Of a stretch of DNA of 64,000 nucleotides, positions 1-64,000 are shown in pieces. A program made the translations under genes and the position numbers. Origin of the DNA: Blastococcus aggregatus (GTDB taxonomy: Bacteria > Actinomycetota > Actinomycetes > Mycobacteriales > Geodermatophilaceae); NCBI RefSeq assembly GCF_900221005.1, contig NZ_OBQI01000007.1, positions 124,001-188,000 on the forward strand, in the 5' to 3' direction. A model generated the notes under the pieces. That model was not told the origin of the DNA, ran no database searches, and saw only the letters and a list, made by a program, of their open reading frames with translations. Positions within the stretch are counted from its first letter, which is position 1, and each line of letters opens with the position of its first letter.

Positions 1-2
1 AT

Positions 3-248
3 CACCTCGCCGCTGGGCGGCCAGAGTTCGCGGCGGCCGCTGCGGAGGTGGCCCTGAAGGCTGAAAGCTACGAGGACACGCCGCTGCTCGACCTGGTCGC
101 TGCCTGCGACGCGCAGGGCAACAGGGCTGAAGCAGACGCGTACGTCGCCCGCATCCTGGCCAACCATGACGCCGAGGTCGAAGAGGATCTGCCACCGAGA
201 ACAGCCGAAATTCTCTTCCGACGCCAGTGGACCGGTCGAGCGAGCTGA
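3..248 (+). CDS. C-terminal end of an unidentified protein (5' end outside window)
   Basis: The reading frame is open from the left edge of the window to a TGA at 246-248, so this is the last 81 or so residues of a longer gene. A GTG at 48 could start a 66-residue protein, but open, alanine- and glutamate-rich helical coding sequence continues upstream of it without a break, so a truncated longer protein is more likely. The visible part is predicted to be mostly helical and charged (many Ala, Glu, Asp), similar in texture to a TPR-like repeat tail. No catalytic motif is visible and I cannot name a family. Confidence 0.5.
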   Translation, partial: HLAAGRPEFAAAAAEVALKAESYEDTPLLDLVAACDAQGNRAEADAYVARILANHDAEVEEDLPPRTAEILFRRQWTGRAS

Positions 249-305
249 CTCCGATGCGAAGAGGACAGCCAGGCGCCTTCGTCGATCTCGGATTACCTTC
301 CCACC

Positions 306-572
306 ATGGCCGCTCCGCCCCTCGATGGCTTCTACGTCTGGTGGCACGAGGACACCCCTGATCGCATCCGCCTCGCCACGAACAACGCCGACATCGTGGG
401 CGAGGACGGCGAGAACCCAGGCCTGCAGATCGTCTTCAGCAGCAACCCGAGGTCGGCTGACTACCACCCGGCCAACTTCAACCGTATGGCTCGCTGGCTG
501 GAGCTCTCCGCGGAACCGCATCCGGATCCCGTGCCTGTCGCTGACCGGCAGCTGGATCGCCGACCGCGGTAG
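306..572 (+). CDS. small hypothetical protein (88 aa)
   Basis: An ATG-initiated frame encodes 88 residues. The first 70 look like a genuine folded protein (aromatic- and Asp-rich, starting MAAPPLDGFYVWWHED), while the last 20 are proline- and arginine-rich and may be read past the original end. No Shine-Dalgarno sequence is obvious upstream. I do not recognise a family and see no signal peptide or membrane segment. It lies between a truncated gene and a glycosylase-like gene, with no sign of an operon. Confidence 0.45.
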   Translation: MAAPPLDGFYVWWHEDTPDRIRLATNNADIVGEDGENPGLQIVFSSNPRSADYHPANFNRMARWLELSAEPHPDPVPVADRQLDRRPR

Positions 573-723
573 GCCCCTCACCAGGAAGCCGGTCGTCCGC
601 GTGCCGTCGCGGAGCCGGCGATCGACCGGCTTCACCGGGTCGACGGCCGCACGGAACCGTCGAATTGCCAGGTCCAGTGCCCCGGTCCGACATCGCACGT
701 AGCTTCGCCTGGCGGCTGCTTGA

Positions 724-1404
724 ATGACGCCCATGTCTTCCGATGGGGACGTCGCGAGACTCGCGGTGCAGTGCGAGCAGTTGCTCGGCCCGACCGACAG
801 TTGGACGCCCCCGGAGGGATACCCGGACGGACTGGCGCTTTGCATCATCGATGCCGTCTGGTCCATGGGGGTGCGCTACGGCGGGGTCCGGCGCGTGGTC
901 CGGCGCTATCGCGGGCTGCGCGCAGACGAAGGGGCCGACCCGGGGGTCGACGGCGCCCGCGACCTGATCATCGCCATCGAGCGAACCGGTGGCTCGGACG
1001 CCTTCTCCGCGGCGATGGACAACAAGCATCGGACGTCGACGCGAAGCGGGATCCTCAAGGCCGAGGCGGTGCTGCTGTGCGCTCGGGCGTTGGTCGCGGC
1101 TGGCATGGAGTCGGCGGCCGATTTCCGCGGTGCCGTCGAGCCCATGACCTCGGCCGCCGAGCGCGCTTGGCGCGCCGTGCCCGGTCAAGGTTCGGGCATC
1201 TCGTGGCGGTACGCGCGGCTGCTCGCCGGCGTGCAAGAGGTCAAACCCGACCGGATGATCACACGCTTTGTCGCGCGTGCAATCGGGCGCACCCCGACGC
1301 CGAACGAGGCGGCGGACTTGGTCACGGCCGTCGCCGCCGGGTTGAACGTCGATCTCCGCGGCTTGGATCACCGGATCTGGAGGTTCCAGAGCGGCCGCGG
1401 TTAG
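724..1404 (+). CDS. HhH-GPD-like (DNA glycosylase-fold) protein of unknown function
   Basis: This 226-residue protein is all helical. Near residues 155-190 it has a segment (ERAWRAVPGQGSGISWRYAR, then a P-D-R-M-I-T-R-F-V stretch) resembling the helix-hairpin-helix and following Asp region of endonuclease III/AlkA-type glycosylases, where a V-P-G-x-G hairpin is followed by a strand carrying the catalytic Asp. The match is by texture only: the lysine typical of bifunctional enzymes is not evident, and there is no C-terminal iron-sulfur cluster. ATG codons at 724 and 733 are both possible starts. It is followed by an insertion-sequence remnant. Function unknown; a DNA-binding or repair-like role is inferred. 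Confidence 0.6.
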   Translation: MTPMSSDGDVARLAVQCEQLLGPTDSWTPPEGYPDGLALCIIDAVWSMGVRYGGVRRVVRRYRGLRADEGADPGVDGARDLIIAIERTGGSDAFSAAMDNKHRTSTRSGILKAEAVLLCARALVAAGMESAADFRGAVEPMTSAAERAWRAVPGQGSGISWRYARLLAGVQEVKPDRMITRFVARAIGRTPTPNEAADLVTAVAAGLNVDLRGLDHRIWRFQSGRG

Positions 1405-1449
1405 CCCGGGGCTTTCATGCCGCAGTCGCTTGACGCGTAGTTGATCAAG

Positions 1450-2265
1450 CGGAAAGTGCTCCTGACCAGCGAGAATGGGACTTGTCTAGGGTCCGTTCTA
1501 CGCAGCTCGAGGAGCACCTTCCAGGTGAAGAAACCTACCCTGTACTACCCGCGCCCGGCCATCGACGGGACCGGCTCGGCGGTCGTGGCTCACGCCGGCT
1601 CGATGCTGCTGCTGCGCACCGCGCAGACCGTCGGTCTGACCCGGGCGCTGCGGGAGGCCATGGCAGGGTGGCGCAAGCCGCTGGCCGTCCACGACCCCGG
1701 CAAGATCTTGCTGGATCTCGCGGTCAGCCTGGCGATCGGCGGTGACTGTCTGGCCGACATCGCCCAGCTGCGCGCGGCTCCGGAGGTGTTCGGGCTGGTG
1801 GCGTCGGATCCGACAGTGTCCCGCTGCATCGACGCCTTGGCCGCCGATGCCCCCGCGGCACTGACGGCGATCAACACCGCCCGGGCGACGGCCCGGGCCA
1901 ACGCCTGGTCGCTGGCCGGTGAGCACGCGCCCGATCACGACGCCGAGGCCAATCGACCGGTGGTCATCGACGTGGACGCCACGCTGATCACCTCGCACTC
2001 GGACAAGGAGGCCGCGGCGCCGACGTTCAAGCGCGGGTACGGCCACCACCCGCTGTGGGCGTTCGTCGACCACGGCGCCGCCGGGACCGGGGAACCCCTG
2101 TCGTTCCTGCTGCGCAAGGGCAACGCCGGCTCGAACACCGCCGCTGACCACCTCACCGTGATCAAGGCCGCATTGGCACAGCTGCCCGGCGGACATACCC
2201 GCGGCAAGAAGGTCTTGATCCGTATCGACGGCGCCGGGAGCACCCACGAACTACTCGCCGGCCGG
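1450..2265 (+). mobile_element. truncated IS1380-family insertion sequence
   Basis: The left part of an IS1380-like element is present and its right part is missing. Just upstream of the transposase start lies an imperfect inverted repeat: GGAAAGTGCTCCTG near 1450-1463 and GAGGAGCACCTTCC near 1509-1522. It could be the terminal repeat region or a hairpin regulating transposase translation. The element stops abruptly around 2255-2270, where coding sequence of an unrelated thioesterase begins, so the right inverted repeat is lost. No target-site duplication can be assigned. The boundaries are estimates. Confidence 0.65.
1525..2262 (+). pseudogene. IS1380-family transposase, 3'-truncated
   Basis: From a GTG at 1525 (a GAGGAG ribosome-binding site lies about 10 bases upstream) the frame gives an IS1380-type transposase N-terminal half: VKKPTLYYPRP, a conserved WRKPLAVHDPGKI block, then the catalytic-core strand VVIDVDATLI and the later strand VLIRIDGAG that normally carry the first two acidic residues of the DDE site. 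Full-length family members run about 450 residues; here homology ends near residue 246, before the last catalytic acid and the C-terminal domain. After that the frame only reads a neighbour's gene out of frame (to a stop at 2665-2667). It should be inactive. Confidence 0.85.
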
Positions 2266-2667
2266 CGGCCCGATGTCCTGGGAGATCCGGCGGATCACCG
2301 GCTGGAGCGACGACGGTCCGGGCAAGGTGTGGATGCGGGAGACGGCCGAGTTCGTGGCCGGGCAGCCGCTCACGCCGATGCTCCGCGCCGCCTTGATGGC
2401 CGACTTCACCAACCCGCTGGCGAACTCCGGCTCCGTGGGCCTGGCGTTCATCAACGTCGACGTGACGATGTACCTGGTGCGCGACCCGCGGGGGGGAGTG
2501 GATCGGCATGGAGAGCGCCGGCCACCTCGGTGCCGACGGCATCGGCTTCGGCACCACGTGGATGTACGACCAGGGACGGCCGGATCGGGCACTGCGTGGC
2601 CGCCGCACTGCCCGACCCGAGGATCCAGCGCCGCCACGCCGGGCCTGCGACCGGCGACCGCGGCTGA
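2262..2667 (+). pseudogene. acyl-CoA thioesterase-like gene, 5'-truncated and frameshifted
   Basis: Three consecutive frames together read as the C-terminal half of a thioesterase-superfamily (hot-dog fold) protein. Frame 2 covers 2262-2490 (WEIRRITGWSDDGPGKVW and onward to LVRDPRG). Frame 3 covers about 2497-2570 (WIGMESAGHLGADGIGFGTT). Frame 1 covers about 2573-2667 (DGRIGHCVAAALPDPR). The first switch lies in a run of seven G at 2490-2496 where six would keep the frame, the second at a GGG near 2572-2574. The N-terminal half has been replaced by the IS1380 remnant. It is a relic, although the two single-base insertions in G runs could also be sequencing errors. Confidence 0.75.
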
Positions 2668-2764
2668 CCGCGCCGCAGTTCCGGGCCCCGTGGTGATCCG
2701 GGTCGCGGCGTCGACGGGGACCTGTTAGGAAGGTCACAGTCGAGCGCTTTCGTCACCAACCTGA

Positions 2765-5700
2765 GTGGGTGCGGACGTGGATCTGAGCAAGACCTTCCTC
2801 TCGTGGCCGGTGCTGCGGCAGTTCAGCGGCAACGATCCGCTGGGCCGCGGCACCGCGGCCCGATCCGGCCAGACCGAGCGGATCACCGCCCGCACGGAGA
2901 CCGCCGACCGCGTCGCCAGGAGCGTCTGCCCGTACTGCGCCGTGGGCTGCGGTCAACGGGTCTACGTCAAGGATGAGAAGGTCGTCCAGATCGAGGGCGA
3001 TCCGGACAGCCCGATCTCCCGCGGCCGACTCTGCCCGAAGGGGGCCGCCAGCAAGAACCTGGTGACCGGCCCGATGCGCGAGTCGAAGGTGCGCTACCGC
3101 CGGCCGTTCGGCACCGAGTGGGAGGACCTGGACCTCGAGACGGCGATGAACATGGTCGCCGACCGCGTCCTGAAGGTGCGCGACGAGACGTGGCAGGACG
3201 AGGACGAGTCCGGCAACAAGGTCCGCCGCACGATGGGTATTGCCGGTCTGGGCGGCGCGACGCTCGACAACGAGGAGAACTACCTCATCAAGAAGCTCTG
3301 GACGGCGATGGGCGCCGTGCAGATCGAGAACCAGGCGCGTATATAGCACTCCGCCACCGTCCCCGGTCTGGGGGCCAGTTTCGGTCGCGGCGGCGCCACC
3401 AGCTTCCAGCAGGATCTGGCCAACGCCGACTGCATCATCATCCAGGGCTCGAACATGGCCGAGGCGCATCCGGTCGGGTTCCAGTGGGTGATGGAGGCCA
3501 AGCTCCGCGGCGCCAAGATCATCCACGTCGACCCGCGGTTCACCCGCACCAGCGCGCTGGCCCACACGTTCGTGCCGCTGCGTGCCGGCACTGACATCGC
3601 CTTCCTCGGCGGAATCATCAACTACGTTCTGCAGAACGAGCTGGACTTCCGCGAGTACGTCGTGGCCTACACCAACGCTGCCTCGATCGTCAGCGACGAG
3701 TACACCGACCCCGACGAGCTCGACGGCCTCTTCTCCGGCTTCGACCCCGAGACCCGCACCTACTCACCGGAGAGCTGGCAGTACGCCCAGCAAGAGCATG
3801 AGGGCGACACCCGGCAGGACATGCACGAGCAACGGGAAACGTCGAGCGCGCAGCAGTTCGGCAGTCACGGTGCCAGCGTCTCCAGCGCCTTGCGGGACGA
3901 CACGCTGCAGGACCCCAACTGCGTCTACCAGATCCTCAAGCGGCACTTCTCCCGCTACACCCCGGAGATGGTCGAGCAGGTCTGCGGCGTCTCCCCCGAG
4001 GCGTTCCGCGAGGTCTGCGAGGCGTGGACGCAGAACTCCGGCCGGGAGCGGACGACCGCGCTGTGCTACAGCGTGGGCTGGACGCAGCACAGCGTCGGGG
4101 CGCAGTACATCCGCACGGCGGCGATCCTGCAGCTGCTGCTGGGCAACATCGGCCGCACCGGCGGCGGGATCATGGCTCTGCGCGGGCACGCCAGCATCCA
4201 GGGGTCGACCGACATCCCGACGCTGTTCGACCTGCTGCCCGGCTACCTGCCGATGCCGAGCGCCTCGAAGCACCCGGACTTCCAGACCTATGTGGACAGC
4301 ATCCGCAAGCCCGGGGCGAAGGGGTTCTGGGACAACTCCAAGGCCTACACCGTGAACCTGCTCAAGGCCTACTGGGGCGAGAAGGCGACGGCGGAGAACG
4401 ACTTCTGCTTCGACTACATGCCCAAGCTGACCGGCGACCACGGCACCTACCGCACCGTGCTGGACATGATCGACGGCAAGGTCAAGGGCTACTTCCTCTT
4501 CGGTCAGAACCCGGCGGTCGGCTCCGCGCACGGCCGGGCGCAGCGGCTCGGCATGGCCAACCTCGACTGGCTGGTCGTGCGCGACCTGGTCGAGATCGAG
4601 AGCGCGTCGTTCTGGCGGAACTCGCCGGAGATCGCGACCGGCGAAATCGTGCCGGAGGAGTGCCGCACCGAGGTGTTCCTGTTCCCCGCGGCGTCCCACG
4701 TCGAGAAGGAGGGCACCTTCACCCAGACGCAGCGGATGCTGCAGTGGCGCGAGAAGGCGCTGGACCCCAAGGGCGACTGCCGTTCCGAGCTGTGGTTCCT
4801 CTACCACCTGGGCCGGCTGCTCCGGGAGCGGCTGGCGGGCTCCGCCCGTGAGCGCGACCGGCCGCTGCTCGACCTCGTCTGGGACTACGTCCCTCCGGAG
4901 CACCAGCACGAGCCGTGGGGCGAGCCGAGCGCCGAGAAGGTGCTCATGGAGATCAACGGCTACGAGATCGCCACCGGCCGGCCGCTGTCCTCGTTCACCG
5001 AGATGAAGGAGGACGGCTCGACGCTGGGCGGCTGCTGGATCTACACCGGCGTCTTCAAGGACGGCGTGAACCAGGCGGCGCGCCGCAAGCCCGCATCGGA
5101 GCAGTCCTGGGTCGCCCCCGAGTGGGGCTGGGCCTGGCCGGCCAACCGGCGGACCCTCTACAACCGGGCCTCGGCCGACCCCGACGGCAAGCCGTGGAGC
5201 GAGCGCAAGGCCTACGTGTGGTGGGACGAGGCGGCCGGGGAGTGGACCGGGCACGACGTCCCGGACTTCGAGAAGACCAAGCCGCCGTCCTACCGTGCGC
5301 CCGACGGCGCGCGCGGCGTGGCGGCCCTGGCGGGCGACGACGCGTTCATCATGAACGGCGACGGCAAGGGCGCCCTGTACGTGCCGCAGGGGCTCATCGA
5401 CGGCCCGCTGCCCACGCACTACGAGCCGGTGGAGTCCCCGTTCCGCAACGCGCTGTACGCCCAGCAGGGCAACCCGACGCGCAAGGACTACCCGCGGCCG
5501 GACAACCCGATCAACCCGAGCTTCCCGGACGAGGCCGAGCAGGTCGCGGTGTTCCCCTACGTGTTCACCACCAGCCGGCTCACCGAGCACCACACCTCGG
5601 GGGCGATGAGCAGGTACCTGGAGTACCTCTCCGAACTGCAACCGGAGATGTTCGTGGAGGTGTCCCCGGCGCTGGCGCAAGAGCGCGGGCTCGAGCACAT

Positions 5701-6091
5701 GGGCTGGTGCCACGTGATCACCAGCCGGTCGGCGGTGGAGGGACGGGTGCTGGTCACCGAGCGGCTCATCCCGCTCCGTGTCGAAGGTCGGGTGGTGCAC
5801 CAGGTGTGGCTGCCCTACCACTGGGGGGCCGGCGGCATGGTCACCGGCGACTCGGCCAACGACCTGTTCGGCATCACGCTCGATCCCAACGTGCTGATCC
5901 AGGAGAGCAAGGTCGGCACCTGTGACGTCCGGCCCGGGCGGCGCCCGACCGGGCCGGCGCTCCGGGAGTACATCGCGGGTTACCTGCAGCGGGCGGGCCT
6001 CGACACCGGCCGGCGCACGCCGATCCTGACCACCGGCACCGCCGGATCTCACACCGACGGTCGCGAGGCCGACGAGGGGGCGCAGCCATGA
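2765..6091 (+). CDS. fdhA: formate dehydrogenase alpha subunit, selenoprotein with UAG-encoded Sec194
   Basis: This is the molybdopterin catalytic subunit that oxidises formate to CO2. Residues 54-61 (CPYCAVGC) and a later CPKG form the N-terminal [4Fe-4S] site. The gene is interrupted by one in-frame TAG at 3344-3346 (codon 194). The same frame continues immediately as HSATVPGLGASFGRGGATS, matching FDH-N/FDH-H, where the motif is ARI-Sec-H. Read through, the product has 1108 residues, normal for the actinobacterial enzyme. Without read-through it would be a useless 193-residue stub. No twin-arginine signal is visible, so it is probably cytoplasmic. It overlaps fdhB by ATGA. The start is GTG 2765; GTG 2774 is also possible. 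The TAG is interpreted as selenocysteine, as established for Geodermatophilus and Blastococcus FDH. Confidence 0.92.
3344..3390 (+). promoter_or_regulatory. UAG selenocysteine codon and bacterial SECIS-like hairpin
   Basis: Directly after the TAG (3344-3346) the mRNA can fold a 6-bp stem: GUCCCC at 3359-3364 pairs with GGGGGC at 3370-3375 (one U-G pair), closed by the loop GGUCU at 3365-3369. GGUCU is the apical loop bound by SelB in the E. coli fdhF SECIS, and the 18 bases between codon and loop equal the E. coli spacing as I recall it. This supports active recoding, not a nonsense mutation. No tRNA-Sec, selA or selB gene is visible in the window. Confidence 0.85.
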
Positions 6092-7026
6092 TCGGCAAGA
6101 CCAGTCTCTTCGGTCCGGTGAACCCGGCACGCGATGCCGGCTACGACGACCCTCCGGCTCGCAAGGGGTTCTTCACCGACACCAGCATCTGCATCGGGTG
6201 CAAGGCGTGCGAGGTGGCCTGCAAGGAGTGGAACGAGGTCCCCGACAACGGCTTCGACATGCTCGGGATGTCCTACGACAACACCGGCTCGCTGAACGCC
6301 AACAGCTGGCGGCACGTCGCGTTCGTCGAGCAGCCGGCTCGCCCGACCGCCCCGCCGGTCGATCTCGGCATGCCGACGCTGCTGCACGACGGGGTGGCCG
6401 ATGACGGGCAGCAGACGACGGTGGCCGGCGAGGACAGGCCAGATTTCCGTTGGCTGATGTCGTCGGACGTGTGCAAGCACTGCACGCATGCCGCCTGCCT
6501 GGACGTCTGCCCCACCGGCTCGCTGTTCCGGACCGAGTTCGGCACGGTCGTGGTCCAGGACGACATCTGCAACGGCTGCGGCTACTGCGTGCCGGCCTGC
6601 CCGTACGGGGTCATCGAACGGCGAGAGCGCCCTGAGGCGGCCAAGAACGTCGGTATCGCGCAGAAGTGCACGCTCTGCTACGACCGGTTGGGCGCCGGCA
6701 TGACCCCTGCCTGCGCCCAGGCCTGCCCCACCCAGTCGATCCAGTTCGGTGACGTCGACGAGCTGCGGGAGCGGGCGAAGCAGCGGGTCGAGGCGCTGCA
6801 GGCCGGCGGGGTGACCGATGCCCGGCTCTACGGGGCCGACCCCGAGGACGGCGTGGGCGGCGCGGGAGCGTTCTTCCTGCTCCTCGACGAACCCGAGGTC
6901 TACGGCCTGCCCCCCGACCCGGTGGTCACCACCCGCGACCTCCCGCACATGTACCAGCGGGCCGTCGTCGCCGCCGGTGCGCTGCTGCTGGGCGCTGTCC
7001 TCTCCTTCCTGGAGAGGCGCTCATGA
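6088..7026 (+). CDS. fdhB: formate dehydrogenase beta subunit, 4Fe-4S ferredoxin type
   Basis: This 312-residue electron-transfer subunit carries four ferredoxin-type cysteine clusters: CIGCKACEVAC near residues 35-45, CKHCTHAACLDVC near 130-142, CNGCGYCVPACP near 162-173, and CTLCYDR with CAQACP near 195-215. These are the four [4Fe-4S] sites of FdnH/FdoH-like subunits, which pass electrons from the alpha subunit toward the membrane. The last 20 residues form a single hydrophobic helix (AVVAAGALLLGAVLSFL) that could anchor the dimer. Its ATG overlaps the alpha stop (ATGA) and its stop overlaps the next start in the same way, so the three subunits are translationally coupled. Confidence 0.95.
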   Translation: MIGKTSLFGPVNPARDAGYDDPPARKGFFTDTSICIGCKACEVACKEWNEVPDNGFDMLGMSYDNTGSLNANSWRHVAFVEQPARPTAPPVDLGMPTLLHDGVADDGQQTTVAGEDRPDFRWLMSSDVCKHCTHAACLDVCPTGSLFRTEFGTVVVQDDICNGCGYCVPACPYGVIERRERPEAAKNVGIAQKCTLCYDRLGAGMTPACAQACPTQSIQFGDVDELRERAKQRVEALQAGGVTDARLYGADPEDGVGGAGAFFLLLDEPEVYGLPPDPVVTTRDLPHMYQRAVVAAGALLLGAVLSFLERRS

Positions 7027-8075
7027 GCTCGGCACCAGACGGTGAAGGTCCGCGGCAGCAGACGGTGGTGCTCGGTTCCCAGGACGGGCGGCGCGGGAAG
7101 CGGCGGCGTGGGGGCGGAGGGGACCAGTCCATGGTTCCGGAGGCCACTTTCACGTCGTACTCCGGACTGCCCGTCGTCAAGGCATCCCCGTGGAAGGCCG
7201 ACATCCCCGCGTACATGTTCTTCGGCGGGATGGCGGCGGGATCATCCCTGCTCGCCGCCGGCGGCGACCTGACCGGCCGGCCCGCGTTGCGACGTGCCGG
7301 CCGGTTCACCGCCCTCATCGGACTGTCCGCCACCATGGCCACGCTCGTCCACGACCTCGGACGTCCGGGGCGATTCCTCAACATGCTGCGCACCGCCAAG
7401 CTGACCTCGCCGATGTCCGTGGGCACCTGGATCCTGTCGACGTACGGTCCGATCGCCGGAGTCGCCGCGGCGGCCGAGCTCGTCGACATGCTCCCCGAGC
7501 GGCGCGTTCCGGCGCTGTTCCGCCTGGTCTCCGCCGTGGGGCGGCCCGCCGGGTTCGTGGCCGCGCTGACGGCGCCACCGGTCGCCGCGTACACCGCCGT
7601 CCTGCTCTCGGACACGGCCACCCCATCCTGGCACGAGGCCTACCGGGAGCTGCCGTTCGTCTTCGTCGGCTCGGCCGCGGCCGCGGCCGGCGGCGTCGGC
7701 ATGCTCGCCGTCCCTCCGGACCAGGCCGGCCCCGCACGGCGGATGGCCGTCGGGGGCGCCGTGCTGGAGCTTGTGGCCGAGCAGCGGATGGAGTCCTCCA
7801 TGGGGATCACCGCCGAGCCCCTGCACCAGGGGAAGGCGGGGCGGTGGATGAGAGCGAGCAAAGCCCTCACCATCACCGGCGCGCTGGGCTCTCTCCTCGG
7901 CGGGCGCAGCAGGCCGGTGGCCGCCGTGTCGGGCGCCGCGCTGGTGGCGGGTTCGGTGTGCACGCGGTTCGGGATCTTCGAGGCCGGTCAGCAGTCGGCC
8001 CGCGACCCCAAGTACACCGTGGTGCCGCAGCGTGAGCGCCTCGATCGGGGGGAACCGACCCGCTACCGGGGCTGA
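7023..8075 (+). CDS. NrfD/PsrC-family membrane subunit of formate dehydrogenase
   Basis: A 350-residue polytopic membrane protein. After a charged, glycine/arginine-rich N-terminal extension, conserved NrfD features begin near residue 47 (SGLPVVKASPWKADIPAYMF, then FGGMAAGSSLLA) followed by several hydrophobic helices. NrfD-type subunits transfer electrons between an Fe-S partner and the quinone pool without heme, so this gene replaces the cytochrome b gamma subunit of E. coli FDH-N. ATG 7023 overlaps the fdhB stop; ATG 7131 would remove the disordered extension and is an alternative start. The three-gene order alpha, beta, NrfD is typical of actinobacterial formate dehydrogenases. Confidence 0.88.
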   Translation: MSSAPDGEGPRQQTVVLGSQDGRRGKRRRGGGGDQSMVPEATFTSYSGLPVVKASPWKADIPAYMFFGGMAAGSSLLAAGGDLTGRPALRRAGRFTALIGLSATMATLVHDLGRPGRFLNMLRTAKLTSPMSVGTWILSTYGPIAGVAAAAELVDMLPERRVPALFRLVSAVGRPAGFVAALTAPPVAAYTAVLLSDTATPSWHEAYRELPFVFVGSAAAAAGGVGMLAVPPDQAGPARRMAVGGAVLELVAEQRMESSMGITAEPLHQGKAGRWMRASKALTITGALGSLLGGRSRPVAAVSGAALVAGSVCTRFGIFEAGQQSARDPKYTVVPQRERLDRGEPTRYRG

Positions 8076-8191
8076 TCAGCACGGGGCGCCCGCCCGGCGC
8101 CCGCACGGAGCATCGAAGTCACGGAGCGTCGAGGTGAAGAGGACGGACATGGCGCAGGGACAGAGCACGGCACCCGACACCAGCACCGGAA

Positions 8192-9433
8192 GTGGCGCCC
8201 CCGGAAGGGAACAGGTGGTTCCTCGTCGCCGCCGCGCTCCTCCTGCAGTTCTCGATCGGTGCCGTGTACGCGTGGAGCGTGTTCGGCTCGGCGTTGCGGG
8301 ACGCCTCGGCGTTCGACCTCAGTCGGGTGGAGGCGTCGCTGCCCTTCACCGTCACTATCGGGATGATCTTCATCGGCAGCTACATCGGGGGCCGGATCCA
8401 GGACGTCCGGGGGCCGCGGATCGTCGCGCTCATCGGTGGTGTCATCTATGCCGTCGGCGTCGTGCTCGCCTCGTTCGCCACCAGCGGCGACCAACTGTGG
8501 CTGATCATCCTCGGGTACGGCGTGATCAGCGGGTTCGGCCTGGGCTTCGCCTACATCGTCCCGATCGCCATGTTGCTCAAGTGGTTCCCGGACAAGCGGG
8601 GCCTGATCACCGGCCTGGCCGTGGGCGGCTTCGGCTTCGGTGCGGTGCTCACCTCACCGGTCGCCCAGTGGCTGATCGAGGGTGATCCCGAGCAGCCGAC
8701 CAGCGCCTTCCTCCCGCTCGGCATCGCCTACCTGGTGATGTCCCTGATCGGGGCCTCGTTCTTCCGCAACCCGCCGGCCGGATACACCGTGCCCGGCTAC
8801 GAGCCGGCGACGAGCGGGGTCGAGGCCAGGGTGGAGAAGGACTACACCCAGGGTGAGGCGCTGCGGACCCCGCAGTGGTACCTGCTCACCGCCATCCTCA
8901 CGCTCAACGTGACCGCGGGGATCGCACTGATCGCCCAGGCCGCCGCCAGCGCCGAGGACATCGCCGGGTACACGGCGACCGGTGCGGCCGCCGTCGTGGG
9001 CGTGCTCGCGGTGTTCAACGGCGGCGGCCGGGTCGTCTGGGCGGCGGCGTCGGACTACATCGGGCGGATGCCCGCCTTCGCGGCGATGCTCGGGCTCCAG
9101 GGCGTGTGTCTGCTGCTGCCGCACGCCTCGAACGCGGCGCTGTTCTTCATCCTCGCCGCCGTCATCTACCTCTGCTACGGCGGTGGGTTCGGCACCATGC
9201 CGGCCACGGCCGGCGACTACTTCGGGGTCAAGTACGCCGGCGCCATCTACGGCCTGATGCTGGTCGGCTGGAGCATCGGCGGCATCCTCGGCCCGATCCT
9301 CATCTCCGCCCTCATCGGCGGCGACCGCAACTACACCCTGGGCTACACGACCATCGGGATCATCGCGCTGGTGTCCATGATTCTGACGTTCATCACCAAG
9401 CTGCCCCGCGCGCGTCGCAGCGTCGAGGCTTAG
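8192..9433 (+). CDS. OFA-family (oxalate/formate antiporter type) MFS transporter
   Basis: This 413-residue protein has 12 predicted transmembrane helices and the OFA subfamily signature near the start (NRWFLVAAALLLQFSIGAVYAWSVF). Known OFA members exchange oxalate, formate, lactate or similar small carboxylates. Its position 116 bases after the formate dehydrogenase operon suggests it supplies formate or a precursor, but the substrate is inferred from context only. The GTG at 8192 has only a weak ribosome-binding site. An ATG at 8149 opens a plausible 17-residue N-terminal extension (MAQGQSTAPDTSTGSGA) in a different frame, joining near the C run around 8198-8202. A one-base error there, or a misplaced start, is possible. 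Confidence 0.85.
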   Translation: MAPPEGNRWFLVAAALLLQFSIGAVYAWSVFGSALRDASAFDLSRVEASLPFTVTIGMIFIGSYIGGRIQDVRGPRIVALIGGVIYAVGVVLASFATSGDQLWLIILGYGVISGFGLGFAYIVPIAMLLKWFPDKRGLITGLAVGGFGFGAVLTSPVAQWLIEGDPEQPTSAFLPLGIAYLVMSLIGASFFRNPPAGYTVPGYEPATSGVEARVEKDYTQGEALRTPQWYLLTAILTLNVTAGIALIAQAAASAEDIAGYTATGAAAVVGVLAVFNGGGRVVWAAASDYIGRMPAFAAMLGLQGVCLLLPHASNAALFFILAAVIYLCYGGGFGTMPATAGDYFGVKYAGAIYGLMLVGWSIGGILGPILISALIGGDRNYTLGYTTIGIIALVSMILTFITKLPRARRSVEA

Positions 9434-9835
9434 TTAGTCGGCGCTGTACTCCTTCTCCAGGTCGATGCGGTTGAACCACCCGCGCGTGCCGTCCGCGAAC
9501 TCCACCAGGAACGATGGGAAGAGCTTCGTGGCGTACCCGCGCGACGGGTCTGTGGAGATGTCAAGGATCGTGGCGCGGCCATGGGCCAAGGGGTTGGACA
9601 CGTTCACCGAGTTGCCGACTCGAAGACCGCCTATCCGCTTGCCGAACAGGCCGCCCCGAACATTCGGGCGCGGCTGGAGACGTGCCGGGTACGGGTCTCC
9701 AGGCTGCCACTCGGGAGGTGACGAGTGGAACTTCGATGCGTCGCGGTAGGACGGGTTCGGTACCCCACAGTGGGGACAGCTCGCCGCCTCCGTGGACACG
9801 TCACGGGTGCACTCGCGGCACAGCGTCATCGCCAT
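9434..9835 (-). CDS. zinc-ribbon protein of unknown function (133 aa)
   Basis: The protein opens with a two-CxxC zinc ribbon (CRECTRD at residues 6-12, CPHCGVPNP at 20-28) of the kind found in short regulatory or membrane-associated proteins. The remainder (residues 40-133) is a soluble, beta-rich domain ending near FADGTRGWFNRIDLEKEYSAD, for which I recognise no family. It converges on the OFA transporter with no space between the two stops, and marks the start of a leftward accessory gene cluster. Start codon ATG 9835; no strong ribosome-binding site is seen. Confidence 0.7.
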   Translation of the reverse strand: MAMTLCRECTRDVSTEAASCPHCGVPNPSYRDASKFHSSPPEWQPGDPYPARLQPRPNVRGGLFGKRIGGLRVGNSVNVSNPLAHGRATILDISTDPSRGYATKLFPSFLVEFADGTRGWFNRIDLEKEYSAD

Positions 9836-10017
9836 GAGTGCCAGCCTGCCTCCCGATCAGCGATTTCCAATGAGCGGCGAGGTGGACACGCCGCATCGAT
9901 CTCGACTGCCTCCATGGCTCACCAACCGTCGCGGGACGCGATCGATCGCCGCCGGCTTGTGTCTTTCAAATCGGCAGTCCAATAACGGTCCTGACGGCGC
10001 GGGCGTTGATGCCGCGA

Positions 10018-10251
10018 TCAATCCAGTCCGGCGGCGTTTCTCAACTCATCCTCGCCGTAGCCGAACGTATAGTCCTCGTCCATGCCGTTGGACAGCCAGA
10101 TGTCTGCGGCGTCGTAAACGCTGAGCGACTCCTCGATTTCCCCGTCCGCGTGGTCTTCGCCGATCATGCACCGACATTCCACTGCGTAGTCGCCGGGCGG
10201 CGCACCTTCCGGCCGCTCCACCGCGCGGTAATGCCTTGGTCCTGTGGGCAT
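10018..10251 (-). CDS. small acidic hypothetical protein (77 aa)
   Basis: A compact 77-residue frame with balanced composition and clear acidic character (clusters such as IEESLSVYDAADIW and MDEDYTFGYGEDEL). Codon use in this frame is better than on the opposite strand. No known domain, signal peptide or membrane segment is visible. It is flanked by about 180 and 270 bases without another supportable gene. Confidence 0.5.
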   Translation of the reverse strand: MPTGPRHYRAVERPEGAPPGDYAVECRCMIGEDHADGEIEESLSVYDAADIWLSNGMDEDYTFGYGEDELRNAAGLD

Positions 10252-10521
10252 TGCAGCCTCCTCCGGGTTCAGACCTTGTCGGTTGGTCAGCGCCTCCGTC
10301 AGACGTAGGTATCACCCTGCCAGACCAGGATTCCCCGACGGGGCGGCACGCGTGGGTGGTGTCGAGAGTGCGCTGGGTAGTGCAGCCAGGCGAGGAGCGG
10401 ATTGTGCAGGATCGTGTTGAGTACAGGCCACCGCCTTGATCGCTCGCACCTCTCGAGACGAGACGATGGGAACCTGACGCACCGGGCACGATCCCATCTG
10501 GATGCTTCTGTGAGGAGACCG

Positions 10522-11100
10522 TCACCCAGGCTCGGCCGGCTGGGCGCCAAGCGGAGCAGCGACCGGACCGCGCGCAGCGAAGAAGGGGCTTAGGAAGTCG
10601 TCGTCCAAGTCGATGACACGATCGGCTTCGTGGATCAGGGCCTGCGACACGTCGCTGTTCCCGGCGGGCTCAACGGCCATGAGGCAGACCTGAACGCCGA
10701 GGGACTGCGCTTCGGCGACGCCCTCACAGAGGTCTTCGTCGCCGGCCACAAGGTATGCCGTGACGATGGAGCGCTGGCGCGCGAGAGTCGTCAGATCGCG
10801 GTAGATCAGCGCATCGACGCCCTTCTGTCTGCCCTGTACGAGGCGCCCGAGTCGCAATTTGGTGTAGTCCAGTTCCCGGAGTGCTGAGTGTTCCGCGGAG
10901 GGCTTGCCCTCGCGGGCGCCGTCGTACCAATACGTGCGTAGCAGGGGAAGCTCAGCGTCTTGCTCGACGCGATCGACGAGAGCCGTCAAGAGTTTGCACA
11001 CGTCGACATCCAGGTTGGTGCGCCTGTGCTCGGCCACGGTCAAGCTCCCGCCGCCGGAGAGCAGGTGGCCGGCGTCGACAAGTAGAACGGTGCGGTCCAC
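10522..11100 (-). CDS. NYN-domain (PIN-like) putative ribonuclease
   Basis: The 192-residue protein matches the NYN/LabA-like PIN fold: an N-terminal VLLVDAGHL with the first catalytic Asp (residue 9), a middle KGVDALIYRDL block, and AGDEDL near residue 120, giving the acidic residues that bind Mg2+ in these RNases. Stand-alone NYN proteins are predicted RNA-processing or defence nucleases. The last 25 residues are proline/alanine-rich and probably disordered. It sits in a leftward group with TIR and PD-(D/E)XK genes, which favours a defence or toxin role by association only. Confidence 0.75.
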   Translation of the reverse strand: MDRTVLLVDAGHLLSGGGSLTVAEHRRTNLDVDVCKLLTALVDRVEQDAELPLLRTYWYDGAREGKPSAEHSALRELDYTKLRLGRLVQGRQKGVDALIYRDLTTLARQRSIVTAYLVAGDEDLCEGVAEAQSLGVQVCLMAVEPAGNSDVSQALIHEADRVIDLDDDFLSPFFAARGPVAAPLGAQPAEPG

Positions 11101-11198
11101 GGGGAGATAGTGCCCAGGCCGAGCGCCGAGAGCCAGTGCCGCCGACCGAGTAGTCCAGTGGACGACTGTGCCGGACTCCAGGGCACGGGCCCTAACAG

Positions 11199-11651
11199 TT
11201 GCGTCCCCACGGAGCGATGGACAACCGGGGCACCTGCAAAACTGACGCGGTGACAGTCGATGAGGATGTCCACATTGTCGCCGCCGGACTGCTGAAGCGA
11301 GGCGGCCGCGGGCTGCTGCTACATCGTGCCCCCGCGCGACGCTGGTACCCCGACTGCTGGGACCTTCCTGGCGGCCACGTTGAGGATGGGGAGACTCCCG
11401 CCGCGGCGCTACGCCGAGAGCTGCGGGAGGAGCTCGGCGTTGCCGCTGTCATCACCGGGACTCCGTTCGCTCAAGTCATCGGCGCGGACTTCCGCATGGA
11501 TGTCTGGGTCGTCGAATCGTGGGATGGAGAGCCAGCGAGCCTTGATCCGACAGAGCACGATGCCCTGGCCTGGCTGAACCATGGGGAGATGACGGCGCTC
11601 AAGCTCGCCGATGCTCGCCTGCCGGCATTGTTCGAAGCCGCGCTCCGCTGA
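11199..11651 (+). CDS. Nudix hydrolase
   Basis: A complete Nudix box runs from GGHVEDGE through REL and REELGV (pattern G-x5-E-x7-R-E-U-x-E-E-x-G-U), placing this among hydrolases of nucleoside diphosphates linked to another group. The box begins about residue 67 counted from 11199. The domain really begins near HIVAAGLLKRGGRGLLLHR, so the ATG at 11217 or the GTG at 11250 are better starts than the first one. The substrate cannot be told from sequence. It faces the NYN gene head to head across about 100 bases and converges on the TIR gene. Confidence 0.85.
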   Translation: MRPHGAMDNRGTCKTDAVTVDEDVHIVAAGLLKRGGRGLLLHRAPARRWYPDCWDLPGGHVEDGETPAAALRRELREELGVAAVITGTPFAQVIGADFRMDVWVVESWDGEPASLDPTEHDALAWLNHGEMTALKLADARLPALFEAALR

Positions 11652-11703
11652 GCGATCGGGTACCGAGAACGCTCCGAGGGGTCGTAGCCGTCCCTATCCC
11701 GCG

Positions 11704-12444
11704 CTACTCGGCGGCCGACTTCATGCTGAGCGCGGCCGCCTCTTCATCGGCGAGCTCTCCGACGAGCTCGGCGACCTTTACGGCGATGTCCTCCAAGGAC
11801 TCCTCCGCCGTGTTGAACCCACCACGTGACGCGAGCATGGGGCTGACCTGGTCGAGTTCCTCGAACGTCACACCGTGCATGACCGGCACCAGCAGGTTGC
11901 GGCGCAGTAGAGCGCTGAGCTCACTGTTGGCGACGCTTCGATCGGAGCGCAGCTTTACGAGCATGGCGGGCGTCACTAGGACGATTCCCATGCGCGAACT
12001 CACGAGCCCCTTTTCGATGGCCACTCGCATGTCCGTGCCGGGCCGAAGGCTCACTTCGCTGAACCACACCGAGAGCTTGCGTCCGACGAGCAAGTCGTAG
12101 GCATCTTTCGCGTCGGCCTTACGGTCGTCCCAGGCGTGGCAGAGGAACACGTCCTGCTCCTGGGTTCGGGCCACGACCGAAGCGCGGACGGGCTCTAGGT
12201 CGCGCACCTGCTGCGGCGTGTACGAGACAGTCGACGTGCTCGGCTGCCAGGCCGGCTGGACGGTGCGACCTTCCCCGCTGCCGCTCGACAGGCTCCCGCT
12301 CCTACGGAGAGGGGCGGCCGGTGCTGGGTAAGACGGGTATGACCGCGGCGGCGCGTAGCCATACCCTCCGCCGCGTCCGTGAACTGGGCAGTCGGCGCCG
12401 CCGCCCCTGATGTGGCCCCGCACGGGCGCAGTGCACTGAGACAT
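11704..12444 (-). CDS. TIR-domain protein with N-terminal Cys/His motif
   Basis: From ATG 12444 the 246-residue protein begins MSQCTAPVRGHIRGGGADCPVHG, a conserved Cys/His-containing head followed by a low-complexity Gly/Tyr/Pro/Ser linker. A TIR domain then starts near residue 98 (DVFLCHAWDDR). The Glu of WFSE near residue 130 sits where NADase TIR domains keep their catalytic Glu, and later GIVLVTPAML and ELSALL blocks complete the fold. Bacterial TIR proteins of this kind hydrolyse or convert NAD+ in antiphage responses. An in-frame upstream start at 12519 exists, but the family start fits 12444. Confidence 0.82.
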   Translation of the reverse strand: MSQCTAPVRGHIRGGGADCPVHGRGGGYGYAPPRSYPSYPAPAAPLRRSGSLSSGSGEGRTVQPAWQPSTSTVSYTPQQVRDLEPVRASVVARTQEQDVFLCHAWDDRKADAKDAYDLLVGRKLSVWFSEVSLRPGTDMRVAIEKGLVSSRMGIVLVTPAMLVKLRSDRSVANSELSALLRRNLLVPVMHGVTFEELDQVSPMLASRGGFNTAEESLEDIAVKVAELVGELADEEAAALSMKSAAE

Positions 12445-12687
12445 GAGGCGGAGGCTAGTGGCGACCTCTGACATGACAGCGAGGGTTGTTCCGATAGGGG
12501 ATCCCTCACCGAAACGCACGCTGTCCGCGGCATGAGCGGACGTCGGCTAGCCGCCCCTGTTAGCGGGGCGCGCGTCCGGTCGCGGCAGCGAGGTAGGCGC
12601 ACTGGGCGCGCGGTAGGGGGACCTCTCATCGAGGGGCGGCAAGGCTGTGCGGAAGGCGTTGGACAAGCTGCGAGCACGCCAACTGGG

Positions 12688-13893
<1,206 letters not shown>

Positions 13894-14167
13894 GCACTCA
13901 CCGTAGGCTCACTGGCCTTCGAGAATGAAGGACTCTCGACAAGTTCATCGCACTGACGGAGACGGCCGACTAGGAAACATCCGCTCACCGGCATGTCCGG
14001 ATGTTCCGCAGGGGGAAGGGCTACCGAGCACGCCGCCGTTGGACGAGGCGCTCGTGTCAGCTTGTCCCGGTAGACGCGTCCGGTTGCCATTCCCGCTGAG
14101 GGGCGTCATGCGGGGCCCGATCCCTTGCGTGGCGGCGGAGTTCGTACCAGCGATCAACACCGCATCC

Positions 14168-14303
14168 GTCACCCCGACGAGCGACTCCGTCACCCCTTCG
14201 CCGGCACCAGCGCCCGGGCGGTGCAGAGACGTGGTTGTGCCACGGCGCTGGTGGCCTGTCGGCGAGCCGTGCTCGTCCCGATGTCACCCCGGCAAGGGGT
14301 GAC
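14168..14303. repeat. GTCACCCC repeats upstream of conjugation operon
   Basis: The octamer GTCACCCC occurs at 14168-14175, 14189-14196 and 14283-14290, and inverted at 14296-14303. The first two copies are exactly 21 bases apart (two helical turns) and extend to CCGTCACCCC. The last pair forms a perfect 8-bp stem with a five-base loop (GGCAA), 43 bases before the first gene of the transfer operon. This arrangement is what an operator or iteron set for an element-encoded regulator would look like. The rest of the 13894-14346 gap holds no supportable gene. Confidence 0.5.
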
Positions 14304-14346
14304 GGCTACTTGAACGTCTCTTCGGAGCGTCTACGGCATCGCACTG

Positions 14347-15123
14347 ATGCCGGAGGACCCGCAGATGTTCTACGACCCCACCATCGTCGGCAGTTGGCCG
14401 GCGCTGGCCGCACGGCTGGACGCCGACGCCGTTCTGCCCCGCTGGGCAGAGACCGAGCCGGACCTGGCCGAACTGACCACCGTCGCCCAGCTGCTCGCCG
14501 TCTGGTCCAGGGACGCCGAGTCCGACCGCACCGACGTCGTCCTTGCCGCGCTGGTCCGGTTGGCCGCCGTCGATGGCGGCCGGGACGACGACGCCCTGCT
14601 GCTGATCCTGCACCTGCTCAGTGGCCTGGTGTGGACGATGGCCGCGCAACTGAGGGACCTCAGCCCCGACATCGTCGCTGTGGTGGTCGGCGAGCTCGCC
14701 TGCCAGGTCCGGCGCTACCCCTGGCAACGGCGTCCGCGTGCGGTCGCCGCGAACCTGGGGGCCGAGACGCGGCGGATGGTGCTCCACGAGCTGCGACCCC
14801 GGAGCCGACGGCACCCAGAGTGGGGAGAGCTCCTCACCGTCGACGGCGACGTCACTCGGCTGGTTCGAGCCACCGCCTACGACAAGCGGGAGGACCTCGA
14901 CGTCGCCGACCTGCTGCAGTGGGCGGTGCGGTCCGGGGTCGACGCCGGTGACGTGGCGCTGCTGGTCGCCACCGAGTGCGCCCGAGCCCTACGTGAGCGC
15001 GATGTCGACCAGCGGGTGGCCGCCGCGCACGGCATCACGACCCGCACCCTGTACCGCCGGCGGCACCGCACGCTGACCGCCCTGCGCGACGTGGCTACGC
15101 AGTATCTGGGGGCCGTCGCGTGA
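14347..15123 (+). CDS. helix-turn-helix regulator at head of conjugation operon
   Basis: A 258-residue, mostly helical protein. Its last 40 residues (HGITTRTLYRRRHRTLTALRDVA near 225-247) look like a sigma-70 region 4/LuxR-type helix-turn-helix with a long basic recognition helix. The N-terminal part has no recognisable domain. Genes of this type commonly open actinobacterial integrative-element transfer operons, and the GTCACCCC repeats lie just upstream, so autoregulation is a reasonable inference. ATG 14347 is the selected start. The stop overlaps the next start (GTGA at 15120-15123). Confidence 0.6.
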   Translation: MPEDPQMFYDPTIVGSWPALAARLDADAVLPRWAETEPDLAELTTVAQLLAVWSRDAESDRTDVVLAALVRLAAVDGGRDDDALLLILHLLSGLVWTMAAQLRDLSPDIVAVVVGELACQVRRYPWQRRPRAVAANLGAETRRMVLHELRPRSRRHPEWGELLTVDGDVTRLVRATAYDKREDLDVADLLQWAVRSGVDAGDVALLVATECARALRERDVDQRVAAAHGITTRTLYRRRHRTLTALRDVATQYLGAVA

Positions 15124-16186
15124 CCGCGCGCCTGCCCACCGTCGGCATGACCGATGGCGGCGATCACGACTCCGGCGACCTCGGGGGCAACGGCCGACTT
15201 CTGTCCGTCGCTGAGATCCAGGAGGTCCTGCGAGAGCTGCAGTCCCGACGGCCGCGACCCGACACAGCAGGGATCACCGCACCGCCGCAGCGCACGAGCA
15301 ACGGCAGCTTGCAGCAGCCCGCCTCGACGAGCGAGGCGGTTCCGACCACGCGACGTCGGAGAAGGGCGGAGGCGGGCTCACCGGTTCGAGGCCGAGGGAA
15401 CTCCCAAGGGGAGGTGCTCGTCCCCGGGAGTAACTGTACCGCCGGGACCAGGCACCCCGGGGCTCACCACGGTGAGCTGGAGGCTGGCTGGATCGGGGTT
15501 CTGGCCGCTCACGCCGGCGCCGGTGCGTCCACGGTGGCGTTGGTGGTCAGCGACGCCGCGGCAGCGGACGGGCAGCGGGTGCACCTCGTCGACACTGCCC
15601 GTCCGTTCCGGTCGGGGCTGGTCGCCGCGGCCTCGGAGGAGCTGGGTACCGACGTCACCGGAGCATGGCGGCGCGGGCTGCGCACCGGCGTCACCATCGA
15701 CCGCCGCGCCACCGACACGGCATCCGATGACTGGCCGGTCCTTCCGGTCGCCGACGGCCCGCCGCTGACCGTCATCGACCTCGGTCACGCCGCGCAGAAT
15801 CTGCGCCGTCTGACTGGCCGTAGCCGCGCCGTCGTCGTCTGCCGGCCCACCGTGCCCGGGGTGCGGCTGACGGAGCAGCTGCTGGAGCAGCTGGGAGGGC
15901 GACCGGTCGTGGTTGCCGCCGTCGGTCCACGCCGGTGGTCCGGCGAGGTCACCGGCAGCCTGGGCCCTCGCCTGCTCGCCCTGCGGGCCGCTGGTCGCGT
16001 CGTGTCCGTGCCGATGGATCGGCGCCTCCAGCTCACGGGACCCACCTCATCCCCGCTCCCCAAGCCTCTTCGCGGGGCCGGCCGCGCGCTGCTCGAGCTG
16101 CTCGACGACGGCCTTCACGGAACCGGAACAGGGCGTCACAGGGCGCAATCAATCCCGTACCGACTCCGGAGGACACGCGTCGATGA
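15120..16186 (+). CDS. ParA/MinD-like ATPase of conjugation operon, probably frameshifted at 3' end
   Basis: From GTG 15120 the protein has a long disordered N-terminal region, then near residues 123-140 GVLAAHAGAGASTVAL, a deviant Walker A typical of ParA/MinD-like proteins, followed by strands LVDTARPF, LTVIDLGHA and AVVVCRPTV. Convincing coding sequence ends near LLELLDDGLHG (about 16120). The frame then stays open without protein-like composition until it meets another gene. A TGA at 16184-16186 in frame 2 overlaps the next ATG exactly as all neighbours do, so a one-base error near 16120-16150 probably hides the true end. Likely a positioning or partition-like ATPase of the transfer system. 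Confidence 0.6.
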
Positions 16187-16473
16187 GAACCCTGCTCGCC
16201 GACACACTGACGGTGGCCGCCGTCTGTCCGGCCGCACCGCCTGGCGTGCAGGTCTATGCCGACCAGATCCAGTCCTGGGTGAAGTGGGGCGTCCTGGCCA
16301 TCCTGGGCATCTGCTTCTTCGCCAGCGTCGGGATGTTGATCTGGGGCCGGGTCACCCACCATCCCCGCGGTGCCCGGCTCGGTATGGACGGCATCCTGAT
16401 CTGCCTGGTCGGCGCGATCCTCTACGTCGTCGGATACGTGATCGTCCTGTCGATCGTCGGGACCGGTTGCTGA
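16183..16473 (+). CDS. small two-TM membrane protein of conjugation operon
   Basis: A 96-residue protein with two hydrophobic helices (about residues 33-55 and 68-92) separated by a short basic loop (RVTHHPRGARLG). Size and topology match VirB2/TrbC-like small subunits and the small membrane protein regularly found before the TrbL-like gene in actinobacterial conjugation operons. Its ATG overlaps a TGA in frame 2, and its TGA overlaps the next ATG (TGATG at 16471-16475), indicating coupled translation. Function is by context only. Confidence 0.75.
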   Translation: MRTLLADTLTVAAVCPAAPPGVQVYADQIQSWVKWGVLAILGICFFASVGMLIWGRVTHHPRGARLGMDGILICLVGAILYVVGYVIVLSIVGTGC

Positions 16474-17318
16474 TGGCGCTCCGCCGAGGCGGCCGGGAGC
16501 CGCGCAGCGCGCAGTGGTCGCGACGGAAGTTGCTCGCCCTGCTAGTCATGGCAGCGTTGACGGTCGCGGTTCTGATGGCAGGCCTGGTGTTGGCCGTGGG
16601 CCACGCGGTCGCCCCGACTGGAGACGGCGACGACGCCAGCGGCTTGGTCGGGAACGAGACAGGCCCGGCGACGGAAGCTGATCCGACCGGCACGCTGCCC
16701 GCCGCCGAGGCTCGTGACGCGCTCGCCGCCAGGCGGATGCCTGAGGTGCCGACATCCGCCTCCCGTCCCGCGCCCCTCTCCAACCGTGACTCCGGCCCGC
16801 CGATCGTGCTGCCGCGGGCGACGCACACTGGCTCGGCGGGCGTGCCGACCGGCTTCCCGCACACCGCCGAAGGAGCGATGGCGCAGCTGGCAGCCATCGA
16901 CCAGGTCGCGCTGGAGTCCGGCTCGCTGGCCGGCACGCGTGACGTGATCGCCGCCTGGGCGATGCCCGGTGGCCCGACGACCACGAGCTGGTCCGGCGTC
17001 CAGGCGATGAGCACGCTCCTGAGTGCCGCGGGCCTGTCCGGTGGAGGATCGCAGCAGCTCGCCGTCGTCCTCACGCCACGTATGGGCCAATTCAAGGGCA
17101 GCGCAGGGCCCGACTTCGTCGTGCCCTGCGTGAACTTCGAGCTCGACGTGACCCTGCTGCAGACTGCCCGCGGCGCGACCGCCGACTGCCAACGGATGGT
17201 CTGGCACCGCGACCGCTGGATGATCGGACCGGGCGACGAACCCGCGCAGCCGCCATCGGTGTGGCCCGGAACAGATCTGGCGATCGACGTCGGCTACCGG
17301 GAGCTGCGCCATGGGTAG
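16473..17318 (+). CDS. membrane-anchored conjugation protein (281 aa)
   Basis: Residues 1-17 are basic, then a single transmembrane helix (LLALLVMAALTVAVLMAGLVLAV, shown here in part only by position 19-40) is followed by a Thr/Pro/Ala-rich linker and a soluble domain from about residue 125. This bitopic layout with an extracytoplasmic domain resembles VirB8/TcpC-like proteins that link the type IV channel parts, but sequence similarity is not evident to me. The two Cys residues (FVVPCVNFEL and TADCQRMVWH) could form a disulfide outside the membrane. It overlaps both neighbours by a few bases. Confidence 0.7.
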   Translation: MALRRGGREPRSAQWSRRKLLALLVMAALTVAVLMAGLVLAVGHAVAPTGDGDDASGLVGNETGPATEADPTGTLPAAEARDALAARRMPEVPTSASRPAPLSNRDSGPPIVLPRATHTGSAGVPTGFPHTAEGAMAQLAAIDQVALESGSLAGTRDVIAAWAMPGGPTTTSWSGVQAMSTLLSAAGLSGGGSQQLAVVLTPRMGQFKGSAGPDFVVPCVNFELDVTLLQTARGATADCQRMVWHRDRWMIGPGDEPAQPPSVWPGTDLAIDVGYRELRHG

Positions 17319-18795
17319 CACTCTCCTGGCCGGCGACGCGGCGGCTGTGAGCACCAGCGTGCTGGCGATCGACCTGAACCCGATCAGCTGGCTCGGGGAC
17401 GCCGCCTCCGCGGCCGTCGCTGATGTGTGGAAGGCCGCCATGATCGCCCTCTGGTCCGCCGGGCTCTGGCTGCTCACCCTCGCCTTCCAGGTCATCGACG
17501 CATTCACCACCCCAGACCTCACGGCATCGGGACCGATGGGGGCGGTGCTTCCGACGACGCTGTGGATCGGTGCGTCGGTCGCGGTGATCATGATGTTCGT
17601 CCAGCTGGCCGTGGCACTGATCCGCCGCGACGGACAGTCCCTGGGCCGGGTGCTGCTCGGGATGGCGCAGTTCGGACTGGTCTGGGTCGGCTACCTCGGA
17701 GTGGCCGGCGCCCTGGTCACCGCCGCGGCCGGGCTGTCCCGCGGAATCCTCCAGGCGATGCTGGACATCGACAGCCTGTCGGCCTTCGACCCCAGCAGCT
17801 CCTGGCCCCGCGAGGTGGTCGACGCGACGGTGGCCACCGTCCTGGGCATCTCCTCCCTGCTGCTTCTCATCCCCGCCTCGTTCTTCTACCTGGTGATCAT
17901 GTTCGTCCGGGAGGCGGCGCTGATCATCCTGGCCGCCACGGCTCCGATTTCCGCCGGCGGACTGCTCAGCGACAGCACCAAAGCGTGGTTCTGGAAGAGC
18001 CTGCGCTGGTTCATCTCCTGCCTGCTCATCGCGCCGGTGGCGTCACTCGTCCTCGGCATCGGCGTCCAGCTCTCCGCCGGGGTGGTCGCGGGGAACGGTG
18101 ACTCGACCGCCCAGGCCGCGGGAACGGCCATCGTCGGCGCGGTCATGATCGCGATCGGTGCGGTCTGCCCGCTGGTGCTGTTCCGGCTGCTGGCGTTCGT
18201 GGACCCAGGAACCGCATCCGGTGCGGCGCTGCGCCAGTCGTGGACCGACGCGGGCGGCCTGTCGGGCGTGCTCTCCGGCGGTGGCGGCGAGTCCGTGGGC
18301 AGTGGCGCCGCGGCGCGCAGCGGCGGTGACGGCCGGTCCGGTGGGGAGGCTGCAGCGGAGGCCCAGTCCTCGGGGCGGCTGGCCGCGATGTTCGGTGGGG
18401 TCGGCGCCGCGGTGGGTGCCGGCACCTCGCTGGCTCACCGTGCGGTCGCCGTCGGTGCGGACGTGCTGGGCTCGGCCGGCGTCGGCCACCCCGCCTACGG
18501 CATGCCGCCCAGCGATGCGGGTAGCAGCCGGCGAGCAGGCGGCCGGTCGTCGAGCGATACGGGCGGAGGTCCCGACGGCGGTTCCGGTGACGGTGGCTCG
18601 GCCGGTGGACCGGAAGCCGACGGTGGCGGCCCATCGACTCAGCCGCCGGGGCCACCGCCCTTCGATGGAGGACCCCCTGCCGGGACTCCCGGGACTCCCC
18701 GCGGGGGCCTGGCGGGCTGGGCACAGGAGGGGACGGCGGCCGGCGGTTCCGGCGGCGCCGCGGCCGCCCAGAAAGCTGCGACGGTGGCGCTGTGA
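17311..18795 (+). CDS. TrbL/VirB6-like polytopic conjugation protein
   Basis: The first 300 or so residues contain about six long hydrophobic helices and a conserved patch around residues 190-235 (FFYLVIMFVREAALIILAAT, then APISAGGLLSD, W-F-W-K-S-L-R-W). This is the hallmark of actinobacterial TrbL/VirB6-type membrane channel proteins. The C-terminal 170 residues are low-complexity Gly/Ser/Ala, as is common for these proteins, which often carry a disordered cytoplasmic tail. It would form the inner part of the DNA-transfer channel with the VirB4-like ATPase. ATG 17311 overlaps the upstream stop; the stop overlaps GTG 18792. Confidence 0.85.
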   Translation: MGSTLLAGDAAAVSTSVLAIDLNPISWLGDAASAAVADVWKAAMIALWSAGLWLLTLAFQVIDAFTTPDLTASGPMGAVLPTTLWIGASVAVIMMFVQLAVALIRRDGQSLGRVLLGMAQFGLVWVGYLGVAGALVTAAAGLSRGILQAMLDIDSLSAFDPSSSWPREVVDATVATVLGISSLLLLIPASFFYLVIMFVREAALIILAATAPISAGGLLSDSTKAWFWKSLRWFISCLLIAPVASLVLGIGVQLSAGVVAGNGDSTAQAAGTAIVGAVMIAIGAVCPLVLFRLLAFVDPGTASGAALRQSWTDAGGLSGVLSGGGGESVGSGAAARSGGDGRSGGEAAAEAQSSGRLAAMFGGVGAAVGAGTSLAHRAVAVGADVLGSAGVGHPAYGMPPSDAGSSRRAGGRSSSDTGGGPDGGSGDGGSAGGPEADGGGPSTQPPGPPPFDGGPPAGTPGTPRGGLAGWAQEGTAAGGSGGAAAAQKAATVAL

Positions 18796-20321
18796 CGGCC
18801 CCGGGACGGCCGGTCCGGTACGGCTCGTGGTCGAAGGACAGGCAGGGCTGGTTCCTGGGTCTCGGCGGCGGGTCGTGGGTGGTGATCGTTGTGGGCGGCC
18901 TGCCGCTGTTGCTGGCCGCGGGCTCGGCCAAGTGGTTGCTAGCGCTGGGATGGGCCCCGGTGTGGGCGGTACTGATCGTGCTGGTCGCCGTCCCGGTGCG
19001 GGGTCGCTCGGCGTTCCAGTGGGCCGTCGAGTGTCTGCGTCGCTGGTCGGGAGCCGTCCTGGGCTGGACGGACTGGCAGTCCAAGGCCGCCGCCGGAACT
19101 GCCGACGACCTCGACGAGGCCGACCTGCCCGGCGTGCTCTCGGGTATCCGAACCTACGACGGCCCGCCGTTCGGCCCGCTGCTCGTCCGCCCGGCCGTCG
19201 TGGCCGACCACCGGGAGCGCACCTGGGCCGCCGTCGCCAGGATCACCCACCCCGGGATCGGGCTGTCCGAGGCAGCCGCCCGCGCGCGATTGGGAGCGGG
19301 CCTGGCCGAGCTGCTCGAGGGCGCGGCCACGGCGGAGCTGGTGTCGGTGGTCGCCCTGCAGATCCGCACGCTGCCCGAAGACGGTGCCGAACGGGAGGCG
19401 TGGCAGCGCACCCATCTGCGCCGGAGCGCTCCGGGGCTGGCGCTGGCGGCAAACGCCGAACTCGCCGCGGTGATGACGTCCGCCGGAGTGCGCCACGAGG
19501 CATTCGTGACCGTCGTCGTCCCGGAGCGGCGGATCGCCCGCGCGGCCAAGGAAGCCGGCGGCGGCGTCGACGGCCGCGCGCGCGTCCTGTACGGGGTGAT
19601 GGGCGAGATCGAGGCCCGGCTGGCCGGTGCCGTCGGCTGCACGAGCGTCACCTGGCTGGACTCTCCCGGCCTGGCCGCCGCCATCCGCACCGGCTTCGCG
19701 CCCGGTGACCGGGCCGGTCTCGCGGCGGCCGAGTTCGCCGCGAGCTCCGATCCGCAGGTCGCCGCGGCTCTGCCGATGGGCGCAGCCGGGCCAACCGTCG
19801 CGCCGAATCCCGAGCGTCGCCACTACGCCCACGACGCATGGCACTCGGCCACCTGCACCGTCTTGCTGCCCGACAAGGGCGCCGTCATGGGTGCCCTGGC
19901 ACCGGTGCTGACCCCGACGACGGCGGGGGAGCGGCGGTGCGCCACGGTGTTCTTCGAGCCGATCAGCACGGCGAAGGCCGACCGCCTCGTGGGCAACGAG
20001 TCGATGAGCTCGGAGCTGGCGACCGAGATCCGACGCCGCGGCGGGTTCCAGGTCCGCGCGTCCCACCGCCGCGACGCCGCCCGCGTCGAGGGCCAGGACG
20101 TCCGGCTCGCCGAGGGAAACGCGCTCGTCCGCGTCGGCATCGCCGCATCAGTGACGGTGCCCGGGACGTGGTCGATCACCGACTACGGCCGCCGGCTGGA
20201 GGCGAGCATCACCGGAAGCGGATTCAAGCCGCTGCGGCTGGACTTGGCTCAGGACTCTGGCTTCGCCGCGGCCTGCATCCCGCTCGGCATCGGCCTGCCT
20301 CGACGTCGGGGCACGAAGTGA
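18792..20321 (+). CDS. SCO6880-family conjugation protein
   Basis: A 509-residue protein with two N-terminal transmembrane helices (about 28-48 and 52-70) followed by a large soluble domain. It matches the SCO6880 family, which in actinobacteria sits directly before the VirB4-like ATPase and probably corresponds to the PrgI-like membrane part plus the N-terminal domain of TraC/VirB4, split off as a separate protein. Conserved stretches include RPVRYGSWSKDRQGWFLGL at the start and FFEPISTAKADRLVGNESM near residue 380. GTG 18792 overlaps the previous stop. Confidence 0.85.
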   Translation: MTAPGRPVRYGSWSKDRQGWFLGLGGGSWVVIVVGGLPLLLAAGSAKWLLALGWAPVWAVLIVLVAVPVRGRSAFQWAVECLRRWSGAVLGWTDWQSKAAAGTADDLDEADLPGVLSGIRTYDGPPFGPLLVRPAVVADHRERTWAAVARITHPGIGLSEAAARARLGAGLAELLEGAATAELVSVVALQIRTLPEDGAEREAWQRTHLRRSAPGLALAANAELAAVMTSAGVRHEAFVTVVVPERRIARAAKEAGGGVDGRARVLYGVMGEIEARLAGAVGCTSVTWLDSPGLAAAIRTGFAPGDRAGLAAAEFAASSDPQVAAALPMGAAGPTVAPNPERRHYAHDAWHSATCTVLLPDKGAVMGALAPVLTPTTAGERRCATVFFEPISTAKADRLVGNESMSSELATEIRRRGGFQVRASHRRDAARVEGQDVRLAEGNALVRVGIAASVTVPGTWSITDYGRRLEASITGSGFKPLRLDLAQDSGFAAACIPLGIGLPRRRGTK

Positions 20322-21877
20322 TCGGCCGACGCGCCGCTCGCGTGCGGGGGAGGGGAGTGGCGAAGCTCGTCTCGGACTTCGGCCACCAACTGCCGCCGCT
20401 CGCCCCACGTCCGGCTCGGTCGGACGACCGCGACCCTCTCTCCTTCCTGGTCGGCCAGCACGGACGGACCGGTCGGGCCACGGGCTGGTGCCCGGTGCCC
20501 GCGCCGCTGGCGGTCTACCGGATGACGTCGGAGCAGGCCGGCGGGGTGTGGCCGCTGATCGCCGGCAACGGACTGCCTCCCACGGGCGCGCTGCTGGGCA
20601 TCGACTACCTCTCCGGCGGCGCCTTCTCCGTCGATCCGATCGGCTGGACGCTGCAGGCGGTCGCCGGCGTCACCAACCCGAACATGATCTTCTTCGGAGC
20701 ACCCGGCCGCGGGAAGTCCGGCACCGTCAAGATGTTCGCCCTGCGGCAGATGGCCTACGGCTACCGCACGCTGGTCCTCGGCGACGTCAAGGACGAGTAC
20801 GAGCCGCTCTGCCGGGCGCTGGAGGTGCAGCCCCACGCGGTGGGCCACGGCCTGCCCGCGCGGATCAATCCGCTGGACTTCGGTCCGCTGGGCAACGACT
20901 GGACCCGGCTGCCGCGCGCGGAGGCGCAACGCCGCGCGGCGATGGTGTTCTCCCGCTGGCTGTTGCTTCTCCGCGGTCTGGTCGGGTCCCAGCACGTGCC
21001 GTTCGGGCCGACGGCCGAGACCGCCGTCGGCCAGGTGATTCGGGACCTGACCGGCTACACCACCGGCGCCGACCGGATGCGCGAGATCACCATCCCGCGG
21101 GTGTGGGAGGCACTACGCGCCCCCAGTGCCGAGCTGGTCGACGCCTGCCGCTACGCGACGAGCCAACAGTTTCTGGACGACACCCGACCGGTGCGCGACG
21201 CTCTCGGCGCGCTGGTCACCGGGCACCTGGCGGGCCTGTTCGACGCACCGACCACGATCTCGGTGGACTGGCGCGCCCCCATCCAGTCGCTGTCGCTGTC
21301 CCGGCTGGACCCGCTCGGCGACGAGGCCGTCGGCGTGGCCCTGACCTGCCTGAACTCCTGGGGCCGGGCGATGACCCAGCTCGCCGAACCTGGCGACCTG
21401 CGGATCGTCATCCGCGACGAGTGCTGGAAGCAGATGCGCCTCGGCGCCGACGCCGTCCGGTCACTGGATGCGGACCTGCGCTTGTCCCGCAACGACGGCT
21501 GCATCCAGGTCGTCGTCGCGCACAAGCCGTCGGACATGCTCACCGTCGGCGATGCCGGCAGCCAGGCCGTGGCGATCGCCAAGGACCTCCTGCACCTGTG
21601 CGCCACCAAGGTGTTGCTGGGCCAGGACGACCAGATCGGCGACGAGCTCTCCGGCCTGCTCGGACTCAGCCCCATGGCCGAGCGCATCGTCACCGACTGG
21701 GCCGCCGCCGCCCGGGGGAGGGCGCTGTGGCTGGTCGGCAGCCACGTCGCGAAGGTGCAGACGGTTCGCACCTCGATCGACGTGGCCCTGACCGACACCA
21801 ACGACGCCATCACGACCTCCACGTCCGGCGACGCGGAGGCAGCTTCGGTGGCCGCCCGCCGGGCGGGGGTGGCGTAG
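20318..21877 (+). CDS. VirB4/TraC-like conjugation ATPase
   Basis: From GTG 20318 (overlapping the previous TGA) the protein has 519 residues. A Walker A motif GAPGRGKSG lies at about residues 127-135, a Walker B strand LRIVIRDECWK near 365-375, and a following VAHKPSDM block is typical of HerA/VirB4 ATPases. The enzyme would energise assembly of the mating channel or substrate transfer. The open frame runs further upstream to 19838, but that part lies inside the SCO6880 gene and is not protein-like. Only the ATPase half of a classical VirB4 is present, in agreement with a separate SCO6880 partner. Confidence 0.88.
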   Translation: MIGRRAARVRGRGVAKLVSDFGHQLPPLAPRPARSDDRDPLSFLVGQHGRTGRATGWCPVPAPLAVYRMTSEQAGGVWPLIAGNGLPPTGALLGIDYLSGGAFSVDPIGWTLQAVAGVTNPNMIFFGAPGRGKSGTVKMFALRQMAYGYRTLVLGDVKDEYEPLCRALEVQPHAVGHGLPARINPLDFGPLGNDWTRLPRAEAQRRAAMVFSRWLLLLRGLVGSQHVPFGPTAETAVGQVIRDLTGYTTGADRMREITIPRVWEALRAPSAELVDACRYATSQQFLDDTRPVRDALGALVTGHLAGLFDAPTTISVDWRAPIQSLSLSRLDPLGDEAVGVALTCLNSWGRAMTQLAEPGDLRIVIRDECWKQMRLGADAVRSLDADLRLSRNDGCIQVVVAHKPSDMLTVGDAGSQAVAIAKDLLHLCATKVLLGQDDQIGDELSGLLGLSPMAERIVTDWAAAARGRALWLVGSHVAKVQTVRTSIDVALTDTNDAITTSTSGDAEAASVAARRAGVA

Positions 21878-21880
21878 CCC

Positions 21881-23026
21881 ATGGCAGGAACGGACGCCGG
21901 CCGGACGGCGCTGGCGGCGGGTGTCGCAGTCTTCGTCCTGCCCCTGCTGGCCATGTCCACCGTGCTGCTCCTCCTCGGCGGGGCAGCGTCGAGCGAGACC
22001 CACCCCGACACCACATGTGGGGCCGGTGGCACCGGGGCCACAGTCGCCGGCATCGCGCTGGACGCCGTCCAGATGGGTCACGCGCGGACCATCGCCGACG
22101 TCGCCGCCGCGCGCGGCCTGCCCGCGCATGCCGCGACGGTGGCGTTGGCCACCGCCTGGCAGGAGTCGCGGCTGCGCATGCTGGCCAACGACGGCAGCAG
22201 CCTCGAGCTCACCGCAGAGCAGGCCGCGGTGACCGCCACCAGCCTGAGCTACGCGCACGACGGGCTCGGGTTCGACCACGACAGCGTCAACACCTTCCAG
22301 CAGCGCTGGATGGCCGGCTGGGGCACCGTCGCCCAGCTGATGGACCCCGTCTACGCGGCCGAAGCGTTCTACACCCGGCTCGTCGACGTACCCGACTGGG
22401 AAACCATTCCGCTGACCCAGGCTGCGCAGGCGGTGCAGATCTCGGCCGCCGGCGGCGCCTACGCCCGCTGGGAGCCGCTCGCCCAGCAACTCACGGCGAT
22501 GCTGTGGCCGGCTTCCCAGGCGGTGGATGCGGACACGGCCGGTGCGGTGGACGGCGGCTGCCCCGGCCTGTCGGTGCCCGACGGCGCGTGGGCCCGCCCC
22601 AGCGCCGGCGTCCTCACCTCCGGCTTCGGGCCGCGATGGGGCAGCCAGCACGCCGGCGTCGACCTGGCCGGCCCGCGCGGCAGCCCGGTGTACGCCGCCG
22701 CGGCCGGCACCGTGCTCACCGCCGCGTGCACCAGCGCCTTCTGCGACCGCGACGGCGGCCTCGATCTGGCCGGCTACGGCAACCTCGTCGAACTCAACCA
22801 CGGCGACGGAGTAACCACCCGCTACGCCCACCTCTCGGGCTACACCGTCACTCCCGGGCAGCAGGTGCCGGCCGGTGCGCTGCTCGGCTTCCAGGGCTCC
22901 ACCGGCAACAGCACCGGCGTCCACCTGCACTTCGAGGTCCGCCTCGACGGCGCACCCGTCGACCCGGTGCCCTGGCTCGCTGAACGCGGTGTCGACCTGT
23001 CCGTCCACGCGGGGGCCGGCGCGTGA
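21881..23026 (+). CDS. secreted M23-family peptidase with lytic transglycosylase-like domain
   Basis: A hydrophobic signal-anchor (residues 10-33) precedes two domains. Residues about 50-195 look like a helical lysozyme/transglycosylase-type domain (TAWQESRLRMLAND with a candidate catalytic Glu). Residues about 230-365 form an M23 peptidase with the zinc motifs HAGVDLAGP and HLHFEVR and the GFGPRWG entry. Such bifunctional wall hydrolases open the peptidoglycan for the conjugation channel. It begins three bases after the VirB4-like stop and its stop overlaps the next start (GTGA). Confidence 0.88.
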   Translation: MAGTDAGRTALAAGVAVFVLPLLAMSTVLLLLGGAASSETHPDTTCGAGGTGATVAGIALDAVQMGHARTIADVAAARGLPAHAATVALATAWQESRLRMLANDGSSLELTAEQAAVTATSLSYAHDGLGFDHDSVNTFQQRWMAGWGTVAQLMDPVYAAEAFYTRLVDVPDWETIPLTQAAQAVQISAAGGAYARWEPLAQQLTAMLWPASQAVDADTAGAVDGGCPGLSVPDGAWARPSAGVLTSGFGPRWGSQHAGVDLAGPRGSPVYAAAAGTVLTAACTSAFCDRDGGLDLAGYGNLVELNHGDGVTTRYAHLSGYTVTPGQQVPAGALLGFQGSTGNSTGVHLHFEVRLDGAPVDPVPWLAERGVDLSVHAGAGA

Positions 23027-23649
23027 CCACACCGCCCCGGCGTCGCGATCCCCAGCCGATCGGTCGCGGATGGGAGCTGGCCGTCGTGGCAGCCGGCGGC
23101 ACCTTGATCGCCATCGCGCTGGCCGCCCTGACCGGACTCGGGGTCGCCTCGGCGCTGTGGGGCGGCGGCTGGGTGTGGCCGCACAGCACCGACACGGTCG
23201 TGCGAGTCCTGGGCGGACTTCTGCACGGCCAGCCCGGTCGCGGTCTGCCGCCTGACCAGCTGCGCCAGGTCGCCGGGCAGGTCCCGGCGTACGCCTGTAT
23301 CGCCGCAGCCGAGCTCGTTCTGCTGAGCGGGGCGCTCACGACCACCGTCCTGGCTGTTCGCTACCGGCGTCCCGGCGACGCCCGCGGCGGCATGGCCACC
23401 CGCCGGGAGGCCGAGCAAGCACTGGGGCTGCGCCAGCTCCGCGCCGGGCGAGCAGTCATCCGCCCGGACCGCTACCCGTCTCGAGGCGGCCGAGGCCGCC
23501 TCCGCCGACTGCTGTCCACAGGCGCCGCTGCAGTTCGCCGTCGTGCCCACAGATCCGGCGCGAGCCCCGACTCGGGGCCGACCGCGCCACGACCGTCGAC
23601 GTCGACATCTCGTCCAACCGTTCGTTCCGAGAAGGAGTCATATCGATGA
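23023..23649 (+). CDS. N-terminal membrane part of a split VirD4-like coupling protein
   Basis: A 208-residue protein with two transmembrane helices (about residues 22-48 and 88-113). Between them lies an extracytoplasmic segment containing GGGWVWPHS, and after the second helix comes GGMATRREAEQALGLRQLR, then RAVIRPD. That last block is normally found just after the membrane helices of VirD4/TraG-like coupling proteins, right before the ATPase domain. Here the ATPase is encoded separately at 25248, with two genes between. The C-terminal tail is basic and Ser/Thr-rich. I infer that the two proteins act together at the membrane. Confidence 0.7.
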   Translation: MTTPPRRRDPQPIGRGWELAVVAAGGTLIAIALAALTGLGVASALWGGGWVWPHSTDTVVRVLGGLLHGQPGRGLPPDQLRQVAGQVPAYACIAAAELVLLSGALTTTVLAVRYRRPGDARGGMATRREAEQALGLRQLRAGRAVIRPDRYPSRGGRGRLRRLLSTGAAAVRRRAHRSGASPDSGPTAPRPSTSTSRPTVRSEKESYR

Positions 23650-23951
23650 GCTCGACCGACAACGGCCACAGGCCGGACCTGCTGACCGCCCGGGCCGAGG
23701 CAGCGGCGCTGTTCGCCGCCGCCGCCCGCAACGAGAAGGCCGGGCCGACAGCCCAGCTGCACTGCCTCACCGCGGCCACCACTCTGGCGCCCCCCGGTCC
23801 GGTGCCCGCGACGGCCGACAGCACCGACCCCGACCGGCTCATCGAGCAGGCGCTGCGCGTCCTCGGCAACCTGCCCGCGCACGACTTCGCGCACCCCGAC
23901 GTCCTCGCCGCCGCCCAGCACGGGCACCGCGCGCTCCGGGCACCGCGCTGA
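23646..23951 (+). CDS. small conserved-context protein of conjugation operon (101 aa)
   Basis: A short, helical, alanine-rich protein beginning MSSTDNGHRPDLLTARAEAAA with no transmembrane segment or motif I can name. The ATGA overlap with the preceding gene and the TGATG overlap with the next show that it belongs to the operon. The arrangement, between the two halves of a coupling protein, suggests a structural or accessory role, but nothing in the sequence proves one. Confidence 0.65.
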   Translation: MSSTDNGHRPDLLTARAEAAALFAAAARNEKAGPTAQLHCLTAATTLAPPGPVPATADSTDPDRLIEQALRVLGNLPAHDFAHPDVLAAAQHGHRALRAPR

Positions 23952-25243
23952 TGGCCACCTCACTCGGGCAGCTCCTCGACGCCCTCGTCGACAACGCCCA
24001 TTCGCTCGACGACCGCCCGGCCGTCCGTGCCGACGCCGCCACCGCGCTCGGCCACGTCGGCCGAGCGCTGGCGCACCTGCGTCGCGACGGCGTCTCTCCC
24101 ATCGCCGGCGACCAGCGGGAACAACACGTGGCCGCCCTCGCCGCCGCCTGCACCGAGCTGGCCGCTCGCGCTCCGGCGACCGAGTCGACGCTGACCCGGA
24201 TAGCGGCCGCCGCAGCCGACACCGTCGGCGTCCTCCACGCCCAGACCACCGTCGCCAGCCGGTGGGCCGCCGCCACTACCGTCGCCGAGACCGTGACGCC
24301 ACTGGCCGAGGTGATCGCCCGCGGCCTGCCCGCCGGCCCGGCGGCGGAGTGGCTGGCCGAGGTTAGGCACCAGGCGGTCCTGGTGCAGCAGACAGCCGCG
24401 CTCCAACCGCCGACACGTACCGATGCCGCCATCCTCGACCGCCCCGTCCCGGGCCCGGCGGCCGATCGATCCGTCGATCCCGCGATTGTGGTCCCCGACG
24501 CCGTCGGCGTCCTGCTGCGCGCGACCGCCCGAGGCAGTGATCCACCCTCGGTCGCCGAGGTCTCGGCCTACACGATCGCCGCCCAGACACTCAGCTCCGC
24601 TGCCGAACGCCTCGGCCCAGCCAGCGGGGCAGTTGCCGGACCGAGCAGGGCGTCGGACGCCTGGGGCGCGGTCCGGCTCGCTCTCCGTCCGTACGAGGAC
24701 GGCAGTCGGCGTCCCCACGCGCACGCGCCGTCCGGCGTGACCGCGGCCGGACGGCTCCATGCCGTCCTGAGCGAGGCTGGATCCGACCCGAACACCTGGA
24801 CGGCGTCGCTGCGCGCGTCGGTCGCGGCCGGTGCTCAGCACCTGCCGACCTTTGCGAACCAGTTGCTGTACCGCACCGTCCGGCACTGGGCCGATTCCGG
24901 AACCCTGATCGGCTACGCCCGCGACATGCCGCCGCGCGACGAGCGCGTGGCGGCGTACCTGCGCGGTTATCAGCTCGGTGGGCTCGTCCGCGCCGACGCG
25001 GTCGACCTGCAGCCCGTCGCCGGCGCCCTGCACAACGCCCGGCTGCTCTCCCTCGCCGTCGCCGATCATGCCGCCGGCCCAGGTGTACGCGCGACGGCCG
25101 GCTTCCCGCAGCGGGCCTGGACGGCGAATCGGGCGCTGCTCGACGACCCGCAGACGCCGGTGGCGCTGAGCGAGGCCCGCCAGCAGGCCCACCAACAGCT
25201 GCAGGCGACCCGAGCCCGCCCCGGGCCGAGCCGGGCGCGCTGA
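23951..25243 (+). CDS. helical protein of conjugation operon, function unknown (430 aa)
   Basis: An alanine-rich, all-helical protein with no signal peptide or membrane helix. The N-terminal 170 residues look like coiled or bundled helices. A more conserved-looking block lies near residues 285-335 (LPTFANQLLYRTVRHWADSGTL, abbreviated by position, and YARDMPPRDERV). I do not recognise a domain; an adaptor or relaxosome accessory role would fit the position just before the VirD4-like ATPase. The frame is open upstream to 23543, but ATG 23951, overlapping the preceding TGA, is the natural start. Confidence 0.65.
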   Translation: MATSLGQLLDALVDNAHSLDDRPAVRADAATALGHVGRALAHLRRDGVSPIAGDQREQHVAALAAACTELAARAPATESTLTRIAAAAADTVGVLHAQTTVASRWAAATTVAETVTPLAEVIARGLPAGPAAEWLAEVRHQAVLVQQTAALQPPTRTDAAILDRPVPGPAADRSVDPAIVVPDAVGVLLRATARGSDPPSVAEVSAYTIAAQTLSSAAERLGPASGAVAGPSRASDAWGAVRLALRPYEDGSRRPHAHAPSGVTAAGRLHAVLSEAGSDPNTWTASLRASVAAGAQHLPTFANQLLYRTVRHWADSGTLIGYARDMPPRDERVAAYLRGYQLGGLVRADAVDLQPVAGALHNARLLSLAVADHAAGPGVRATAGFPQRAWTANRALLDDPQTPVALSEARQQAHQQLQATRARPGPSRAR

Positions 25244-25247
25244 CGCG

Positions 25248-26765
25248 ATGCGCAGGCACGCGTTCGACCCGACCGACGTGGGCTGGCGGCTGGGCCGGTC
25301 CCGGGTTCCGCACGGGGTGGAGCTGTGGTGCCGTTACGACCGCACCACCGGCGTCTACGGCGAGCAGGGGTCCGGCAAGACCCTCGACCTACTGGCCCCC
25401 GCGCTGCTGGCCCACCGCGGCGCCGCGCTGGCCACGCTGACCAAGCTCGACGACCTGCTGCTGACCGCCGGACGACGCCAGCAGCCGCCGCACGCCGGGA
25501 ATCCACCGCGCCCCATCGCGGTGCTCGACCCGTTCGGCGCCGCGCCCGGGCTGCCCGAGCTGGTGTGGGACCCGATCGCCGGCTGTGTGGACCCCCAGAC
25601 CGCCGAGCGACGAGCCAAGGCCTTCGCCGCCGGCACTATCACCGGAGCCGTCACCGGGGGTCGGCAGGACAACGCCGCCCGGTTCTACGCCGCGGAGACC
25701 GCCAAGGTCCTGCAGGGCTTCCTGCACGCCGCAGCGCTCACCGGCCGCACCCTCGAGCACGTCCTGGAGTGGGTCGCCAACCCGGTCGCCGCCGAGCAAC
25801 CCGCCGAGATCCTGCAGCAGCACCTGCACGCCGCCCGGTTCTGGGACGGGCTTCTCGCCGGTGCACTGCACGGCAGCCCGGACACCGTCGGCAACACCGT
25901 CACCACGGTTCAGCAGGCGATGGCGTTGTTCTTCCAGCCCGAGATTCGAGCCCGCTGCGTGCCTTCGCCCGGACGGTCGGCGACCGATCTCGCCGACCTG
26001 ATCGCGCGGCAGGGCACCGTGTACCTGCTCGGCCGGGAAGACCCCTACGCCTCGGCGGCGCCGCTGATGACCGCGGTCGCCGAACACGTCCTCGACACCG
26101 CACTGCGAGCCGCCACCACCTCGCCGCACGGGCGGCTGACCCCCTGCTTCCTGGCCTGCCTCGACGAGCTGCCCTCCACCACGCCGCTGCCCACGCTGCG
26201 GGTGCGCATGGCCAACGAACGTGCGCTCGGCCTCTCCTTCATCTACGCCGCCCAGACGTGGAAGCAGATGGTCGTCTCCTACGGCGAGGACGAGGCCCGC
26301 TCGCTGTTCGGGCTCACCAACAACCTCGTCGTCTTCGGCGGCGGCAAGGACATCCACTTCTACCGGGAGCTGTCCGACCTGCTCGACGACGTGCGGATCA
26401 GCCGGCAGACCGTCACCGACGGTCCCGGCGGCGTCGGCACCTCGCGCTCCGGTGAGGACGTACGGGTCCTGCGGCCCGGCGACATCCGACGCATCCGTGA
26501 GCGCCACGCCTTGGTCATCGCCGGCAACGCGCCACCGATCATCGCGCGGTTGCAGCGCTGCTTCGACGGCAAGGACGGCGAGCAACTGAAGCAGGAGTTG
26601 GACGCTGCACGAGCGGAAGTCAACCGCGCCCGCGCCGACTCCTCGGATGTTCGTGAACGCACCGCTGCTGCCCTCGCCTATGCCCGCGACCACCGGCTCG
26701 GCCCGAGGCAGGACGAGCACATCGAGCCGCCGTTCGGATCGCTGCCCGGGGCGTGGTCGTCGTGA
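25248..26765 (+). CDS. VirD4/TraG-like coupling ATPase (type IV secretion)
   Basis: This 505-residue ATPase has Walker A GEQGSGKT at about residues 38-45, a following DPFG motif (IAVLDPFGAAPG), and Walker B FLACLDELPST near residue 302. The order is that of FtsK/HerA-like conjugation coupling proteins. An F-I-Y-A-A-Q-T-W block after Walker B is typical of the actinobacterial TraG type. It recruits the relaxase-DNA complex to the channel. It lacks the N-terminal membrane helices of normal VirD4 proteins; these appear to be encoded by the gene at 23023. ATG 25248 follows the previous stop by four bases. Confidence 0.88.
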   Translation: MRRHAFDPTDVGWRLGRSRVPHGVELWCRYDRTTGVYGEQGSGKTLDLLAPALLAHRGAALATLTKLDDLLLTAGRRQQPPHAGNPPRPIAVLDPFGAAPGLPELVWDPIAGCVDPQTAERRAKAFAAGTITGAVTGGRQDNAARFYAAETAKVLQGFLHAAALTGRTLEHVLEWVANPVAAEQPAEILQQHLHAARFWDGLLAGALHGSPDTVGNTVTTVQQAMALFFQPEIRARCVPSPGRSATDLADLIARQGTVYLLGREDPYASAAPLMTAVAEHVLDTALRAATTSPHGRLTPCFLACLDELPSTTPLPTLRVRMANERALGLSFIYAAQTWKQMVVSYGEDEARSLFGLTNNLVVFGGGKDIHFYRELSDLLDDVRISRQTVTDGPGGVGTSRSGEDVRVLRPGDIRRIRERHALVIAGNAPPIIARLQRCFDGKDGEQLKQELDAARAEVNRARADSSDVRERTAAALAYARDHRLGPRQDEHIEPPFGSLPGAWSS

Positions 26766-27244
26766 TCGTGCTGCCCTTCCCACCGCCACCGCTCGCGGTA
26801 CTGCACGCTTTCGAGCTCCTGCAGGACATTCGGCGACGTGACCGCGGGGGAGCGGGGCGCGTCGATGCCATCGCGGACCTGGAGCGGCCCTGGGAGCCGG
26901 CCAGCTGCAGCGCCGAGCTCGGCGCTGCGGTCTGGAGCTGGTGCGACGACGTCGTCACGTGGATCAACCACGAGTACGCGTGGCGCCCCGCGCAGATGAT
27001 TCCGGCCTGCTGGGCGCGTCATCCCCACATCGCCCGAGAGCTGCCCGTCCTGGCGGTTCTGCGCTGGACGGCGGAGAACGCTGCTGGGCCCGAGCTGGTG
27101 GAGGAGTGGAACCGCTACGCCTTCCCGATGTTCAGCGACCGCATGACCGAACGCCTCGGGGAGAGCACGTGTCGCACCGGTAGACACCAGGACTGGCCCG
27201 CCGAGAGCCGCTACATCGCGTCCCTCGACGCCCCGTCGCGGTGA
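26762..27244 (+). CDS. hypothetical protein at end of conjugation operon (160 aa)
   Basis: A GTG at 26762 overlaps the coupling-protein stop (GTGA) and starts a 160-residue soluble protein rich in Trp, Pro and acidic residues (VWSWCDDVVTWINHEYAW near residue 60, WNRYAFPMFSDRM near 120). Texture is that of the uncharacterised DUF-type proteins often seen beside TraG-like genes in actinobacterial elements, which share W-x4-W-rich segments. No catalytic motif is visible. It is the last gene before a terminator-like hairpin. Confidence 0.65.
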   Translation: MIVLPFPPPPLAVLHAFELLQDIRRRDRGGAGRVDAIADLERPWEPASCSAELGAAVWSWCDDVVTWINHEYAWRPAQMIPACWARHPHIARELPVLAVLRWTAENAAGPELVEEWNRYAFPMFSDRMTERLGESTCRTGRHQDWPAESRYIASLDAPSR

Positions 27245-27299
27245 CCGGGGCGAAGGGCTCCAGCGGGGCACCCCGACGTGGCGGTCGTCGGAAAGACGT

Positions 27300-27345
27300 A
27301 GCCCCGGCGACATGGCCAGAGGCCAGCGGTCCACCGGGGCTTTCG
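27300..27345 (+). terminator. terminator-like hairpin after conjugation operon
   Basis: AGCCCCGG at 27300-27307 pairs perfectly with CCGGGGCT at 27334-27341, leaving a 26-base loop that itself contains a TGGCC/GGCCA pair. A short T run follows (CTTTC). GAAAG just before the stem could extend pairing with CTTTC. It lies 56 bases past the last operon stop, the right place for a rho-independent-type terminator in a GC-rich actinobacterium. Confidence 0.65.
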
Positions 27346-27373
27346 CGATCAATGTACGCGAGGATCGGGCGTC

Positions 27374-28066
27374 ATGACAACGCCGACGCCCCCGACCTCC
27401 CCACTGGCTGGGTCCTGGGTGGAGGCCTGGCTGAGTGCGCCGCGGTTCGCGGTCTATCTGACCGCCACGGGCGGGGATCGGGCTCGGGCGCTGGCCATGT
27501 ACGAGTGGAACGCCCAGCTCAGCGCTGCACTTCTGCACGACCTGGCGAACCTGGAGGTCGGGCTGCGTAACGCGTACGACGTCGCCCTGTCCACTCGCTG
27601 GCCCGGACCACCGCACTGGACTCTCGCCGGGGACGCCGTCTTCGCACCGCTGTACCGCAGACGAGGAAGACGCCGCGTCGACGTCAACGACAGGCCCCGG
27701 GAGAGCTTGCGCCATGCGGTCGCCAACGCCGGCGGACCGACCGCCCCGCCGGGCAAGGTCGTGGCGGAGCTGATGTTCGGCTTCTGGCGCTACCTCAGCT
27801 CCGCCGCGCACGAGAAGACGCTGTGGGTGCCCGCCCTGCACCGCGCCTTCCCGTCGGGTACCGACCGCGCCGCCCACGTGGACGGACCGGTCGGACGCCT
27901 GCACGACCTGCGCAACCGGGTGGCCCACCACGAACCCCTGCTGAACACCGACGTCGCCGCGCGCCTGGCCGACCTGCTCGGGCTGGCCAAGCGACTGGAT
28001 CCGCAGCTCGGACAGCACGTGCAGGCCACCAGCACGGTTGCCAGCCTGCTGGCCACCCGGCCGTAG
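27374..28066 (+). CDS. Abi-like (abortive infection, AbiD/F type) protein
   Basis: The 230-residue protein has the features of the Abi-like family: an N-terminal SPRF-like segment (WLSAPRFAVYL), a central NAQLSAALLHDLANLEVGLRN block (given by position, about 47-66), KVVAELMFGFWRYL, and a C-terminal LHDLRNRVAHHEP. R-N-R-V-A-H is a HEPN-type R-x4-H motif, as expected for predicted RNases that stop phage growth by killing or arresting the cell. The ATG at 27374 follows the operon terminator by about 30 bases. It begins the first block of defence cargo. Confidence 0.82.
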   Translation: MTTPTPPTSPLAGSWVEAWLSAPRFAVYLTATGGDRARALAMYEWNAQLSAALLHDLANLEVGLRNAYDVALSTRWPGPPHWTLAGDAVFAPLYRRRGRRRVDVNDRPRESLRHAVANAGGPTAPPGKVVAELMFGFWRYLSSAAHEKTLWVPALHRAFPSGTDRAAHVDGPVGRLHDLRNRVAHHEPLLNTDVAARLADLLGLAKRLDPQLGQHVQATSTVASLLATRP

Positions 28067-28473
28067 TGCTCCACTCTCGCCCAGCCGCTACCGCGGCCAT
28101 GTGCGCACTGAGACGACTGACAGGCTGGTCCAGAATCGTTTGGCGTTGCCGGGCGTACCTGATGTCGCCTCGCTGTGACTACGCATCACCGGGTGGGTCT
28201 TGCGGGACGCCCCGATACGGGCGCCAACGCTAGCTCGCTGTTCCCGCTGAGGGCTGGGTCAGCGGGACGAGGGCGGTTCCCCGCTTGGGGGTCGGCTTGG
28301 AGGGCCCGCGCGCTTGCCTAGCTGACAAGACGACGCCCCACCGGCAGCCTCGGACAGGCGGGGCGCTGGCCGTAATCCCAGAGGCTCGCCGAGACCTTCT
28401 CCGAGCCCAGCGGGGGCCCGGGTCGTGCAAACTCTACGAGAAGTCGAAACTCTGTTGAATCAGCCACTCCGGG
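28067..28473. other. intergenic stretch, no supportable gene
   Basis: About 400 bases between the Abi-like gene and the SMC-ATPase operon. No frame has convincing protein-like composition. A minus-strand frame over about 28320-28450 (TEFRLLVEFARPGPPLG) has somewhat better texture and could be the scar of a lost gene. No tRNA, repeat array or clear terminator is seen. Confidence 0.5.
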
Positions 28474-28707
28474 TTGATGAAATCGGGCCAGCCAGCACAC
28501 GAAAGCGTGATCTTGAGCAGCATCCCTACCGCCGTCATCGAGAACTTTCTCTCCGCCGTCGAGTCCGACGAAACAACGCCGCCGGCACTGACCGCAGAGC
28601 TCCGCGAACTCCTCGCCGGAACTGGCAAACTGCCCGACGCTGAGCAGATCGTGGCGCTCGTCCAAGTCCACACGGCGACGCGGGACGGGTTGGGCGGCAC
28701 GGCATGA
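28474..28707 (+). CDS. small partner protein upstream of SMC-like ATPase (about 66-77 aa)
   Basis: A short, acidic, helical protein (IPTAVIENFLSAVESDETTP and a C-terminal LPDAEQIVALVQ) encoded directly before the SMC-like ATPase. Its TGA overlaps the ATPase ATG (ATGA at 28704-28707), so the two are translated together and probably work together. Possible starts are TTG 28474, ATG 28477 and GTG 28510. I recognise no domain. Similar small proteins accompany SMC-like ATPases in several prokaryotic defence operons. Confidence 0.65.
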   Translation: MMKSGQPAHESVILSSIPTAVIENFLSAVESDETTPPALTAELRELLAGTGKLPDAEQIVALVQVHTATRDGLGGTA

Positions 28708-31178
28708 TCCGGCTCGTCGGACTCGAGATCACTGAGTTCCGCGGGATCCGCCACCTCACGATCCCGATGGGCGGCGACTCGATCCTCGTGCATGGCCCCA
28801 ACGGCAGCGGTAAGAGCGGCGTCGTCGACGCCATCGACTTTGCCCTCACCGGCAGCATTGCTCGACTCACTGGCGCAGCCACGGCTGGCATCACCGTGAA
28901 AGAGCACGCGCCACACGTTCTGCAGCGAAATAATCCGGACGCAGCGAGGGTCACCCTCACGTTCAGCATCCCCAATGGCGGCGAAGGCACGCTAACCCGG
29001 ACCGTCCGGCGCGCAGGCGAGTACACGCTCACACCCGACACCGCGGAGATGCACACAGCCGTCGCAGACGCCGCCGCGCATCGTGAGCTCATCCTGACAC
29101 GGCGCGAGATCCTCAAGTTCATCTTGGCCAAGCCCGGCGACCGCTCGCAGACCGTGCAGGCATTACTCAAGCTTGACAGCCTCGAGACCCTGCGCCAGAA
29201 CCTCGGGACATCCAAGAGGTCACTCACCAAGGAGAAGAACAACGCCGACGCGCGCGTCAAGGCCGCCTTGCCCGACCTCGCCAGCCTCCTCGGCGGCACG
29301 ACTACCACACGGGGCGACGTCACTAGGGCAGCGAACAACCGGCGGCGGCTGCTCAACCTCCCCGAGCTGACCGAGGCGAACCTCACGATTGGCCCGCAGT
29401 GGGTCGCGCTCGACGACGGCGTCAATCGCGACACGAGCGGGCCCGACCGTGCCGGCGCGGTCCGCACCGCACAGGAGCTCGCTGGCGCGGCCGCTTCGGC
29501 GACAACCCGCGTCGGTGAACTCGTCTCGGAGCTTGGTGCGGCCGTCCGTGAACTCGGTGACGTCGATGCCGCACAGACGGCCCTCGCACGACGCAGCCTC
29601 CTCGTCGCCGCTCTCGCTCAGGTCGACGGCAGCCACTGCCCCGTGTGCGACCGCGACTGGGACACCGAAGCGGCACTGCGGGATCACATCACCACGAAGC
29701 TCGCCGCGTCCGAGCACGCCGGGAGCGTCCAAACGACGATTGGAGACGTCACCGGCCAGCTCGGCCTGCAGCTCGAGGCGCTTCAACGCAAGGTGCTCGC
29801 CGCCGCCGATACCGCGAAGATGCTCCTCGCTGGCACGGAGCACCCCGATACCCTTATCGCATGGGCGGCTGAGCTTGCCAGTACCCGCAGCCGGATCACC
29901 GACGACGCGACGGCGACCGTCGCCGAGGCCATCACACGTGCCGGTGGCGACGATGCTGCCGCTCTACTGATTGGCACGACGGCAAGCACGACCGCGACTA
30001 CTGACGCCGTTGCCGCGTCCGCAGATGCGCTGCCCGACCAGTCCGACATCCAGGCCGCGTCCGGTTGGCTTGCTCGTGCACAGGAGCGGTGGTCGCGTCT
30101 TGAGCAGGCGCGGGCCGCGCTGCAGGACGCAACCGAGAGCTCCCGTGTCGCCGACCTGCTGTACGTGAAGTACTGCGCAGCCATGGACGCCGCCCTCGAC
30201 CAGCTGTACCGCAGCATCGAGGCGCAGTTTTCGGCGCACTACCAGCAGATCAACGCCGGAGACGAGGACGCGTTCCGGGCCCAGCTCGCCCCAACAGCCG
30301 GGAAGCTCGACCTCGCCGTCGGCTTCTATGACCACGGGCTGTTCCCACCAGGCGCTTACCACTCCGAGGGCCACCAGGACGGGATGGGTCTGGCGCTGTA
30401 CCTCGCCCTGCTCGACCACATGCTCGGCAATGACCTCAGCTTCGTCGTCCTCGATGACGTCATTACGAGCATCGACATCGCGCATCGGCGCAAGATCTGC
30501 GACCTGCTCTTGTCGCGCTTCCCGCACGTGCAGTTCGTCATCACGACGCACGAGACGACGTGGGCGAAGACGATCGAGCAGCTCAAGGTCGTCAAGCGCG
30601 ACAACATCGTCGAGTTCCAGAGTTGGAGCGTGCAAACAGGCCCGGTCCGTTCCCTTAAGGGAGACGTGTTCGCCCAGATCGAGAGCCACCTCGCCAAGGG
30701 CGAGGTGAACCTGGCGGCGCCGGCTCTGCGGCAACTCCTCGAGAACCGGATGCACACGCTCGCGAACGACTTACGCGCCCCTGTGCAGTTCCGTGCCGAC
30801 GGACGGCACGAGCTCGGCGAGATGCTCGCCGCCGTCGGTTCGCGGTACTCGAAGCTGCTGCAGAAGGCCAAGAAGGCAGCGCAACGGTGGGGTGACGCCG
30901 ACCAGCTCACCAGGACCGAGGAGCTCGAGGAGACCTGGAAGCAGGTCCGCCGCGGCTACGACATCGAGCAGTGGGCTATCAACGCCATGACGCACTACAA
31001 CCCGTCGATCGACGTGACCGCGAAAGAGTTCGCTGAGACGGTTGCGGCGGCCCGAAAGCTGCTCGCGATTTTCGAGTGCAACCGGTGCGGGCAGCTCGTC
31101 CAGACCGAGGGGTACCCGGACGCGAAGATGCTGCGCTGCCGGTGCGCCAAGCTTAACCTCAACCTCGTCGAGAAGTAG
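28704..31178 (+). CDS. SMC/Rad50-like ATPase with zinc hook and C-terminal zinc ribbon
   Basis: An 824-residue ABC-type ATPase. Residues 1-39 hold an AAA/SMC head start (LEITEFRGIRHL, Walker A GPNGSGKS at 32-39). Coiled-coil-like arms flank a Rad50-type hook CPVC at about 312-315. The second head half has the Walker B strand FVVLDDVI near 580 followed by a conserved His-rich switch (ITTHE). About 200 further residues form a helical domain with HEPN-like NAMTHYNP near 765, and a C-terminal zinc ribbon (CNRCGQ near 792, CRC near 812). Such proteins act as DNA-sensing cores in Lamassu-like and RloC-like defence systems. Assignment to one of these types is not possible from sequence alone. Confidence 0.8.
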   Translation: MIRLVGLEITEFRGIRHLTIPMGGDSILVHGPNGSGKSGVVDAIDFALTGSIARLTGAATAGITVKEHAPHVLQRNNPDAARVTLTFSIPNGGEGTLTRTVRRAGEYTLTPDTAEMHTAVADAAAHRELILTRREILKFILAKPGDRSQTVQALLKLDSLETLRQNLGTSKRSLTKEKNNADARVKAALPDLASLLGGTTTTRGDVTRAANNRRRLLNLPELTEANLTIGPQWVALDDGVNRDTSGPDRAGAVRTAQELAGAAASATTRVGELVSELGAAVRELGDVDAAQTALARRSLLVAALAQVDGSHCPVCDRDWDTEAALRDHITTKLAASEHAGSVQTTIGDVTGQLGLQLEALQRKVLAAADTAKMLLAGTEHPDTLIAWAAELASTRSRITDDATATVAEAITRAGGDDAAALLIGTTASTTATTDAVAASADALPDQSDIQAASGWLARAQERWSRLEQARAALQDATESSRVADLLYVKYCAAMDAALDQLYRSIEAQFSAHYQQINAGDEDAFRAQLAPTAGKLDLAVGFYDHGLFPPGAYHSEGHQDGMGLALYLALLDHMLGNDLSFVVLDDVITSIDIAHRRKICDLLLSRFPHVQFVITTHETTWAKTIEQLKVVKRDNIVEFQSWSVQTGPVRSLKGDVFAQIESHLAKGEVNLAAPALRQLLENRMHTLANDLRAPVQFRADGRHELGEMLAAVGSRYSKLLQKAKKAAQRWGDADQLTRTEELEETWKQVRRGYDIEQWAINAMTHYNPSIDVTAKEFAETVAAARKLLAIFECNRCGQLVQTEGYPDAKMLRCRCAKLNLNLVEK

Positions 31179-31934
31179 GTGCCCGCCCTACGTCATCCAC
31201 GAGCGCCCGGCGGCCTGTCGAGTACCGCGGCGCATGGTCGAGCCACGTCCCGCACTCCCGGCCGGACGTCGCCGCGGAGGTCTCCGGAATGTCCGCTCAT
31301 GACGCTGAACGCCCACCGGCGGTGCCAGCGGGCATCCTCCCGGTGAGGCTCGCGGGACGCGTGGTGGCCGAGAGTGCGGCGGGGGCTTATTACGGCGTCG
31401 CGAGGAGTCAGCTGGAGGCGAACCAGGCATTGCAGGCAACCGTTGGCCAGGGAGAGCGTTCGCAGGTCCACGCGGTCCTCGTCCCCGATGTCCGGCGAGG
31501 CCAGGGACTGAACAGCCCCGGCGAGTCCGGAGACTCCGTTCCTTGGGAAGAATCGTCGCGCGGGACGCGCGCAAGGGGAGCGCCTACCGGGACGACGAAA
31601 CCGCTGGGCCAACGACGAGGTCTCGACAGCTCATGAGCGACACTCGGTCTCATGCTGGCTGCGGAGAATCTGGGGACTCGTCGCCTTCACCCCTGCCGAC
31701 CGCGTCGAGCGACACTTCAGGGTCGCCGCCGCCACCATGCGGCAGGCGATCGCGACCGGCACGGCACTGACCGCGTCGGCCAGCTACCTCGGTCCGTTCG
31801 CCCTCGAGGTGATGACTCAGGACAAGCTCATGCACCGCTCCGAGTCTGCGCCGAAGCCGCCACAGGTGTCGTTCCGGAGGCCGGGAAGATCCTCGGCGCG
31901 AGCTACCCGTGAGGGTCGCCGGGATGATCCGCTG
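31179..31934. other. 755-base gap with one possible coding scar
   Basis: No gene can be supported here. In the frame leading into the next gene, about 31677-31840 reads as plausible protein (GLVAFTPADRVERHFRVA, then SYLGPFALEVM) and could be the end of a truncated gene or an upstream extension of the HEPN protein. The remainder is arginine- and proline-rich in all frames. The element's SMC operon ends at 31178 with no strong terminator hairpin. Confidence 0.4.
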
Positions 31935-33035
31935 ATGGGCACCTCCGGCAGGTATGGCGGCTGGGTACCCGCGGGGCTGTCGGGCGAGGGAACGCTGTCG
32001 ATCGGCAACATCAGGGTGCGGACCGGTGCCGGTTCAATCCTGCCCTCAGCGCCGATCCACAGCGACTCTCTGCTGGCGTCGGCACGTCGGCACGCGTCCC
32101 GGGGCATGCGAGCGCGAGCCGCGGATGAGAACGACGACGCAGCCCTGCAACTCGGCATCATGCTCGAGCACCTCGCGAAGGCGTATCTCGCGCGTCTGCA
32201 TCCCTCGCTCCTCATCGACGCCAGATTCGACCTGCTTTCGCTGGTAGTTCTCGCCGGCCAGGGGCACCGGCTCAGCACCCCGCACGTCCTGAAGACGGTG
32301 GGCCTGCAAGGAGCCCTCGAACGGATCGGGACCATCCAGGCCGGAGGCGCTGGCGGTGCGGGCGTCATCTTCGCCAGACGGTTCGATGCCGTCATGCAGG
32401 CCCGCAACGGTGTGGCACACATCGGCGACCAGGGCGGCGGAGCCGACGAGGTCGCTCAGCTCGCGGTGCGCGGCGCCGACGAAATCTTGAGCATGATGGG
32501 TGAGGACCTCCATGAAGTCTTCGGGGACTACACGGACGCTGCGGTGTCGCTCCTTGACGAGGCGAGCACGGCCGTCGAGCAGGTCATCACGCTGCGCCTC
32601 GGCCATGCCCGTCAAGTCTTCGCCACTCGAGTCTCCGACTTCACGGAGGCCGAGCGCGAAGAGGAGCTCGCCGCCTTGGACAGGGTGACCATGCTGCAGG
32701 CGGAGGAGGATGACCGAAAGGTTGCGCTCGGATGCCCCGCTTGCGAACGCATCGGTTTCCTGACCGGATCCCCCTACCTCGAGATGCAGCCTGGCGAGCA
32801 CTTCGTCGACGCCGACGGTTCAGACAAGGTGCTCGTGGCGATCAGGATTCGGCTCTCCGCTGACGGCTTTCGCTGCCCTGTCTGCAGCCTTCGCCTACAC
32901 GGACCCGAACAGCTCCGGGAGGTCCCCTTGCCGACGCCGGCGCTCGTGCGAATCGGGACACACGAGGACCTGGCAACCTTCGGGGAGCAGGTCCGCATCA
33001 TCGAGAATGACGACTCCGCCAACGAGGACGAGTGA
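31935..33035 (+). CDS. HEPN-like protein with paired CPxC zinc ribbon
   Basis: From ATG 31935 the 366-residue protein has a helical N-terminal half with LQLGIMLEHLAKAYLARLHP and an R-N-G-V-A-H motif at residues 157-162, the R-x4-H signature of HEPN RNases. The C-terminal half has CPACERIG near 267 and CPVCSLRL near 316, which together would bind one zinc. The frame is open upstream to 31737, but the 31935 start precedes the conserved-looking part. It lies between an SMC ATPase operon and a NACHT nuclease in a defence cluster. I recognise no named family; RNase activity is inferred from the motif. Confidence 0.65.
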   Translation: MGTSGRYGGWVPAGLSGEGTLSIGNIRVRTGAGSILPSAPIHSDSLLASARRHASRGMRARAADENDDAALQLGIMLEHLAKAYLARLHPSLLIDARFDLLSLVVLAGQGHRLSTPHVLKTVGLQGALERIGTIQAGGAGGAGVIFARRFDAVMQARNGVAHIGDQGGGADEVAQLAVRGADEILSMMGEDLHEVFGDYTDAAVSLLDEASTAVEQVITLRLGHARQVFATRVSDFTEAEREEELAALDRVTMLQAEEDDRKVALGCPACERIGFLTGSPYLEMQPGEHFVDADGSDKVLVAIRIRLSADGFRCPVCSLRLHGPEQLREVPLPTPALVRIGTHEDLATFGEQVRIIENDDSANEDE

Positions 33036-33132
33036 CGCGGCAGGACCGCCACCGGCGCTCGCCTGCGCCGCCCGAATTACTACCGTCTTCCGGGACCGGC
33101 CAGGCAGCCGTGCGCGTTGGGCCCAAGATGGG

Positions 33133-35982
33133 TCAAAGCGGGTCGTCGGTGAGGTCGACCGGTTGCCGCCACAGTGTCGGGACGACGTCGTGGCGCAACA
33201 TGGCGACGAGGAGCGGGGAGGCGTCGGCGACGTGGCTGAGTGCTTCTTGCAGGATGAATGCGACGTCCGGATCAGAGAGGTGTGTCCGTAGGTCGAGGGG
33301 AGCCCAATCGTGCGTCACCCCTTGGTCGGCGACCCTCTGTAGGAGGTCTCCGATAGTGCTGAGCACTTCAGCAGTGGCGGGGTCGGAGTAGGCATGGATG
33401 GTGTCCCAGAACGCTTTCCAGTCCGGCTTTGGGTCATCCGGAAGCGACCTTGAGTGGTCGCGTTTCACGGTGGCCAGCCCCAGCACGTCCGGCGTGGTGC
33501 CGACCTCTTTGCCAATGTTTGTGATCGAGCGCTGGACGTCTTCTGCGTTCATGCGTGAGACAGAAGTGCCGCTGAGCGCTTCACGGAGTCCGTCGGCGAT
33601 GAGTCGACGCACGGTCTCGGAGGCCGTTGCGGCGGACATTAGCATGCGTGCGTAGATGTCCGGACTGAAGCCCTCGGGTTCGTGGATCGCCTTCAAGGCG
33701 TGGGTCATGAGTGGGTGGAGATACCTTGGTTCCGAGGCCATCCCGTCGTCGATGACTTCGATGGCCACGTTCGGGCCGACCGGAAAGATTGCTCCGAGTC
33801 GGTCCGAGGCGTTCTCGTCGAGAGTCAGGACGAGGGACGTAACGGCATTCTTTTGGTGCGGCTGCGGCTCTGAAAAGTAGCGTCCTGCGGCGAAGAGTAG
33901 GGTGTTGCGCCAGTGCGGGGAAGCGCCGATCCGGCGAAGTCGAGGAATGGCCAGCTCGAGTGTGCCGGTGGTCAGCGCGTAGGCGGCCATCAGCTCCTGA
34001 AGCGAGCGCACATCGTAGCCGTAACCGCCGCCGGGTTGCGGGGTCAGCAGAACGAGTCGGTGGGTCGCAGCGCTGAGGATTCGATCCAACAGCGGCCTGT
34101 CCTTGTTCGACGGCTCGTAGCCGGCATCGTTGAGGACCTGCCATGCCATATCTCGAAGGCCTTCAGGAGTCAGGATCGCGTCGGAGCCGGTCGTGGTTTC
34201 GGCGCGCTCATGCAACAGCAGTCCTACCCGAAGGTGCAGGTCCAAGACCTGAGGTGCGTAGTCACGCAGCAGTCTCGAGTACCCCAGTTCCTTGTTCTGC
34301 TCGCGTTGTTCAATGACCTTGTAATAGCCCCAGAAGAGGGCGAATCGGCTAGGAGAGAAGCGGCGCGATGACTCCGCGATGATGGACATGATGAGGGTCT
34401 GCAAAGGCGTGCGGAGCAGGTGCTTCAGTGCTTCTTGTCTCGCGGCTTCCTCGAGGAGAGCAATGATGCCGTTGCGTCGAGTCTCGTCGTTCGGCACCCG
34501 CACGCGGGTGACCAGTCGACCGTATTGGAGGGCGTCATCGATAGTGAGATCCGTCAGGTTGATGCGCTCGAAAATCGTCGGATTCATCTCGTCGGCGTAG
34601 CCGGTCGGTCGGGTCGTGACCATAACCAGCAGGTCGCAGTCCTTTGACTCGGCGTCCCCGACGAATGCCTCGATGTCGGCGACCAGGGTCTGCCGGACTG
34701 ACGGCTCGGTGACCTCGTCGAGACCGTCAAGGACAATGAACGAGGGCCATGTTCGAAGCCACGCCCACAGCCCCCATCGGGGCACGTCCTTAGATGTGAC
34801 CTGACGGGTCAAATGTGAGGCGATCCAGTGTAGGAGGGTGTAGTCGCTGTTGGTCGCCTGCGCGATGGCGAACTTGGCGAGGTCGACGTTGACGGGCCAT
34901 CGGCGGTTCGCCGGAACAGCTCGCCCCATCCTCTTGAGTGCCGCTTCTGTTTTCGCAACGGTGGCCTGGTGTTCGTCGCCAAGGTCGGTGCTTTCGCCGA
35001 CAAACGCGGCGCGATAGGCATGGGTTAAGAATTTCGCGATGGTTGATTTGCCGTTGCCGGGGGCGCCCGTGACGACGAGATGCCGCGGCTTCTGCGACGT
35101 CGTCATCGTTGGTTTCAGGACGTGGTCACCCCGGTCGAGCACGTACCGAATGACGCGCTCGGTTGCCTGGCCGTCGCCGACGAGGACTGGCAAGTCGATG
35201 GCGACCTGCTCGACGGGCACGCCCTTGGATTCACCGCCAGCGTCGTCGAAGTAGACGCCCCGTTCGGCCAGAAGCGCCCAGCGGGCGTGCTCTTTGAGAG
35301 CCGGGCCCAACTCCTGCTGATTGAGGTTCGTGGACAGCATGGAGAGGTCTGCGAGTACGTCACCTGCGGTGAGGAACCCGTCGAACGCTCGGCGAACCCC
35401 ATCGTGTGCGTCGAGTAGGCCGACGAGCTGGTTGCCGTCCCAGAGGCGCCATGCTCGCAGGCTCCGCATCCGGTCGCGGCGTGCCTGCCGCACTCGCCGT
35501 GCCCGGGACTTCTCTGCCCCGTCGAGATGGTCTTCGGAGGTCTCGTCGCTCAGGTCGTCGAGAAAGCGCTGAATGTTGGCGTTGATGGTGTCGAATCCGC
35601 CGCCCCGGTGAGCCGGCGTAAGCGGGATGTTAGTGGCGAAGACCAGATAGTGCGGCACCGCACTTCGCTCGGAGTCAGGCGAGGCCCACGCGTTCAGTTC
35701 AGCCTTGATGTGCTGCCACAGTGTGCTGGCGTCCCTCTGAGGAGCTTCGAGTATCTGCTTGTGCTTTGCCTGGAAGACCGTGGTGCCGTCCCAGGTCTCG
35801 ACCTTGGCGTAGTGGTCGTTCGCTGCCCACACGATGACGCCGTTGTTGACCAGCATGTCGCGGCCGCCGTCCTTGCCGCGCCCCATGGGCCGCACGTGTG
35901 CCCCGAGCACCTTGATGGCCAACGCAGACACCACGTCTTGGAAGCCAATGCCTCCAAGACGTTGCAGGTCGTACTTCAACAT
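33133..35982 (-). CDS. Mrr-type nuclease-NACHT STAND NTPase (antiviral NLR-like)
   Basis: From ATG 35982 (MLKYDLQRLGG) the protein has 949 residues. An N-terminal restriction-endonuclease-like domain shows FQDVVSALAIKVLG, the Asp of GGRD near residue 45 and QAKHK near 70-74, the Q-x-K form of PD-(D/E)XK. A NACHT module follows with Walker A GAPGNGKST near 306 and Walker B FIVLDGLDEV near 415. The last 450 residues are helical repeats without a named family and would be the sensor. This layout is that of bacterial NACHT/Avs antiphage proteins, in which phage binding activates DNA cleavage. Base composition is visibly lower in GC than neighbours, suggesting separate acquisition. Confidence 0.85.
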   Translation of the reverse strand: MLKYDLQRLGGIGFQDVVSALAIKVLGAHVRPMGRGKDGGRDMLVNNGVIVWAANDHYAKVETWDGTTVFQAKHKQILEAPQRDASTLWQHIKAELNAWASPDSERSAVPHYLVFATNIPLTPAHRGGGFDTINANIQRFLDDLSDETSEDHLDGAEKSRARRVRQARRDRMRSLRAWRLWDGNQLVGLLDAHDGVRRAFDGFLTAGDVLADLSMLSTNLNQQELGPALKEHARWALLAERGVYFDDAGGESKGVPVEQVAIDLPVLVGDGQATERVIRYVLDRGDHVLKPTMTTSQKPRHLVVTGAPGNGKSTIAKFLTHAYRAAFVGESTDLGDEHQATVAKTEAALKRMGRAVPANRRWPVNVDLAKFAIAQATNSDYTLLHWIASHLTRQVTSKDVPRWGLWAWLRTWPSFIVLDGLDEVTEPSVRQTLVADIEAFVGDAESKDCDLLVMVTTRPTGYADEMNPTIFERINLTDLTIDDALQYGRLVTRVRVPNDETRRNGIIALLEEAARQEALKHLLRTPLQTLIMSIIAESSRRFSPSRFALFWGYYKVIEQREQNKELGYSRLLRDYAPQVLDLHLRVGLLLHERAETTTGSDAILTPEGLRDMAWQVLNDAGYEPSNKDRPLLDRILSAATHRLVLLTPQPGGGYGYDVRSLQELMAAYALTTGTLELAIPRLRRIGASPHWRNTLLFAAGRYFSEPQPHQKNAVTSLVLTLDENASDRLGAIFPVGPNVAIEVIDDGMASEPRYLHPLMTHALKAIHEPEGFSPDIYARMLMSAATASETVRRLIADGLREALSGTSVSRMNAEDVQRSITNIGKEVGTTPDVLGLATVKRDHSRSLPDDPKPDWKAFWDTIHAYSDPATAEVLSTIGDLLQRVADQGVTHDWAPLDLRTHLSDPDVAFILQEALSHVADASPLLVAMLRHDVVPTLWRQPVDLTDDPL

Positions 35983-36264
35983 CGCACTCCTGGGCCGGGC
36001 GTACCCCCATCGTGCCCCACCGGCCAACGTCCCCCGCAGCAGCTGCGGCGGCGTCACGAGACCTCATGTCTCAGGATCGTCGCGGCTGGCTAAGAGCAAG
36101 CGGTTCACGGCAAATCCTTGGTTCCGCCAAGGGACCCCCTATGAGCCGGCCGATGGGCGGGATCCAGACCGAGCGCGACGGGCGAAGACGACGCGTCCGC
36201 GCCCGACTTCTCGGCAGCTGACCGCGCTGCTTGGCCGCCCTGTGGAGGCTCCCTACCGTCCTCG

Positions 36265-39200
36265 TCAGCACCGCTGGCGGGATTCACGCCGAACTGCAGG
36301 CTGAGAATGAGGTGCCGCGGATGCGGCGAGCTCAGCTGTCCTCGTGCTGGCCGTGAGAGTCTGCCGCCCGGTCACTGGTGGAGATGACTCAGCAGCGCGG
36401 CCGGGGACTGCGGTGCAAGCGTCGCCGTGCTGTGCCGGTAGCGCTGCTCTCGTGCGTCGGTCTACCTCGCTGCGTGCCTGGGCGGCGTCGAAGACCTCGG
36501 ACAGCGCGATGTCGGGGGCGATGCCGGTGCGGGCTACCAGGTCGGTGAGGTGCGCTGGCCAGCTGGTGGTGGGCAGAGCGGCGATGACCTCGGCGGCGCG
36601 ACGCGTGGCGTGGACCTGGCCCTCGACGGTGTCCAGGCGGTCGGCGTAGACGGCGACGCGGGCATCGATGAGCGTGCCCGCCAGGCTGGGGGAGGAAGCG
36701 AGGGCCTGGCGCAGCGCGGTGGTGCCGGCCGTCTGCAGCATCTCGGCGGGGTCCTTGCCGGTCGCGACGGCGAGGTGGCGTGGGTCGTCGCCGCGGGCGG
36801 TCAGCTGCCAGAAGATGCGTTGCGCTGCCGTCTGTCCGGCAGAGTCGGCGTCGGTGGCGACGATGACCCCCAGTCGTCCTTCGCCGATGAAGGGGCGCAG
36901 TCGGTCGGCCTGTGCGTCGGTGAACGCGGTACCCAACGGGGCGACGCCGACGTACTCGCCGTCGCCGGCGAGGGTAACGGCCAGTGCGTCGAGGGGGCCC
37001 TCGACGATGACCGGGACGGCACCGGCCGCCAGCACTGTGGCGCCCTCGGTCAGGCCGTACAGCTCGCGCCCCTTGGTGAACAGGTCTGTCTCGGTGGTGT
37101 TCAGGTACTTCGGTACGGCTCGACCGGCTTCGTCGCCGTCGTGCGCGGGGTTGCGGCGGCCGATCCAGCCGTGGACCTCCGCGCCGTCGCGGATGGCGAA
37201 GAGCAGCCGGTCGCGGAAGCGGTCGATGACCCGGCCGGTGGAGGCGTAGCTACCGAGGCCGGCGGCGACGATCTCGGTGTCCGTGGCGCCGAGGCGGCGC
37301 AGATGATTGGTCAGCTCAGTCCAGCCGGCGGGTGCGTAGCCGAGGGTGAACCATTCGTCGGCGGCAAGGTCGGTGCCGAGCCGTCCGATGAGGTACGACG
37401 GCGCCCACGAGTCGCGGAAGCGGGCGGCGAAGAAGTCAGCGGCCTCCTCGTTGAGCTCGAGGAGGCGCCGCCGGTCGACGCGGGGCGCGTCGCCCAACTC
37501 GGCGTAGCCGATTGCCCGACCGGTGTCGGCGGCGCCAGCGGGGTCGTCCTCGGGCGGCCCGGGGTGGTCCAGGTCGTCAGGTTCCGCGAGGCCGGCCAGC
37601 CAGTCCTCATCGAGGACGCCGTCCGGCGTCGGGAGTTGGTCGAGGTCGTCGGGCGGCGGGCATGTGGTGGTGCGGCCGCCGGACGTCGGATCGGTGAGCA
37701 GGCCGATCCGCCACACGAGAGCGGTGGTCAACTCGTCGGGACCCAGCGGCTCGTCGTCGGGGTGGCCGGCGCGCAGCAGGTCGTACGCGGTGTTCAAGAG
37801 CTGCTCTGGGGACCAGTCGGTGAGGCAGGCCGAGCTGACGGCGGCGACCAGCGCTGGCCATTCCGGATCGCCGAGCACCCGGTCGGCAGACGGACCACCG
37901 ATGACGGTGGACAGGACCGGCGCCCAGTCCGGGCGCAGCTTCTGCGCCGCGACGGCACCGCCTGCTAGTGCGGCGGGGGAGAGGTGCCCGGACAGCCGCC
38001 ACCAGAGCGCGGCGGCCGGCTGCTCGTCGGGCAGGGGACGGTCGCCGGCCGCGCGGACCAGTGAGGTGACGTCGATGCCGGCGCGTTCTGCGGTGGCGAG
38101 ACGCTCGGCGAGGGTCGGCCAGTAGGGGTCGGCGGTGAGGCGCGGGTCGATGCCGTGGGCCAGAGCCGACCACCCTGCGGCGGCCGTGCCCGGTTCGCCG
38201 AGCAGCCGCTCGACGCGGGCGTTGAGGGCGCGCTGTGCGCGGGCGTCGACGGCCGCAGGCAGCGGGGGGCCGGTGGTGCGCCGGTCGGCGCTGTCGACGC
38301 CGTGGGCCGCGCGCCAGACGGCGAGGTCGGCGACGAGGTCAGGGGCGCGGTCGAGCAGCGGCAGTGCCCAGGCGGGGGCGCTGGCCGGGGTCCAGGCGCG
38401 GGCCCCGTTGCTGACGGCGGTGGCGAGTGCGGCGACCTCGTCGGCGCGGTGGGTGAGGTAGGCGCGCCACCGGGGGTCGGTCCGCAGCGTCTCGGGGATG
38501 GCGGGCAGCCACGGCAGCGGACCGGTTCCGGCCGTGTGGGAACCGGTGGGATCGATGCGCCAGTCGAGGACCGCCGCGGTGTCGCGGGCGTCGTGCAGAC
38601 CGCGCGGCGAGGCCAGCGCCCGCCTGAGGAGATCGACCGGGTCCTGGCCGGCGACAGCGCACAGCGCCAGGTGCGCGCGCAACACCGGGTAGGCGTCCTG
38701 CGCGGTCAATCCGGGCACCGCGGCCTCGGCGGCGCTGTCGATCACCACGAGCGCGGAGGACCCGAGCCGGTCCTCCGCGGCGGTGCTCAGCGCGTGGGAG
38801 TAACGGTCGGAGCTGGAGGAGAGCCGGGCGGCTGGGTCGGCCAGCGCCCGGCTGTGGCTGGCGGCCGAGGTCTGGCTGCCGTCGCGTCCCAGGACCCGGG
38901 TGAGCAGGTCGACGGCGGTGGGCGGCAGCAGCGCGTCACGGGTGATCGCGCTGTGCGGGTCGCCGTCCCCGGCGGTGAGGAGGAAGACGTGGTTGGCGTG
39001 CCGGCCGCGGGTGAGCGCGACGTACAGCAGCTGGCGGGTCTCGCTGCCGGTGGCGACGGCGTAGCAGGTGTCAGCCGTGACACCTTGGGCGCCGTGCACG
39101 GTGGTGGCGTAGCCGAGGGTGACGTGCTCGGTGACGTAGTCGGCGGGCAGGGTGACGTGCCGGCCGGTGCGCTCGTGGACGACGTCGAGGGCTCCGCGAT

Positions 39201-41838
39201 CATGGACGGCGGTGACGGTCCACCGGTCACCGTTCTTCACCCAGTCGGTGGCGCCGAGTGCCAGGGTGCGCTCGTTCCGGCGGGTAATCACCGCGTCGCC
39301 GGTGGAGACGGACATCGAGTCGGCCAGGGCGACCTCGCGGCCGATCGGTCCAGTTTGCCGGGCCAGGCGATCGGTGCGGGCGCGGCCATTCAGTTCGGTG
39401 ACCAGCTCGCGGGTGGGGGCCAGCATGATGGCGTCGCGTCCCGCGGCGCGGTCGGTGGCCCAGGCGATGTAGGCGTCCTCGGTGACCGTGGCGAGGTCGC
39501 CGACGTGCACCCGGCCATGGTCGACGTAGTAGGCCAGCGCGGCCGGGTCGCCCTCGCGCAGCGCCAGCGACGCCGCGCCCTCGGCGTGGTTCGCGCTGCC
39601 GGTGTCCGGGTCGGTGAAACGGACGACCTGGGAGAGGCTGACCGCGCCGTGGGTGGCGGCGAGGTCGCGCAGCACTCCGCCGGCGCCCACGGCGGCCAGC
39701 TGCTGGTCGTCACCGATCAGCCGGACCGACCCGCCGACCGCGGTGACGTGCTCGACCACGCGGGCGAGGTCCGCGGTGCCGGCCATGCCGGCCTCGTCGA
39801 CCACCACGAGGGTGCGCGGCCCGATCGTGGGCAGCCAGGGTGGGACGTCGAGGTCGGTGGTCAGCGCGTGGATCAGCTTGGCCAACGTGTCGGTGCTGGC
39901 GCCGATCTGCTCGCGCAGCACCGTGGCCGCCGCCGCCGAGGGAGCCAGTCCGACGACGTTGCCGCCGCCGGCGCGCCAGGCGGCCGACAGCGTCCGCAGC
40001 GCGGTGGTCTTCCCGGTGCCGGCAGGCGCCAGCGCCAGCTGCACCGGCGCGCCCGATGTGGCCAGCTCACGGACCAGCTGCACCTGGCCCGGGTTCAGCG
40101 TCACCCCGTTGGCGACCGACTCCACGAGCGCGACCTCGACGGCCGCGGCAGGGGTGACATGCCCGTCGCGTCTGCCGGCCGCAGCGAGGATGAATTGTTC
40201 AGCGGCGAGGATCTCGCTCGAGGTGTACAGCGCCGAGCCGGCCACCACGTACACCGACGTTCCGTCGGAGCGGCGCAGCGCGACGGGTTCGTCGGCGACG
40301 CGCTGGCCCGGTGTCACCCCGCCGTCCAAGCGGATCGACATCGGGGGTGACAGCGCGGCCGCGACGACCGCGTCAACCGCCCGGTCCACGTCGCTCAGTC
40401 CGATTCCGGCGGACCGGGCCTCGCGTTCGGCCTCGGCGCGGACGTGGTTCTCCTGCCAGGTCGCCCGCGCGCTGCTGACCACCGCGAGCACCTGGTGGGC
40501 GGTCTCGGTCACCCACGCGCGCGTCGGGCCGCGTGGGCGGCCGCGGGTACTGCGCAGGGCACCGTCCAGATACGCGCGCAGTCCCGCTTCGCCGCCCAAC
40601 GTGGCCAGCGCCTGTGCCCGCCAGGAGGCGCGCTGCTCGGCGTGGGAGCGCGGCTCGTGCTTGGCCTGGCGGGTCTCCAGGTTGGCCCGCTGAGCCAGGG
40701 ACATCGCCTCGACCGTGGTCGGTGGGCGGCCGTGGTCGGCCTGGAACCGCACCGCCAGTGCCGCGCGGCGGACCTCGATCGCCCGCCGCCGCGAGGACCA
40801 GAGCTGGGGGAGTGGCCCCTCGATACCGACGATCTCCCGCACCGGCCGTTTGCCCGGCTCGGTGCCGGGCCGGTCGGCGAAGCGGACGCCGAGCCGGTCG
40901 ACGACCAGCGCTTCCAGCCGGGTGTTGTACCGCTCGGAGGCGGCGACCTTGTTCTTGTAGATCGGTCGCCCGTCCAACGCCAGCCACCGGCCGTCGAGGG
41001 TCTGCACCTTGTTGCTGATCGCCACGTGGGTGTGCAGGTCCGGGTCGCCGGCACGGGAGTCGCGGTGGGTGAACGCCGCCGCGATCAGTCCTCGGACCTC
41101 CACCTGGGCCACCCCATTGCGGCCGATCCGGGTGTACGTCGCGTGGTCCTCCAGCCACGTCAGCGTGTCGGCGACGGCGTCGGCGTGTGCCCGCTCGATG
41201 ACGGCGGCGACGTCTGGCGGGGCGATGGCCCAGAGCGTGGAGACACTCTTGACCGGGCTGAACGTCAGGTCGTAGCCGGCCACCGCCGTCGTAGCCTGCC
41301 GGGAGATCCGGGCCAGGTGACCGGACAGCTCTCGGGCGTCGGCCGGGGGCCGGCCGTAGCTCTCGACGAACATCGCGCTCGCCACGGCCGTGCGGATCCG
41401 GGCGCGATCCTCTTCCGGAACCGGGGTGACGGCGTCCAGTCCGCTGGCGAAGTTGTGGTCACGGAAGCCCTCGGCGCACCGACGGCGGAACTCGTTGGAC
41501 TGGTCGAAGACCCGGTACGGCGCGCCCAGCCGGCTCGCCTGGTCGATCTGCTCCGGGTCCTTGCCCGCGAGTCGGGCCGCTCGCTCGATCTCCTCGGCGT
41601 TGGGGTGACGTCCGTTCCCGAACAGCGCCACCATTTGCGCCTCGGTGACCCGCTCACCGAGCGGGAAGTCCGGCACACCGGCAAGGCCGCGGCCCATCCA
41701 GACGCCCGGAGCTTCGCCCTTCTCGCTGTAGTAGTCGCCGAGACTCCCAGATCCGCGTGTCGTGCCGTCGTGCGCGGCCACCTGGCGGGTCAGATACATG
41801 TACCCGTCGCCCGCGGTGAGCTTGTGCAGCGTCATCAC
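36265..41838 (-). CDS. traA: MobF relaxase-RecD-like helicase-DnaG-type primase fusion
   Basis: An 1857-residue conjugation initiator. N-terminal MobF relaxase: Tyr13/Tyr15 and Tyr36-Tyr37 as candidate nicking residues, and the metal triad His258, His269, His271 (THR...LHTH). Helicase: Walker A APAGTGKTT near 604, VVVDEAGMAG, and the UvrD-C type ATTVHGAQG. After a long helical middle, residues from about 1440 resemble DnaG: FFAARFRDSW and YLIGRLG, a catalytic-core block (DRFRDRLLFAIRD), and a TOPRIM domain with VIVEGPLDAL near 1606 and IVATDADSAG. It would nick oriT, unwind the DNA and prime the new strand. It is transcribed opposite to the transfer operon. Confidence 0.9.
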   Translation of the reverse strand: MMTLHKLTAGDGYMYLTRQVAAHDGTTRGSGSLGDYYSEKGEAPGVWMGRGLAGVPDFPLGERVTEAQMVALFGNGRHPNAEEIERAARLAGKDPEQIDQASRLGAPYRVFDQSNEFRRRCAEGFRDHNFASGLDAVTPVPEEDRARIRTAVASAMFVESYGRPPADARELSGHLARISRQATTAVAGYDLTFSPVKSVSTLWAIAPPDVAAVIERAHADAVADTLTWLEDHATYTRIGRNGVAQVEVRGLIAAAFTHRDSRAGDPDLHTHVAISNKVQTLDGRWLALDGRPIYKNKVAASERYNTRLEALVVDRLGVRFADRPGTEPGKRPVREIVGIEGPLPQLWSSRRRAIEVRRAALAVRFQADHGRPPTTVEAMSLAQRANLETRQAKHEPRSHAEQRASWRAQALATLGGEAGLRAYLDGALRSTRGRPRGPTRAWVTETAHQVLAVVSSARATWQENHVRAEAEREARSAGIGLSDVDRAVDAVVAAALSPPMSIRLDGGVTPGQRVADEPVALRRSDGTSVYVVAGSALYTSSEILAAEQFILAAAGRRDGHVTPAAAVEVALVESVANGVTLNPGQVQLVRELATSGAPVQLALAPAGTGKTTALRTLSAAWRAGGGNVVGLAPSAAAATVLREQIGASTDTLAKLIHALTTDLDVPPWLPTIGPRTLVVVDEAGMAGTADLARVVEHVTAVGGSVRLIGDDQQLAAVGAGGVLRDLAATHGAVSLSQVVRFTDPDTGSANHAEGAASLALREGDPAALAYYVDHGRVHVGDLATVTEDAYIAWATDRAAGRDAIMLAPTRELVTELNGRARTDRLARQTGPIGREVALADSMSVSTGDAVITRRNERTLALGATDWVKNGDRWTVTAVHDRGALDVVHERTGRHVTLPADYVTEHVTLGYATTVHGAQGVTADTCYAVATGSETRQLLYVALTRGRHANHVFLLTAGDGDPHSAITRDALLPPTAVDLLTRVLGRDGSQTSAASHSRALADPAARLSSSSDRYSHALSTAAEDRLGSSALVVIDSAAEAAVPGLTAQDAYPVLRAHLALCAVAGQDPVDLLRRALASPRGLHDARDTAAVLDWRIDPTGSHTAGTGPLPWLPAIPETLRTDPRWRAYLTHRADEVAALATAVSNGARAWTPASAPAWALPLLDRAPDLVADLAVWRAAHGVDSADRRTTGPPLPAAVDARAQRALNARVERLLGEPGTAAAGWSALAHGIDPRLTADPYWPTLAERLATAERAGIDVTSLVRAAGDRPLPDEQPAAALWWRLSGHLSPAALAGGAVAAQKLRPDWAPVLSTVIGGPSADRVLGDPEWPALVAAVSSACLTDWSPEQLLNTAYDLLRAGHPDDEPLGPDELTTALVWRIGLLTDPTSGGRTTTCPPPDDLDQLPTPDGVLDEDWLAGLAEPDDLDHPGPPEDDPAGAADTGRAIGYAELGDAPRVDRRRLLELNEEAADFFAARFRDSWAPSYLIGRLGTDLAADEWFTLGYAPAGWTELTNHLRRLGATDTEIVAAGLGSYASTGRVIDRFRDRLLFAIRDGAEVHGWIGRRNPAHDGDEAGRAVPKYLNTTETDLFTKGRELYGLTEGATVLAAGAVPVIVEGPLDALAVTLAGDGEYVGVAPLGTAFTDAQADRLRPFIGEGRLGVIVATDADSAGQTAAQRIFWQLTARGDDPRHLAVATGKDPAEMLQTAGTTALRQALASSPSLAGTLIDARVAVYADRLDTVEGQVHATRRAAEVIAALPTTSWPAHLTDLVARTGIAPDIALSEVFDAAQARSEVDRRTRAALPAQHGDACTAVPGRAAESSPPVTGRQTLTASTRTAELAASAAPHSQPAVRRESRQRC

Positions 41839-42299
41839 GACCTGACGCTATGAAGCGCTGTCCCACCAAGATCATCCTGGATGCACTAGGTGTGTCGATC
41901 GATGATCTTGGAAACTGCAGTTGGACGATCCCCGGCCGTCTCGCAATGTCACTCGGGATGGAACCGCGTCGGACCAAACCTCCTGCACGAGCACTTAAGG
42001 GCGCCTGTGCGCGTGGGACCCCCGACTGCGGCACGCCTTCGAGACCCGCACTGTCCGCGCACGCGCCATGGCCGGCATGGTCGCCGGCCGCACAGGGGGC
42101 GAAGGTGGGTCATCACCGGCCATGGCCGAGCGGCCGCGGCAGCCATGCGCGCCAATGGGCTGACGCTTCACCAGATCGCTGCGTCCCTTGGGACGGACGG
42201 GATTTCCCTGGTATGCGCCATGGCCGCCATCGCTGCCGGCCCTCGATCCACACAAGTGCGCGGTGAGCACATCCTTGTTGCTCAAGACGTCCCCATAGG
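41839..42299. other. intergenic region upstream of relaxase, candidate oriT
   Basis: A perfect 11-bp inverted repeat, CCAAGATCATC at 41866-41876 and GATGATCTTGG at 41901-41911, with a 24-base spacer, lies 28 bases before the relaxase start. MobF origins of transfer typically sit next to the relaxase gene and contain such repeats near the nick site, so this is the best oriT candidate; an operator is the alternative. Farther right, about 42130-42260 reads as a small helix-turn-helix-like fragment (MRANGLTLHQIAASLG), probably a relic. Confidence 0.5.
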
Positions 42300-43664
42300 G
42301 TGACTCGCCGTCTGGTCCTTGGGCGAGAAGTGAATGATTGGGAAGAATCGCGGGCTGTGGCATCCCCCAAGAAGACTCCACGCATGCCGGTGTTGGAACT
42401 GCGTCAGTCGTGGGACGTGCTCTTCGACCGCGCCGAGACAGCAGGTGGTGTGCTGACCACAACCATCGCTTCGACGGGAATCCGTTTGACGAAGACCTGG
42501 CAAGTCGCGCTGCTGTCGCGGTCGGACAGCCTTGGCGGCGCGGCGCTGGTCCGCCGACGACAGCGGTCGGGGGACTTTGACCTCCTGGTGGAGGTCCTCC
42601 ACCCCCGGCGCATAACGCCACCGGTTCCCTGGACGGAGGTACTCGAGGGGTTACCCGAAGGTCGCCGCTCTACGGTCACAAGTGCATTGGCGTGGGATTC
42701 ACTCCTGCCGCCCGGTGCCGCGGATGTCGTGGTAGCCCGACTAGACGAACTTCGCGCCGGCGTCGCGGAGGCAGTTCAGTCGTTGCGCGACCGGCTCCAA
42801 GCGGTGCCTGGGCAAATCTCAGCTGCTGTGCGCAATCGGCGTGAGCAGCGGGATGCGGTGGCGCTTGGATTCGAGTTGGCCGGGGTGGACAGCCGCGCCC
42901 GGGTGCCTGATGTTGAGAGCGCGATCGACGTTCCCTTCCTGCGTGGCTTGACCACCTCCACCACGCAAGAGGCGGCCTTGATTCGACACGATGCCCAACG
43001 ATTCGGTCTTTGGGTTGATACCGAGGTTGGCATCCACGATGTTTGGAGGTACACGGACCCGGATGTGCCACAACGAAGGCTGACTGTCCTGTATGCGGAC
43101 AAGACCGAGCTCGAACTGCTCACTGGTACCGACCTAATTTACTACCGTGAAGAGACGAAGGCATTCGTCTTAGTGCAGTACAAGCGCATGACCGCGGAGG
43201 CAAACGGTTCGCGAGTCAGCTATCGACCTGACGCGCAGTTGACCGAAGAACTTAAGCGAATGGCTAGCCTTGGTCTGGTGGACTCGACTCCTGTGCAGGT
43301 GGAAGACATGCGGCTATCCGCAGCGCCGTTCTATGTCAAGCTTGTAAATCCTGATATCCGTCGTCCCGACGGCAATCGCCTGGCGAAGGGCATGTACTTC
43401 CCCGTCGACCTGTTCGAGCTAGTCCGTCGGGATCGCCGGGTGGAGGGCAGTCGAGGAGGCGTGGCTATTGGTTGGCATAACGCCATGCGCTACCTCACCA
43501 ATGGTCAGTTCGTGGATCTAGTGGGAGGCTCATGGATCGGGACTCGAGGTGACACGAGCACGGTCGTCTCAAGCTTGATTAGAAATACGCTCGAGAACAA
43601 CCGAGGCATTGTGGTCGTGATCGACGAGAGTGAGCACTCTCAGATTCCTTCGCGGCGCCCGTGA
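42300..43664 (+). CDS. putative QxK-type PD-(D/E)XK nuclease-like protein
   Basis: A 454-residue protein with GTG start at 42300 (GTG 42330 and GTG 42357 are alternatives). The core GTDLIYYREETKAFVLVQYKR near residues 275-295 (strand, Asp, strand with Q-x-K) is the active-site pattern of the restriction-endonuclease fold. The preceding 200 residues are helical with no recognised domain. The C-terminal third has HNAMRYLTNGQFVDLVGG. Codon use is less GC-biased than in the transfer genes. It stands alone between the relaxase and the ImmA/XRE pair. Nuclease activity is inferred; no named defence system is recognised. Confidence 0.55.
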   Translation: MTRRLVLGREVNDWEESRAVASPKKTPRMPVLELRQSWDVLFDRAETAGGVLTTTIASTGIRLTKTWQVALLSRSDSLGGAALVRRRQRSGDFDLLVEVLHPRRITPPVPWTEVLEGLPEGRRSTVTSALAWDSLLPPGAADVVVARLDELRAGVAEAVQSLRDRLQAVPGQISAAVRNRREQRDAVALGFELAGVDSRARVPDVESAIDVPFLRGLTTSTTQEAALIRHDAQRFGLWVDTEVGIHDVWRYTDPDVPQRRLTVLYADKTELELLTGTDLIYYREETKAFVLVQYKRMTAEANGSRVSYRPDAQLTEELKRMASLGLVDSTPVQVEDMRLSAAPFYVKLVNPDIRRPDGNRLAKGMYFPVDLFELVRRDRRVEGSRGGVAIGWHNAMRYLTNGQFVDLVGGSWIGTRGDTSTVVSSLIRNTLENNRGIVVVIDESEHSQIPSRRP

Positions 43665-44274
43665 GATAGCGACGTCGGCCATCGCCGCATGGTCCTACGG
43701 CCCGATGTCGGACCGGAGGCGTGGTGACGCCGGCGCACAGTAGATGGCGCGGGAGCGTGTCGGGCGTTCGGTCCCCGGTTCGACGCTGCTTCGAGAATCC
43801 CAGATGGCGGGACGGAATCCGAGCAGCTCTTTCCGGACGGCACCTCGCGCATCTCGTGGCGCGACCTAACCAAGTGTTCGCTGTGATGCAGTGGGGACTG
43901 TCCGGGATAGACAGGCGGACAGCAAGACGTGTGCCGGCCGATGATCCTGAATCCTTCGGCTACGAGGATGCGCTGGCGCCGGGTGGTGGGACATGGCGTT
44001 GTCGGAAAGACATGTTAGGCAACTGGGCCGTGGGACGGAGCAGCAAGTTGGCTCTGATGCACTGCCACAGGTCACGTTGCTGCGCCCCCGAGCGGACACA
44101 GCTCCCATCTCGTGCCGAGGCTGCTTCGTCGCGGGGTGGCCGAGGGATGTTCGTGCCGCAAGTCCCACCCGACGGGACCTGACCTGGGTGGCCGTGCATG
44201 ACTCTCACCGCGGCGGTGCAAACGCCTGCGTCTCCCGTCTGACGCACCCTGTCTCAGGAGCGGCGCCGCACCGA
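43665..44274. other. 610-base gap, no supportable gene
   Basis: All six frames were read; none has convincing protein-like composition. Frames of 110-150 residues exist on both strands but are Arg/Pro/Ser-rich and lack motifs. No tRNA, repeat array or strong hairpin was seen. It separates the nuclease-like gene from the convergent ImmA-type gene and could hold terminators too weak to identify by eye. Confidence 0.5.
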
Positions 44275-45261
44275 CTAACGGTTGTCGTTGCCTGTGGTGT
44301 GGTCATTCGGCGCCGTACCAGCTGACCGGGCCAAGGCGGTGCGATGTGTGCGGTCTGCCAGCCTCCGGGCTGCGGTCCAGTCCGAGGAGAGCAGGCTCGC
44401 GAGTCGTTGCGGGTCCGTTCTTGGGCGTGCGGGCGTCGTCCAGAGCAGGGCGAAGCGTGAATAGAAGTTGCTGAACATTTCGACGTTGGCTCTCGCTGGT
44501 TGGCCGTTCAGGTCGACGAGCTGAGTTTCCCCGGCAACCTCGTTGTCCAGGTGGAGGAAGGAAAAATCCGACGGGCTCATGTGCGTTGGGAATTTTGGAG
44601 CACCGAACCGGCTCGTCCACGAGGGGGAGCATGGTTGTTCGCGACGAATCTGTGGTCCCCCCCTGACCTTCGGGAGATCCAACCGTAAAACTAGGACCGC
44701 TCGGTCGTGAGTCTCCGCATAACGTCTGAACGCCGCGTGGATCGATGACCCATAGCGAGCGGCGAGCACCTGAACCGATGCCACGGAGAGGCTGAGACTG
44801 CGGGCTTCAGCCGCGAAAGCGGCTCTCTGAAAAAGCAGGTGCGCGGCCCCGTAATTCGCCTCGCGCTCGAACATTAGACGCGTGGAAGGGCTCAGCGTCT
44901 CGGCGTTGTCTGCGTATATGAGCGCTTGTTGGTGTGGCAGAGCTCCGTGAACGACTTCGTGGAGTTTGACAAACCGACGACGGTTTTCGTTGGTGACGAG
45001 GTCTGTTACGCAAAGCGTCCTCGCCTGTCGGTCGAGCATGCCCTCAAGCTGGGGCAGTGCCTGCACGACTAGCGCCCGCTGCTCGGGCGGCATCTGCGCC
45101 AGCACAGCGTGGTCCAGTTCGTGGTTCGGCACCTCGACCAGGCCGGCCGCCTCGATGATGTCGTTCACCGGTGTGGGAAAGCGGCCGTACGCGTCCGCTG
45201 CACGAAGCAGGTCGTCGACGTGCGCGTCGATCATCTCGGCCGACGCTAGGAGGTCAGCCAT
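44275..45261 (-). CDS. ImmA/IrrE-family metallopeptidase
   Basis: A 328-residue protein with the zinc motif KLHEVVHG (H-E-x-x-H) near residue 100 and a downstream FEREANYGAAHLL block carrying the third ligand Glu, as in ImmA/IrrE peptidases. These enzymes cleave XRE-type repressors when activated by DNA damage or phage. The start overlaps the end of the XRE gene just upstream by eight bases. The C-terminal 130 residues are not part of the core peptidase and may sense the trigger. The pair is divergent from the ubiquitin-like conjugation locus and probably regulates it. Confidence 0.85.
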   Translation of the reverse strand: MADLLASAEMIDAHVDDLLRAADAYGRFPTPVNDIIEAAGLVEVPNHELDHAVLAQMPPEQRALVVQALPQLEGMLDRQARTLCVTDLVTNENRRRFVKLHEVVHGALPHQQALIYADNAETLSPSTRLMFEREANYGAAHLLFQRAAFAAEARSLSLSVASVQVLAARYGSSIHAAFRRYAETHDRAVLVLRLDLPKVRGGPQIRREQPCSPSWTSRFGAPKFPTHMSPSDFSFLHLDNEVAGETQLVDLNGQPARANVEMFSNFYSRFALLWTTPARPRTDPQRLASLLSSDWTAARRLADRTHRTALARSAGTAPNDHTTGNDNR

Positions 45262-45604
45262 GCCCGCGCTGCTGTCGGTAGATCGTTAGGTAGGCGGCTA
45301 GCGCAGCGGCCTCGTCGTCAGTTATGCCCTTGGCGCTGAGTGCGTGAGCGAGGCTGCCGCCGGCACCCTGCGCGCCGGGTACGACGTAGCCAGCGCGCCG
45401 CATCAGGTCCAGATAGTCCCCGTCTAGAGCTTCGGCGAGGCGGTACAAGACGTGGGGAGAGGGGTTTTGAACGTCGCCGCGCTCAAGCTTCAAGAGGTAC
45501 GCCGCGCTGATCCCCGCTTGCTCGCCCGCAGCCTTGAGCGATGAGCCGGACAACTCCCGAAGGCGTTGAAGGATCTTGCCGAGCTCGGCGGGCTGGTCCT
45601 GCAT
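45254..45604 (-). CDS. XRE-family helix-turn-helix repressor
   Basis: From ATG 45604 the protein has 116 residues: an XRE domain at about 10-70 (LQRLRELSGSSLKAAGEQAG, then ISAAYLLKLERGDVQNPSPH, the recognition helix region) and a short C-terminal helix pair. It overlaps the ImmA-type gene by eight bases, the classic repressor-protease pair. The translation start lies only a few bases from the likely transcription start, so the mRNA may be nearly leaderless. A longer frame to 45661 exists, but its extra 19 residues cover the promoter region. Confidence 0.85.
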   Translation of the reverse strand: MQDQPAELGKILQRLRELSGSSLKAAGEQAGISAAYLLKLERGDVQNPSPHVLYRLAEALDGDYLDLMRRAGYVVPGAQGAGGSLAHALSAKGITDDEAAALAAYLTIYRQQRGHG

Positions 45605-45611
45605 AGCCACG

Positions 45612-45667
45612 ATAGTACACGCCCGGACACCATAGTTGACAAGCCTGCGACCGCCATGCACTCTAGT
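45612..45667. promoter_or_regulatory. overlapping divergent promoters with shared -35 region
   Basis: A consensus -35 TTGACA lies on the plus strand at 45636-45641; its plausible -10 is TCTAGT at 45662-45667 (20-base spacing) or ACTCTA at 45660-45665 (18-base). On the minus strand TTGTCA occupies 45642-45637 with TACTAT at 45617-45612 as -10 (19-base spacing). The two -35 boxes overlap almost completely, so one bound XRE dimer could control both directions. Spacing is not ideal in either direction. Confidence 0.5.
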
Positions 45668-45714
45668 GAACGTCCGCCCACCATGGTGGCGGCGATGAGA
45701 CAGAGGAGGCCGTC

Positions 45715-45879
45715 ATGGCCAAAAACACTGGTCGCGGACATCGCGTTGGAGCAGTGCGCCAGCGGACGCAGACCTACAACCCCAAGACGCATTCGTGGAC
45801 GAAGCGTGGACCAGGCGGCCAGTTCATGGATGGCAAGGCCGACGCCAAACCGTTCAAGGGCGTCCGCAAAGAGAACTGA
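45715..45879 (+). CDS. small basic protein, first gene of ubiquitin-like conjugation locus (54 aa)
   Basis: A strong GAGGAGG ribosome-binding site at 45703-45709 precedes ATG 45715. The 54-residue product is basic (about one third Lys/Arg/His) and begins MAKNTGRGHRVGAVRQRTQT. It contains T-K-R-G-P-G-G-Q-F-M-D and ends PFKGVRKEN. Short proteins with the pattern KR...G-F-M-D-x-K-S/A-D...PFKGVRKE are, to my memory, widespread in bacteria without known function. The length is too short for a ubiquitin fold, and it does not end in Gly. It is the first gene after the divergent promoter. Confidence 0.8.
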   Translation: MAKNTGRGHRVGAVRQRTQTYNPKTHSWTKRGPGGQFMDGKADAKPFKGVRKEN

Positions 45880-46036
45880 TTGCCACCTCGCTTGAAAAGA
45901 GCGTCGTGCAACTCGCTCCTTTTCAGGCGGTGTCAACCGTCCGGCGGCGTGCAGAACCGCGACTGGGCGGAATTGTCAGAGGTACGTGCCATGGTCAACG
46001 GAGTCGCCGACATCGGCGCCGAACGAGAGGAAAACC

Positions 46037-46186
46037 ATGCCTGGACAGCCGCGCAAGCCCGACCACCCGGAGCACCCGGAGCACCCGGAGCACCCGGAGC
46101 ACCCGCACACCCCGAAGCCGCCGCCGGGCCCCCCGCCGGGCCCGCCGAACCCGCCGCGTCCGCCGAAGGACCGGCCGGTCGGTTGA
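46037..46186 (+). CDS. 49-aa proline-rich protein with HPE repeats and C-terminal Gly
   Basis: ATG 46037 is preceded by GAGAGG. The product is proline-rich (about 45% Pro): PGQPRKPDHP, then a perfect His-Pro-Glu repeat, then PPPGPPPGPP and a final KDRPVG. It must be disordered. The TGA (46184-46186) overlaps a TTG start of the E2-E1 gene (TTGA at 46183-46186), so the two are translationally coupled. A small protein with C-terminal Gly encoded next to an E1 enzyme suggests it might be the protein that is activated and conjugated, in the manner of a tag, but this is inference. The HPE part is encoded by four identical 9-base units. Confidence 0.7.
   Translation: MPGQPRKPDHPEHPEHPEHPEHPHTPKPPPGPPPGPPNPPRPPKDRPVG
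46070..46105 (+). repeat. tandem 9-bp repeat GAGCACCCG x4
   Basis: Four perfect copies (46070-46078, 46079-46087, 46088-46096, 46097-46105), with a diverged copy GACCACCCG just before. Each unit encodes Glu-His-Pro, so copy-number change by slippage would lengthen or shorten the proline-rich protein without breaking its frame. Confidence 0.95.
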
Positions 46187-48015
46187 GCACTCCGCTCTGG
46201 GAGACGGAGTTCCCCGGCCGCCTCGAGCACGAGTTGATATGTCTCGAGGCGGCCGGCATCCGCTACGACATCGACGACGCGGCCGGCCGGCTCGGCGTCC
46301 TTCAGCTACGCGTGACCGCGATCGGTGACCGGGTCGTCGACCTGACGGTGACCTTCCCCGACCTGTACCCCTTCGTCCGGCCCTCGGTCCGCCTCACTGC
46401 CGACCAGTTGGAGCCGATGGCCCACCACGCGCATCCCTTCAGCGGAGACCTCTGCCTGATCGGTCGCTCGACTGCGTTGTGGCACACGGACGACACGCTG
46501 GCCTGGCTGCTGACCAACCAGCTGCCCAAGACGGTGCAGGCCGGCCAGGCAACGGCGACGTCCGCCGACGAAGTCGAGGCCCTCACCGGCGTGGAAGAGG
46601 CCCAGGCCGAGCCCTGGACCGACTACTACAGCTGCTTCGACGAGGGATCGATGCTTCTCGTCGACAGCGGCTGGACGCTGCCCACCACGAGCACGCATGG
46701 GACGCTCGGCCTGCGGCTCTCCCGGCTGGACTTGGCCGGCGTCGATGCGGTGCAGGACGCCGGCCTCCTGCACGGCGCGGTCTTCACGGTCAGCGACGGC
46801 AGGGGCCAGGTCCTCTGCTCGCTCTCCGGGCAGAATCCCGACCGCTTCCCGCGACCGGTCACCGGCCGCTGGGCTCGCCTGGACGCCTCCGTCCGGGGCA
46901 ACACCCCCGAGGCGTTCGTGACCGAACTGAAGAGAGCTGCGCCGCAACTCCTCGACGGGGCGTGGCAGCCCGCTCCCGTCGAAGGCTGGGAACTGCAGGT
47001 GTTCGGCCTGACCTTCCCCGAGGAGCGAGTGCACCGCGGCACCGGCGACGGCTGGGTCTTCCTCGTCCGCCTCCGTCCGGCCGGCGGCCGGCCCCGGCAG
47101 CAGGCCAAGCGCGGGCGCGGGCAGCGCGGCCTTCCGTCGGCTGGCGGCAGGATCACCACGCATGTCATCCGCGCCGGGTACGCCGGGCAGCCGGACATGG
47201 CGGCCCGGGTCCCCGAACTCACCGGCCTGCACGACCGGCACATCGCCGTCTTCGGTGTCGGAGCGCTCGGCAGCACCGTCACCGAGCATCTCGCCCGGGC
47301 CGGTATCGGACAGCTCACCGTGGTCGACCGCGACCACCTGGAACCGGGCAACCTGGTCCGGCACGCCGCCCGCCTCGACATGGCGGGATGGAACAAGGCC
47401 TTCGCCGCCAGCCAGATCGCCCTTAGCGTCGCGCCCGACATCACCGTCAACGTCATTCCGTACGCGATCGGCGCACCACGTACCGACCCCCAGCCCGACC
47501 ACCGCAACGAGATCGACGCGTGGATCGAGCTCATCGACAAGGTCGACCTCGTCTTGGACTGCACCGCGGAGAAGGGCCTGCAGCAGGCGCTGGCGTGGCT
47601 GGCGCGCCGCCGCCGCAAGCCGTACCTCGCCGCCTCGGCGACCAACGGCGGGTGGGGTGGTCGTGTGACCCGCCTGTCGCCCGTGTCGGGAACGGCGTGC
47701 TGGTACTGCCTCGAGTACGGCCTCCACGGCGAGTCCATCCCCTCGCTAGCGGCGGCCCCAGACGGAAGTGGAGTCCAACCGGTCGGCTGCGCCGACCCCA
47801 CCTTCGCCGGGTCCGGCTTCGACCTCGCCGAGGTCGCCTTGCACGCCGTCCGCGTCGCCGTGGCAACGCTGCAGCAGGGCCGGCCAGGCGGGTACCCCGA
47901 CAGCGGCCACGACGTGCACGTCCTCGCGTTGAGGACGTCTGACGGGACGCCGATCCCCCCGACCTGGACCGGCCTCGAGCTACCGGTGCATCCGCTGTGC
48001 CGCGGCGACCACTGA
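46183..48015 (+). CDS. E2-E1 fusion, ubiquitin-like conjugation enzyme (Cap2-like)
   Basis: From TTG 46183 (overlapping the previous TGA) the protein has 610 residues. The N-terminal UBC/E2-like domain shows LYPFVRPSV, a HPFSGDLCLIG block with candidate catalytic Cys91, and W-H-T-D-D-T-L-A-W-L-L. A middle region (about 160-330) lacks a named family. The C-terminal ThiF/E1 adenylation domain begins near 354 with the nucleotide loop GVGALGS, then DRDHLEPGNLVRHA and DLVLDCTAEKG. CWYC (506-509) and GCADPTFAGSGFD near 535 supply candidate E1 thioester or zinc cysteines. E2-E1 fusions in this order occur in CBASS Cap2 and in prokaryotic ubiquitin-like systems. A JAMM protease gene follows, overlapping by 19 bases. 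Confidence 0.85.
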   Translation: MSTPLWETEFPGRLEHELICLEAAGIRYDIDDAAGRLGVLQLRVTAIGDRVVDLTVTFPDLYPFVRPSVRLTADQLEPMAHHAHPFSGDLCLIGRSTALWHTDDTLAWLLTNQLPKTVQAGQATATSADEVEALTGVEEAQAEPWTDYYSCFDEGSMLLVDSGWTLPTTSTHGTLGLRLSRLDLAGVDAVQDAGLLHGAVFTVSDGRGQVLCSLSGQNPDRFPRPVTGRWARLDASVRGNTPEAFVTELKRAAPQLLDGAWQPAPVEGWELQVFGLTFPEERVHRGTGDGWVFLVRLRPAGGRPRQQAKRGRGQRGLPSAGGRITTHVIRAGYAGQPDMAARVPELTGLHDRHIAVFGVGALGSTVTEHLARAGIGQLTVVDRDHLEPGNLVRHAARLDMAGWNKAFAASQIALSVAPDITVNVIPYAIGAPRTDPQPDHRNEIDAWIELIDKVDLVLDCTAEKGLQQALAWLARRRRKPYLAASATNGGWGGRVTRLSPVSGTACWYCLEYGLHGESIPSLAAAPDGSGVQPVGCADPTFAGSGFDLAEVALHAVRVAVATLQQGRPGGYPDSGHDVHVLALRTSDGTPIPPTWTGLELPVHPLCRGDH

Positions 48016-48518
48016 TCGACTTCCGCGCCACCCGCCGGGGCCGCGTGTGGTGGGCCGCGGCGGCCCTGGAGGAGGCGCTCCGCGAGGCCCAGCGCGCCTA
48101 CCCCTCAGAGACCGGGGGACTCCTTCTGGGCTGGTCCCCTCAACCGGCCGCGGTGGTCATCAGTGAGGTCATCGGCCCCGGGCCCCGCGCCGGCCATCAC
48201 GCGAGGACATTCACACCGGATAGCGCCTGGCAGGAGGAGCAACTCGCCCAGGCGTACGAGCTGGCAGGCCGACGACTGCAGTACCTGGGCGACTGGCACA
48301 CCCATCCGCGTGGCACCGTCAGGCTCAGCGGCACCGACCGGGCCACCCTGCGTCATATCGCCGAGCATCCCGACGCGCGCGCCGACTATCCGGTGATGGC
48401 TGTGCTCGCTGGCGGTCCGCTGTGGCAGGTCGCCGTCCGCCAGCAAGTCCGCCGTCGCGGCGGCCCTCGTCTCCTATCCCTTGAGGTGTGGGAGTCACCG
48501 ACCGATCGAAGCGAGTGA
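47997..48518 (+). CDS. JAB/JAMM (Mov34) deconjugating metalloprotease (Cap3-like)
   Basis: A 173-residue JAB domain protein with an intact JAMM zinc site: Glu in YPSETGGLLLG near residue 40, and HTHPRGTVRLSGTD near 101-114 (H-x-H-x7-S-x2-D). These enzymes cleave isopeptide or peptide bonds behind the C-terminal Gly of ubiquitin-like modifiers. It overlaps the E2-E1 gene by 19 bases, so the conjugating and deconjugating enzymes are made together, as with Cap2 and Cap3. GTG 47997 starts MPRRPLIDFRATRRG. The next gene is 185 bases away, so this is the likely operon end. Confidence 0.9.
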   Translation: MPRRPLIDFRATRRGRVWWAAAALEEALREAQRAYPSETGGLLLGWSPQPAAVVISEVIGPGPRAGHHARTFTPDSAWQEEQLAQAYELAGRRLQYLGDWHTHPRGTVRLSGTDRATLRHIAEHPDARADYPVMAVLAGGPLWQVAVRQQVRRRGGPRLLSLEVWESPTDRSE

Positions 48519-48703
48519 GCGGGCGATGGGCTCGGCAGACCTGGCGCTGGAGAAGAGTGCCAAGGCGTCAGATCGGCGTCGATTGTGTGAGCCCGTCCGA
48601 CGGGAGCCACCCTCGCCGGACGTCCCGTTAGTCGATCTCTCGCCCTGCGATGGGCCGACTTGTCTGGGCGGCGCAACCCTGCCCTGAGGTCCAGTCGGGC
48701 AAG

Positions 48704-51700
48704 ATGCGAAGCGTGACGGGGACCATCCACACTGTCCTAGACCGACTTCGCAGCGAAGCGCTGGACGAGCGGGACAAGGGCAGCAAGTTCGAGCGACTGA
48801 TCAGGGCCTACCTGACCTCCGACCCCGAGTGGAAGTCGCGGTTCTCCGACGTCTGGCTGTGGTCGGACTGGCCCGAGCGCGCCGGCCGGCCGGACACCGG
48901 CATCGACCTGGTCGCGGCGAACGCCGACGACGGCGGACTCACCGCCATCCAGTGCAAGTTCTACGCACCGGGTCGCACGGTCGCCAAGGCCGACATCGAC
49001 TCGTTCGTCTCCGCCTCCGCCTCCGCCCAGTTCACCAAGCGGATCGTCTTCGACACGGCAGCAGGCTGGTCGTCCAACGCCGAGGAGACGCTGGCGGGGG
49101 GAGTGGCTCAGCGCGTCGACATCGGGTACCTCGCCGACGCCGCCATCGACTGGGACCAGTTCTCCTGGACGACGCCGGAAATCGTCGTCCCGACGGGCAA
49201 GAAGACGCTGCGCCCACACCAGCAGAAGGCGCTGGACGATGTCCGCGCCGGGCTCGCCAAGCACGACCGGGGCCAGCTGGTGATGGCCTGCGGCACCGGC
49301 AAGACCTTCACCAGCCTGCGGATCGCCGAGGAGCTGGTCGGCGCGGGCGGCACCGTGCTGTTCCTGGTGCCGAGCATCCAGCTGCTGAGCCAGAGCCTGC
49401 GGGAGTGGATGGCCAACGCCGAGGTGGACATCGCGCCGTACGCGGTCTGCTCGGACGTCCGGGTCGGACGGCGCACGCCGTCCGACGACGCCGACCAGCT
49501 CCCGATCGACCTGACCGAGCCGGCCTCGACCGACCCGCAGACGCTCCTGAGCCGGTTCGAGGCGAACACGAACGCCGACGGCCAAATGCGGGTGGTGTTC
49601 TCCACCTACCAGTCGATCGACGTGGTCACCCGCGCCCAGGAGCTCGGCCTCCCCGGGTTCGATCTGGTCATCTGCGACGAGGCACACCGGACGACCGGCG
49701 TCACCCTCGCCGAGGGAGACGAGTCCGCGTTCGTGCGGGTGCACGACGCCGATGCCCTGAAGGCGGCCCAGCGGCTGTACATGACCGCGACGCCCAAGGT
49801 GTTCGGCGAGGAGGTCCGTCGCAAGGCAACGGACGCCGACGCGGTGCTGGCCGACATGGGCGACCAGAACACGTTCGGTCCGGAGCTGCACCGGCTCGGC
49901 TTCGGGCAGGCGGTCGAGGCCGACCTGCTGACCGACTACAAGGTGCTGGTGCTGGCCGTCGACGAGAAGTACGTGGCGGAGAACTTCCAGCAGGCCATGG
50001 CGAACTCCGGTGAGATCCAGCTCGACCAGGCCGCGAAGCTGATCGGCTGCTGGAACGGCCTGGCGAAGAACTTCGGCCCGTCGGCGACCGATGGCCAGCC
50101 GTCGGTCGTCGGCAGGGCGCCGATGCGGACGGCGGTGGCCTTCGCGCAGCACATCAAGGCGTCTAAGACGGCGGCCGCGGCGTTCCCGGACCTGGCCGAC
50201 CGAGCGCAGATCGACCCCCGGAGGACCGCCCCCGGCTGCGGGTTCAGGCGGCGCACGTGGACGGCACGATGGGCGTGCACGAACGCAACACCCATCTTGC
50301 CTGGCTCAAGGAGCCCGCCCCCGACGGCGTGTGCCGCGTGCTCACCAATGCCCGCTGCCTGTCCGAGGGGGTGGACGTGCCCTCGCTGGACGCCGTCCTG
50401 TTCCTCACCCCCCGTGGCTCGCAGGTCGACGTGGTGCAGTCCGTCGGCCGGGTAATGCGCAAGGCGCCGGGCAAGGAGCTGGGCTACATCGTGCTGCCGG
50501 TGGTGGTGCCCAGCGGCGTCGCGCCGGAGGAGGCGCTGCGGGACAACGAGCGGTACAAGGTGGTCTGGCAGGTACTGCAGGCGCTACGCAGCCACGATGA
50601 CCGCTTCCACGCGATGGTCAACCAGATCGACTTGAACAAGCGCAAGCCGGACACCATCGAGATCGTCTCCATCACCGGTCCGACGGACGGCGACGGCGTG
50701 GCCGTGCCCGACCCGGATCAGCCGGCGCAGAAGTCCACCGAGCAGTTGCTCATGGAGTTCCCGGCCGACGAATTCCGGGACGCGATGTACGCGCGGATCG
50801 TGGCCAAGGTCGGCGAGCGCCGGTATTGGGAATCCTGGGCGAAGGACATCGCCGACATCGCCGCCGCGCACGTCACCCGCATCAAGGGCCTGCTCGCGAC
50901 GCCGGGGCCGGCGGCCACCGAGTTCGAGCACTTCGTCGCCGGGCTGCGCGGCAACCTGAATGACTCGATCACCGACCACGCCGCGATCGACATGCTGGCC
51001 CAGCACCTCATCACCCGGCCGGTGTTCGATGCGCTGTTCGCGCACTCCAGTTTCCTGGCCGGCAATCCGGTGGCCCGGACGATGGAGAACATGCTGGTGG
51101 TGCTCGATGCGCACGCGGTGGGTGCGGAGAACGAGACCCTGGAGGGCTTCTACGACACCGTGCGCAAGCGGGTCGCCGGGGTGGACAACGCCGCGGGCAA
51201 GCAGCGGGTGCTCGTGGAGCTGTACGACAAGTTCTTCGCCACCGCGTTCCCGAAGACGGTGTCGAAGCTCGGCATCGTCTACACGCCGGTGGAGATCGTC
51301 GACTTCATCCTGCGCTCGGCCGACGAGGTGCTGCGCGCGGAGTTCGGGCAGGGGCTGACCGACGAGGGCGTGCACGTGCTCGACCCGTTCACTGGCACCG
51401 GCACCTTCCTGGTGCGGCTGCTGCAGAGCGGGCTGATCGAGCCGCATGACCTGGCCCGCAAGTACGCGAACGAACTGCACGCCAACGAGATCCTGCTGCT
51501 GGCCTACTACATCGCCGCGGCGAACATCGAGACGACGTTCGAGGAGCTGGAGGGGACGCCGCAGCCGTTCCCCGGGCTGGTGCTCACCGACAGCTTCCAG
51601 TCGTGGGAGGACGGCGACCAGCAGGACATCAGCGTCATGCCGGAGAACAACGAGCGGTTGGAGCGGCAGAAGAAGTTGCCTATCCAGGTGATCGTTGGCA

Positions 51701-53487
51701 ACCCGCCGTACTCGGCAGGCCAGGACTCGGCGAACGACGACAACGCAAACGAGAAGTACCCCACGCTGGACGCCGCCATCCGGGACACCTACGCCGCCCG
51801 CTCGACAGCGACGAACAAGAACTCGCTGTACGACTCCTACATCCGGGCGATCAAGTGGGCCACGCTGCGCATCCAGGATCGCGGCATCGTCGCCTTCGTG
51901 ACGAACGGTGGATTTCTGGACTCGAACACCGCCGACGGCATGCGCAAGACGCTGGCCGAGGAGTTCTCGGCCATCCACGTGTTCAACCTCCGCGGCAACC
52001 AGCGCACGGCAGGCGAGCAGTCTCGCCGTGAGGGCGGCAAGGTCTTTGGCGCCGGCAGTCGAGCCACTGTCGCCATCACCGTGCTGGTCAAGAAACGTGG
52101 CCAGGCCGGATCGGCCACTGTGCATTACACCGACGTCGGCGACTATCTCACTCGCGAGCAGAAGTTGGCCCATGTCGCCGAGGCGGAAACTCTTGGTGGC
52201 TTGGCACCCGTGGTTATCGCGCCGAACGATCATGGCGATTGGCTCGGCCAACGCGCCGACGATTTTGTCAGCTTCCTGCCCATCGAGTCTGTCTTTGCAG
52301 TCCAGTCAGGCGGTTTGAAGACCAATCGCGATACATGGTGCTATTCCTTCGGCCGGGAATCAGTGGCTGAGAACATGACCAGGCTGGTCGCCACGTACGA
52401 GACGGACCGTGCCCGAGGCGCCACCGCAGCGACCGCAACGACGGACGGCAGTTTGATCAGCTGGAACCGGGGTCTCCTGGCGGATCTGGATCGGGGGCGT
52501 CCTCGTGAATTCAAGGGTGAGCGCGTCCAGTTAGCCGTCTATCGACCATTCACGAAGGCGAACGTCTACTTCGACCGCGCGCTGAATGACATGGTCTACA
52601 GGCTTCCCACGCTGTTTCCCGGCTCAACGCACGTGAATCGAGGGCTTGTCGTTGTTGCCCCGCGCATTGAAGCAGCGCCAGGGGTGGTCATGGTCGACCA
52701 ATTGCCGGACCTGAGCTTCTACAGCTACACGGGGCAGTTCTTTGCGCGGTGGCACTACGAGAAGGTCGACGACGCGGGGATGTTCGACGTCCACGAGGGC
52801 GACGTCGTCGATGGCTACCGGCAGATCGACAACATCACCGATGAGGCGCTGGCCGCATTCACCGCCGCGTACCAGGGCGAGGCGATCAGCAAGAACGACA
52901 TCTTCGACTACGTCTACGGGCTGCTGCACTCGTCGGAGTACCGGGAGACCTACGCGGCGGACCTGAAGAAGATGCTGCCTCGGATCCCGTTCGCGGCCGA
53001 CTTCCGGGCGTTCGCCGATGCTGGCAGGCAGCTGGCCGAGGTGCACCTGGGCTACGAGACCGTGAAGCCGTACCCGCTGGAAGGGCTTGACGTGAGTGGC
53101 CCGGGCGGCGAGGCCAACTACGGGTTCTTCGCCGTCGGCAACAAGAAGATGAGCTTCGGCAAGCCCACTGCGGAGCAGAAGACCGAAGGTCTGCGGAGCG
53201 ACAAGTCGGTCATCCACTACAACGACCGGATCACCCTGCGGGGCATCCCGGAAGAGGCGTACCGGTACACGCTGGGCAGCCGCTCGGCGATCGAGTGGAT
53301 CATCGACCGCTACTGGGTGAAGACGGACAAGGCGTCGGGCATCGTCAACGACCCCAACGACTGGTCCCGCGAAGTCGGCGATCCGCGCTACATCGTCGAC
53401 CTGCTGGCGCGCATCGTCACAGTGTCCTTGGAGACGATCAAGGTGGTCGACTCCCTGCCCCCGCTTGATACCCGCCACGACGGGTGA
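48704..53487 (+). CDS. type ISP restriction-modification enzyme (nuclease-helicase-methylase), frameshifted
   Basis: Two frames join into a protein of about 1594 residues, the normal size for type ISP enzymes. Domains in order: Mrr-like nuclease (GIDLVAANADD, IQCKFYAPG), SF2 helicase (CGTGKT, VICDEAHRTTG, TATPKVF, then SVGRVMRKAPG), gamma-class N6-adenine methyltransferase (DPFTGTGTFL, NPPYSAGQ), and a C-terminal target-recognition region ending KVVDSLPPLDTRHDG. The frame changes from 2 to 1 at the C run 50215-50219. Six C instead of five would restore an unbroken protein (QIDPPEDRPRLRV). It is therefore either a recent inactivation or a sequencing error. Start ATG 48704 or GTG 48713. Confidence 0.85.
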
Positions 53488-53783
53488 ACGACACGGGACG
53501 GCCAGGCCGCGATCACGGTGCGCCGGCCGCCCCGATCGGGGCACAGGCCAGCCACGAGATGACACCTGGCCGTCCGTACCCGGCGTCGCTCGTGGGCTGG
53601 CGGCCCGTGCCCTGCAGCTGCACGACGCAGAGGTCATCCACGGCCGGGGCGCGCCTTATCCGCGCCTTAAGCACCGGTCAAACCCGGTGGTCAGTGGTCA
53701 ACAGGGGCGGCACCGGTAAGGCACGGAAGGAGCAGCGCTGCCCGGCTGAGCTGCACAAACGGGCATCGGAGCTGGTCAGGACG

Positions 53784-53836
53784 TGGAGCGGGTGACCGGG
53801 ATCGAACCGGCATGGCCAGCTTGGAAGGCTTGAGAC
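53784..53836 (-). other. tRNA-Gly(UCC) 3' fragment, attachment-site scar
   Basis: Read on the minus strand, the sequence contains the anticodon loop CTTCCAA (anticodon UCC) with most of its stem, the variable loop, a perfect T arm (CCGGTTCGATCCCGG) and the 3' acceptor strand with CACCCGCTCCA, including CCA. Upstream of the anticodon stem there is no D arm or 5' acceptor strand, so the gene is incomplete. A 3' half of about 50 bases is the usual att core left by tyrosine-recombinase integration into a tRNA gene. Confidence 0.75.
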
Positions 53837-53865
53837 TCTAGCCCTGTTCCCGCAGGCGGGACGTG

Positions 53866-53897
53866 AGGCACGCGGATGCCGTGCCTTCCGCGTGCCT
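53866..53897. other. perfect 11-bp inverted repeat beside the tRNA fragment
   Basis: AGGCACGCGGA (53866-53876) and TCCGCGTGCCT (53887-53897) are exact complements with a 10-base loop. It could be a bidirectional terminator for the leftward GGDEF/EAL transcript or a recombinase site near the attachment scar. No T run follows. Confidence 0.6.
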
Positions 53898-54356
53898 TCA
53901 ACACCGCGCTTGCAATGCCGGCGCATGCGGCGTCCCGGCTCCTCTTCGGCTCGGGGGTAACCCAGGGTGGGAGACGTCATGTCCTATCGCGGGGCGAGGC
54001 GATCAGCACCTTCCGGACCGAACAAGGTCGACGGGTTCGACGCCGTCGACCTCGCGATCCGCCTCTGGGTTGCTCCATGGCTCTGCGGAGCTGGCCGCCT
54101 CCTCGGGGGGCGGCCTGCTGCCGCGCAAGGAGGCGTTGCGCTTGCGGCGGGTAGGGGCGATCGCGGTGTCGTCGATGTCTCGGCCGTCACCGTGGCGTGC
54201 GCCAGCGAGCCGGTCAATGACCGGGAGTCTGCTCAGTAGTGCCAGTCTCGGCATGGCTCAGACGTCTGGGTGGGCTGTGGAGTTGTCTATGGACGGCCCT
54301 CGATCAGGAGGTCGTCGTGTCCCCCACACCCTCTCGCAGGACCGTGTCGCTCCATC

Positions 54357-57023
54357 TCAGAGCGAGCCGGCGGGCTGGGGGCTGCGGAGCAGCGCCCCGG
54401 CCTCGGTGGCGGGCATGGGCCGGTAGAGCAGGTAGCCCTGGGCCTGGTCGCATTCCTGCGCCTTGAGCTGCGCCAGCTGGTCCGGCTCCTCCACGCCCTC
54501 GGCGACGACGGTCAACCCGAAGGTGTGCGCCGCTCTGATCATTAGGGCGACGAGCTCGCGGTGGGCGGGCTCCGTGGAGGCCACGAAGCTGCGGTCGATC
54601 TTGAGCGTGTCGACCGGCATGTTGCGCAGCTGGCCGATGGAGGTGTATCCGGTGCCGAAGTAGTCGATGGCGATGCTGACGCCCATGGCGCGCAGCTCGG
54701 TGAGGTGGTCATTGGCCAGCGGGTCGTCGACCAGCACGGTCTCGGTGACCTCCAGGACCAGCAGGTGAGCGGGCAGCCCGGACGCCTCCAGCGCGTCGGC
54801 GACGTCGCTGATCACCCGCGGGTCGGCCAGGTGCCGTCCAGAGATGTTCACCGCGATCGTCGGGTCGGGCGCCCCCGGCGCGGCGGGGGACTCGGCCCGC
54901 CACTGCGCCAGCTGGCGGGTGGCCTCGTGCAGCATCCAGCGGTCGACCTCACCGATCAGTCGGGACCCCTCGGCCACGGGGATCCACTGGTCTGGAGCGA
55001 CCGGTCCGACACCGGGTCGCGTCCAGCGGATGAGCGCCTCGTAGCCCATCAGCCGGTCGGTGGCGACCTCCATGACGGGCTGGTACGCCACCTGCATCTC
55101 ACCGTTGGCCAGGCCGGTGGCGATCGCCACCTCCAGTGCCGCCCGCTGGTTGAGCTGCCGCCGCAGGGTTTCGTCGAAGATCTCCGCGCGGCCACGCCCC
55201 GCAGCCTTGGCGCGGTAGGCGGCGGCGTCGGCCTCGGCGAAGAGCACGTCGGCGTCGGTGCTGCCGTCCCGGCTGACCGCTACGCCGATGCTGGCGCCGA
55301 TCCGGACCTGGGCACGCTGGACCACCATCGGCTCGCTGATCGAGGAGATCAGCCGGTGGCTGAGTTCCAGCAGGTCGTGCTCGGTGTGCACGGGCTCCAC
55401 GAGGACGACGAACTCGTCGCCGCCCAGGCGGCAGACCACGTCGCCGGGCCGGACCCCGGCCGTGAGCCGGCGGGCGACCTCGCGCAGCACCTCGTCGCCG
55501 GCGGCGTGCCCGTGCCCGTCGTTGACCGCTTTGAAGCCGTCGAGATCCACGAAGAGCAGGCCGGTCATCTGACCGGACCGCCGGCCGCGGTGCAGCGCGC
55601 CGGTGACCAGCGTGACGGCCTGGGCGCGGTTGGGCAGCTCGGTGAGCGCGTCGTGGGTGGCCTGGTGGGCGAGGGCGGACTGCAGCTCCTCGCGCTGGCG
55701 TACCGCGTGCACGATCTCCTTGACCGACGCGTGGACGACCTCACCGAGCGGTCCGGGCAGCGGCTGGTCGAGCAGGGCGTCGTCGAGGTCGCCGCGGGCG
55801 ACGGCCTGGGCCTGGTCCTGGATCCGGCGCAGCCCGGCGACGGCGGCTCCCAGCGCCGCCGAGACGGTGCGCACCTCGCGCGGTCCGGCGACCTCCACCT
55901 CCACCAGCGAGCCCTCGCTGATCTGGCTGGCCTGCCCGGCCAGCAGTCGCAGCGCGCCGGCCACGCTGCGGCCGAGCACCAGTGCGGCGAGCAGCGAGAC
56001 GGCCAGCAGGCCGGCGGCGAGGAGAAGGATCCCCCGCAGCTGACCGGTGGCCTCCTCCCGGTCGGCGGACACCAGCGTGTGGGCGTTGCCGATCGCGGTC
56101 TCGACGAGCTCGCCCAGCAGATCGTTGCGCTCCTGGGTCTGGACGAGCAGCGTGGCGATCTCGGCGACGGACACGGTGGGGGTGTCGCCGTCCGCACCGC
56201 TGGTCAGCACGCCGTCCACGGCGCCCACGGCGTCGGACGTCTGCACGGCCCGCCATGCCTCTCGCAGCGAGGGCTGGGACAGGGACTTCATCTGGCGTTC
56301 GGCGTCGCTGTAGTCGAGCAGGGCGGTCTGCCACGCGGTGCGCGAGCCGATCATGCTGTCCCCGCCGGCGAACATGGACCCGAAGAAGAGCGGGAGCTGC
56401 CGGCTGGCGACCTGGCTGAGCCGCGCGATGGACTGCACGTCCTGGAGTGCCCGCAGGGTGACCCCCGGGATCCCTTCCGCGGTGGCGGCGGCTGCGGCGG
56501 CCTGCTGGGCGGTCATCAGATCGTTCGAGACGGCCAGGAAACGGAAGTAGACGTCCTCGATGTCGAGGTTCAGCGTGTTGCCACCGGAGCGCAGCAGGGC
56601 CAGGTCCGTCGCGGCGCGCTCGGCGGCAGCGGAGCCCACCGAGCCGGCCGGCACGCCGGCCAGCGCCCGATCGGTCACCGCTCGGACCCGCGCGGAGTCG
56701 CGCGCCATCGTCTCGGCCTGTACCTCCAGCAGTCCCGGCGGCAGGTCGAGCATGGCGATGGCCTCCGGGTTGGCGACGACGTGCAGCCACAGGAACGGGA
56801 TCAGCTCCTGCTCCACGCTCCGGCGCGCGCCGTCGAGGGCCGCGAGGGTCCGCATGCCGTTCTCCGCGCGTGCGGCACTGTCCGCCTCGCTCGCCCGGGT
56901 CTGTGCCGCGGCGGTGGCCAAGACCATGACGCCGAGGAGCGGCAGCAGCACGAGCGCCGTCAGGTAGCACCACAGGGGCGAGGCGCGGCGCATGCTCTGC
57001 TCGGAGAACCGCACGAATCGCAT
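54357..57023 (-). CDS. membrane-bound GGDEF-EAL cyclic-di-GMP protein
   Basis: From ATG 57023 (MRFVRFSEQ) the protein has 888 residues: a transmembrane helix near 15-35, a large extracytoplasmic helical sensor region, a second helix near 325-350, a HAMP-like linker, a GGDEF domain with intact RLGGDEF, and an EAL domain with intact YEALIRW and NISGRHLADP. In the EAL domain the metal-binding DDFGTG motif reads DYFGTGYTS, so one of the two conserved Asp is lost. The enzyme may thus make c-di-GMP but be weak or inactive in breaking it down. The open frame extends upstream to 57173 without protein-like character. Confidence 0.88.
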   Translation of the reverse strand: MRFVRFSEQSMRRASPLWCYLTALVLLPLLGVMVLATAAAQTRASEADSAARAENGMRTLAALDGARRSVEQELIPFLWLHVVANPEAIAMLDLPPGLLEVQAETMARDSARVRAVTDRALAGVPAGSVGSAAAERAATDLALLRSGGNTLNLDIEDVYFRFLAVSNDLMTAQQAAAAAATAEGIPGVTLRALQDVQSIARLSQVASRQLPLFFGSMFAGGDSMIGSRTAWQTALLDYSDAERQMKSLSQPSLREAWRAVQTSDAVGAVDGVLTSGADGDTPTVSVAEIATLLVQTQERNDLLGELVETAIGNAHTLVSADREEATGQLRGILLLAAGLLAVSLLAALVLGRSVAGALRLLAGQASQISEGSLVEVEVAGPREVRTVSAALGAAVAGLRRIQDQAQAVARGDLDDALLDQPLPGPLGEVVHASVKEIVHAVRQREELQSALAHQATHDALTELPNRAQAVTLVTGALHRGRRSGQMTGLLFVDLDGFKAVNDGHGHAAGDEVLREVARRLTAGVRPGDVVCRLGGDEFVVLVEPVHTEHDLLELSHRLISSISEPMVVQRAQVRIGASIGVAVSRDGSTDADVLFAEADAAAYRAKAAGRGRAEIFDETLRRQLNQRAALEVAIATGLANGEMQVAYQPVMEVATDRLMGYEALIRWTRPGVGPVAPDQWIPVAEGSRLIGEVDRWMLHEATRQLAQWRAESPAAPGAPDPTIAVNISGRHLADPRVISDVADALEASGLPAHLLVLEVTETVLVDDPLANDHLTELRAMGVSIAIDYFGTGYTSIGQLRNMPVDTLKIDRSFVASTEPAHRELVALMIRAAHTFGLTVVAEGVEEPDQLAQLKAQECDQAQGYLLYRPMPATEAGALLRSPQPAGSL

Positions 57024-57355
57024 GGTTCCGTATCGGTACGGCTCAACTCGTCTTGAGCGCGACCACCCATTCGAGGGGGGCGGTGTCCGTGACCGGTCGT
57101 GCCCGTCGGCCCCGGCGAGGTCCCTCGGGTCAAGCCCGGCGCGCACCGCTACACGCCACAGCGCCTCGCTCACGGCCTGAGGTGGGACGTGTCACGGAAC
57201 GATGGGGACTCGCAACCTGATCGTGGAACCCGCCGCGGACCTCTGCCCGGGTGCAGGTCTCGCTGGGGATTGGTCGAAAGATGACGTGTGCAACCATCCG
57301 TTCCGAGCCGGTACGGGAATAGGCTGAAGTCCTCGCACGCGGGCGCCATGGCCCG

Positions 57356-57727
57356 GTGGCTGTGGTGCCGCACGTTGATTGGCGGCGACTGATGGGTGCC
57401 TCGGTAGTGGCCTGGGAGGCGACGGGGGAAGCGCTGTCGCGCCTGCTGGAGGAAGCCTTACCCGCCTTCACGTGGACCCTGGTTGCGGCGTTCTGTATGG
57501 GCGGCGTGGCGGTGTCCTGCTACGGCCTCTACGCCGCGGGTCGGCACCTGCTCCACGGTGCACCGGGGCGGTCCGGGCCGGTCGATGGCTCACCTGCACC
57601 GCGATTCGACGATGAGCTCGTGCACCGGGAAGCGGCGCGTGGCATCGCCGCCCTGGAGTCGTGGCTGGGCCAGTCATCGCCGGGGTCGACGGGAGGCGAC
57701 GAGGCGGGATCCAGCGCCGAGGGCTGA
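57356..57727 (+). CDS. small single-pass membrane protein (paralogue of 60300-60620)
   Basis: A 123-residue protein with one long hydrophobic stretch (about residues 38-63), a basic turn (AAGRHLLHG), and a soluble tail carrying REAARGIAALESWLGQ. That tail motif recurs as EAARGVAAMESWIRAG in the gene at 60300, also after a membrane segment, so the two are related. GTG 57356 or ATG 57392 may be the start. Function unknown. It is followed by the MarR regulator in the same direction after 84 bases. Confidence 0.6.
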   Translation: MAVVPHVDWRRLMGASVVAWEATGEALSRLLEEALPAFTWTLVAAFCMGGVAVSCYGLYAAGRHLLHGAPGRSGPVDGSPAPRFDDELVHREAARGIAALESWLGQSSPGSTGGDEAGSSAEG

Positions 57728-57811
57728 CCGGATGGCGGACTGCGTAGGTGGGGAGTTCCACCGGCGGCGGTAGAGCTGGAACCTTCGTCGGCAACGCCTT
57801 ATGGTTGGCCC

Positions 57812-58372
57812 ATGCAACTGGGTGGGGCCGGATCGGCTGAGGGGTCCATGGTGCGCATCGAACGTGAGCTGACCCATCTGGTCCGCCGGGCTCAGCGCGT
57901 CCAGCTCCACACCGATGGGCCCGTGGAGCCACTGGAGCGGAGCGCATACACGATCCTGGGCTTCCTCAACGACGAGGGACCGATGCGCAACGGGGCGTTG
58001 GCGGCCCGGTTGTACCTCGACGCCTCGACGGTGAGCCGGCACGTGGCCAGCCTGCAGCAGGCCGGGCTTGTCACGCGCGAGGCGGACCCCGAGGACGGGC
58101 GGGCCTGCCGGCTGCGGCTGACATCGGCGGGGCGGCGTGCGGTCGCTGGGACACGTCAGGTCCGCCGGAATGCCGTGCGCGAGCTGATCGGCTCGTGGCC
58201 GATCGACGAGCAGGACACCTTTGCAGCGCTGCTGGAACGGTTGAACGCAGGTCTCGACGGCAGAGTCACCGAGGCAATGGCCGGCGGAGCGCCGTCGCCC
58301 TCCGGCGCGAGCCCGGACAGATCCGCCGCAACCCCCGACGAAGCCGGTTCGAAAGAGGTCCTGCGCGCGTGA
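57812..58372 (+). CDS. MarR-family transcriptional regulator
   Basis: A 186-residue winged helix protein. Helix-turn-helix MRNGALAARLYLDASTVSRH lies near residues 58-77, and the wing READPEDGRACRLRLTSAG near 88-108 has the DxRxxxxxLT pattern of MarR proteins (D-G-R-A-C-R-L-R-L-T). Such proteins usually repress an adjacent drug exporter and respond to the exported compound. The TGA overlaps the GTG of the DHA2 exporter gene (GTGA at 58369-58372), so both are in one operon. Start ATG 57812; GTG/ATG codons at 57848-57851 are alternatives. Confidence 0.88.
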   Translation: MQLGGAGSAEGSMVRIERELTHLVRRAQRVQLHTDGPVEPLERSAYTILGFLNDEGPMRNGALAARLYLDASTVSRHVASLQQAGLVTREADPEDGRACRLRLTSAGRRAVAGTRQVRRNAVRELIGSWPIDEQDTFAALLERLNAGLDGRVTEAMAGGAPSPSGASPDRSAATPDEAGSKEVLRA

Positions 58373-60081
58373 GTTCCCCTGCTCCTCACAGCCAGACGCC
58401 GGACTCCTCGAGCGGCCACCAGGGCCTGCCACCGTTGGAACACCGGCAGATCCTGACCGTGCTGCTCGGGCTCATGCTGGGCATGCTGGTCGCGGCGCTC
58501 TCGCAGACCATCGTGGCCACGGCGTTGCCGACCATCGTGGGCGAGCTCGGTGGGCAGGAGCAGCTGGCCTGGGTCGTCTCGGCGACGCTGCTGACCTCCA
58601 CCGCATCCACACCGATCTGGGGCAAGCTGTCCGATCTCTACGGGCGGAAGATCATGTTCCAGTCCGCCATCGGGATCTTCCTGCTCGCATCCTTGGCCAG
58701 CGGCTTCGCGCAGGACATGGCGCAGTTGATCGCGTTCCGCGCGGTTCAGGGGCTGGGTGTCGGCGGACTGATGGCGTTGTCGCAGGCGATCATCGGCGAC
58801 GTCGTCAGCCCGCGGGAGCGTGGTCGCTACCAGGGCTACATCGGTTCCGTGTTCGGGATCGCGACGGTCGCGGGACCGCTGCTCGGCGGGTTCCTCGTCG
58901 AGCACCTGTCCTGGCGGTGGACCTTCTGGGTGGGCATCCCGATCGGCGTGGCGGCCCTGATCGTCACCGAGCGCGTGTTGAAGCTGCCGTTCCCGCGCAG
59001 CCGGCACTCCATCGACTGGCTCGGTGCCTTCTTCATCGTCGCCTCGGTCAGCGCGCTGCTGCTGATGCTGTCGCTGGGCGGCAAGGAGTTCGCCTGGAAC
59101 TCGGCCTGGACCTATGCGCTCGCCGCCGCGGCCGCCGTCCTGCTGGTGCTCGCCGTGTGGCAGGAGCGTCGCGCAGGCGAGCCGATCATGCCGCCGCACC
59201 TGTTCGCGAACCACACCTTCGTCGTCACCAGCCTGGCCGGCTTCGTCGTCGGTGTCGCGATGTTCGGCGCGATCATCTTCCTGCCGCAGTACCTGCAGAT
59301 CGTCAAGGGGGAGTCGCCGACTGCTTCGGGGCTGCTGACGCTGCCGCTCATGGTGGGCCTGCTCGCTGCCTCCATCGGCTCCGGGCGGGCGATCACGGCC
59401 ACCGGTCGGTACAAGATCTTCCCGGTGGTCGGCCTCCTGATCGCAGCGGTCGGGCTGGGGCTGATGAGCCGGCTCGCCGTCGACACCTCCCTGGTGGTGG
59501 CCGGGCTGTACATGCTGGTCACGGGCGTCGGCATCGGCCTGGTGATGCAGGTGCTGGTGCTGGCCACCCAGAACGCCGTGGAGCAGAAGGACCTGGGCGT
59601 GGCCACCTCCGGGGCCACGTTCTTCCGGTCACTGGGCGGCGCTTTGGGGGTGGCGGTGTTCGGCGCCCTGCTCACCCATCGCCTCGCCGACACCATCCCG
59701 TCCCGCCTCGCCGAGGCCGGCGTCCCGGCCGACCGGATCGCCGGCGGGACTCCGACGCTGGGCAGCCCCGAACAGATCGGCGCACTGCCCGAACCGGTGC
59801 ACACCGCGGTCATCACCGGCTTCGCCGACGCGCTGCAGACCACTTTCCTCGCCGCCGTGCCGTTCGCTCTGCTCGGGTTCCTCGTGCTGCTGTTCTTGCG
59901 GGAGACCCCGCTGCGCGAACACGCGCAGGAGCACACCACCGGGGAGAACGTCGCAGAGGCCTTCGAGACGGCGGTCGATCCGGACTGCGATCTCGGGCAT
60001 GGCGCGGACGATGCCGGACGCAGGAGCGCTTCCGACGCCCGCGGATCGGCCGGTGCGCGACTTCCGAAGGCCGAGCCATAG
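58369..60081 (+). CDS. DHA2-family (14-TM) MFS multidrug exporter
   Basis: A 570-residue transporter of the EmrB/QacA type. Conserved features: LDxT-related motif D1 region (LSQTIVATALPTIVGELGG), motif A GKLSDLYGRK in loop 2-3, and motif C (GPLLGGFLVEHLSWRWTFWV). About 14 hydrophobic helices are present, then a hydrophilic C-terminal tail of 60 residues. It would export drugs or toxic compounds by proton antiport and be controlled by the MarR protein encoded just upstream. GTG 58369 is chosen because of the four-base overlap and the absence of family sequence upstream. Confidence 0.92.
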   Translation: MSSPAPHSQTPDSSSGHQGLPPLEHRQILTVLLGLMLGMLVAALSQTIVATALPTIVGELGGQEQLAWVVSATLLTSTASTPIWGKLSDLYGRKIMFQSAIGIFLLASLASGFAQDMAQLIAFRAVQGLGVGGLMALSQAIIGDVVSPRERGRYQGYIGSVFGIATVAGPLLGGFLVEHLSWRWTFWVGIPIGVAALIVTERVLKLPFPRSRHSIDWLGAFFIVASVSALLLMLSLGGKEFAWNSAWTYALAAAAAVLLVLAVWQERRAGEPIMPPHLFANHTFVVTSLAGFVVGVAMFGAIIFLPQYLQIVKGESPTASGLLTLPLMVGLLAASIGSGRAITATGRYKIFPVVGLLIAAVGLGLMSRLAVDTSLVVAGLYMLVTGVGIGLVMQVLVLATQNAVEQKDLGVATSGATFFRSLGGALGVAVFGALLTHRLADTIPSRLAEAGVPADRIAGGTPTLGSPEQIGALPEPVHTAVITGFADALQTTFLAAVPFALLGFLVLLFLRETPLREHAQEHTTGENVAEAFETAVDPDCDLGHGADDAGRRSASDARGSAGARLPKAEP

Positions 60082-60299
60082 CGGCCTCTGCCGTCGGTAG
60101 TCGCGGGACCACCGGACCAGCCAGGCCAGCCTGTGTCTCCGGGGCGCTACAGCTAGCTGCCCCCAGATGCTGCCCGCAGACGGAACCCTTCCCTTTCGCA
60201 CTGCACCGCGGGACCATGGTTGCAGTTCGCAACAGCCGGGGGTGACCCGCGGCGGTCGTGACGCTGTGAGCGGGCAGACCCCTGGAGAGAGGGGGGGCG

Positions 60300-60620
60300 G
60301 TGGAGTACCTCCTCCGAACCAGGCTGTACCTCTACAGCCTCGGCTTGTGGCTGCTGCGCGCGGCCCGTTTGCTGCTCTGGTGCCTGATGACCGGCAGCCT
60401 GGCCATGGGCACGGCGTGGACAGGACGTCCCGCGGTGCTGACCGACTGGCTGGCGGCCGGGCCCCCGACCTGGCGGCGACCGGGTCGCCAGCAGATCATG
60501 ATCGCGCTCGAGGCGGCACGAGGGGTCGCCGCGATGGAATCGTGGATACGGGCCGGCTGCCCATCGGCGGCCGATCGGCCGGAGCGGGATCGAACTGAAC
60601 GGCCCAACACCTCCGACTGA
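60300..60620 (+). CDS. small membrane protein, paralogue of 57356-57727
   Basis: GTG 60300 follows a G-rich AGAGAGGGGG ribosome-binding stretch. The 106-residue protein has two short hydrophobic stretches (about 8-26 and 28-44) and a soluble tail with ALEAARGVAAMESWIRAG, matching the tail of the gene at 57356. Together they bracket the MarR-exporter operon. No known domain is recognised. The tail motif may be a protein-interaction helix. Confidence 0.55.
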   Translation: MEYLLRTRLYLYSLGLWLLRAARLLLWCLMTGSLAMGTAWTGRPAVLTDWLAAGPPTWRRPGRQQIMIALEAARGVAAMESWIRAGCPSAADRPERDRTERPNTSD

Positions 60621-60649
60621 GCGCGGCCTCGAACGGGAGGCGCGAATGC

Positions 60650-61858
60650 TCAGGAGTCGGCGGCGCCGGGCTCTCTCGGGCCCGGGGCTTTCGAACTCGT
60701 CGATGGGACAGGGATCCCATCTGCGGCTCGGCCGGCGCGGCCGTCACTTACGCCGGCCGCCGGCCGGGACTTCCGACCGTTCGTGGACGGCCGCACCGGG
60801 AGCCCGCGTTTCCGCTCCTTCCAGCGGCCGGGGCTGATCCCTTTCCACCGTCGGAAGGCATGGACGAAAGTTGAGGCATCCGTGTATCCGAGCCGTCGAG
60901 CGACCTGCTCGACGCTCAGACCGGCGGTCACGAGCAGCTCCTCCGCCAGGTGTTCACGTGTCTGCTCCACGATGGCGCGGAAGGTGGTTCCGTCGTCCTC
61001 GAGCATTCGGCGCAAGGTCCGCACGCTGACGTGCAGCTCGGCGGCGACCTCCTCCTGTCCGAGGATCCGGCCTCCCGTGTGCACAAGGAGGTCCCGCACG
61101 CGTCCGCTCGTCCCCTGCCGTGAGTGGCGGCGCTGGAGGAGGTCCCGGCACTGGGCCTGGCAGAGTGCGGCGGTCAGGGGGGCCGCCTGCGGCAATGGCT
61201 GGTCGAGCAGGGCAGCGTCGAAGGCCAGCATCGACCGTGCGGTCCCGAACAGGGATGGCACGCCGAACGCGGTCTCGTACCCCGTGGGGTCGGCCGGTTG
61301 CGGCAGTCGCAGCGTCACGCGCAGCGGCACGACCGGGCGGCCGAGGGTTTCGCGCCACAGCTGGAGGGCCGCCGAGGTGTCGCGGAGCAGGACGAAGCGC
61401 CGGACGTGTTCCGGGACGTCCAAGTCGTCGAAGAACAGCCGGACCTCGCCCTCGTCCTCCTGGGCGCTGATGCGCGTCAGGGCGTAGGTGAGGTCGACGA
61501 ACCGCATGGCGACCTCGTGTGCCTCACGCAGGGTGCGGCTCGAGAGCAGGGCGAAGCCCCAGATGCCGTAGCTCGCGAGCCGGTACCGCCCGCCGGCGGT
61601 CAGGCCTGCGTCCTCGGGCAGCGACTCGGCGACCGCGGCGATGGCGCGCAGCTCTTGGGCGCCGGTGATCTCGGCGTCCGGGTCCTCGAGGGCTGCTTCC
61701 GGTATCCCGCCGCCGGCCAGGACATCACGGCGAGGCAGGCCGTGCTCCATGGCGAGCGCGCACAGCAGAGCCACGCTGCCCGTGCCGCGGACGGGGGCGT
61801 CGAAGGGCTGAGGGTTGGCCGAAATAATCAACTTACGGCCTATTGTGTCATGGCTCAC
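60650..61858 (-). CDS. AraC-family transcriptional regulator
   Basis: A 402-residue regulator with an N-terminal arabinose-binding-like domain (PF12625 type, about 20-215) and a C-terminal AraC double helix-turn-helix (about 255-350): ELHVSVRTLRRMLEDDGTTF, AEELLVTAGLSVEQVARRLGY, then FVHAFRRWKGISPGRWK (each shown in part). The final 50 residues are disordered. It is divergent from the monooxygenase gene at 61920 and probably activates it. Regulators of this type next to a flavin monooxygenase and a hydrolase usually control breakdown of ketones or related compounds. Start GTG 61858. Confidence 0.9.
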   Translation of the reverse strand: MSHDTIGRKLIISANPQPFDAPVRGTGSVALLCALAMEHGLPRRDVLAGGGIPEAALEDPDAEITGAQELRAIAAVAESLPEDAGLTAGGRYRLASYGIWGFALLSSRTLREAHEVAMRFVDLTYALTRISAQEDEGEVRLFFDDLDVPEHVRRFVLLRDTSAALQLWRETLGRPVVPLRVTLRLPQPADPTGYETAFGVPSLFGTARSMLAFDAALLDQPLPQAAPLTAALCQAQCRDLLQRRHSRQGTSGRVRDLLVHTGGRILGQEEVAAELHVSVRTLRRMLEDDGTTFRAIVEQTREHLAEELLVTAGLSVEQVARRLGYTDASTFVHAFRRWKGISPGRWKERKRGLPVRPSTNGRKSRPAAGVSDGRAGRAADGIPVPSTSSKAPGPREPGAADS

Positions 61859-61884
61859 GTGGAACTCTCGCGGCTAGCTTCCGT

Positions 61885-61900
61885 GGTGACCGCCGTCACC
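61885..61900. promoter_or_regulatory. inverted repeat GGTGAC-N4-GTCACC, possible operator
   Basis: A perfect 6-bp palindrome with a four-base centre lies 20 bases before the monooxygenase start and 27 bases before the AraC-type gene start, inside the only 61-base divergent intergenic space. It may be a regulator site, although AraC proteins more often use direct repeats. Confidence 0.35.
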
Positions 61901-61919
61901 CGGCAGATGGGTACCGAGC

Positions 61920-63422
61920 ATGACCTTGACCGCAGACGCAGCACCTGGCACCGCCGAGGAAACCCAGCACGTCGACGTGCTCGTGGTCGGCGCGGGAATC
62001 TCCGGGATCGGTGCTGCCTACCACCTGAAGGAGCAGTTCCCGGGGAAGAGCTTCGTCATCCTCGACGCGCTGGACGCCCGGGGCGGCACCTGGTGGACCC
62101 ACCGTTACCCCGGCGTCCGGTCCGACAGCGACCTGTTCACCTTCGGGTACGGGTTCAAGCCCTGGCGGGGCGCGTCGATCGCCGCCTCGGAGGAGATCCT
62201 GGCCTACCTGGACGAGGTCATCGAGGACAACGACCTGGGTGACCGGATTCGCTACCGGCACCGGGTGAGCGCGGCCAGCTGGTCATCGGAGGAGAAGCGC
62301 TGGACGGTGCACGTGACCCGTGAGGACACCGGCGAGTCGCTGCGCTTCACCACCGACTTCCTCTGGATGTGCCAGGGCTACTACGACCACTCCCGGCCCC
62401 ACCGGCCGCAGTGGGAGGGGCTGGACCGGTTCCGTGGTCAGGTCGTGCACCCGCAGCAGTGGCCGGTCGACCTCGACTATGCGGGCAAGCGCGTCGTCGT
62501 CATCGGATCCGGAGCCACTGCGGCCACCCTCGTGCCGGCCATGGCGCAGGAGGCGGCGCACGTGACGATGCTGCAGCGCTCGCCGACGTTCTTCTTCGCC
62601 CGCCCCAGGACCCACGAGCTGGCGAACACGCTGCGCGCCCTGGACGTCCCTGACGAGTGGACCCACGAGATCCTGCGGCGCGCGTACATCGCCGAGGGCG
62701 ACGAGATCACCCGGATGTCCAAGGAAGCGCCGGAGGAGCTGCGGGCCTTCATCATCGAATCGATGCGTCCCCTGCTGCCTGAGGGCTTCGACATCGACAA
62801 GCACTTCAACCCGACCTACCGGCCGTGGCAGCAGCGGCTCGCCCTCCTCCCGGACGGCGACCTCTTCACCGCCATCCGGGAGGGCCAGGCGTCGGTCGTC
62901 ACCGACACGATCGACACGTTCACCGAGACCGGGATCCGCACCTCCTCGGGAGAGGAGCTGGAGGCCGACATCGTCGTCACCGCCACCGGGTTCGACCTGA
63001 GCCTGTTCGGGGGGGTCGCCTTCACCGTCGACGGGGAGCCGGTCGACTTTACCCAGCGGGTCACCTGGCGCGGCATGATGATCAGCGGCGTGCCGAACAT
63101 GGCCTACGTGTTCGGGTATTTCCGCGCCAGCTGGACCCTTCGTGCGGACCTGGTCAGCGAGTTCGTCTGCCGGTTGCTCGCGCACATGGAGAAGCGGGGT
63201 GCGACGACAGTCGTCCCCACGCTGCGTCCGGAGGACGCCGGCATGCAGCTGCGGCCATGGGGCGATCCGGAGAACTTCAACTCCGGCTACGTCATGCGCA
63301 CCATGCACCTGATGTTCAAGCAGGGTGACCGAGAGCCCTGGCTCCACCTGCTCGAGTACGCCGAGGAGCGCGACTCACTGCCTGCGCTCGAGCTCGACGA
63401 CACCTCGTTGGTGTACGGCTGA
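61920..63422 (+). CDS. flavin-containing (Baeyer-Villiger type) monooxygenase
   Basis: A 500-residue enzyme. The FAD-binding motif VVGAGISGIG is near residue 22, and GGTWWTHRYPGVRSDSD near 58 is typical of the EthA/BVMO group. The fingerprint FRGQVVHPQQWP near residue 165 fits F-x-G-x3-H-x3-W-P exactly, and the NADPH motif VVIGSGATAATL follows near 192. VTATGFDL marks the second dinucleotide region. BVMOs insert oxygen next to a carbonyl using NADPH and O2, giving esters. An esterase-like gene follows, consistent with a ketone-to-ester-to-acid pathway; this is inference from order. Confidence 0.92.
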   Translation: MTLTADAAPGTAEETQHVDVLVVGAGISGIGAAYHLKEQFPGKSFVILDALDARGGTWWTHRYPGVRSDSDLFTFGYGFKPWRGASIAASEEILAYLDEVIEDNDLGDRIRYRHRVSAASWSSEEKRWTVHVTREDTGESLRFTTDFLWMCQGYYDHSRPHRPQWEGLDRFRGQVVHPQQWPVDLDYAGKRVVVIGSGATAATLVPAMAQEAAHVTMLQRSPTFFFARPRTHELANTLRALDVPDEWTHEILRRAYIAEGDEITRMSKEAPEELRAFIIESMRPLLPEGFDIDKHFNPTYRPWQQRLALLPDGDLFTAIREGQASVVTDTIDTFTETGIRTSSGEELEADIVVTATGFDLSLFGGVAFTVDGEPVDFTQRVTWRGMMISGVPNMAYVFGYFRASWTLRADLVSEFVCRLLAHMEKRGATTVVPTLRPEDAGMQLRPWGDPENFNSGYVMRTMHLMFKQGDREPWLHLLEYAEERDSLPALELDDTSLVYG

Positions 63423-63500
63423 CCGGCCGGCCGGCGGTCGCGCTGCACCACCCACGAGTTCTTTCCGCACGTCCCGAGTCGTTCCCAGAAGGAGAATCCT

Positions 63501-64000
63501 GTGCCGGTTGACCCGCACATCGCCGCCGTCCTCAGCATGCTTGACCAGGCGGGCATGCCCCCCATGTACGAGGGGACCGCAGAGGCCGGGCGCGACCAGT
63601 ACCTCGCGCTCACCCACGGCTCCCGGGCGCCCGAACACGTCGTCCAGGTCGGGAGCAGTGAGGACCGCACGGTGCCCGGCAGCGAGGGTGACCTCAAGGC
63701 GCGCGTCTACCGCCCCGAAGGCGAGGGCCCTTTCCCCACGGTGATCTTCTTCCACGGTGGGGGCTGGGTCATCGGTGACCTCGACACCCACGACAACATG
63801 GCCCGCAACGTCTGCAAGGGCAGCAGCGCCGTCGTGGTGTCCGTGGACTACCGGCTCGCGCCGGAGCACCCCTTCCCCGCCGCAGCGGACGACGCGGTGG
63901 CCTCCGCCCGTTGGATCGCCCAGCATCTCGACGAGTTCGGCGGAGACCAGCGGCTGGGTCTCGTCGGGGACAGCGCCGGCGGCAACCTCGCGGCTGTCGT
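63501..64000 (+). CDS. alpha/beta hydrolase (HSL-type esterase), 3' end outside window
   Basis: GTG 63501 has a good AAGGAG ribosome-binding site at 63489-63494. The visible 166 residues carry the oxyanion-hole motif FFHGGGWVIGD near 85-95, VSVDYRLAPEHPFPAA near 113-128, and the nucleophile elbow GDSAGGN near 157-163. This is the hormone-sensitive-lipase family pattern. The catalytic Asp and His would lie past the right edge. Its position after a Baeyer-Villiger monooxygenase suggests it hydrolyses the ester product. Confidence 0.9.
   Translation, partial: MPVDPHIAAVLSMLDQAGMPPMYEGTAEAGRDQYLALTHGSRAPEHVVQVGSSEDRTVPGSEGDLKARVYRPEGEGPFPTVIFFHGGGWVIGDLDTHDNMARNVCKGSSAVVVSVDYRLAPEHPFPAAADDAVASARWIAQHLDEFGGDQRLGLVGDSAGGNLAAV

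Follow-up and report, generated by a model that had tools for sequence, protein, structure and literature searches.

A Predicted UAG-Encoded Selenocysteine in a Foreign Formate Dehydrogenase of Blastococcus aggregatus, Likely Acquired from a UGA-Using Actinobacterium

Introduction

In 2016, Mukai and coworkers reportedly described selenocysteine (Sec) encoded by UAG in Geodermatophilus and Blastococcus. The existence of UAG-encoded selenocysteine in these two genera, with a CUA tRNA-Sec, is in any case already in print in the passages of PMC5330540 considered here, and the precedent on which the preliminary description of the present locus had relied is thus a real one. Since the phenomenon has been published for the Geodermatophilaceae, the decoding mechanism itself is known. 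The passage of a gene from one selenocysteine codon to the other, from TGA to TAG, takes two base changes, and the single-step intermediates are TAA and TGG, both of which should be dead in a host whose tRNA-Sec has the anticodon CUA. The transfer of genes between UGA and UAG hosts is not described in the parts considered of PMC5330540, PMC13188914, PMC5756416, PMC7609411, and PMC8124441, nor did a search of PMC5009743 turn up a passage on it. Here, we analyze a 64-kb stretch of the Blastococcus aggregatus genome (the window) that contains a formate dehydrogenase (FDH) gene with an in-frame TAG, and compare this gene with its relatives both within the family and beyond it.

Results

The gene for the FDH alpha subunit, fdhA, extends from position 2765 to 6091 on the forward strand of the window. 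It has a GTG start, and its frame is open except for a single stop, the TAG at 3344-3346 on the same strand (codon 194), which stands in the context ARI-stop-HSATV and is the predicted selenocysteine codon; at the local composition, some 915 stop-free codons have a probability of 9e-9. The NCBIfam profile of the actinobacterial FDH (formate_DH_Act, NF041513) gives 1920 bits (cut-off 1400) for a match that spans the stop (residues 10-1074), and the FDH-N alpha profile TIGR01553 scores 914 bits, above its curated cut-off of 814. Standard ORF calling gives two pieces, 2765-3346 and 3455-6091. When codon 194 is aligned with its counterparts in 129 FDH loci (L067-L195, among which L067 is the window gene and a few others repeat a single record), TAG is found in 39 and TGA in 90, with no other codon, and the window's TAG faces the TGA Sec codon of its relatives.

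The TAG is followed by a SECIS-like hairpin (3359-3375, forward strand) with a stem of 3359-3364 and 3370-3375 and a GGTCT loop (3365-3369) that starts 18 bases past the stop. The stem pair that was tested for covariation is formed by the third bases of the Val and second Gly codons, which are free to vary synonymously; standard pairing is kept at every one of the 129 FDH loci, in the types C-G, T-A, T-G, G-T, and G-C. All 91 unique contexts pair, versus a shuffle mean of 49.3, and none of 10000 shuffles, which ignore relatedness, reaches 91. The Gly codon of the loop is GGT in 121 of the 129 loci and AGT (Ser) in 8, unlike the commonest Gly codon in these FDH genes, which is GGC. By its folding energy alone, the hairpin is not distinctive (z -0.55), and an Rfam search of the 64-kb window gave nothing at the gathering score. 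The preliminary description had claimed an alpha frame intact save for one TAG at the exact Sec position, a hairpin with the SelB-type loop GGUCU 18 bases after it, and a gene that automated annotation would split in two; the letters, the profile match, the stem covariation, and the ORF calling bear out all of these points.

The window belongs to a genome (G000) of 4.62 Mb in 13 contigs that is 99.87% complete. The preliminary description had proposed a search for a selC with a CUA anticodon together with selA and selB, and a single tRNA-Sec was found (C11:57046-57137) that has the anticodon CTA, matches Rfam RF01852 over its full length with 64.2 bits and, by eye, has G73 and an encoded CCA. 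It is directly followed by selA and then selB, while selD lies ~1.8 kb upstream on the opposite strand; the profile scores of the three (TIGR00474, 421 bits; TIGR00475, 280; TIGR00476, 384) are all above the curated cut-offs. The finding that the preliminary description had named as a refutation, a genome lacking any CUA tRNA-Sec, thus did not arise, and its reading of the TAG is supported. In the RF01852 search, for which 150 of the 962 first-look candidates were scored, there was no UCA tRNA-Sec in this genome, the seven other matches (E<=0.001) being Ser, Arg, Tyr, Leu, and Met tRNAs; 48 ordinary tRNAs are listed. Two more genes of G000 have a TAG at their Sec sites, a second FDH (C4:969539-972781) and a UGSC gene (C6:393157-393657). 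A search of the genome for an AhpC-type selenoprotein of its own yielded 8 matches, none of them with an inner stop. As a separate observation, six genomes of the window's genus contain a second group of UGSC paralogues (L293-L298), in which the TAG-GSC is kept and CTSCSVHD has become CSSWSLHD.

A tRNA-Sec was detected at E<=1e-10 in 108 of 112 Geodermatophilaceae genomes and its anticodon was read in all 108: it is CTA in 101 and only TCA in 7, all of the latter in the genera coded g6, g9, and g11. By eye, the CTA form differs from the TCA form of these three genera both in the anticodon loop (CUUCAAA to CUCUAAA) and in its closing pair (U-A to C-G). In the 15 genomes from other families of the order, the anticodon is TCA without exception. 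A pattern search gave 118 TAG-FDH sites from 98 of the 112 family genomes. The host lineage probably changed its tRNA-Sec from UCA to CUA before the arrival of the window's FDH.

One of the 101 CTA genomes, that of Geodermatophilus sp. LHW52908 (G093, whose FDH locus matches a record of this strain without a difference over 6288 bases), also holds a TCA copy. An AhpD/CMD-like ORF that contains a TGA in frame (NRCFY-U-MESH) lies ~300 bases away from this second tRNA-Sec (81.8 bits, on G093:C17; L197, features at 1169-1263 and 1579-2157), and the pair sits among insertion-sequence genes. The GC content is 70% at this locus, lower than in the 20 kb of contig that come next (76%) and than at the CTA selC locus (77%); both selA and selB are present at the latter, and neither was found in the first 40 of the 69 kb of G093:C17. 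For a gene further along this contig, the genus holds a 75% homologue, which speaks against contamination. In the family, the AhpD-like protein occurs in one copy with TGA, and otherwise there are only 30-40% relatives without an inner stop; the search made of viral contigs gave no relatives, and all 327 plasmid records are below 60% identity. Judged by these sequences, Geodermatophilus sp. LHW52908 would have two codons for selenocysteine.

The window's FDH is not the family's own enzyme but a foreign one, a point that the preliminary description had overlooked. Across the 111 other family genomes, its full-length identity does not exceed 69% (70-77% is reached by pieces of split family FDHs confined to the conserved first third), and the usual family type is represented in G000 by the second FDH on C4, which is 90% identical to L092. 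Distant relatives were ranked by similarity to the window FDH in a scan of named genomes, and among the best 80 of at least 593 those with 75-80% identity are genes of Nocardioides, Cellulomonas, Georgenia, Mumia, and MAGs, all with TGA; the closest is L113, on a MAG contig, with 80%, and the sole TAG gene in these 80 is from a Geodermatophilus. The window's fdhA is followed on the same strand by the genes for the FDH beta (iron-sulfur) subunit (6088-7026; TIGR01582, 167 bits, below the cut-off of 335), an NrfD-type membrane subunit (7023-8075), and an MFS transporter (8192-9433; NCBIfam L-lactate MFS transporter), the last gene in common with L113. This fdhA-fdhB-nrfD-MFS block is matched in order by L113 with 80, 78, 78, and 84% identity, and the same order of the four genes is also found in L097, L101, and L104. 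From these comparisons, it is likely that the window's FDH was acquired from a UGA-using actinobacterium.

To the left of the block lies a transposase-derived ORF (1441-2667, forward strand; a partial match to DDE_Tnp_1_4), and to its right, at 10.5-13.9 kb, are NYN, TIR, and nuclease-like genes. Conjugation genes follow at 17311-26765 on the forward strand (TrbL/VirB6-like, M23 peptidase, and TraG/TraD coupling protein), with a TrwC-type relaxase/helicase at 36265-41838 on the reverse strand. A search for the borders of a conjugative element gave one tRNA-Asn at ~C11:101626 and no direct repeat of at least 20 bases between C11:100000-140000 and C11:140000-240000. It is likely that mobile DNA brought in the block (2765-9433) as a unit. 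The window also contains defence-like genes (11704-12519, 45880-48518, and 48650-53487): a gene for a TIR protein close to ThsB, an E2/E1 (ThiF) gene with a JAB gene after it, and two overlapping frames for a type ISP/IIG restriction enzyme.

The phylogenetic trees (LG+G4 without mixture) were drawn from 130 rows, the 129 loci and the second FDH of G000. The first tree has 107 rows, after 23 of the 31 Micromonosporaceae rows (L115-L145) had been dropped, and the careful tree has 56 of the 130, picked by hand. Both require four codon changes, which are forced by supported branches. TAG is found in the main clade of the family, in the window gene grouped with L113 (support 100/98), in L182 and L184 grouped with three Pseudonocardia (100/99), and in L179 grouped with L076 and L084 (100/99). 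A single TAG group is present in 0% of 200 bootstrap trees, and the AU test rejects a union of the main TAG clade with the window (p 0.0013), with L182/L184 (p 1.5e-42), or with L179 (p 3.7e-5), groups named after the tree had been seen, as well as a union of all TAG rows (p 5e-45), a set not so chosen. The genomes of L184 (G068) and L179 (G132) have a CTA tRNA-Sec; none was found in that of L182 (G126), which is 72% complete. Since TAG occupies four separate places on the tree, parsimony asks for three acquisitions and rewritings, and three foreign FDH lineages, the window's included, have thus probably crossed from UGA to UAG users and been rewritten from TGA to TAG. The weakest of the three cases is L179, because the sister of its group is the main TAG clade and L076 and L084 could instead have changed back, at the price of more steps. 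As the first tree holds 40 TAG-FDHs versus the 118 pattern-matched sites of the family, more cases may exist.

Two further features of FDH genes in the family may be recorded. The FDH matches of G001, G028, G029, G117, G118, G129, and G133 are each broken in two around residue 345 by an extra stretch within one open frame, that is, an insertion. One TGA besides TAG is listed in the FDH genes of G132:C98, G064:C39, G087:C18, G096:C1, and G127:C356; in two of these five, L179 and L181, the Sec codon itself is TAG.

Directly before the window's TAG stands the rare Ile codon ATA (3341-3343, forward strand), and the same codon precedes TAG in 118 of the 118 family sites, found with a pattern that allowed ATN. 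The codon before TGA in the 90 TGA loci is ATT in 83, ATA in 6, and ATC in 1, and elsewhere in these FDH genes ~98% of the Ile codons are ATC. A tree-based test of the association of ATA with TAG has 4 independent pairs; on average, 3.5 of them have ATA moving in the same direction and none in the opposite one (p 0.125-0.25); with only four such pairs, the association cannot reach significance on the tree. We considered, and rejected, a general requirement for A ahead of UAG-Sec: 22 UGSC contexts (21 TAG and 1 TGA) have GAT or GAC at -1, and the ATA rule is specific to FDH.

We compared the three acquired genes site by site with resident and donor-type genes, taking as resident the genome's own second FDH for the window and, as stand-ins from the same genus, L180 for L184 and L185 for L179. 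In L184 and L179, the stretch bounded by the nearest donor-type bases has resident-type bases at CGC-ATA-TAG. In the window, the resident-type bases are those of ATA-TAG, and if L113 is taken as the donor only the two changed bases of TAG remain, since L113 already has ATA. Resident-type bases are also scattered further out in the acquired genes. A single event of gene conversion, with the resident FDH as the source of a very short tract, would account for the hexamer; in the other FDH of G068, ATATAG is preceded by CGG instead of CGC, a misfit to a conversion tract longer than the hexamer there. The alternative to gene conversion is point mutation plus selection on the context, and the data do not decide between the two.

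Discussion

From the TAG, the covariation of the hairpin, the CUA tRNA-Sec with selA, selB, and selD, and the foreign placement of the gene, we infer with considerable confidence that the TAG at 3344-3346 is read as selenocysteine by the one tRNA-Sec found in the genome, with its CUA anticodon, in an FDH that likely came from a UGA-using actinobacterium and was later changed from TGA to TAG. In this scheme, SelD and SelA would make Sec-tRNA(CUA), and the hairpin at 3359-3375 would guide SelB in delivering it to the ribosome, in competition with release factor 1; these steps, established by others for the Geodermatophilaceae, are extended here to the window. As the host's tRNA-Sec was probably already CUA, an incoming TGA copy would have been left undecoded until it was rewritten to TAG. 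The closest gene is only 80% identical and the donor is unsampled, so the rewriting could predate the arrival and have occurred in another UAG-using host.

An improbable alternative is that the window's FDH is an ancient Geodermatophilaceae paralogue, older than the switch from UCA to CUA, which was converted alongside the rest of the selenoprotein genes and has since disappeared from almost all relatives. The branch from the L113 split to the window is 0.20, comparable to branches inside the family's main TAG clade, and thus age alone does not exclude such a history. However, this type of FDH is present in 1 of the 112 family genomes, its sister on the tree is a TGA gene, within a clade of the Nocardioides/Cellulomonas type, and it lies near a transposase remnant and conjugation genes. 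Still less credible is the reading of fdhA as a pseudogene, in which the TAG merely ends translation and the downstream half decays. The stop does split the standard ORF, but the pairwise dN/dS between the window and L113, averaged over both lineages, is 0.226 before the TAG and 0.228 over the 909 codons after it, there is no further stop, TAG stands at the Sec position of 118 pattern-matched sites in 98 family genomes, and a CUA tRNA-Sec is present in the same genome; this reading is rejected. That the CUA tRNA is a pyrrolysine tRNA, and UAG pyrrolysine, can be dismissed with near certainty, since the tRNA-Pyl label given by ARAGORN was apparently taken from the anticodon, whereas the tRNA matches the Rfam tRNA-Sec over its full length, adjoins selA-selB, and is accompanied in G000 by a sole PylS_Cterm match of 23.9 bits (cut-off 178).

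A more speculative extension of the favored reading, borrowing followed by recoding, is that a difference in Sec codon is no barrier to the transfer of selenoproteins, the codon being overwritten after entry. Three UGA-Sec FDHs might then have been domesticated in UAG-Sec hosts by micro gene conversion, with the resident ATATAG copied over the incoming ATTTGA (or ATATGA) and the dead TAA and TGG avoided, while Geodermatophilus sp. LHW52908 might have taken another route, keeping a UCA tRNA-Sec beside a UGA selenoprotein gene and using two Sec codons at once. We regard this as possible but doubtful.

As far as our searches of open-licence PMC papers show, what is new here is that the window's FDH was borrowed and recoded, that there were probably three such events, and that the ATA context is fixed; in these searches, we found no prior description of a gene crossing between organisms with different Sec codons. 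The four placements of TAG on the tree of one enzyme provide a natural series for how a two-base switch gets past intermediates that do not function, and the invariant ATA ahead of UAG offers a context requirement that can be tested. For annotation, the consequence is that such selenoprotein genes get split by standard ORF calling.

Among known systems, the pyrrolysine decoding of UAG resembles that of the window's host in that a dedicated CUA tRNA reads the codon, but the host has no PylS above the cut-off and its tRNA is of the tRNA-Sec family. The UAG-Sec system of Geodermatophilus and Blastococcus likewise has a CUA tRNA-Sec, and FDH and UGSC genes with TAG as their Sec codon; in contrast, the window's FDH is foreign and non-orthologous, with relatives that carry TGA, and the passages of PMC5330540 considered here mention neither transfer nor repeated rewriting. 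Closest to the window's enzyme (~71-80%) are the UGA-Sec FDHs of Nocardioides, Cellulomonas, Micromonospora, and other actinobacteria, which have the same hairpin and, in several cases, a common gene order; they differ from it in their TGA and in the ATT that mostly precedes the codon.
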